This document shows, one piece after another, positions 1 through 24,574 of a stretch of 24,574 bases of DNA. The stretch spans positions 1 to 24,574 of the IMG/VR virus record IMGVR_UViG_3300028844_005953, one strand, 5' to 3'. The notes beneath the pieces were generated by a model. It worked only from the letters and a program-made list of their open reading frames with translations, made no database searches and had not been told where the DNA came from. Made by a program: the position numbers and the translations under genes. This DNA comes from a virus. Numbering within the stretch: position 1 is the stretch's first letter; each line of letters opens with the position of its first letter.

Positions 1-3000
1 AATGCACCTGCATCAGAACCACTTGTTGCATTATCACTTTCATATCCTGATGTTTGTGTAAATGATGCTACTGGCGATGAGTTACCAAATATTGTTGCGG
101 TTACAGAACCACTTCCGATATTATCATATTGGTCTCTAAATGTTATTTTAGAAATTAATCCTGTTCCAACTTCTGGTGTGTATCCTGATGAACCTGCTAC
201 TGTTGGGTCACCAACATCACCATCTTGGAATATATTTTGTAAAACAGTTTTAGATGGTTTAGTTAAAACTGGTTTTATATATTTGTTATATAGTGCATAT
301 CCTAATGGATTGTTTGTTTGAATACCTGATGGTGTTCTTGAATTATCATTCCATTCTGGAGATAATGAACCACCATCCCATAAAGAAGAATATTCCCACA
401 TATTAAAGTTTAGTAAGTAAAGATATTCTTTTGCTATTAATTTAAATGTTGATGCAGTATTATAACTTGCATCACCATAATCACTTATATCAAATACACT
501 ATCATCTACTGCTTCTTTTATTGCAAGATATAATTCACGAGTATTCCAATCAGAATCAGTATCAGGGTCCCAAGATAATGCATTGTATGAACCACTAACT
601 GCACCTCTTACCCCATATTGATGTATTGTGTGCATTAAATGTTCAATAACTTCAACAATATCATCATCTCCACTACCACTTGTTGCAGAAGAATTAAGAT
701 ACCAAATCATATCATCTGTTGCGTGAGAATCTTGGAAATTCTGTAAACCTGGATAACTTGAATAATTAGAATCAATTAATGGGTTTGGAGAGTAATCCGA
801 ACCTGCTCCTCTTAAAATTCTTTGTGCAGTTGGGTAACCACTATGCCATGTACCTGTTTCACCTTTAAGAATACCAATCATATTTGCTTGGTCGGTATCA
901 TTGATATCTGCACCTGATGAAGTTACCATCAGTTTAATTGTTTGAGCAACTTTTTCAGTAAATGCATCTGGTACTGCTGATTGAGAACCAGTTGCTGCTC
1001 CTTGTACTACCTTTATTCCATTTACATGAAGTGATTTACCATATAATGTACTATTTGTAGAATCACTAACAAGTGCAGTACTTGTGTAATCTGTACTTGT
1101 TACTGAACCACTAAAGTCATATCCTGCAGTTAAGTTACCACTTGAATCAACAGATATTCCTTGTCTTGAAGAGGTATAAGATTGTACTACTTGAGACCCA
1201 TAGTTTGGTGAATAAGAAACACTTAGTTGAGCAGCATTTCCTTGATTAAATCCTGTTTGGTCTCTAAATACCGAACCACTTTCTGCAGATTCTATAATAT
1301 AAATTGCAGTATCTCCACCAAGAGAACCAGTCGATGCTTGTGCGACTGTAAATGTGTTACTTACAGTTGTTGTACTAAATCCATGAGTATCTTGTATCGA
1401 TGCTGTATAAGCATAAGTTCCAGCAGGGACTGAAGTATTATTTACTAACAATCTCATATTTGGTGTTGCGATTGATGGAGTAAAATAAGTTGAATTAAAT
1501 CCACTAAATGATAATCCACCATTTGGAATAGCATCACTTTCAGTATCGGATAATAATAAGTTTAATATTTGTTCTGAACCAGTTGCTTGATTTGTATTCA
1601 AGTTTGAAGTTGAAGTTGAACTTACAGTTGGTGCAAAGTTTTCAGCAATATTAACTGTTATACTTCCACTACCAATATTATCGTATTGGTCTCTATATGT
1701 TATCGTTGATGTAATAGTATCACCATCAGTATTTCCACTACCACTAATGTTTCCACCTGCACTTAAGTTACCATTTGAATCTATATCAATTAGTGCGTTA
1801 GATGAAGTAAATGATTGTACAACTTGTGAACCATAGTTTGGTGAGTAAGAAACTCCTAAATCACCTTGTGTACCAGTTCTACCATTTGAATTAGTAAATA
1901 TGAAATCACCATTTAATGCAGATTCTATAATATAGAAAGTACCATTTGTTGTAATTGAACCTGTATCTGCTGATGCGATTGTTACGGTTCTATCATACTG
2001 AGAAGTTTTAGAATAAGAATCTGAAACATCAACTGTATATGTATAAGAACCTCCTGCTAAATCTTGTTTAGTTTTTAATTGTACCGAAGATGTGTTTGAG
2101 TTCTGTGGTACAATATCAATTTTACTTGCATCAGTTCCACTTAATGAAATACTATAAGGTACATCTGATTCTGTATCAGTAATTGTGAAACTTTCTACTA
2201 AACTTCCACTAACCATTTGGTTTTCATTATAGATACTTGTATTTTGTGTAAATGAAGCAGATGGGAAATGATTTGCAAATACATTTACATTTACAGTTCC
2301 ACTACCAATATTATCATATTGGTCTCTAAAAGTAATAGTTGAAGAAATAATTTCTCCACTTTGTGTTACTGAACCACTTATATTAACACCCAATGTTAAA
2401 TTACCACTATTATCAACTGCAATTGCCGCATTTGATGAAGTATATGATTGAACAACCGGTGAACCATATGATGGAGAGTAACTTACACTCAATTGTGAAG
2501 CATTTCCACTTCCAAATCCACTTGCATCTCTAATAGTTGAACCACTTTCAGATGATTCAATGATATAAGAAGTTGTATCACCACCAAGCGTACCCGTATC
2601 GGCTGCTGCAATGGTGAATGTTCTACCTGTGTAATCTGATGATTTACTATATGAATCAGTTACTTTTAGGTTATAAGTTATGGTTCCTGCAGATAAGTTC
2701 TCATTTGCTCTAATGTACAGAGAGGATGAATTGGAGTTTGTATAATTGATATTAAGCTTTCCTGCATCAGTACCAGATAAAGAAGCAGAATACGGTGTAT
2801 CTCCCTCTGTGTCAGTTATCGAAACAAGAACCATGTTTGTATTCGTTGTTGCTAAATTCGAGTTGAAATTAGATGTTTGGTTAGTAAATGAAGCAGATGG
2901 GAAATGATTTTCTATTACTGATACACTTATATTTTGATTAGTTGTAGTACCAAAAGTATTTGTAAATGTAATTGTAGAATCTATTGTTTCTCCACTTTGA

Positions 3001-6000
3001 GTTATCGAACCACTTATGTTAAATCCTAATGATAATGTTCCACTACCATTTATTGAAATTTGTGAGTTAGATGATGAAAAACTACCACCTTGATTTGAAT
3101 TAAAATCTGCCGCAGTAGAACCATAATTTGTTGTTTTTATAGTTGTACCACTTAATTCAGATTCTTTAATAAATAAATTACTAAAGTTATCTGTAAGTGT
3201 TGCTGGTGTATCATCTACAACATTGATAGTTGCAACAGATGCAGATGAGATAGTTGCGTTATAATTATCTCTAACTTGTACTCTATATTGATAAGAGTTT
3301 ATTAAATCAGAGTTTAATAATACACCTGTTTTTCTTGTTACATTACCACTTGAATCCATTTGGAAAGGATTTTCATGTGGGTCTGTTAATTGAGATGTAC
3401 CACCATATGAACCACTTGATACGGCTGAACCATCTAATAATAATTTATGTAAATCAAATGTTACGAAAGATATACCATCTCCTTCACTATCAGTTGCAGA
3501 TATTGAACCTACTGATGTTCCATTTGATGAATTTTCATTTATTGAACCTACAACTTGTGAATTTACAACTGGTACCAAGTTATCAGTAACATTTACTGTA
3601 ATTGGTAAAAATGTTCTTGAATCAGAATCTTGACCATTTTCAAAATGTTCATCTGAAGCAGTTATACTAAAGTTATAAGTTGTTTGTTGTTCGTAATCTA
3701 ACGAACCTGTATTTTGTCTAATATCTAAATAAGTTCCATAAACAGTAACATCAAAGTGATTGTTATCTATCGAACTTGTTGTAATTGTAATTGTATCACT
3801 TTCTGTATCAGTAAAGAAAACTCTTTTTACTAAAGTATCATTTGCAGAACTTTCATTTAAGTTTGAGGTTACCGAAGTAATAATATTTCCACTAACTGAA
3901 GTTTCTCTAAATTTAGGTGCTTCGTTTGGTGTTACAATTATGTAAATATCTTTTTCTACTGTTGAATTAAAAGTATCAGTTGCAGTAACTTTTACTAAAT
4001 GACCATGACCACCACTAACTGAATCTGTATTAAATGAAGATGATTCTGCTAATGCATTTAATGTCATTATACCACCACTTGAAACTCTTACTAAATCATC
4101 AGTATAAGATGAAGCAGTTCCAAATGTTAAAGATTGTCCTTCAGGGTCAGTTGCAACTAATTGTACTATTTGAGCACTACTTGCTGAATATTCTGAAATT
4201 GTTTGATTACCTGTTGTAATTGATGGTTCACTATTTGGATAAAATACTGCATTTAAGAAATCTTGTACCGAACCACTTGTACCAGGATTAAATGATGATG
4301 TAAAGAATGCTGGTAACTTATCTTGTGAAATAATTCTATTTCCATTAAAGGTTACATCTCCACTTGCAGATGAACTAATGATTACATTTCCACTACCAGA
4401 TGTGATTGTTGTTCCACCTTGTCCTATAAATGAACCACTAAATACATTTGTACCATCTAAAGTTCTAAGTACCGAACCACTAACTACACCAGTACCATCA
4501 AGTGTTCTTAAAACAGAACCACTTACTACTCCTGTTCCATCTAAAGTTCTAAGTACACTTCCACTAACTACGCCAGTTCCATCTAAAGTTCTTAATACTG
4601 AACCACTAACAATATTACTACCATCAGTAATTTGGGTTGAACCACTAACTAATCCACTTGGTACATTTGTAAGTGTTGTAAAATCAGATGAACCACCACT
4701 ACCAAATCCACTTGAAGCGGCTGAAGCTGAAATGTATGTATCTGTAATTACTGAAGTTATTTGTGCTGAACCACTTACTACTCCTGTTGGTAAACCTGTT
4801 GTTATATCAGTTGAAATTACCCAATATCCATCGTAATAGATATAAAGATTACCATCATCTGATTTCCACCATAAATCTCCTTGTGATGGAGAACCTGGTG
4901 CTGAATCAGAAACAGTTACACTTGCACTACCACCACTTGCTGAAGAAGATATTTCAAAATTATCTCCAACTTGATTTATTGTAATATTTGAACCAGCAAC
5001 TAATGAACCACTAAATACACCAGTACTATCTAATGTACGAAGTACACTTCCACTTACTACACCAGTACCATCAAGTGTTCTTAAAACAGAACCACTTACA
5101 ATATTACTACCATCAGTAATTTGAGTTGAACCACTAATTACTCCACTTGGTAGTAAAGATTCAATAGAACCACTTAATACATCTTCAGTATTTAATTTTG
5201 TTTTTATTGTTGTATCAATTGAAGAAGTAAAAGATTCAATAGAATCTAATCTTACTCCTGCTGATTGAGTAAATGCGTTTAGGTGTGATATATTTGCATG
5301 GTCACCAATATTACTAATTCTTGTATCAAACGAAGCAGAATCAGTTGTATAAGTTGATGTTTGTAAGTATCTTGAATCGTATGAAGAAGTTAATTGAGAT
5401 GAACCACTAACTGTACCACTTGGAATATCAGTATGTGAACCTGATGTAAATCCGAATGCAGTAATCTGAGCAGAACCACTAATTGTTCCTGCTGGCACAG
5501 AACCACCACCACTTGCCGAAGATGATATAATAAAGTTATCACCATCTTGATTTATTGTTACATTTGTTCCAGCTACAAGTGAACCACTAAAGATTCCACT
5601 TCCATCTGTGATTTGAGTTGAACCACTAATAGTTCCACTTGGAAGTTGTGAACTACCACTTATCACTCCACTTGGAAGTGATGAAATTACTTGTGCCGAA
5701 GATGATATTGTTCCACTTGGAATATCGGTATGAGAACCACTTGTAAATCCAAATGATGTTATTTGTGCAGAACCACTAATTGTTCCTGCTGGTACTGTAC
5801 CACTACCTGTTGGTATGGTTACAGTATTTCCATCTGATATTGTAAGTTGGTCTCCACTAATAGAAAGTGATTGAGTATCCGAACCTGTATTATCAGTTGC
5901 GTTTTCTAAAGTATCTAATCTTGAATCTACCGAAGATGAAAATGAAGTAAATGTTGAACCACTTATAATACCACTTGGGAGTTGGTCAACAATCGAACCA

Positions 6001-6599
6001 CTTAAAATTCCACTACCATCTGTAATTTGTGCTGATGATGAAACTAAACCACTTGGTTTACCACTTAATCCACTAAATGTTATTTGAGATGAACCACTAA
6101 CAGTTCCACTTGGTAAATAATTTGTTATTGAACCACTTAAAACACCAGTTCCATCTAAAGTTCTTAATACAGAACCACTAACTAATCCACTTGGAATATT
6201 TTGTAAGTTTACATTCCAATCAGCACCACTACCACTTGCGGATATACCACTAATTCTTGTATCAAAAGAAGCAGAATCAGTATAATAAGATGCTGTAAAT
6301 GTATTTAGGTGAGATATATCAGTTGAACCACCTCCACCAGTTGAAGATATTGTGATTATATTTGAAGAAGATGCAATAGTAGTATTTGAACCACCTTTGA
6401 AAATAGGAGTACCTGTAATGTTTGAATAAGGGATATTAGTTAATCCACTACCATCACCAATAAAAGAACCACTAAAAGAACCAGATACACCACTTGCACC
6501 TGTTAAGTTAACCGAACCAGCCTCTACTTGGAAATCTCCTTGTATGACCGAGGCGGTTACTACACCTTCTATCTGTTTACTTTGAATTAATGTTGCCAT
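1..6599 (-). CDS. Giant repetitive tail fibre / cadherin-like adhesin, 3' end outside the window
   Basis: An open frame runs without a stop from ATG at 6599 to the window edge (at least 2199 codons, begins MATLIQSKQIEG). Residues 1 to about 780 are Gly/Ser-rich fibre sequence with many LPSGxxSGSxQIT phrases, tandem 14-residue units VLRTLDGTGVVSGS, and a segment DLWWKSDDGNLYIYYDGYW of the kind seen in phage fibres. From about residue 790 the protein becomes a chain of cadherin-like or Ig-like beta domains (phrases such as LDYEQ, DTESD and NVTDN), ending in 211-residue repeats anchored by ITFRDQYDNIGSG. One repeat is interrupted at about residues 1835-2147 by an alpha-helical, His/Trp-rich domain containing EHLMHTIHQYG. 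The gene follows the 6601-6966 stop by one base, so translation is probably coupled. It most likely forms a long host-recognition fibre or whisker on the virion. The family is inferred from repeat character, not a specific homologue. Confidence 0.85.
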   Translation of the reverse strand, partial: MATLIQSKQIEGVVTASVIQGDFQVEAGSVNLTGASGVSGSFSGSFIGDGSGLTNIPYSNITGTPIFKGGSNTTIASSSNIITISSTGGGGSTDISHLNTFTASYYTDSASFDTRISGISASGSGADWNVNLQNIPSGLVSGSVLRTLDGTGVLSGSITNYLPSGTVSGSSQITFSGLSGKPSGLVSSSAQITDGSGILSGSIVDQLPSGIISGSTFTSFSSSVDSRLDTLENATDNTGSDTQSLSISGDQLTISDGNTVTIPTGSGTVPAGTISGSAQITSFGFTSGSHTDIPSGTISSSAQVISSLPSGVISGSSQLPSGTISGSTQITDGSGIFSGSLVAGTNVTINQDGDNFIISSSASGGGSVPAGTISGSAQITAFGFTSGSHTDIPSGTVSGSSQLTSSYDSRYLQTSTYTTDSASFDTRISNIGDHANISHLNAFTQSAGVRLDSIESFTSSIDTTIKTKLNTEDVLSGSIESLLPSGVISGSTQITDGSNIVSGSVLRTLDGTGVVSGSVLRTLDSTGVFSGSLVAGSNITINQVGDNFEISSSASGGSASVTVSDSAPGSPSQGDLWWKSDDGNLYIYYDGYWVISTDITTGLPTGVVSGSAQITSVITDTYISASAASSGFGSGGSSDFTTLTNVPSGLVSGSTQITDGSNIVSGSVLRTLDGTGVVSGSVLRTLDGTGVVSGSVLRTLDGTGVVSGSVLRTLDGTNVFSGSFIGQGGTTITSGSGNVIISSSASGDVTFNGNRIISQDKLPAFFTSSFNPGTSGSVQDFLNAVFYPNSEPSITTGNQTISEYSASSAQIVQLVATDPEGQSLTFGTASSYTDDLVRVSSGGIMTLNALAESSSFNTDSVSGGHGHLVKVTATDTFNSTVEKDIYIIVTPNEAPKFRETSVSGNIITSVTSNLNESSANDTLVKRVFFTDTESDTITITTSSIDNNHFDVTVYGTYLDIRQNTGSLDYEQQTTYNFSITASDEHFENGQDSDSRTFLPITVNVTDNLVPVVNSQVVGSINENSSNGTSVGSISATDSEGDGISFVTFDLHKLLLDGSAVSSGSYGGTSQLTDPHENPFQMDSSGNVTRKTGVLLNSDLINSYQYRVQVRDNYNATISSASVATINVVDDTPATLTDNFSNLFIKESELSGTTIKTTNYGSTAADFNSNQGGSFSSSNSQISINGSGTLSLGFNISGSITQSGETIDSTITFTNTFGTTTNQNISVSVIENHFPSASFTNQTSNFNSNLATTNTNMVLVSITDTEGDTPYSASLSGTDAGKLNINYTNSNSSSLYIRANENLSAGTITYNLKVTDSYSKSSDYTGRTFTIAAADTGTLGGDTTSYIIESSESGSTIRDASGFGSGNASQLSVSYSPSYGSPVVQSYTSSNAAIAVDNSGNLTLGVNISGSVTQSGEIISSTITFRDQYDNIGSGTVNVNVFANHFPSASFTQNTSIYNENQMVSGSLVESFTITDTESDVPYSISLSGTDASKIDIVPQNSNTSSVQLKTKQDLAGGSYTYTVDVSDSYSKTSQYDRTVTIASADTGSITTNGTFYIIESALNGDFIFTNSNGRTGTQGDLGVSYSPNYGSQVVQSFTSSNALIDIDSNGNLSAGGNISGSGNTDGDTITSTITYRDQYDNIGSGSITVNIAENFAPTVSSTSTSNLNTNQATGSEQILNLLLSDTESDAIPNGGLSFSGFNSTYFTPSIATPNMRLLVNNTSVPAGTYAYTASIQDTHGFSTTTVSNTFTVAQASTGSLGGDTAIYIIESAESGSVFRDQTGFNQGNAAQLSVSYSPNYGSQVVQSYTSSRQGISVDSSGNLTAGYDFSGSVTSTDYTSTALVSDSTNSTLYGKSLHVNGIKVVQGAATGSQSAVPDAFTEKVAQTIKLMVTSSGADINDTDQANMIGILKGETGTWHSGYPTAQRILRGAGSDYSPNPLIDSNYSSYPGLQNFQDSHATDDMIWYLNSSATSGSGDDDIVEVIEHLMHTIHQYGVRGAVSGSYNALSWDPDTDSDWNTRELYLAIKEAVDDSVFDISDYGDASYNTASTFKLIAKEYLYLLNFNMWEYSSLWDGGSLSPEWNDNSRTPSGIQTNNPLGYALYNKYIKPVLTKPSKTVLQNIFQDGDVGDPTVAGSSGYTPEVGTGLISKITFRDQYDNIGSGSVTATIFGNSSPVASFTQTSGYESDNATSGSDAGA
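160..1097 (-). other. Inserted His-rich domain (about 308 aa) splitting one fibre repeat
   Basis: In the other repeats the phrase SGSVT is followed within about 15 residues by ITFRDQYDN. Here SGSVT (about 1098-1112) and ITFRDQYDN (about 121-146) are separated by about 310 residues. The anchor spacing is 1557 bp instead of 633 bp, an excess of 924 bp or 308 codons. The insert has GETGTWHSGYPTAQRIL, then EVIEHLMHTIHQYG (E1986, H1987, H1990, H1993), then a helix- and aromatic-rich part. The spaced histidines suggest a metal site, but the order EHxxHxxH is not the classical HExxH. An enzymatic or metal-stabilised receptor-binding role is inference only. Confidence 0.7.
1098..2965 (-). repeat. 633-bp (211-aa) tandem domain repeats in the fibre
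   Basis: Equivalent positions ending a beta-strand (FRDQYDN, YRDQYDN and the degenerate FTNTFGT) start at 1678, 2311 and 2944, exactly 633 bp apart. A fourth anchor at 121 belongs to the unit split by the insertion. Each unit carries, in order, ENxFPSASF or a variant, a DTESD-type acidic turn, a YTxxVxDSYSK-type strand, YIIES, SVSYSPxYGS and SGNLxxGxxISGS. The DNA around the anchors (about 20 bases from 2311 and from 121) is nearly or fully identical, which indicates recent duplication or gene conversion. Confidence 0.8.
4431..4598 (-). repeat. Four tandem 42-bp units in the fibre gene
   Basis: Four consecutive in-frame 42-bp units each encode a close variant of VLRTLDGTGVVSGS; the last reads VLRTLDGTNVFSGS. 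The units differ mainly by synonymous changes, so the peptide is better conserved than the DNA. Related copies lie at 5004-5087 and 6129-6170. Confidence 0.9.
5004..5087 (-). repeat. Two tandem 42-bp units in the fibre gene
   Basis: Two in-frame copies of the VLRTLDGTGVVSGS unit, the second with DST in place of DGT and ending VFSGS. Both clusters end in VFSGS and are flanked on the other side by GSNIVSGS, so larger blocks appear to have been copied. Confidence 0.88.
6129..6170 (-). repeat. Single 42-bp unit in the fibre gene
   Basis: One copy of the 14-residue unit (VLRTLDGTGVLSGS) near the protein N-terminus, related to the tandem clusters at 4431-4598 and 5004-5087. Confidence 0.8.
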
Positions 6600-6600
6600 T

Positions 6601-6966
6601 CTATCTACTCACTATCTTTCCTTTTACTGAAAAATCTGTATTCACTATATCCTCTGGTCTTAGTGTAATATTTTCAGTAAAATTAATTACTATATCTGTT
6701 CCATTATCTATAACTGTGTACAAATCTGCAGTTTTTTTTATTCCTTGTAAATAAACATCAACATAATCTGATGTTATATCTACTTTTACATCTTCATAAA
6801 CAAATTTCTTATTAGAAAAAGTAAGTGTAAATAAAACACCACTCAAACTAATTGAATCAGGTACATGAGTAAATATAGTTGTATCATTTATTATCTCTTG
6901 TACAAGATTTTTAAATCTTTGTTTATCATCAAAAGGAGTTATTATATTTGGTTTTGATTTACTCAT
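6601..6966 (-). CDS. Small virion-region protein, 121 aa
   Basis: Function not recognised. The N-terminal half (about 1-65) looks like a mixed alpha/beta fold. Residues about 69-118 carry a module (VDVYLQG, then DLYTVIDNGTDIVINF, then FSVKGKI) that resembles the C-terminal modules of the next two upstream genes (6963-7292 and 7292-8437). Its ATG overlaps the stop of the upstream gene (ATGA, 6963-6966), and the giant fibre starts one base after its stop, so it belongs to a translationally coupled neck-to-fibre operon. A plausible role is a small connector or fibre-attachment protein; that is inference from position and the shared module. No signal peptide or membrane segment is visible. Confidence 0.8.
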   Translation of the reverse strand: MSKSKPNIITPFDDKQRFKNLVQEIINDTTIFTHVPDSISLSGVLFTLTFSNKKFVYEDVKVDITSDYVDVYLQGIKKTADLYTVIDNGTDIVINFTENITLRPEDIVNTDFSVKGKIVSR

Positions 6967-7292
6967 ACTAAATCTATATCCCCCTCTATTTTTATATCAT
7001 CACTCGCTTCTAAAACATATGGAAAGTTTGATTTTAAAAATTTAACTAAAAAATCTTTTCCATTATGTGCGGTTATATAATCTTTTTCTAAGATATATTG
7101 ACCATTAATAAATATATCAAAACGTGCATGTTCCTTGCGAAATTCTCTTAAATTTACATTTAAATCTTTCATTTTTCCATTTTCAAGTTTCCATATATAA
7201 AATACTTCATGGTCTAAATCATGTGCAACCAATTGAAATTCATCTGGTTCGTGTACTTGTTCTAATATTTTTACTAATTCATTTACACCCAT
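6963..7292 (-). CDS. Small virion-region protein, 109 aa
   Basis: Function not recognised. The first 50 residues are charged and partly helical (NELVKILEQVHEPDEFQLV). Residues about 56-106 form a beta-rich module with FDIFINGQYILEKDY, DFLVKFLKS and DDIKIEGDI. That module matches the C-terminus of the 381-aa protein just upstream (FRVYINGVFVPSAKY, VVFNF, EFGVTGKF) and, more weakly, the downstream 121-aa protein. It overlaps both neighbours at start and stop (TAATG at 7292, ATGA at 6963), so the three are expected to be made together. A minor structural or tail-connector role is inferred. Confidence 0.8.
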   Translation of the reverse strand: MGVNELVKILEQVHEPDEFQLVAHDLDHEVFYIWKLENGKMKDLNVNLREFRKEHARFDIFINGQYILEKDYITAHNGKDFLVKFLKSNFPYVLEASDDIKIEGDIDLV

Positions 7293-8437
7293 TATAACTC
7301 CTTAAATTTACCTGTTACACCAAATTCATCATCATTCTCTAAAATATAACCCAAATCAGTTGTACTTGATTGTAAATTATCAGGATATACTCCACCAGCT
7401 GCTACCGAACCTGTCGAGAAATTAAATACTACTTCATTATCTACATAAGAACCAGTATAAGAATACTTTGCAGATGGAACAAATACACCATTTATGTAAA
7501 CTCTAAACCAATCATTTGTATCAAATACTCCATCTAACTCTGGTGGTAATTTAGGTAACTCTACATTAGTTAATTTGAATGAATCAGCATCTACAAATGT
7601 TGCTTCTTGTGAACCTCTTATTGACATAAAATCAATTACATCTGAGTATTCATTATAAACTGTTTGTTTTGAAAAAGAAATTTCTCCTCCTGTTAAATCA
7701 GTTTCAGTACCCCAAACTACCTTTTTTGGTGATAATGATTTTTTATGAGTTGTTTCGTTATCAAATTGTTCTGGTAATAGATAAGCATAAACGGCCATTG
7801 TAAAGTTTGTTCTTACAATTCTTTGAGTACCTTCACTTACTTCTGTTGTATTATCAAAATTATCTATTTTTACTCTAAATTTGAAACCTTCTTTATCACC
7901 CCAATATTCATCTGTTGCATATTGGAATGCTTCTACGATTTTATTCATGTGTTCTGTAAAATCAGTCCATATAATAACTTCATATGTAATGTTTACATAA
8001 TCAGGCATTACAACATCATAGAATTCTACTGGCTTTTTAGTACCAGTCATTGCTGAAAATTTATCGTATCTATGTTTCTTTGAATATTTCGATATTGATG
8101 GGTAAGATATATGTCTATTCATTGTATTTGCAAAAGCATCATCTCTTGCAATAGAATTTCTTTTAAACATTACCAAAGGAATTTGTAACATTCCTTTTTT
8201 ATCTCTTAAAAATCCATCTTTTTGTATTGATTTCCATCTTTCAGGATTACCATATACAACAGGTACTTTTTGTTTTTCTTCAAATATCTCAACAGTAGGC
8301 AATACAGTATCAATCATATGTTCTGCGATTGCTAAATCAACATCATATAATTTTACTCCCTTTCCTTTTTCAATACTTTCTTTTTTGTATTGTAGGGCTC
8401 TATTCTTAGGTAATTTTTTTAAAGGGTCTATTGCCAT
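7292..8437 (-). CDS. Putative tail-completion / sheath-terminator protein (gp15-like), 381 aa
   Basis: The first 230 residues fit a T4-like tail-terminator or neck protein: a basic N-terminus, then NPERWKSIQKDGFLRDKKG (about 64-82), then PDYVNITYEVIIWTDFTEHM (about 145-164), a strand-helix pattern familiar in gp15-type proteins, and VYAYLLPEQF (about 216-225). The C-terminal third is an added region ending in a module at about 308-381 (VYINGVFVPSAKY to EFGVTGKF) that also occurs in the two small proteins downstream. T4 gp15 is about 270 residues, so this protein is longer by roughly that module. The start overlaps the upstream stop (TAATG). The gp15 assignment rests on motif memory and gene position and is moderate only; an unrelated neck protein is possible. 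Confidence 0.55.
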   Translation of the reverse strand: MAIDPLKKLPKNRALQYKKESIEKGKGVKLYDVDLAIAEHMIDTVLPTVEIFEEKQKVPVVYGNPERWKSIQKDGFLRDKKGMLQIPLVMFKRNSIARDDAFANTMNRHISYPSISKYSKKHRYDKFSAMTGTKKPVEFYDVVMPDYVNITYEVIIWTDFTEHMNKIVEAFQYATDEYWGDKEGFKFRVKIDNFDNTTEVSEGTQRIVRTNFTMAVYAYLLPEQFDNETTHKKSLSPKKVVWGTETDLTGGEISFSKQTVYNEYSDVIDFMSIRGSQEATFVDADSFKLTNVELPKLPPELDGVFDTNDWFRVYINGVFVPSAKYSYTGSYVDNEVVFNFSTGSVAAGGVYPDNLQSSTTDLGYILENDDEFGVTGKFKEL

Positions 8438-9000
8438 TAGTGATATGTCCTTTCATCAATTTGTATTGAACTTCTTCTTACCATAAATGCAACTGCAGTT
8501 AGAACCATTCTTGAATCATCGAATGAACCATCTGTTTGGTCGTAGATTTCTGGTTGACCCCCTACTAATGTATGTTCTCTTACATTATCAATTTCATAAT
8601 ATGTACCATCAAAAAGAATTACATCACCAATTTCAGGATAACCAACTGTTAGGTTTTGTATTGCTTCAGTTGGTACAAGAGTACCATTTACATCTCTAAT
8701 TTTTGGAACTGAATAAGAAGTTTCTCTACATCTCATTCTATTAAATCTAAATTCTACTGCTTGATTTCTATCTGCACCAAATCCTTCATATACAACATTT
8801 GCAGGTTCTCTATCTACTATTGCCATAACAGTAGATGGTGCTCTCCAAACTTTACCAAGAGATTCACCATATAGATTAGTTTTAGTTTCGCCCACAGATA
8901 CCTTAAACAAGGTTACTGCTTGTTCAACTACATAATCTACCACCTCCTCGGAGATAGTTTTTATGAAATCTAAATCTTTTGCATTGAAGAACTTTGGCAT
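8437..9000 (-). CDS. Putative neck / head completion protein (gp14-like), 187 aa
   Basis: Probably a head-tail joining protein. The N-terminal helix (KDLDFIKTISEEVVDYVVEQ) is followed by a beta-rich body with FKVSVGETKTNLYGES (about 32-47) and GDVILFDGTYYEIDNV (about 125-140), a pattern typical of T4 gp14-type neck proteins, which form a ring under the portal with gp13. T4 gp14 is about 256 residues, so this is a short version. It lies four bases after the gp13-like gene and overlaps the gp15-like gene by one base, the expected order for a neck cassette. No odd composition is visible. The assignment is family-level and not certain. Confidence 0.6.
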   Translation of the reverse strand: MPKFFNAKDLDFIKTISEEVVDYVVEQAVTLFKVSVGETKTNLYGESLGKVWRAPSTVMAIVDREPANVVYEGFGADRNQAVEFRFNRMRCRETSYSVPKIRDVNGTLVPTEAIQNLTVGYPEIGDVILFDGTYYEIDNVREHTLVGGQPEIYDQTDGSFDDSRMVLTAVAFMVRRSSIQIDERTYH

Positions 9001-9004
9001 AATA

Positions 9005-10156
9005 TTATCCTACATAAATGTTTAATGGAACTCGAGTCATTACTTGTTGTTGTTGTTCAACCATAGCTGCTTCATTCTCCATTCTTGTTTTTTTACTAAC
9101 CTCGTTAAGATTTTCTCTTAATTGTTCAACAAGAGTATCTTTTTCTGTTTGTGCTTCAGCTCTTAATGCTGCACCATCTAAAGAAACTTCTGAACCAGGA
9201 ATTGGTACTGTATTGTACTTTTCTCTAATTGCACCTAACATCTCTTTTGCCAAAGCGAGTGTATATTTTCTAATCCATTGTTTACCAACATCGTTAATTT
9301 TTTGATATTCTGCAAAGTTGTATCCTACATTTGAGTAATCTGATACTACATTAGGAGTTATGATAGTAGAATTTTCTCTTCTATCTTTTACAACTTGATA
9401 TTCAAAATAAAGTCTATATTCCGAAGTTGGTTTTGGAAATATTTGTATTTTATTATTTACTATATTAAATGTATGTGCTGATTTTCTGATTTGGTCATTA
9501 AATTCAATTTGTTGAATTCTTAACATATCCTCATAAATTGGCATCAAGATAAATTGTGCCGCTGGTGAGAATGAACCAAATCCAAATTCATCAATTAAGT
9601 TTAAAGTTCCTTGTCCACTTACTGAGTAAGGGTCAAAGAATCTTTGAATAGCGGGTGATGATTCGTAAAATACTTTAGTTACATCAATTCGTTCTCCACT
9701 TTCTGAAACATCTGCAAATAGGGTTTGTAAATCGTATTCTTGGGAATTAGTATTTACTGTAATATAATCTTTCTTTATATCAGTTCTACCACCAACATTT
9801 GCAAAGTTACCATAAGTTTCTGCAATTGTTGTTACATTATTAAGTTCAGAACCCATTACTGATTGACCAGTATAGTTTGAACCTGTTGCTTGTCCTTCTA
9901 AAGAACCGAGGTTATTTCTTATATTAAATTGGTTCACTTGAGATGAATACTCACTTACCGCTTCTTCAAATACTGCGAAGAAGTTTTCACCTTGTAATTC
10001 TATATCAATGATTGGATATCCTAATCTTTTCGCACACCATGATGCAACTTTAGGTGCATCTAGTTGAAAAGAGGAATCTGAATCATATGTACCGAATGGG
10101 GTCGATGAACCTGAGGTAAAATCTGCTGAACCTGTCCAAATCCTTGCTTGAGACAT
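9005..10156 (-). CDS. Putative neck protein (gp13-like), 383 aa
   Basis: First gene after the capsid terminator, with its own ribosome site (TAAGGAG, 7 bases before ATG) and a TATATTTATA promoter-like element 32 bases upstream of the start. An N-terminal region (residues about 30-80) contains CAKRLGYPIIDIELQGENFF and AVSEYSSQVNQF, then a Gly/Ser/Asn-rich stretch. The C-terminal half has WIRKYTLALAKEMLGAIREK and VPIPGSEVSLDGAAL, followed by a coiled-coil-like segment ending VPLNIYVG. This resembles the neck-1 (gp13) proteins of marine T4-like phages, which bind the portal after packaging. In T4 the gp13 gene lies upstream of the terminase, so its place after the capsid gene is a rearrangement. 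Moderately sure. Confidence 0.6.
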   Translation of the reverse strand: MSQARIWTGSADFTSGSSTPFGTYDSDSSFQLDAPKVASWCAKRLGYPIIDIELQGENFFAVFEEAVSEYSSQVNQFNIRNNLGSLEGQATGSNYTGQSVMGSELNNVTTIAETYGNFANVGGRTDIKKDYITVNTNSQEYDLQTLFADVSESGERIDVTKVFYESSPAIQRFFDPYSVSGQGTLNLIDEFGFGSFSPAAQFILMPIYEDMLRIQQIEFNDQIRKSAHTFNIVNNKIQIFPKPTSEYRLYFEYQVVKDRRENSTIITPNVVSDYSNVGYNFAEYQKINDVGKQWIRKYTLALAKEMLGAIREKYNTVPIPGSEVSLDGAALRAEAQTEKDTLVEQLRENLNEVSKKTRMENEAAMVEQQQQVMTRVPLNIYVG

Positions 10157-10188
10157 ATATTTTCTCCTTACTTAATCAATTATACTAC

Positions 10189-10198
10189 TATAAATATA
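10189..10198 (-). promoter_or_regulatory. Promoter-like element TATATTTATA before the neck operon
   Basis: On the coding strand TATATTTATA lies 32 bases before the gp13-like start and just after the capsid terminator, exactly where a new transcript would need a promoter. The same 10-mer occurs at 13341, 13698, 20232 and 22371 in the same orientation. No consistent -35 box is visible. Confidence 0.55.
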
Positions 10199-10224
10199 AA
10201 ATAAATCAAAAGGAGAGTATAAAA

Positions 10225-10260
10225 TAAAAAAAAGAGGGAAACCTTTCGGAATCCCTCTTA
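10225..10260 (-). terminator. Intrinsic terminator after the major capsid gene
   Basis: On the minus strand AAGAGGGA (10259-10252) pairs with TCCCTCTT (10239-10232). A second short pairing CC/GG closes a GAAA tetraloop (10247-10244), with two internal T-T mismatches. A run of T follows. This is a textbook rho-independent terminator 50 bases past the capsid stop and separates the head operon from the neck operon. Confidence 0.88.
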
Positions 10261-10266
10261 ATTCTA

Positions 10267-10284
10267 TCATTACAATTGTAATGA
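10267..10284. repeat. 18-bp perfect palindrome between capsid stop and terminator
   Basis: TCATTACAATTGTAATGA is fully self-complementary. In RNA it can form a 7-bp stem with an AATT loop just upstream of the terminator hairpin. It may stabilise the 3' end of the capsid mRNA or bind a dimeric protein; neither is shown. Confidence 0.75.
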
Positions 10285-10310
10285 CCTAAATACTAAGATT
10301 TAAATTTAGA

Positions 10311-11930
10311 TTATACTAAGTTTAAGTCTTTAACATAGATTTTACCATAGAATTCTGGTCTTACCATTTTCTTAGCATATCTAGTCATTACACCTCTACG
10401 AGGAGTAAAGTTAGTTGGGTCATATACAAGAGGTGTCATGATTAATGGTACATACGGTGCATAAACAGCTCCAGTTTCAAGGAAATTACTTCCTTTAAAT
10501 CCTAACAAGATTTCGTTTGAAGTCATGTAAGGGTTTTTGTAAACTGTATATCTGTTTGCAATTGAACCAACAGTAGATACACCAGCTGCGAAAGATGAAG
10601 CATCTTTATCAGCAGAAACTGTAAATCCTGGGATTGATTCTAAAATTGTACATACATCAGGAGAAGCAACAATAAAGTTAGCTCCACCTCTTAAAGTTAA
10701 TTGGTGAATCTTGTTCGAAACTTTGTTAAGTTTAGCACCTAAAGTTTGGAACCAAGAGTTCTTAGTATAAGCAGCAGAGTTAGAACCTGCAACCCACGAT
10801 GAACCATTGTACTCTTCACCTAAAGTTACTGACCAGTACTCAGTTGTTAAAGCGTTAGCTTTTAACATATCTAAGATTTCTAAGTCAATCTCTAATGAGA
10901 TGTACTCAGATAACATAGAAGTTAATTCAGCTTCTGCATCAATTGAGTGGTAAGCGTTAAGGTCTTGAGCAAGTTCAGGTGTCCATACAGCCTTTAATTT
11001 TCTTGTCTTAGCAACAATTGCTTCAGACTTCAATTCAAGGTCAACTTCAGGAATACCTAAATCATCACCTACATTAGAAACACCACCAGCGTTTCCATCT
11101 TCAAAGTCACCTCTGTTTTCAGCGACTGGTTGTTGTGCATACTTAACAGTTAAATCATCAGCTTTTACAGCACCTGCTCCACAGTTCGCGAAGAATGTGA
11201 ATGCACCAGCTGCAGTTGCAGATGAGTGTGCTGGGTAAAATGCATCAGCACTTGAGAAATCAGATGAAGAAATGTAGAAACTTCTTACACCATCAATATC
11301 AGGTCTTGTTAAGTCATTTGTTGAACCATTGTCAAAAGTAATTTTTTGAATCGCACCTGCAGCTATTGAAGCTGAAAGTGATGAATCGAATCCTACTTCT
11401 GCCCATGATGCAGTTGCGAATGTTAAATCTGCAACAGCAACATCATCAGATACATCATTAATTGAGTATCCAAATCTACCTTCACCGTATAAACCATTTT
11501 CAGCAACATTAGTTGAACCTAAGTCCGAACCATCACCACCGAATAAAGATTTTCCAGAGAATCCAGGATTACCTGGTTGAGCCGTACCATACTTAAAGTC
11601 TAAATAGAATATAAGACCTGATGGTAAGTTCATTGGTTGTACACTAACGAATTCTTTCGATGCGATTTCACCGAAGATACGTCTTACTAATGGAAGGGCT
11701 ACCCCACTCCATTCTTCACTACCAGCTGATGTACCAGTCTGTGTAGCTTCATCAAGCAATTGTTTTGCTTGGTTTTCTAACAATACAGAAATCTGTGATT
11801 GTTCTCTTTCTCCTAAACCTTCAAGAAGTCCAGTTTGTTCCCATTTTCCTTTCAGTTCTCTTGTCTCTGCAAGCATTACTGATTGTGGGTTCTTTCCTTC
11901 CATAAGTTTAGATAAATCAAAATTTGCCAT
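10311..11930 (-). CDS. 23: Major capsid protein (gp23-like), 539 aa
   Basis: T4-type HK97-fold capsid protein, close to the T4 gp23 length of 521. Recognisable family segments are the N-terminal MLAETRELKGKWEQTGLLEG (about 19-38), PLVRRIFGEIASKEFVSVQP (about 80-99), SGLIFYLDFKYG, then TRKLKAVWTPELAQDLNAYH, AEAELTSMLSEYISLEIDLE, the P-domain-like NRYTVYKNPYMTSNEILLGF and YAPYVPLIMTPL, and a C-terminal RRGVMTRYAKKMVRPEF. T4 gp23 loses its N-terminus to the prohead protease at an (I/L)-x-E site; LAE (20-22) and LLE (50-52) are candidates here. A strong AAGGAG lies 8 bases before ATG. It follows the scaffold gene by 25 bases and ends at a strong terminator. No separate vertex protein (gp24) is present in the window. 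Confidence 0.97.
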   Translation of the reverse strand: MANFDLSKLMEGKNPQSVMLAETRELKGKWEQTGLLEGLGEREQSQISVLLENQAKQLLDEATQTGTSAGSEEWSGVALPLVRRIFGEIASKEFVSVQPMNLPSGLIFYLDFKYGTAQPGNPGFSGKSLFGGDGSDLGSTNVAENGLYGEGRFGYSINDVSDDVAVADLTFATASWAEVGFDSSLSASIAAGAIQKITFDNGSTNDLTRPDIDGVRSFYISSSDFSSADAFYPAHSSATAAGAFTFFANCGAGAVKADDLTVKYAQQPVAENRGDFEDGNAGGVSNVGDDLGIPEVDLELKSEAIVAKTRKLKAVWTPELAQDLNAYHSIDAEAELTSMLSEYISLEIDLEILDMLKANALTTEYWSVTLGEEYNGSSWVAGSNSAAYTKNSWFQTLGAKLNKVSNKIHQLTLRGGANFIVASPDVCTILESIPGFTVSADKDASSFAAGVSTVGSIANRYTVYKNPYMTSNEILLGFKGSNFLETGAVYAPYVPLIMTPLVYDPTNFTPRRGVMTRYAKKMVRPEFYGKIYVKDLNLV

Positions 11931-11955
11931 TTTTATCTCTCCTTAAAATTATTAA

Positions 11956-13194
11956 TTAGTTAATGTTAGCAAGTTTTTTGAATCTATCAGCCATCGTATT
12001 AGTTGATTCAGCAATTACTTCCTTTTTAGGAGCAGTTGATGCAACTGGTTTAGATGCGAATGATTCGTTTATTTTCTTACTAGCTTTTTGTTTTTTTGCA
12101 GTTCCATTAAATTTGAAACTCTCAGCCAAAGTTGAGAATACTAATTTAACTTCTCTTACATTACCTGTTCTGTCTAATGTTTCAACAACTTTATGTTTTT
12201 GTTCGTTGTTTAAATCATAAGCTCTGAACAATTTGTTCGTATAAAGAAGTTTTGCATTCAATAAGTTAACCTCATTGATAGTTTTCTTCAATTCTTTGAT
12301 AGTACTAATCGCTTCGTTTAACTCAGCTTTAGTTTCTTCCAATGCATTGTTTTCTTCAACTTCTTCTTTTTCTTCTTCAGAATCTTCACCTTCAGATACC
12401 TCATCAGAACCATATCCCATTTCTCTTAGGATTTCTTCTAAATCGATTTCATCATCTAAATCTTCTTCTTCAGAATCTTCTTCTTCAGAATAAGTTTCTT
12501 CAACTTCTTCTTCGTGTTTCTCATCTTCATGAGAATCAACAGCGTCATCAGCGATATCTCCAACTTCTTCTTTTTCCTCACTATCAAGTTCTTCTTCGTG
12601 GTCTGCACCTTCTTCTTCAGAAAGTTCAGCCTCTAGTTCTTTGATAATTGATTCTAAATCAAGTTCGTCATCTACTGAATCTTCTTCTTCGTGAGAATCT
12701 TCTTCGTAGTTTTCTTCTACTGAATCTTCTTCTTCTTCTGATTCTTCGTTTTCACTAATTTCAGCAGCTTTCTCAGAATTTTCATCCTCAGAACCTACTT
12801 CACTAGACTCAACATCCGTATCAGGATTTCCTTGAGCTACATCTGATGATGAGTTAGCATCATCTGCTGGTTGCTTATTGTCTCCATCACCGATATCAGA
12901 AGCACCTGCATCAGGAGCATCATCTTTATCGTACTCTTCATTAACTTCCTCTTCGTCCTTATCTTCACCTTCAGCAGTAATTTCTTCCTCACCGTCAGCG
13001 TTGTAAGTTCCCTCTTCTACTTCTTCTTTATCTTCATCTTCTCCTTCAATTTCTTGCTGAAGTTTTTGAGATAAGATAGACTGTAGTCTAGGAGTGAAAG
13101 CCTCTTCAAGAGCGATTTTGGCATTAGCAATTGCAGTTTCTCTAACAGCTTTTGCATCAGCGATAGCCTCTTTTAACAAATTTGAATTTGCCAT
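11956..13194 (-). CDS. 22: Prohead core scaffolding protein (gp22-like), 412 aa
   Basis: Internal scaffold that would shape the prohead and then be degraded by the gp21 protease. After a basic N-terminal helix (about 1-55) the protein is extraordinarily Glu/Asp/Ser-rich (about 50-285), with two copies of a DDExDLExIxxE phrase in the acidic tract. A coiled coil and conserved core follow: ELNEAISTIKELKKTINEVN, LNAKLLYTNKLF (312-323), then GNVREVKLVFSTLAES. The C-terminus has KINE (374-377) and VIAE (to 396) before the tail MADRFKKLANIN; both fit gp21 cleavage sites and this tail type is common in T4-like core proteins. T4 gp22 is about 269 residues, so the acidic tract is expanded. It is preceded by a 147-base leader with a hairpin and by AAAGG 8 bases before ATG. 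Confidence 0.88.
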   Translation of the reverse strand: MANSNLLKEAIADAKAVRETAIANAKIALEEAFTPRLQSILSQKLQQEIEGEDEDKEEVEEGTYNADGEEEITAEGEDKDEEEVNEEYDKDDAPDAGASDIGDGDNKQPADDANSSSDVAQGNPDTDVESSEVGSEDENSEKAAEISENEESEEEEDSVEENYEEDSHEEEDSVDDELDLESIIKELEAELSEEEGADHEEELDSEEKEEVGDIADDAVDSHEDEKHEEEVEETYSEEEDSEEEDLDDEIDLEEILREMGYGSDEVSEGEDSEEEKEEVEENNALEETKAELNEAISTIKELKKTINEVNLLNAKLLYTNKLFRAYDLNNEQKHKVVETLDRTGNVREVKLVFSTLAESFKFNGTAKKQKASKKINESFASKPVASTAPKKEVIAESTNTMADRFKKLANIN

Positions 13195-13340
13195 AATAGT
13201 TACCTTTCGTTTTGTTTCGTGAAAATATTAAGGGATTTTCAATAAGATTAGTTTCAAGGTTTTTTTGGTCACCCTACATAAGAATTCGTGGGTATTCATT
13301 AACCTAAGTATAAAACCTACATTCGGTAGGTTATTCAGTA
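13195..13340 (-). promoter_or_regulatory. Structured 5' leader of the scaffold-capsid transcript
   Basis: This 146-base gene-free stretch lies between the TATATTTATA element (13341-13350) and the scaffold ATG, much longer than the other leaders here. Directly after the promoter-like element there is a perfect 7-bp stem AACCTAC/GTAGGTT with loop CGAAT (13332-13314 read on the minus strand). A 5' hairpin could stabilise the mRNA of the most highly expressed genes, or regulate translation. No known riboswitch pattern is recognised. Confidence 0.5.
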
Positions 13341-13350
13341 TATAAATATA
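13341..13350 (-). promoter_or_regulatory. Promoter-like element TATATTTATA before scaffold/capsid
   Basis: The 10-mer lies 18 bases after the bS21 stop and 147 bases before the scaffold start, with a 7-bp hairpin immediately downstream. It has the same sequence and orientation as the elements at 10189, 13698, 20232 and 22371. Confidence 0.55.
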
Positions 13351-13368
13351 CAATCTATAACAAAAAAG

Positions 13369-13674
13369 TTATTTTTGAGTAGATTTATTTTTATTTTGTG
13401 GTTTATTTGATTTTTTTCTTTTCTTTTTTCTTAAAAGTAATGAGGCTTTTGGGTCTCCGTTTTCTATTTTTTCTAATATAGTTAACTTCTGTTGTTCTCT
13501 GATTGCCTGTTGTTTTGCTTTTCTACGAACTGTTTTGGGTTTAATGTAGTATTTTCTTTCTCTCAGTTCTAGTAGGTGTTCAGATTCCATAACACCTCTT
13601 TTGAATTTTTTTAATGCTCTGTTAATATCTCCTTTGATAACTTTAACAGAAACTAATTTTTTCTTTTTACTCAT
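13369..13674 (-). CDS. rpsU: Phage-encoded ribosomal protein bS21, 101 aa
   Basis: Residues about 7-62 match the small-subunit protein bS21: LVSVKVIKGDINRALKKFKR, then LLELRERKYYIKPKTVRRKA, corresponding to the family features VxVxxxExxxxALrrFKR and LxExRrRxxYxKPxxxRkrkk. The remaining 40 residues are a Lys/Arg-rich extension, longer than a typical bacterial bS21 (about 60-70 aa). bS21 sits by the anti-Shine-Dalgarno end of 16S rRNA on the 30S platform and influences initiation. Phages of aquatic bacteria are known to carry this gene. Here it sits inside the head operon between internal-head genes and the scaffold, with its own TATATTTATA element 23 bases upstream, so it is probably expressed late. 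The ribosome site AGGAG is only about one base from ATG, unusually tight. Confidence 0.85.
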   Translation of the reverse strand: MSKKKKLVSVKVIKGDINRALKKFKRGVMESEHLLELRERKYYIKPKTVRRKAKQQAIREQQKLTILEKIENGDPKASLLLRKKKRKKSNKPQNKNKSTQK

Positions 13675-13697
13675 TCTCCTTTATTTAATGTAACAAT

Positions 13698-13707
13698 TAT
13701 AAATATA
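13698..13707 (-). promoter_or_regulatory. Promoter-like element TATATTTATA before bS21
   Basis: Lies in the 46-base gap between the 114-aa gene and bS21, 23 bases before the bS21 start, inside a longer A/T-alternating tract. It has the same orientation as the other copies. Confidence 0.5.
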
Positions 13708-13720
13708 TATATTTTTATTT

Positions 13721-14065
13721 TTAAGAACCCTTACCAGTTCCACTTTTTTTACCACCTGTATGAGTAGAAACATTGATAGGTTTTTTACCTTGCCCTCTTG
13801 ATTGAGAACCACCTCTATTTGCTTTGTTTTGTGCTGCTCTTTTTCTACGAGTTGCAGATTCTTTTTCTTTTTTACTCATGGATGCGGCTTTCTTGGCAGG
13901 AACACATTTAGCATATCCTTTTTTCTTACCACTTGTACCACATGGTGGGTGTTTACCACTCTTATCTTTTTTACCAATGTTTACCCACTTTGATTTGAAC
14001 CAGTTTTTCAAATCTTCATTTGTAGTTTCTTCAAATATCTCGTCTATGATATCTTGGAGTTTCAT
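13721..14065 (-). CDS. Small basic Cys-containing head-region protein, 114 aa
   Basis: Function not established. A short acidic N-terminus (MKLQDIIDEIFEETTNEDLK) is followed by a domain with WFKSKWVNIGKKDKSGKHPP, C42, GTSGKKKGYAKC (C54), then KKEKESATRRKRAAQNKANR and a Gly/Lys/Ser-rich tail. This W-V-x-I-G ... CG ... GYxxCxP ... K pattern recurs as a small basic module in aquatic T4-like phages (I recall DUF5872-type annotations, unverified). The high Lys/Arg content suggests nucleic-acid binding or packaging inside the head. The start overlaps the upstream stop (TAATG at 14065), so it is translationally coupled to the 363-aa gene. Confidence 0.8.
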   Translation of the reverse strand: MKLQDIIDEIFEETTNEDLKNWFKSKWVNIGKKDKSGKHPPCGTSGKKKGYAKCVPAKKAASMSKKEKESATRRKRAAQNKANRGGSQSRGQGKKPINVSTHTGGKKSGTGKGS

Positions 14066-15156
14066 TATTTACCTAGTTGGAATAATTTTTCTTCTGCAGC
14101 TGCATTAGTTCTGTAATCGTAGTGTTTTGGATTTAGTCCAAAATCTCTTAGGGATTTTTCTAACCAAATTCTATACTTTCTTTTACCATACTTTTTTTCC
14201 ATGGTATCAAGTACATCGTAAAATAGTTTTTCGTGTTTAACTTTTTTTACTAAATCTTTGATTTGTTTTTTATCTTCGTTTGTATAATATAAATGTCTAT
14301 ACTTTGATGATTCTTTTACTGATTCACCGAATCCATAAACATATCCACCTTTGTGTAAACTGTTAACGAACTTTGCTAAATCTTTTTTGTTTCTGAAAAT
14401 TTGGATATCAAAGAAATCACTACCATCTTTGTGTTTCTTTTTACCATCGTGGTAAGAGATTGTATATTTTGATTTACCAATACCATCTTTTTGGTAGTAT
14501 CTTTTTTTACCTTCGTTTACTGATTCTTTTACAGGTACACCATCTTTGGTTATTCTATAATCAACCCACCCATCTTGTTTTGCTAATGATTTGGCATCTT
14601 TAGAAATAGCCTTTATCATCATTTTATCTATATTAGGATTGTGTGTTGTTTTTGTTAAAGATGCTTTTTTGAATTTTCTATCTTTTTTAGATGATTTATA
14701 TTCAATACCATAAGTTATTGCTGCTTCGTTTACTGATTCATAAATTGGTTTACCTGTTTTTTTATCTATTCTTTTTGGTTTATACAATTCCCAATCAGAT
14801 GTTTTGGCATTCCATATAAGAGCACTGCCATCGGACATTATTACAAATTCTTTACCTTTGATTTTTTTCTCAACACCTTTGCCCATCTTCATATACCAAT
14901 TTAATTTTTTATATAAATTAGTATCATTTACATATTTTTCTGCCCAATTACTACCCTTACCAACTTCGTTTATTGCGTATTTGGCTTCTTTAGAATCCCA
15001 ATCTCTTTTAGACATTGAACCAACTGATTCAATACCGCTCTTTGATAAAATTTTATCGGTATTTTTCTTTAAGAACATATCTACTGCTCTTTTAGACTTA
15101 AATACTTTAAGTAATTTTTTACCTTTTCTTGTTTCTATATAAGATACGAATTCCAT
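14065..15156 (-). CDS. Multi-module basic protein with ESVNE linkers, 363 aa (possible internal head polyprotein)
   Basis: No single known family covers this protein. It reads as five short modules separated by near-identical linkers: AINE (61-64), ESVNE (140-144), ESVNE (211-215) and ESVKE (278-282). The modules are 64-81 residues each, nearly all strongly basic and mutually unlike in sequence; for example module 2 has KEFVIMSDGSALIWNAKTSD and module 4 has GIGKSKYTISYHDGKKKHKD. The linkers fit the I/L/V-x-E| preference of T4-type prohead protease, whose gene is 2.6 kb upstream in the same cluster. I infer a precursor for several small internal head proteins. The alternative is an uncleaved fusion protein with flexible linkers. 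A strong TTAAGGAG precedes the ATG; the gene overlaps the 114-aa gene by one base. Confidence 0.85.
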   Translation of the reverse strand: MEFVSYIETRKGKKLLKVFKSKRAVDMFLKKNTDKILSKSGIESVGSMSKRDWDSKEAKYAINEVGKGSNWAEKYVNDTNLYKKLNWYMKMGKGVEKKIKGKEFVIMSDGSALIWNAKTSDWELYKPKRIDKKTGKPIYESVNEAAITYGIEYKSSKKDRKFKKASLTKTTHNPNIDKMMIKAISKDAKSLAKQDGWVDYRITKDGVPVKESVNEGKKRYYQKDGIGKSKYTISYHDGKKKHKDGSDFFDIQIFRNKKDLAKFVNSLHKGGYVYGFGESVKESSKYRHLYYTNEDKKQIKDLVKKVKHEKLFYDVLDTMEKKYGKRKYRIWLEKSLRDFGLNPKHYDYRTNAAAEEKLFQLGK

Positions 15157-15165
15157 TGTTACTCC

Positions 15166-16140
15166 TTAACACTTTTTCCAACCACCACCAGCTGCTTTGT
15201 ATTTTTTTGCTGCCCAACCATTTGCGTATGCAGATGGGTAAACATCAAACTTTTGTTTAGCTTGTGATTTGTAAGATGACCACTTAGAGGGGTTTGTTGG
15301 ACAATTTTTTTCCATTAAACGAGATACTTTTTTACCAAACTCATAAAGTTTAGTTTCTTCTTCGTTTAAATCCGATTCTCTTAATACTGTAACTATGTTT
15401 CCATTAGAAGTTCTGTTGTGAACTGTAACGGGTTGTTCGTTTAGAGATTCCATAAATACAGTTCTACCATATCCATCTTCAATAGAAATCGAATTTCTTC
15501 TTCCATGCTTTTTATTTAATTTGTGATACATCTTAATCGCATCTTCAACTTTTTCATAAGATTTTGGGGAGTTAGCAACTATCCTATTTCCATTTCTAGC
15601 TATAATAGTATATGGTCCACCTCTTTCTTTTTTCTTTATAATTTTTTTGATTTCTGAATCAGAAACTTCATTTACTGATTCGTTACATCCACCCTCTGTT
15701 GTTCCTTTACATCCACAACCACAATCTTCTTTAGATTCGTTGATACCTAATCTGTTTTTCATTTCATCTTCAGTAATCTCACCGAACTTATAGTATCTTG
15801 AAAGGATGTGTCCCATATCTTCATACAACCCTGCCATTCTTTGGTCAAGGTTTCTAGCTTCTACTGCAACTTTATCGAATTGTTTACCCAACTTATCTAA
15901 TTCACTCATGTTTCTCTTTACAGTATGTTTATCGAACCAATCACCAGCTTCTTTGATTGCAAGTGTTCTAGCAGCTTCAGTAATACCACCAAGGGTTTCT
16001 GCCACTTGAGTAATATCAGATTTTCTATCCATTGATTCTTGATACTTGTTGTAAGTTGAAACAATTTCAAGAAAATGTCTTTTAACCTCATTAGATAGAG
16101 GTCTTTCTTCGTTTTCTTTTAATAGTTGGGTTAGTTTCAT
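15166..16140 (-). CDS. Multi-module head-region protein with Cys cluster and ESVNE/ESLNE linkers, 324 aa
   Basis: Module 1 (1-135) is helical and looks like a conserved family in aquatic T4-like phages (segments HFLEIVSTYNKYQE, AGDWFDKHTVKRNM, RMAGLYEDMGHILSRYY). It ends at INE (133-135). A Cys cluster follows (C140, C142, C144, C152) and then ESVNE (154-158). Module 2 (about 159-235) is a small basic alpha/beta domain (YTIIARNGNRIVANSPKSYE) ending ESLNE (231-235). A short piece ends SDLNE (256-260). Module 3 (261-324) has CPTNPSKWSSYKSQAKQKFD and PSAYANGWAAKKYKAAGGGW, a basic domain I know from many aquatic phage proteins. Probable head-internal role, possibly processed by gp21; the function of each module is unknown. 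AAGGAG lies 7 bases before ATG. Confidence 0.85.
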   Translation of the reverse strand: MKLTQLLKENEERPLSNEVKRHFLEIVSTYNKYQESMDRKSDITQVAETLGGITEAARTLAIKEAGDWFDKHTVKRNMSELDKLGKQFDKVAVEARNLDQRMAGLYEDMGHILSRYYKFGEITEDEMKNRLGINESKEDCGCGCKGTTEGGCNESVNEVSDSEIKKIIKKKERGGPYTIIARNGNRIVANSPKSYEKVEDAIKMYHKLNKKHGRRNSISIEDGYGRTVFMESLNEQPVTVHNRTSNGNIVTVLRESDLNEEETKLYEFGKKVSRLMEKNCPTNPSKWSSYKSQAKQKFDVYPSAYANGWAAKKYKAAGGGWKKC

Positions 16141-16150
16141 TGTTCTCTCC

Positions 16151-17578
16151 TTAAAATAATTTTTTTAATTTTTTATCACCATATACATCAGCGAAATACC
16201 ATTTCTTATCTTTCATATTGTATAAATATACATATTCTGCTCCACCACTTCTATCTGCAGTATCTACATATCCTCCAAAATCTTTTAAATTACCTTTAGT
16301 TGGTTTTCCACTTTTGTAGTATTCAATATCTTTATCATTATAGATTCCTCTTGCACCACCTTTTTTAATAAGTTGAAGAACATCTTTTTCATTCTTCATA
16401 TGTTTTTTAAGACCTGGTTTCATATTTGATGGATAACCATCGTAGTGAACATATGCTGATGCAATCTTACCACTTCTATCAATGATACCAACTTGTGAAC
16501 GAGTTCCTTCGTTGATTATATTTTCTTTAACAAGATTTGAAATAGAAATTCTACCTTCTTTTTTCATGTATTCTTTCTTATCAAAGATAGATTCGATTTT
16601 ATCAGCAAACTCACTCATACCATTAGCTCTTAGTTGTTTGGTTAAAGTTCCTACTGATTTAATACCATCCCATTCAGCTGCATCTGAAGTTTCTCTTCCT
16701 AATGCCGATGAATAATCATCTCTCTCAGTATATGTAGAAGCATATTTTTGTCTGATTACATCCATTTTCTCCTGATAATCATCATCGTCTATTGAAGGGT
16801 AATCTGGTCTTTTTGAAAGTTCTGGTTTATCTTCTAATACTGCAATTAACTCTCTTGCTTCACTATGGAAGTTAGAGTTTTGTAATGCCGAATAAACAGC
16901 TCTACCCATTGCAACTTTAAAATCTTCTTCACCCATTTTTTCAGGAGTAATACCATATTTTTTAGAAATCTCAGCAGCAACTTTTTCAGCTTGAGGGTCT
17001 GATTCTAATTTTGGTTTAGATGGTTCTGATTTAGGTTCATCTTTAGAATCACTAGATTTACTAATAGCTTGTTTTATAAGTCCTTTTAAATCATCTACTT
17101 CAGCATCGATTATATCTTGTTGCATTCCCCACTCTTCATTATCCTCATCCCTATCAATATCTTCTAAATCTATTTGTAGGTTTGCCAAACCTTCTAAATT
17201 ATCTTTTATTTCTTGATAATCCTCATCGGATATCTTACCTTCGAGGTCATCAACTGTATCTTGGAAATCATCTGCAGCATATAAAGAATTAAATTCCTTT
17301 TCTTCTCTATCTTTTTTCATTTTCTTTAGGCGTTCCTTTGAATCTCTATCACTATCTCTTTTGAAGATGTTTACTTTAGGTTTATCTTCTCCACCAGGAA
17401 CATCAACTGCGGTATCTTTATCTGATTTTCTTTTTTCATGAGTACCTGCTTTTACAGCAGCATCTCTAGCTGCTTTTGTTTTAAATACAGAAACATTACC
17501 AGTTTCTTTACTTGTAGCAGTAAAAGCCTTTTCTTCTTGTAAAGGTTTTAAATCGATAAGTCCACCCAATTTAATCAT
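16151..17578 (-). CDS. Multi-module head-region protein, 475 aa
   Basis: Function unknown. The N-terminal module has LKPLQEEKAFTATSKETGN and SVFKTKAARDAAVKAGTHEK (about 10-50), a short domain seen in other aquatic phage proteins. A very acidic helical middle (about 95-180) follows, then a helical domain (about 195-335) with KYGITPEKMGEEDFKVAMGR. After IINE (354-357) comes a 118-residue C-terminal domain with TRSQVGIIDRSGKIASAYVH and YDGYPSNMKPGLKKHMKNEK. The INE boundary falls exactly where this domain begins, as in the neighbouring proteins, and could be a prohead protease cut. The start overlaps the 61-aa gene by four bases (ATGA); AAGGAG is 11 bases upstream. It ends 10 bases before the next gene. 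Confidence 0.85.
   Translation of the reverse strand: MIKLGGLIDLKPLQEEKAFTATSKETGNVSVFKTKAARDAAVKAGTHEKRKSDKDTAVDVPGGEDKPKVNIFKRDSDRDSKERLKKMKKDREEKEFNSLYAADDFQDTVDDLEGKISDEDYQEIKDNLEGLANLQIDLEDIDRDEDNEEWGMQQDIIDAEVDDLKGLIKQAISKSSDSKDEPKSEPSKPKLESDPQAEKVAAEISKKYGITPEKMGEEDFKVAMGRAVYSALQNSNFHSEARELIAVLEDKPELSKRPDYPSIDDDDYQEKMDVIRQKYASTYTERDDYSSALGRETSDAAEWDGIKSVGTLTKQLRANGMSEFADKIESIFDKKEYMKKEGRISISNLVKENIINEGTRSQVGIIDRSGKIASAYVHYDGYPSNMKPGLKKHMKNEKDVLQLIKKGGARGIYNDKDIEYYKSGKPTKGNLKDFGGYVDTADRSGGAEYVYLYNMKDKKWYFADVYGDKKLKKLF
16221..16230 (-). promoter_or_regulatory. TATATTTATA inside the 3' end of the 475-aa gene
   Basis: Exact copy of the intergenic promoter-like 10-mer, 81 bases before the start of the 324-aa gene. 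It lies in coding sequence (Val-Tyr-Leu-Tyr region), so it may be chance, or an internal promoter. Confidence 0.25.
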
Positions 17579-17760
17579 AATTCTTTTTTCTCCTTTTTAT
17601 GTGTGTATAAATCAAGTTTACCATCTTCGGTTAACTTAACTTCATAATTTGTTTTTCTTATATCGTTATAACTCTTTGCAGTTTTAGAACCAACTTCTCT
17701 TTCAACTGTTCCAAGTTTAAACTTATTTTTGGACATAAAGTCCTGTACATTAAATCCCAT
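17575..17760 (-). CDS. Small conserved-looking protein, 61 aa
   Basis: Not recognised. A short soluble protein, MGFNVQDFMSKNKFKLGTV, with a Lys-rich end and no membrane segment. It lies four bases after the prohead protease stop and overlaps the 475-aa gene by ATGA, so it is in a tight operon and very likely real. The ribosome site is an AAGG close to ATG. It could be a minor core protein; that is inferred from place only. Confidence 0.7.
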   Translation of the reverse strand: MGFNVQDFMSKNKFKLGTVEREVGSKTAKSYNDIRKTNYEVKLTEDGKLDLYTHKKEKKEL

Positions 17761-17764
17761 AACC

Positions 17765-18358
17765 TTAATTTAATTCTGTTATAATTTCTCTCATCATATC
17801 TTGTGCCTTACACCATTCATTACAAACTGCTGTTTGTGATTGAAGTTGTTTGTTCACAGATTCGTTCATAGGAACCATAAATGCTCCATGAGTAGATGGG
17901 TTAGAAACAAAATCCCAACCAATCAATTCAAAATCTTCACCTACTTGAACTTTACCACCTGATAAAGGTTCTACTGAACCCATACCTCTTGATGATATAC
18001 CTAATAGAATACCTGCTTGTAGAAGTTCTTTTAAGATGTTACCACTTGGAGTTGGTAAAATCTCAACTGTTCCTACTAAATCATCACCATCCCAATGAAT
18101 TTCTCTTACATTGTGAGATACATTCTTTAAGTTGATTACAGAAGAATCAGGATGGTCTAATTCACCTAATGCTCTTCTTTCTTTAATAAGTGTTTCGTAT
18201 TTCTTTGCCTCTCTCATAAGGATAGGTTTAGGATATATTCTACCATTCTGATTTTCTGCACCAGCTCTTTGTAGAATACCCTTAACGATAGTTCTTCCAC
18301 TATCATCTTCGTTTACCCTTCCTTCGAATAATCTTGTTTCTATTAATAAATTGTTCAT
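17765..18358 (-). CDS. 21: Prohead core protein protease (gp21-like), 197 aa
   Basis: Serine protease that would mature the prohead by cutting scaffold, capsid and internal proteins. Family features are a start near LFEGRVNEDDSGR, NQNGRIYPKPIL, the His motif LGELDHPDSS (H69), VGTVEILPTPSG, the Ser motif GISSRGMGSV (S122/S123), and WDFVSNPSTHGAF. The His/Ser pair matches the T4 gp21 catalytic residues by motif. I start at ATG 18358 (MNNLLIETRL) rather than an upstream TTG at 18370, because GGGGAG lies four bases before this ATG and the upstream gene ends in TAATG there. T4 gp21 is about 212 residues. Its probable substrates are encoded around it and carry I/L/V-x-E sites. Confidence 0.95.
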   Translation of the reverse strand: MNNLLIETRLFEGRVNEDDSGRTIVKGILQRAGAENQNGRIYPKPILMREAKKYETLIKERRALGELDHPDSSVINLKNVSHNVREIHWDGDDLVGTVEILPTPSGNILKELLQAGILLGISSRGMGSVEPLSGGKVQVGEDFELIGWDFVSNPSTHGAFMVPMNESVNKQLQSQTAVCNEWCKAQDMMREIITELN

Positions 18359-18534
18359 TATGCTCCCCAAGTTTTTCTTTTCTTAAACAAATCAAAAAAG
18401 ATTGCAGATACCTCTTGTCTGATGATTTTTCTTATTAAATCTTTATCAGATTCGGTGAGTTCTTCGTTAATTGTTCCTTTTTTAACATTAACGATTTCCT
18501 CATTGATGATATCATACAACTCTCTCTTAGTCAT
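18358..18534 (-). CDS. Small head-region protein, 58 aa
   Basis: A short gene encoding MTKRELYDIINEEIVN, then TINEELTESDKDLIRKIIRQ, then VSAIFFDLFKKRKTWGA. The C-terminal part (DLIRKIIRQEVSAIFFDLF) is like small proteins encoded beside gp21 in other aquatic T4-like phages, from memory. It fills the only space between the 109-aa gene (four bases upstream) and the protease (TAATG overlap), with no frame break, so it is real in all likelihood. It has two INE triplets. The role is unknown; a core or protease partner is possible. Confidence 0.75.
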   Translation of the reverse strand: MTKRELYDIINEEIVNVKKGTINEELTESDKDLIRKIIRQEVSAIFFDLFKKRKTWGA

Positions 18535-18538
18535 TTTT

Positions 18539-18868
18539 TTACTTTACATTAGATGAATCAGAAGCATCTTTAGATGGTTTCTTATTATCACCTTTACCAA
18601 TTTCAGATGATTTAGGATTTACTTCATCAAGTTCTTGTGAACCAAAAGTAGGTCCTTGTGCTCCTCTTCCAAATCTTTCATTTTTACTTCCTCTACCTTT
18701 CCAAGTTTTTTCAATCTTGTTAAAGAATGATTTCTTTTCTTCATCAGACATAGAAGGAATAGATTTACCAGCTTTTTCTAATGCTTTTTTAAAAAACTTT
18801 TGGTATTCAGATTCTTCTAATAAAGTTTCTCTGACTATATTTTTAAGTTGTTCTCTTGTTATTTTCAT
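18539..18868 (-). CDS. Small head-region protein, 109 aa
   Basis: The N-terminus MKITREQLKNIVRETLLEE is helical. It is followed by a compact domain YQKFFKKALEKAGKSIPSMS then DEEKKSFFNKIEKTWKGRGS, a short helical module I recall from other aquatic T4-like phage core proteins (unverified). The last 45 residues are Gly/Ser/Lys-rich and probably disordered. The start overlaps the 158-aa gene by four bases (ATGA). The function is not known. A minor prohead core component is the best inference from the position between portal and protease, where T4 has the small core genes 67 and 68. Confidence 0.75.
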   Translation of the reverse strand: MKITREQLKNIVRETLLEESEYQKFFKKALEKAGKSIPSMSDEEKKSFFNKIEKTWKGRGSKNERFGRGAQGPTFGSQELDEVNPKSSEIGKGDNKKPSKDASDSSNVK

Positions 18869-19341
18869 TTTTCAATCTCCTGTATTGTTTTAGCGATTTT
18901 GATTAGTTTCTCTTTTATACTATAAATATGTCTATTTGTTCTTTTCCAATATTTATCAGAATCCAACTCATTAATCGTTTTTATTTTATTATACCAATTG
19001 AAAAACTTCTCAACTTCTCTTAATTGATACTTTAATTCTTTTAGACCCATTGCCATCTTCTTATGAGGATGCATTGATTCATCGTTTTTTAATTCTAACC
19101 AACGATTTACTGGTCTTTTTACTTTAGCTTCGTTGATATTATCAATATCACCACCCACAACTGAATAACCAAGTTGTGTTGCTATTTTCTTTTTTCTTTT
19201 TTTGTGTTTGTTTCCTTTGGAGAATGCGTAAGGAGTTTGATAACCATCTACATTACCTGTTGTAGTGGCTTCATCTAATTCTTTTTGAACTTCATCAAGA
19301 ATTTCATCTAAGATTTCTTTAAGATTTTTTTCCATTGACAT
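18865..19341 (-). CDS. Modular head-region protein, 158 aa
   Basis: An acidic helical N-terminus (MSMEKNLKEILDEILDEVQK, to LDE at 22-24) is followed by ATTTGNVDGYQTPYAFSKGN and a Lys-rich run. Then INE (69-71) leads into a basic helical C-terminal module (WLELKNDESMHPHKKMAMGL and following). The TTTGxxxGYxTPYAF phrase is familiar from T4-like phage head-region proteins. Both LDE and INE fall at module borders and fit gp21 cleavage sites. I use ATG 19341, since AAGGAG lies 8 bases upstream; it overlaps the previous gene by 23 bases. The function is unknown; probably a prohead core or internal protein. Confidence 0.8.
   Translation of the reverse strand: MSMEKNLKEILDEILDEVQKELDEATTTGNVDGYQTPYAFSKGNKHKKRKKKIATQLGYSVVGGDIDNINEAKVKRPVNRWLELKNDESMHPHKKMAMGLKELKYQLREVEKFFNWYNKIKTINELDSDKYWKRTNRHIYSIKEKLIKIAKTIQEIEK
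18921..18930 (-). promoter_or_regulatory. CATATTTATA inside the 158-aa gene
   Basis: A nine-of-ten match to the intergenic promoter-like element, 53 bases before the start of the 109-aa gene but within coding sequence. It could be chance. Confidence 0.2.
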
Positions 19342-20191
19342 TTTTTATCTCCTTAATCAACTCATAAGACATCATCAAAGCTGAAACTTGCTCATCAGTA
19401 ATCTTTTTACCAACCTTTTGCTTCTTTAAAACATTTATAGTTTCTTTCAACTTGATTTTTGTAATCTTATCTTTCATTCCTTTATACATTGTATGTAATT
19501 CAGTAATGGTTTTGATTAATTCTGATTCAAAATACTCGTTGAACTTTGAAGTGTTATTAACATTATTAATATATTCTCTTAATAAACCTTTTTGTGATTC
19601 ATCTAAAGATGTATATTTTTTGTTAAAAGTTTCAACAAGAATTTTATATGTCAACAATCTGAGGTCTTTCTCTTGTTTTCTGTATTCTTCTACTAACTTA
19701 TCTTCTTTCGCTTTCAATGTAGTTTGGGAATTTGATGAGATATGCTCTACAAGAGTTAGTTTTGAATCGAATACATCTTTAATATCAAGGACATCATTCT
19801 TTTTACCTTCAAACAATTTATGTATTGAAGCTAAAATTTTATAGTTTGTTACAGGGGAAGATAAGAAATTGTTAATTTCGAAGTTCTCCTTGATAGATTT
19901 TACAAGATTATATTTTTCTCGTTGAAGTGATTTATAATCTATTTTTGTATGTGCTTCTAACACAACATCAATAAACTTTTCAGCTTTTGATTCTGTATTA
20001 TATTTTTCGTTAATTAAAAGGTTAAATAGTCTTAATTCTTTAGACATTTCAGTACCTTTACCATAGAATTCCTTAATTATTCCTTTTGCTTTTTCTTCAC
20101 TACCATTGATAATTTCAAGGGTAACTTGTCTTGTTAAAAGCTCAAAAAGAAAACCAGTATTCTTAAATTTTGAATGTTTTATTTTTCTCAT
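19319..20191 (-). CDS. Conserved T4-like head-region protein, 290 aa
   Basis: A helical soluble protein beginning MRKIKHSKFKNTGFLFELLT. The phrase KFKNTGxLFELLTRQVT is one I recall at the N-terminus of a conserved protein next to the portal gene in aquatic T4-like phages; its role is not established. The rest is mainly Lys/Glu-rich helix, including a likely coiled coil around KEDKLVEEYRKQEKDLRLLT. It is the first gene after the portal, 74 bases away, with a TATATTTATA element 40 bases upstream of the ATG, and so probably starts a transcript for the core genes. An AGGA lies about 11 bases before the start. A portal or core assembly factor is possible by position only. Confidence 0.8.
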   Translation of the reverse strand: MRKIKHSKFKNTGFLFELLTRQVTLEIINGSEEKAKGIIKEFYGKGTEMSKELRLFNLLINEKYNTESKAEKFIDVVLEAHTKIDYKSLQREKYNLVKSIKENFEINNFLSSPVTNYKILASIHKLFEGKKNDVLDIKDVFDSKLTLVEHISSNSQTTLKAKEDKLVEEYRKQEKDLRLLTYKILVETFNKKYTSLDESQKGLLREYINNVNNTSKFNEYFESELIKTITELHTMYKGMKDKITKIKLKETINVLKKQKVGKKITDEQVSALMMSYELIKEIKNVNGKKS

Positions 20192-20231
20192 CTTATTTTA
20201 TTCCTATTATGATATAGTAAAAATTCCCATA

Positions 20232-20241
20232 TATAAATATA
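20232..20241 (-). promoter_or_regulatory. Promoter-like element TATATTTATA before the core-gene cluster
   Basis: Lies in the 74-base gap between portal and the 290-aa gene, 40 bases before that start, in the same orientation as the other copies. No -35-like box is consistent between copies. Confidence 0.55.
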
Positions 20242-20265
20242 AAAATCTAAAGTTAAAGGAAATTT

Positions 20266-21931
20266 TTACTCGTCAAGTATGTTATCTTCATCTAACATAC
20301 CTTTAATTTCATGTAAATACTTTCGTTTTGATGCGATACCTGAAATCATTTTTATAGCCTTCTCTTCAGAAGTTCTATTTCTTTCTTTTGTTCTTTCTTT
20401 ATCACCAAGTGGGTCTCTACCAAGTGGGTGTTTATCTTTTCCATAAGTTCCACCTTCTCTCGGTCTACCACCTTTATCTTTAATTTCTTGTTTCAAAGCT
20501 TCCAATGATTCTTCAATATCATCTGGCTCTTCATCTTCCAATGCAGGGTCGTTACCTTCATCTTCAATCATTCTGTATCTATATCTATCTTTGATATCAT
20601 CAATAATTTTAATTTTTTGATGGTCTTGTTCATTATCAGAAACTTTAAATATATTTTCATATACCCATTCTTTAGATAACATATTTAAACTTTGAATATC
20701 TTGAGCCAATCTAATTTTCTCACTCCACAAGTTTACTTTTTCTTGTTCGTAAATTGTAGATGGATTTACTAATCCTAATTCAAAGTTTGTCATTTCTGAA
20801 TCAGTAACACCTTGTGCATATAAATGAACGATTGCAATTTTTGTTAATTCTGAAACTACTGTTCTTTGTATTCTTTCAATTGTTCTTGCAAATCTAACAT
20901 CTTCAGCAGCAAGTGTTGCTTTACCATTGATGTTTTCTTCATATCCTAAATAAGCTTTTGGAATTTTTAGTGCTGCAAACAATTTGTTTTTTAAGTAATC
21001 AATATCTTCGATAGTTGCGTATTCTAAACCTGCAAGGTTTTCAATGTTTGTACCACTATCACCACCTCTAACTGGTAAGTAGAAATCTTCAGTTAGGTTT
21101 TGCATATTGTACTTTAAGTTGTAATCACCAGTATTTCTATCAACGAAAGGAACTTTCTTCATTTTATTGATGATTCTCTGCATATAGTTATCAACCTCTG
21201 TTGGAGGGATATTTCCTATGTCCACTTTGAATACTCTTTTTTCTGGTGCTCTCATGATTCTGTGAATCAACATAGCATCTTCCATTAGAGATAATTGTTT
21301 CCACAATCTTCTTCCATTCTCAATCATAGATTTACCATACGGCAACCAGTTTGTGTCTGCTAATAATCTAAAGTGAGCGATTTCAAAGTTTTCATATTCT
21401 TCTTTACCATTCGGGTCCTCAGTAATTTTAAACTTTACTGAGTTTGGATTCGATGGGTCTGTTCTTTCTAATCTTTCTGTGTTGTAAACTGAATGAGGTG
21501 TAACATTTACGATACCTTTACCTTCAGCGATTTCTAAACCTAAGAAGAAATCTCCATACTTACACATATTTCTTACCCATGGCCATAAGTTGAATTCAAC
21601 ATTAAGAACATCGTAAAATAAGTTTGTAAGTAAATCTTGTACTTTTTGATTATCAGAATGAACTAAAAGTGTATCACCAAATTCATTCTTTAATGTTGAT
21701 TCATCTGCGTATATATCTAATGCTGATGCTAATATTGGGTCGTTATCCATTGCATCATAATCTCTGAATACCTCTCTACGAACTTGTTGGTATGCCATTG
21801 ATTGTGCACCACCTGCTTGTTCGAAGAAAGATTTCTGAATCTTAGTGTATCTATCTCTTAGAGATGATAGATTCGTTTGTTGTCTTTCATCGGTATCAAC
21901 AACTCTTCTTTTACCATGAAGTATCTGCCAT
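20266..21931 (-). CDS. 20: Portal vertex protein (gp20-like), N-terminus apparently frameshifted
   Basis: The frame from 21798 gives 510 residues with portal features: MAYQQVRREVFRDYDAMDND, ALDIYADEST, LWPWVRNMCKYGDFFLGLEI, YGKSMIENGRRLWKQL, AMLIHRIMRAPEKRVF and LFAALKIPKAYLGYEE. The portal forms the 12-subunit DNA gate. In that frame, 38 further codons upstream read as good protein (KRRVVDTDERQQTNLSSLRD, then SFFEQAGGAQS) but offer no ATG, GTG or TTG start. A start with a good ribosome site (AGGA, five bases before ATG 21931) gives only MADTSW then TAA at 21913-21911. A +1 shift at TGG-TAA joins the two, predicting about 554 residues (T4 gp20 has 524). This may be an assembly indel, a real frameshift or a programmed one. 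A start at 21798 would lose a well-formed N-terminus. Confidence 0.9.
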
Positions 21932-21971
21932 TTTATTCCTAATTTAAATTATAACCTTTATTTGTTTGTTT

Positions 21972-22352
21972 TTACCATGCTCTACATGACCAGTATCTAG
22001 CTTTGTGTCTTGGACCTGGATTATCACAATTATGTCTTGCTCTAAAAGATTTTCTCCTTTCAGGATTATTCTTTTTGATTGTCATTGTTTTCTCTCCACC
22101 TTTTCCTTTATGACCAAAGTTTACTTTTACTACATTACCTTGGGGATTTTTAACATATACTTTGAACTTTTTAACATCACCCTGCATTGGTTTACCAAGT
22201 TTTACTTTTCTTCCTTGATATTCTGCCTCGTTGATATCAGATTTATACGATTTCATGAATTCACAAAATTCTTTTATATCGTGATAGTTTTCTACAAAGT
22301 ACTCATTACAGTAACTTTCGTTTTCATTAAGTAATTTTTTCATTGAAATCAT
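21972..22352 (-). CDS. Small protein with basic WSCRAW-type C-terminal domain, 126 aa
   Basis: An N-terminal acidic helical part (1-42) ends SDINE. A basic domain then begins: YQGRKVKLGKPMQGD, VYVKNPQGNVVKVNFG, RRKSFRARHNCDNPGPRHKA (C109) and a terminal YWSCRAW (C123). I recall this ending as a recurrent module in aquatic T4-like phage proteins, function unknown; the paired Cys could bind metal. The INE (40-42) directly before the domain is like the linkers in the 324-, 363- and 475-aa proteins and fits a prohead protease site. It lies between terminase and portal, where T4 has tail sheath and tube genes. AAGGAG is 8 bases before ATG, with a TATATTTATA element 18 bases upstream. Confidence 0.82.
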   Translation of the reverse strand: MISMKKLLNENESYCNEYFVENYHDIKEFCEFMKSYKSDINEAEYQGRKVKLGKPMQGDVKKFKVYVKNPQGNVVKVNFGHKGKGGEKTMTIKKNNPERRKSFRARHNCDNPGPRHKARYWSCRAW

Positions 22353-22370
22353 AATATTTTCTCCTTACTA

Positions 22371-22380
22371 TATAAATATA
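22371..22380 (-). promoter_or_regulatory. Promoter-like element TATATTTATA after terminase
   Basis: Lies in the 31-base gap after the terminase stop, only 4 bases before the AAGGAG of the 126-aa gene. If it is a -10 element, the transcript would begin within or just past the ribosome site, so here either the start point is unusually close or the motif acts differently. Confidence 0.45.
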
Positions 22381-22383
22381 GAT

Positions 22384-23976
22384 TTATTTAATTAACCAAG
22401 TTAAATCCTCATCTCTATCCCCTACTCGTTGTTTCCAAGGATTTTCTTCTAATTGGGTGTTACCACCGAATCCCATACCTGCAATATCTAATTGGTGTGC
22501 TCCAATACCACCCAATGCTTGTTTTGTTAAATCAATTCCTTCTTGTCTTAATCTCAATGCAGTATCTCTAACCCACAATCCGATTGAAAAACTCATAACC
22601 AAATCATCATTATATCCTTGCATTGCTTCTGCTCTATTTCCTCTCCATATAAAAGTAAATAATTCATCAATTAATCGTGTTGAACGAACTGTTACTGATT
22701 TATCTCTAAAGTAATCATCTAATTTAGAAATAATAAGTGGTCTTGTTTTAGAAGTTGTTGAAAATCCTGCAACCATGTTTCTTTCTTGTGCTCTATACTT
22801 GTTTGACATTTGATGCTCAACATCTACATACTTTAAATCCTTACTCATGTAGAAAAGATTTCCATATCCTCTATCAATTACTTGTTGAATTACTGCCCAA
22901 CCTATATTTGCGTTCTCAACTACAAGTAATGCTTGATTGTAATCAGTTGCAAGTGATACCAAGAAGTTTCCAAAATCTTTTGTATCTAATTTACCTCTGT
23001 ATTCTGCTACTTGAGTTGCTTCTTCTATATCAATTACATGGCAAGCTGAATAATCGGTTGAATCTCCACGAGCAACATCGGCAACAACCATATATGATTT
23101 ATTATAGTTTGGATATTCCCATTTCCAAAGGTTTCCATCAAAACCTGTTTTCTCCATTGGTTCTTGACAAAATGATTCTTTGTAGAACATTAGAAGTTGT
23201 GGGTCAATCACAGTATCACCTGAAGAAACAAAATCACAATCACATTCTTGTGCCGCTCCTTTTGGTCCTAATAGTACCTCTTGTTCATCTCTCCAATCTT
23301 GGTTTCTTTCTGGATGCACACTCCAATGTAATCGAATTGTATTGAATCCATTTTCTTCTTCTTCTGCACCTACCCAAGTTTTGTGAAAGAAATTTCCAAC
23401 ACCATTTGGAGTAGAAAGGATAATCGCATTACCACCAGTAGATAGTGTTGATTGTGCTGATACCCAAATATCTTCAATCTTATCAATGAACGCTGCCTCA
23501 TCAAATACCAAAAGGGATAGTGCTTCAGAACGACCAGCATCACCAGCGGCTGAAGTTGCTTTTATCTGAGAACCATTGGAGTATCGTAGAGATAGTTTGT
23601 TATCCTCTACTGTTGTTTGTTTTAACCAACTTGGTAAGTATTGGTTCATTACTCTTACTTTTGTTACCAAGTTTTTTGCAACTTCTTGTTTAGTTGCAAT
23701 TACTAATACATTAAAATCTTGATTAAATAACATTTTCCAAAGTGAAAATCCCGCAGTTAAGGTTGAGATACCTGTTTGTCGAGATTTAAGGATAATGTTA
23801 TAACGATGTTCAGCGAATTGGTCTAAAGTTCTTTCTTGAAACTGATATAAGTGAAATGGTATCTTACCACGAACTGGATGTTGAATCATACAATACTTTT
23901 TCATAAAGTAGATTGGGTCTCCAGCACATTTCTGATACTCAAGTTTTATAATATCCTTTAAAGAAGCTTTAGCCAT
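22384..23976 (-). CDS. 17: Terminase large subunit (gp17-like), 530 aa
   Basis: DNA-packaging motor with ATPase and nuclease domains. The ATPase has Walker A SRQTGIST (65-72), Walker B LLVFDEAAFI (155-164, D159/E160) and the coupling motif STPNGVGNFF (188-197). The nuclease domain has the three acidic sites of the RNase H-like fold: D300 in VVADVARGDSTDYS, E354 in LLVVENANIGW and D457/D458 in YNDDLVMSF. T4 gp17 is 610 residues; this is a shorter version but complete. The gene abuts the upstream gene (its ATG directly follows that stop) and has only a weak ribosome site, so translation is likely coupled. No small terminase subunit is recognised in the window. Confidence 0.97.
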   Translation of the reverse strand: MAKASLKDIIKLEYQKCAGDPIYFMKKYCMIQHPVRGKIPFHLYQFQERTLDQFAEHRYNIILKSRQTGISTLTAGFSLWKMLFNQDFNVLVIATKQEVAKNLVTKVRVMNQYLPSWLKQTTVEDNKLSLRYSNGSQIKATSAAGDAGRSEALSLLVFDEAAFIDKIEDIWVSAQSTLSTGGNAIILSTPNGVGNFFHKTWVGAEEEENGFNTIRLHWSVHPERNQDWRDEQEVLLGPKGAAQECDCDFVSSGDTVIDPQLLMFYKESFCQEPMEKTGFDGNLWKWEYPNYNKSYMVVADVARGDSTDYSACHVIDIEEATQVAEYRGKLDTKDFGNFLVSLATDYNQALLVVENANIGWAVIQQVIDRGYGNLFYMSKDLKYVDVEHQMSNKYRAQERNMVAGFSTTSKTRPLIISKLDDYFRDKSVTVRSTRLIDELFTFIWRGNRAEAMQGYNDDLVMSFSIGLWVRDTALRLRQEGIDLTKQALGGIGAHQLDIAGMGFGGNTQLEENPWKQRVGDRDEDLTWLIK

Positions 23977-24574
23977 TTATTTTTTACCTATTTTCCAATA
24001 TAGTGATGTTCCAACGAATGGTTTGTATTCACCAAGTTGATTTGATAAACCTATGTTTAATCCATAGATGTTCATCTTCTTAGTTTTTAACAATCCATTA
24101 ACACTAAAACTACCAAAACCATTTACTTGGTCAACACCAAGTCCTAATCCATAGTAGAATTCATTTTTAGGTAACTCTTTTACAATTGTAGTATTGTAAA
24201 CAGTTGGAATTTTAAAGAACCAATCAATTTCTCTTGATTCGATTCTGTTTTGTGAGATAACATCAGTAAGAATACCAAATCCTAAATCTCCACTTGGTTT
24301 GTTACCCAATGAATCGGTAACTACCTCTGGAAAGTCATATGCAAGATTTAATGTATCCTTAACTGTTACTTTTGAGAAGTAATCTTTAATAATTGCAAGT
24401 GAATCTACATCTACTGGTATCTCAACTTCCTTAATTACTTCTTTTGTAATGTACTTTGGTACATACTTTGTTACTTTAACTTCTTTTTCTACAAAAACTG
24501 TATCTATTTCTTTTTTAAGTAATTCAAAATCCTCACCATCTACATTGATGATTTCTTTATCGCTTAAATCCGGC
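23977..24574 (-). CDS. Possible envelope/spanin-like protein, N-terminus outside the window
   Basis: The frame is open to the window edge (198 visible residues); no start is seen, and an in-frame TTG at 24309 lies mid-protein, not at the start. The visible part begins PDLSDKEIINVDGEDFELLK, then a Lys/Val/Glu segment KVTKYVPKYITKEVIKEVE that looks extended or coiled, then a middle part with DYFSKVTVKDTLNLAYD. It ends in short alternating strands (YYGLGLGVDQVNGFGSFSVN, MNIYGLNIGLSNQLGEY, FVGTSLYWKIGKK) like a small outer-membrane barrel or surface beta-sheet, closing on an aromatic strand. That would suit a lysis (spanin-type) or envelope protein of a Gram-negative host. This is inference from pattern; a signal peptide or membrane anchor would be in the missing part. 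Confidence 0.6.
   Translation of the reverse strand, partial: PDLSDKEIINVDGEDFELLKKEIDTVFVEKEVKVTKYVPKYITKEVIKEVEIPVDVDSLAIIKDYFSKVTVKDTLNLAYDFPEVVTDSLGNKPSGDLGFGILTDVISQNRIESREIDWFFKIPTVYNTTIVKELPKNEFYYGLGLGVDQVNGFGSFSVNGLLKTKKMNIYGLNIGLSNQLGEYKPFVGTSLYWKIGKK

Follow-up and report, generated by a model that had tools for sequence, protein, structure and literature searches.

A 24,574-nt viral genome fragment (IMGVR_UViG_3300028844_005953, positions 1 to 24,574; hereafter the window) encodes, next to a gp21 prohead protease, multi-module proteins whose modules are separated by short tags of the form [V/I/L]-x-E. Related viruses carry the same modules in other combinations, with borders at the tags, and one of the tags, ESVNE, is conserved as a 15-nt DNA sequence. 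We think it likely that the products of these genes are polyproteins that gp21 processes into injected internal proteins, and that recombination at the repeat encoding the cleavage site reshuffles this payload.

Genomic context of the multi-module genes

The minus strand of the window encodes, in order, the gp17 terminase, a 126-aa protein, the gp20 portal, proteins of 290, 158, 109 and 58 aa, the gp21 protease, proteins of 61, 475, 324, 363, 114 and 101 aa, a gp22-like scaffold, gp23, neck-like genes and a 2199-aa fibre (Table 1). T4 names other than gp21 and gp23 were given from position and sequence character, and the gp22-like scaffold had no match in PHROG. A T4-type prohead maturation system, with its Peptidase_S77 protease and gp23-type capsid gene, adjoins the multi-module genes. 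Between these genes and gp22 lies a homologue of ribosomal protein S21 (13369-13674, minus strand; Pfam 2.2e-11); an rpsU gene is found near gp21 in Microcystis phage Mel-JY01 too. The fibre-like protein (3-6599, minus strand) contains many SGSVLRTLDGTGVVSGSV-type repeats and is truncated by the window end.

Table 1. Features of the head-gene region and the multi-module proteins. Slashes mark predicted cuts.
Feature	Position	Strand	Basis
gp23 major capsid protein	10311..11930	-	phrog_138 3.8e-69
gp23 LLDE58-61/A, position of T4 maturation cleavage	11748..11759	-	aligned by eye to T4 site
gp22-like scaffold, carries INE and IAE sites	11956..13194	-	position, acidic composition
363-aa five-module protein, predicted polyprotein	14065..15156	-	ORF; modules seen separately in other contigs
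363-aa module 5, residues 283-363, C-terminal bookend	14068..14310	-	20 homologues; family last in 9/9 ORFs
363-aa module 4, residues 216-282, C-terminal ESVKE	14311..14511	-	24 homologues, varied neighbours
363-aa module 3, residues 145-215	14512..14724	-	homologues in L006, L007, L012
ESVNE linker copy 2, DNA GAATCAGTAAACGAA	14512..14526	-	
363-aa module 2, residues 65-144	14725..14964	-	exact borders in L005, L071
ESVNE linker copy 1, DNA GAATCAGTAAACGAA	14725..14739	-	
363-aa module 1, residues 1-64, C-terminal AINE	14965..15156	-	homologues in L012, L024
324-aa protein: core-like N part, module 159-235, DUF5872-like C piece 261-324	15166..16140	-	
DLNE260 of 324-aa protein, weak predicted cleavage site	15361..15372	-	
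ESLNE235 of 324-aa protein, predicted cleavage site	15436..15450	-	module match in L009 stops at 235
ESVNE158 of 324-aa protein, predicted cleavage site	15667..15681	-	module matches in L009, L025 begin at 154/156
INE135 of 324-aa protein, predicted cleavage site	15736..15744	-	
475-aa protein: acidic scaffold-like N part, basic C-terminal domain 358-475	16151..17578	-	
phrog_1987-like domain of 475-aa protein	16154..16507	-	phrog_1987 match at 358-468
IINE354-357 of 475-aa protein, predicted cleavage site	16508..16519	-	conservation in 21 sequences
gp21 prohead protease (Peptidase_S77)	17765..18370	-	Pfam 3.1e-26; phrog_207 6.9e-49
158-aa protein, acceptor with empty cassette site	18865..19341	-	inserts at same point in relatives
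INE69-71 of 158-aa protein, empty insertion and predicted cleavage site	19129..19137	-	
126-aa protein, leader and module (phrog_7595)	21972..22352	-	
INE40-42 of 126-aa protein, leader/module border	22227..22235	-	stand-alone homologues start here

Tags border modules in the window proteins

An earlier note on this DNA had divided the 363-aa protein at AINE64, ESVNE144, ESVNE215 and ESVKE282. Each motif is indeed at that residue and borders pieces of 64-81 residues. The motifs that the note had listed in the 324-aa protein (INE135, ESVNE158, ESLNE235 and DLNE260) are likewise all in place. A few sites look incidental, VKE211 and DLNE260 among them. The Mel-JY01 homologue of the core part of this protein (residues 15-118) stops there, without the added module. 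In the 475-aa protein, the N part (pI 4.7) partially resembles gp22 in BLAST, and IINE357 directly precedes a distinct domain of pI 9.6, as had been proposed. Among 21 sequences, including stand-alone genes of this domain, E357 is invariant and I355 and N356 are at least 90% conserved.

The placement of INE at module borders in the 158- and 126-aa proteins (INE71 and INE42) also held, as inserts or stand-alone starts fall at those points. The 158-aa gene of the window reads DNINE/AKVKRPVNRW and its site is empty; locus L038 is identical there. In most other relatives, the two halves are parted exactly at INE/AKVKRP by 71-444 aa, representing one to several modules, and the right junction of filled sites is usually GAATCAGTAAACGAA directly followed by GCTAAAGTA, or a close variant.

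Compared with shuffled sequences, [VIL][NK]E was significantly in excess in the 363-aa (5 vs 0.93, P 0.0005), 324-aa (6 vs 1.02), 158-aa (5 vs 0.80) and 126-aa proteins (3 vs 0.32), was not enriched in the 475-aa protein alone (2 vs 1.24, P 0.36), and was absent from the window's gp23, gp20 and gp17. Tag enrichment in one genome alone is suggestive only; stronger evidence comes from relatives, where module homologues start and end at tags.

Modules are exchanged at the tags

Searches of IMG/VR with the 363- and 475-aa proteins yielded 40 loci, in which matches break at tags. With the addition of loci matching the tag DNA, the matches listed comprised 121 non-redundant viral ORFs with at least 471 tag-separated pieces in at least 193 families; among these matches, the commoner families are flanked on one side by as many as 22 different neighbours. 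The joining of modules by ESVNE, ESLNE or INE, as first noted, is thus real and of larger extent (about 120 related ORFs).

The modules of the 363-aa protein illustrate the exchange. Module 1 has a 98% identical homologue in L012 with the same module 2 next to it, and in L024 it is followed by module 4 instead. Module 2 is found with exact borders within the 158-aa homologue of L005 (96% identity) and in L071 (95%), and module 3 (97-100% identity, exact borders) lies between three different neighbour pairs. When near-identical modules have different neighbours, nucleotide identity is at least 88% in the module, about 0.9 on average in the linker and about 0.3 a few bases beyond. In the unsplit test, 45% of internal match ends fell within 5 residues of a tag (random 10.5%; mode at the tag's last residue, 0), as did 34% of internal match starts (random 10.4%; mode at its first residue, -5). 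Homologue alignment, suggested in the earlier note as a check for a kept linker and swapped modules, hence reveals exchange, borders at tags and a conserved linker. Certain families are always last (12/12, 11/11 and 9/9) and one is first in 29 of 31 cases, so the genes look like fixed ends around a variable interior.

In contigs of 187-276 kb, tags lie near gp21-gp23; several of these contigs have a second multi-module locus with tags as well. All tags of a contig are on one strand, and the reversed control pattern gave a single match over the ten records. A 340-kb record with a distant gp21 (G004) has a single tag. The second ESVNE loci away from gp21-gp23 are at L279 4529-9978, L280 3564-6035, L281 4331-5581 and L282 2257-4734. 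In several proteins (L037, L030 and L033, e.g., L033 8573-9931), a recurrent piece, FASDAQRKAAFANGYEEKGKKKN, directly precedes ESVNE and looks like a small unit.

As tblastn of the 363-aa protein gave no match in isolate phages, no isolate with exactly this system is known here. The 15-mer is also absent from the stretches examined of Mel-JY01 and immuto, the closest phages by gp21. In the T4-like isolates HTVC008M, Melnitz-3 and C48C1 (L289 1-2980, L292 1-1488 and L293 44-1165), some proteins also seem to consist of several modules, with borders that are weaker and of LxE type and without an obvious ESVNE repeat; these isolates are usable for virion proteomics.

The ESVNE tag is conserved as DNA

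The earlier note described ESVNE as a protein-level motif; its conservation as DNA is new. In the first set, which was collected by protein, 67 of the 80 distinct ESVNE contexts use GAATCAGTAAACGAA, where the codon usage of long ORFs in these loci predicts roughly 5% (product of codon frequencies), and all 87 exact 15-mers are in frame. In the larger set, GAATCAGTAAACGAA follows members of at least 99 unrelated families, at least 187 times among the matches listed; since this set was partly collected with the exact 16-mer, its counts are biased, and the protein-collected set shows the same pattern. For module pairs below 50% amino acid identity, the codons at identical residues agree in 93% of cases in the linker versus 58% in the body. 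Information falls at once outside the 15 bases, except for a G at +1, and [VIL]NE sites without ES have ordinary codon use (AAC 52, AAT 41). A constant-repeat cassette has the same DNA repeat at unit borders and a break of identity there, and both are seen here. It is as if one 15-letter sequence marked both the cut in the protein and the point of module exchange. A role of the 15-mer at the RNA level or as an internal start was also considered but not adopted.

A motif as short as [VIL]xE does arise by chance in other proteins, and the pattern might accordingly reflect chance motifs and ordinary domain shuffling with no tie to head maturation. Against this stand the fixed 15-mer after so many families, the border statistics, and the empty and occupied sites. 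Moreover, the 16-mer occurs in 112 stretches of GTDB genomes, once each among those listed, where simple arithmetic predicts about 120 by chance, while virus contigs hold up to six copies together among the matches listed. We regard this explanation as highly improbable, and its chance component as already strongly disfavoured.

Recombination alone would suffice to explain why ESVNE is conserved as DNA. The tags could then be flexible linkers and recombination seams only, and the proteins would stay uncut, their modules strung like beads as they are in many polyvalent proteins; N4 virion RNA polymerase is packaged unprocessed (PMC5512222). However, the hydrophobic-x-Glu core is kept where the DNA and the spacing have changed (ESVVNE, ESIIKE and ESLNE), it also occurs at leader/module borders that lack the DNA repeat, and the tags have the same form as the gp23 maturation sites. 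Uncut proteins therefore appear unlikely to us.

Predicted cleavage by gp21

LLDE58-61/A in the window gp23 was placed by eye in alignment with the T4 gp23 maturation site. At the aligned position, gp23 proteins from the same contigs read LLDE/A (window), LVSE/A, LVTE/A or LVKE/A, and those of Mel-JY01 and immuto read LISE/A and IVSE/A. As these sites show V at P3 and A or S at P1', both are probably used by this protease group. The residue after ESVNE is A or G in 57 of 80 cases. T4 gp21 cuts after L/I-X-E (PMC9026906), and a V at P3 falls outside this motif, which counts against gp21 as the protease; the gp23 sites of these phages do contain V.

Two modules stand alone in phages outside this group, with a Met that coincides with the predicted cut or lies one residue ahead of it. 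Cyanophage homologues of the domain after IINE357 start MGTRSR or MATRSR, and in one, whose annotated start is extended, MATRAL occurs internally. For the module after INE42 of the 126-aa protein, the stand-alone versions begin MAKYQG (Pelagibacter phage Aegir) and MATYKG (Roseobacter phage CRP-902). An N-terminal leader ending in a gp21-type site is found in stand-alone forms and in several first modules; in module 1 of the 363-aa protein, a T4-like targeting leader is not obvious. In loci L030-L037, the phrog_1987-like domain is a stand-alone gene whose leader ends INE, reading MIKLTDLLKEGIINE directly followed by GTRSQ, and at the point of INE42 the T4-like phages C48C1, HTVC008M and immuto carry a leader whose last residues are LTE, LEE or LDE.

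AlphaFold2 models, another check that had been suggested, do not speak against cleavage at the tags. In the 475-aa protein, residues 340-357 have low pLDDT directly before a folded domain. In the 363-aa protein, residues 277-287 have low confidence and 215 is in coil; the site at 144, overlapping a weak, low-confidence strand, is ambiguous. The models are weak (pTM 0.31 and 0.38), as expected for loosely joined modules, though weak alignments could have the same effect, and fold searches of both against PDB gave nothing below E 0.001. For the 363-aa model, two alternative alignments were rejected because they misplaced module fragments. The A1 alignment, with a few misplaced rows, was used instead, and modules 1 and 2 are consequently poorly modelled.

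The proposal that gp21 cuts multi-module precursors at the tags draws support from the borders, the swapping, the basicity, the gp20/gp21/gp22/gp23 neighbourhood, the gp23 site and the stand-alone starts; the cut itself stays a prediction from sequence. That the [V/I/L]-x-E tags are gp21 cleavage sites is, in our assessment, a well-supported, unproven prediction.

Character and possible role of the modules

The pieces had been described as mostly basic, and this extends beyond the five modules of the 363-aa protein (pI 9.6-9.8): 265 of 280 interior modules of 40-130 aa have a pI above 8. Among 146 representative modules, only a few match Pfam, in just eight families (DUF3008, CTP_transf_like, DUF5661, Zeta_toxin, DUF5872 and marginal others), and PADLOC returned two marginal matches. 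Large enzyme-like pieces in such proteins include a P-loop (GGAGSGKG) kinase-like domain and a ligase-like nucleotidyltransferase motif (EKTDGQ), at L280 3564-6035, L285 4488-6389 and L282 5912-7999.

The location of the genes between gp21 and gp22, the acidic and partly gp22-like N part of the 475-aa protein and the conserved core-like N part of the 324-aa protein would also suit core or scaffold proteins, whose gp21-cut pieces mostly leave the head before packaging, like those of T4 gp22, gp67 and gp68. The modules would then not be payload. Yet exchange affects the interior modules, which are strongly basic and very diverse, and spares the end modules, and some pieces are enzyme-like, all of which makes a scaffold role quite improbable. 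By analogy with T4 IPI-IPIII, which are small, are injected and act as inhibitors of different GmrSD restriction enzymes (PMC12373910, PMC3012670), the modules are most likely DNA-associated payload, and counter-defence is a plausible use.

A proposed model of exchangeable payload

Taken as polyproteins, these genes of a T4-like phage would encode precursors of internal head proteins, which the conserved end modules may carry into the prohead core. The phage's gp21 would cut after the Glu of the [V/I/L]-x-E tags, freeing small basic proteins that would be kept with the DNA and injected, as T4 IPI-IPIII are. Modules are swapped in frame at the ESVNE repeat, as the exchange and its breakpoints show, presumably through homologous recombination; ordinary phage recombination would suffice. 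Because swaps at the repeat are in frame, each would regenerate the cleavage site and the payload could change quickly. Evenly balanced, in our judgement, is a broader reading as a protein-level cassette system, in which the fixed in-frame 15-nt repeat is both recombination address and protease-site code, and payload domains are inserted, deleted and exchanged with frame and processing kept. These domains would form a common pool of counter-defence and takeover proteins for injection, and a dedicated recombination enzyme might be involved.

If true, this would reveal how a virus can renew its protein payload, with units exchanged at the very codons for the cut. Searching for the repeat would give access to a large number of unannotated phage proteins that enter cells as infection begins, what T4-like phages inject would become directly testable by synthesis of single modules, and the tag and end modules could serve to package chosen proteins.

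Comparison with known systems

T4 internal proteins are gp21 substrates bearing a CTS, and are highly diverse among relatives behind a shared packaging signal (PMC3012670, PMC9026906, PMC12373910). Like the pieces described here, IPI, IPII and IPIII are small (mature IPI has 76 residues) and are released by gp21 after L/I-X-E, a release that is predicted in our case (PMC3012670, PMC9026906, PMC12373910). Whereas T4 encodes one internal protein per gene, several are encoded per gene here with a repeated tag between them, and the unit of exchange is a module inside a reading frame. No match to an internal protein was found in PHROG or Pfam among the matches listed. By analogy, the system would work like T4 internal proteins fused into precursors, with packaging predicted, and it is not a member of the IP family by sequence. 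Cleavage of one precursor at multiple sites by gp21 is known from the T4 core proteins gp22, gp67 and gp68 (PMC9026906) and is predicted here, but their fragments are scaffold remnants that are mostly removed, in contrast to the distinct, swapped domains of these proteins.

The polyvalent proteins of Iyer et al. 2017, including P1 DarA/DdrB and N4 vRNAP, combine many effector-like domains in one phage polypeptide that is delivered with the DNA and, as here, undergo rapid domain shuffling; for DdrB, processing by its own metallopeptidase domain is predicted. Unlike here, no constant inter-domain tag with fixed DNA was found in the passages considered (PMC5512222 for all these points). Effector or peptidase domains of the polyvalent type were not detected in the window proteins, and few of the 146 modules had enzyme-like matches (CTP_transf_like and Zeta_toxin). 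Cleavage at several sites, as in gp22, and injected proteins of many domains, as in the polyvalent proteins and P1 DarA/DdrB, are already known. In the open-access literature, to which our search was confined (subscription papers lay outside it), we found no description of such polyproteins, nor of one in-frame DNA repeat that is both swap point and predicted protease site. Short conserved DNA is known to guide the exchange of adjacent phage segments, as in the tail-fibre motifs of T-even phages and the intergenic shuffling cassettes of T4-type phages. The repeat described here resembles these in guiding exchange and differs in lying inside reading frames, where it encodes a predicted protease site.

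Follow-up and report, generated by a model that had tools for sequence, protein, structure and literature searches.

Shuffling of protein modules at a conserved 15-bp linker, a predicted prohead-protease site, in T4-like phages

The internal proteins IPI, IPII and IPIII of phage T4, together with Alt and the protease gp21, form the described system closest to the locus reported here. Both have a T4-type head programme and an S77 protease, and in both the cut, predicted in our case, falls after φ-x-E; the available excerpt on T4 gp21 gives the rule as L/I-x-E (PMC9026906). The T4 proteins likewise begin with short leaders that end in the site (MKTYQEFIAE/A, where the slash marks the cut). Their bodies are described, in the available parts of two papers, as small and highly variable, with little in common but the leader (PMC3012670, PMC12373910), and mature IPI, at 76 residues, is about as long as one module here (PMC3012670). 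The ip locus of T-even phages is variable and holds diverse anti-restriction genes behind a shared leader, according to the available part of PMC12373910, which cites Repoila 1994. Head proteins of phiKZ and SPN3US have several x-x-E sites at which a prohead protease related by descent to gp21 cuts them; these multiple cuts break up long propeptides, and the available excerpts describe no chain of unrelated, exchanged modules (PMC5694885, PMC10052503). Polyvalent proteins of phages and conjugative elements combine several domains, are believed to enter the host and have been likened to polyproteins by the authors who described them; they carry large enzymatic domains and embedded peptidases, and the available sections describe no gp21-site linkers (PMC5512222).

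The locus analysed here departs from all of these. A T4 internal protein is one gene and one protein with a site after its leader, whereas here a single frame has up to seven sites, one per module border, and the modules lie in the head operon itself and move between carrier genes. Where the T-even ip locus exchanges whole genes, in-frame modules are exchanged here at a repeated linker that encodes a predicted cutting site. Our searches of the open-licence PMC literature found no description of shuffled prohead-protease polyproteins.

Modular genes in a T4-type head operon

The window, meaning the whole stretch of DNA that was analysed, is an IMG/VR virus record of 24,574 bases. On its minus strand, the genes run from the large terminase (Terminase_6N) through h126, the portal (Portal_T4), h290, h158, h109 and h58 to the prohead protease, and then through h61, h475, h324, h363, h114, a ribosomal protein S21 homologue, an acidic gp22-like protein and gp23 to a neck protein. 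The portal gp20 (20266-21798) was recognised by a profile match, and the gp21-type protease (17765-18370) by a Peptidase_S77 match (PF03420, 92.5 bits against a cutoff of 27) and 28% identity to T4 gp21 (E = 6e-23). The scaffold (11956-13194) was named by position and acidic composition only and has no Pfam or PHROG match; its INE sites are conserved in relatives. The major capsid protein gp23 occupies 10311-11930. With portal, protease, scaffold and major capsid protein present in this order, the window matches the T4 head order 20-67-68-21-22-23, so the modular genes sit where T4 encodes prohead core proteins. The linker-encoding genes lie between gp21 and the scaffold and capsid genes, with the protease gene 3 kb away.

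By gp21, the nearest isolates are Microcystis phage Mel-JY01 (62% identity) and Flavobacterium phage immuto (53%); gp23 is 59% identical to that of Mel-JY01, 55% to that of immuto and 31% to that of T4. These phages appear to be a T4-like aquatic family that carries small proteins like beads on a string, in combinations that differ between phages. An Alt-like ADP-ribosyltransferase suspected in Mel-JY01 between S21 and gp22 had no Pfam match and was dropped.

The initial annotation had placed five linker sites in the window and called the modules around them unrelated. We recovered all five, all on the minus strand: the exact 15-mer GAATCAGTAAACGAA, encoding ESVNE, at 14512-14526 and 14725-14739, copies with one mismatch at 14311-14325 (ESVKE) and 15667-15681 (ESVNE), and a copy with two mismatches at 15436-15450 (ESLNE). 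At a tolerance of three mismatches, the window holds 14 matches, whereas 100 dinucleotide shuffles averaged 1.62 and never exceeded 4. The description of the modules also held, as eight window segments gave no off-diagonal blastp-short match at E ≤ 1.

The five sites are split over two adjoining genes, three in h363 and two in h324. The open reading frame h363 (14065-15156, minus strand; 363 aa, stop included) reads as a predicted polyprotein of five modules. Module A (14965-15156, MEFVSYIETRKG..., with INE at its end at 14965) is the N-terminal module common to relatives L004, L042, L041 and L072. Modules B (14725-14964, VGKGSNW...) and C (14512-14724, AAITYG...) each end in an exact linker, a predicted gp21 site, and module D (14311-14511, GKKRYYQ...) ends in ESVKE. 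B is 96% identical at the nucleotide level in L034, where its neighbours are different, C is 98% identical in L087, and D is the most widespread module of all. Module E (14068-14310) is, by family comparison, the near-constant C-terminal module. The second modular protein, h324 (15166-16140, minus strand; 324 aa), adds a DLNE site at 15361-15369 to its ESVNE and ESLNE linkers, and its module F (15436-15666, VSDSEIKK..., ending in ESLNE) is also found in the h363 homologue of L018. Another module-end site of the φ-N-E kind, IINE, lies near 16508 in the 475-aa core-interval gene h475 (16151-17578). The gp20-gp21 interval contains the carrier genes h109 (18539-18868, leader MKITREQLKNIVRE) and h158 (18865-19341), the latter accepting inserted modules in relatives; all of these genes are on the minus strand.

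The linker peptide and the prohead protease

Judged by its sequence, the linker would be more than a spacer: ESVNE fits the T4 gp21 rule, and the peptide matches what a gp21-type prohead protease is predicted to cleave. The motif [ILV]NE exceeds the shuffling expectation in h363 (83 observed, 6.3 expected), h324 (60 and 6.3), h158 (130 and 19.1), h58 (89 and 5.5), h126 (62 and 5.3), h475 (44 and 8.3) and gp22 (66 and 18.7). It falls below expectation in the terminase (1 and 14.5) and the portal (11 and 38.4); the figures are 9 and 6.3 for gp23, and 1 and 2.3 for h61. At the start of module D (GKKRY), 44 of 51 rows have an E directly ahead; only 14 have ESVNE, and position P3 is V, I, L, M or F in 43 of the 44. 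At least two of the seven rows without this E come from stand-alone genes whose initial Met falls exactly where the module begins, and more stand-alone genes that start with Met at the module-start residue were found beyond these rows. In 126 of 170 contexts, φ-x-E lies directly ahead of the module seed, most of the 38 classed as other being off by one or a few residues, and A or G occupies P1' in 92 of 142 linker contexts.

Inside the modules, the motif is purged. We took the segments between strict linkers, 153 in all and 103 (8,330 aa) once redundancy was removed, and counted φ-x-E, with x other than N, in the 103: it occurred 29 times where 93.4 were expected (ratio 0.31, z = -7.6). The same segments show no depletion of E-x-φ (1.22), φ-x-D (1.29) or φ-x-K (1.21), and the φ-x-E ratio is 1.07 to 1.65 in eight controls (terminase, portal, gp23, three neck/tail families, a 2199-aa ORF and h290). 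Purging in the modules and not in terminase, portal or neck is the footprint to be expected of proteins that are cut, with released parts that would need to survive. The major capsid protein, a known substrate of gp21 in T4, shows no depletion (1.37), so folding must shield sites there. The column FLTE/AEIGG of T4 gp23, presumably the place of its cut, aligns with LLDE/ATQTG in the gp23 of the window, with a predicted cut at E61/A62.

Many core genes also start with leaders that end in the motif, for example MKLTQLLKE, MISMKKLLNE and MKLxDILNE. The pattern [φ][φ]xE occurs within the first 20 aa of 108 of the 113 entries from the gp20-gp21 interval and, more weakly, of 77 of the 135 from the gp21-gp22 interval; the controls gave 0/18 (terminase), 1/10 (portal), 0/9 (gp23), 0/16 (S21) and 0/28 (h61). 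The leader of h324 (MKLTQLLKE, 16114-16140, minus strand) resembles a T4 capsid-targeting sequence; IPII and IPIII both start with MKTYQEFIAEA, and IPI with MKTFKEFTS...ITEA. The basic protein h114 (13721-14065, minus strand; weak DUF5872 match) begins with MKLQDIIDE. In the h363 family, the leader motif is present in 3 of 19 members, and the h363 of the window has no recognisable one; perhaps its near-constant C-terminal module E could drive loading in its place. Median pI values are 9.7 for h363, 9.4-9.6 for h158, h109 and h126, 10.3 for h114, 6.2 for h475 and 6.9 for h324.

No functional match to any module was found in Pfam, PHROGs, PADLOC or PDB sequences. Ten polyproteins searched against Pfam at E ≤ 0.01 gave nothing above the curated cutoffs, and none of the enzymatic or anti-restriction domains typical of polyvalent proteins. 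By tblastn against phages, h363 and the polyproteins of L087 and L041 had no match, and that of L148 had one, N-terminal, in Mel-JY01. The AF2 model of module D (pLDDT 79) is a small beta-beta-beta-alpha unit with a disordered C-terminal linker tail (pLDDT <50), for which Foldseek returned nothing at E ≤ 0.001 from the PDB or BFVD; PH-like and ribosomal matches at E near 0.1-0.4 were too weak and were set aside. A bacterial origin of this module was likewise discarded, with one weak relative among 84,980 genomes. The predicted structure of whole h363 is poor (pLDDT 51) and supports no reading.

Linker DNA conservation and module shuffling among relatives

We searched IMG/VR with gp21, which gave 479 relatives, and kept 80 loci. 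Overlapping loci (L001-L003, L084, L088-L090) were excluded from the ORF set. Loci retrieved with the exact 15-mer (L093-L210) were excluded from the codon tests, the variant clustering test and the architecture count, and included in module clustering and in the neighbour, both-orders, module-pair and purging counts.

Conservation of the linker DNA goes beyond what codon usage explains. Our codon set came from gp21-anchored loci (84 ORFs, 48 loci) and held 155 linkers in 142 distinct contexts. At identical residues, linker codons were more often identical than module codons in all four bins of amino-acid identity: 0.941 against 0.612 in the bin below 50%, then 0.930 against 0.713, 0.890 against 0.762 and 0.877 against 0.820. 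The exact 15-mer was present in 93 of 113 ESVNE contexts, where codon usage predicts 5.2%, and in 69 of 86 when counted per junction type. The conserved block consists of the 15 bases and one following G (118/141), and conservation drops at once beyond it. A scan for the exact 15-mer found at least 120 stretches, and counts derived from it are lower bounds; among the matches listed, 163 of 173 copies (119 loci) are read as ESVNE by an open frame 80 or more codons long, and 106 of the 173 lie in ORFs with at least two linkers. Kinship between contigs makes formal p-values optimistic, though the effects are large.

The modules are shuffled among relatives, with borders at the linker site. A search with h363 found 10 loci that matched it in blocks (residues 1-283, 62-147, 140-216, 276-363, 209-363 and others), with ends near the linkers at residues 140-144, 211-215 and 278-282. 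Complete members of the family have 293 to 680 aa and between two and seven sites. Relatives carry these modules in other orders, numbers and carrier genes, such as module C in the h158 homologue of L004. Relatives do not keep a fixed module order: the 42 gp21-anchored polyproteins that contain two or more strict linkers have 41 distinct architectures. Clustering of 837 segments gave 219 clusters, some of them over-merged, above all cluster 0, which was not used as evidence but may inflate some of the neighbour and order counts that follow. Both orders were seen for 49 of 668 module-cluster pairs, and 10 clusters have modules in both the gp20-gp21 and the gp21-gp22 intervals. Module D alone (median 67 aa, pI 9.6) has 72 copies on 49 contigs, with 24 types of left and 24 types of right neighbour.

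Copies of a module can be up to 99% identical in DNA and yet adjoin unrelated neighbours. At least one neighbour differs in 91 of 141 module pairs at or above 95% nucleotide identity (both alike in 50, one different in 69, both different in 22). The copies of module C in the window and L087 share 98.1% identity, compared with 77.6% for the gp21 genes of the two. Aligned base by base, such pairs keep their identity across module and linker and fall to near-random matching past the linker. Internal similarity of at least 70% identity starts in an ES[VILM]NE zone in 232 of 442 cases (0.525, against 0.071 for random positions) and ends in one in 92 of 237 (0.388). Outside this strict zone lie roughly half the starts of internal HSPs and 61% of their ends, partly because other φ-x-E borders exist; with any [VILMF][NDKSTR]E, starts in the zone rise to 349 of 442 (random 0.259). 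Related contigs are non-independent samples in all these counts.

Processing and exchange of the modules

The best explanation, to which we give a probability of about 0.8 on sequence evidence, is that these genes encode polyproteins of small, mostly basic internal-head cargo, which gp21 would cut and which are reshuffled at the DNA of the cutting site. Alternatively, these may be ordinary multidomain structural proteins, with flexible spacers for linkers, that shuffle their domains but remain uncut in the virion. The disordered linker end of module D would suit this, as it would any linker, but a spacer needs neither φ at P3 nor E at P1, would not purge φ-x-E from the modules and would not reappear in the scaffold, the leaders and the cut column of the capsid protein; we regard this as improbable. 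It is also conceivable, if unlikely, that the linker DNA is conserved only through need for the peptide and codon bias, and that modules move by illegitimate recombination with selection for frame, the junction being uninvolved. The peptide motif is clearly selected, and since T4 is reported, in the available part of PMC9391042, to recombine at 2-10 bp of homology, 15 bp would not be required. Against this, exact copies far exceed what codon usage predicts, and AAC is biased at h363 sites (76/83, 0.40 elsewhere) and not at gp22 sites (43/66, 0.59 elsewhere). The bias is also seen at h158 sites (89/130, 0.27 elsewhere) and at the single gp21 site (45/52, 0.45 elsewhere). Rare linker variants, moreover, cluster within loci: in a test of 213 linkers from 79 loci, 19 of 130 minor-variant pairs were identical where 4.4 were expected, a value reached in 0 of 5000 permutations, and L235 carries four copies of GAATCCGTAAATGAA, with TCC in 4/4 linkers although it makes up 4.2% of the Ser codons of L235.

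On the surface, a 15-bp block that stays constant and sharply bounded while the modules around it vary looks like a cassette junction, and the linker might be the core of a dedicated site-specific recombination site with its own recombinase. We consider this very improbable, as the conservation ends exactly at the ESVNE codon borders, save for the following G, the variable positions are mostly synonymous or conservative, the column-by-column profile has no visible flanking inverted arms, and φ-x-E junctions other than ESVNE act as borders too. Nearly all relatives are metagenomic contigs, so that the mosaics could be chimeras of assembly; identical architectures are nevertheless seen in contigs from more than one data set (L027/L030, L034/L043 and L068/L069 among others), frames are intact across every junction shown, and 15-bp repeats are shorter than the usual assembly k-mers. 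We give chimeras hardly any credence.

Under the polyprotein reading, h363, h324 and neighbouring genes would encode tandem chains of modules of about 50-110 aa, loaded into a T4-type prohead through N-terminal leaders like the T4 capsid-targeting sequence or, for h363, perhaps through the C-terminal module. The protease would cut after φ-x-E, typically ESVNE/A or ESVNE/G, and free the modules to lie next to the DNA as individual internal head proteins. Recombination within the linker would swap, insert or delete whole modules in frame. As the same 15 bp stand at every border, such recombination would keep the frame and always leave a working cutting site, and related phages would thus come to carry different combinations; given the homology lengths reported for T4, 15 bp would be ample. 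The initial annotation had proposed that short shared junctions let phages exchange modules: the shuffling, and near-identical modules with different neighbours, bear out the exchange, and we infer from the breakpoints that the linker serves as the homology. By analogy with IPI-III, the modules would probably enter the host by injection and function early in infection, perhaps countering its defences; cutting, packaging, injection and this role are all inferred. T4 Ip1-Ip3 are described in the available excerpt as injected inhibitors of distinct type IV restriction enzymes that share only the leader (PMC12373910), which makes a role in an arms race reasonable.

More tentatively, and with somewhat less than even confidence, we suggest that the lineage keeps a pool of small injected effectors as in-frame cassettes, in which one 15-bp sequence would be both protease site and recombination junction, held uniform within each genome by repeated exchange. 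Cargo could then be reassorted combinatorially in one step, much as in exon shuffling, probably driven by host defences.

If the polyprotein reading is true, these phages would pack many different small proteins by means of one or two genes and reshuffle them with frame and processing intact, which would explain the rapid change of internal-protein repertoires. The linker offers a simple search handle for many cargo modules of uncultured phages, among which new anti-defence proteins are likely to be found, and makes a general question testable: can a protein-processing signal double as a recombination junction?

Density of predicted cleavage sites

The ES[VILM]NE linkers at module borders, which are predicted sites of the gp21 prohead protease under the rule phi-x-E, often carry a second such site. 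Among the gp21-anchored loci, 88 of the 142 ES[VILM]NE contexts read phi-x-E-S-phi-N-E, compared with a background frequency of 0.43 for phi two residues before E. If both sites were cut, a four-residue SVNE peptide would be freed.

In contrast to the modules, in which phi-x-E is depleted, the protein h290 (290 aa; 19319-20191, minus strand), encoded between gp20 and gp21, is enriched for the motif 1.7-fold (147 occurrences, 86 expected). This composition might fit a core protein that is shredded in the way of T4 gp67 and gp68.

Surroundings of the scaffold gene and repeated DNA

Within the head operon, the scaffold gene is immediately preceded by a homologue of ribosomal protein S21 (13369-13674, minus strand; PF01165, 43.7 bits against a cutoff of 27), whose position is roughly kept in most loci extending that far, including Mel-JY01. 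Repeated exact 15-mers number 170 across the whole window. The large gene at the window end, an open 2199-aa ORF (1-6599, minus strand), holds a tandem array of 42/84-bp units (4431-4625).

Module loci and the family DUF5872

One related 276-kb IMG/VR contig (L067) has linker clusters at 110-115 kb and 230-235 kb, about 120 kb apart. Either this phage has two modular loci, or the contig joins the assembled sequences of two phages that are related to each other.

The C-terminal part of the 324-aa protein h324 (15169-15360) and the 114-aa protein h114 (13721-14065), both on the minus strand, match DUF5872 (PF19197) weakly, below the family cutoff. Because the two matches fall on opposite parts of DUF5872, two exchangeable phage modules may have been fused in what Pfam defines as one family.
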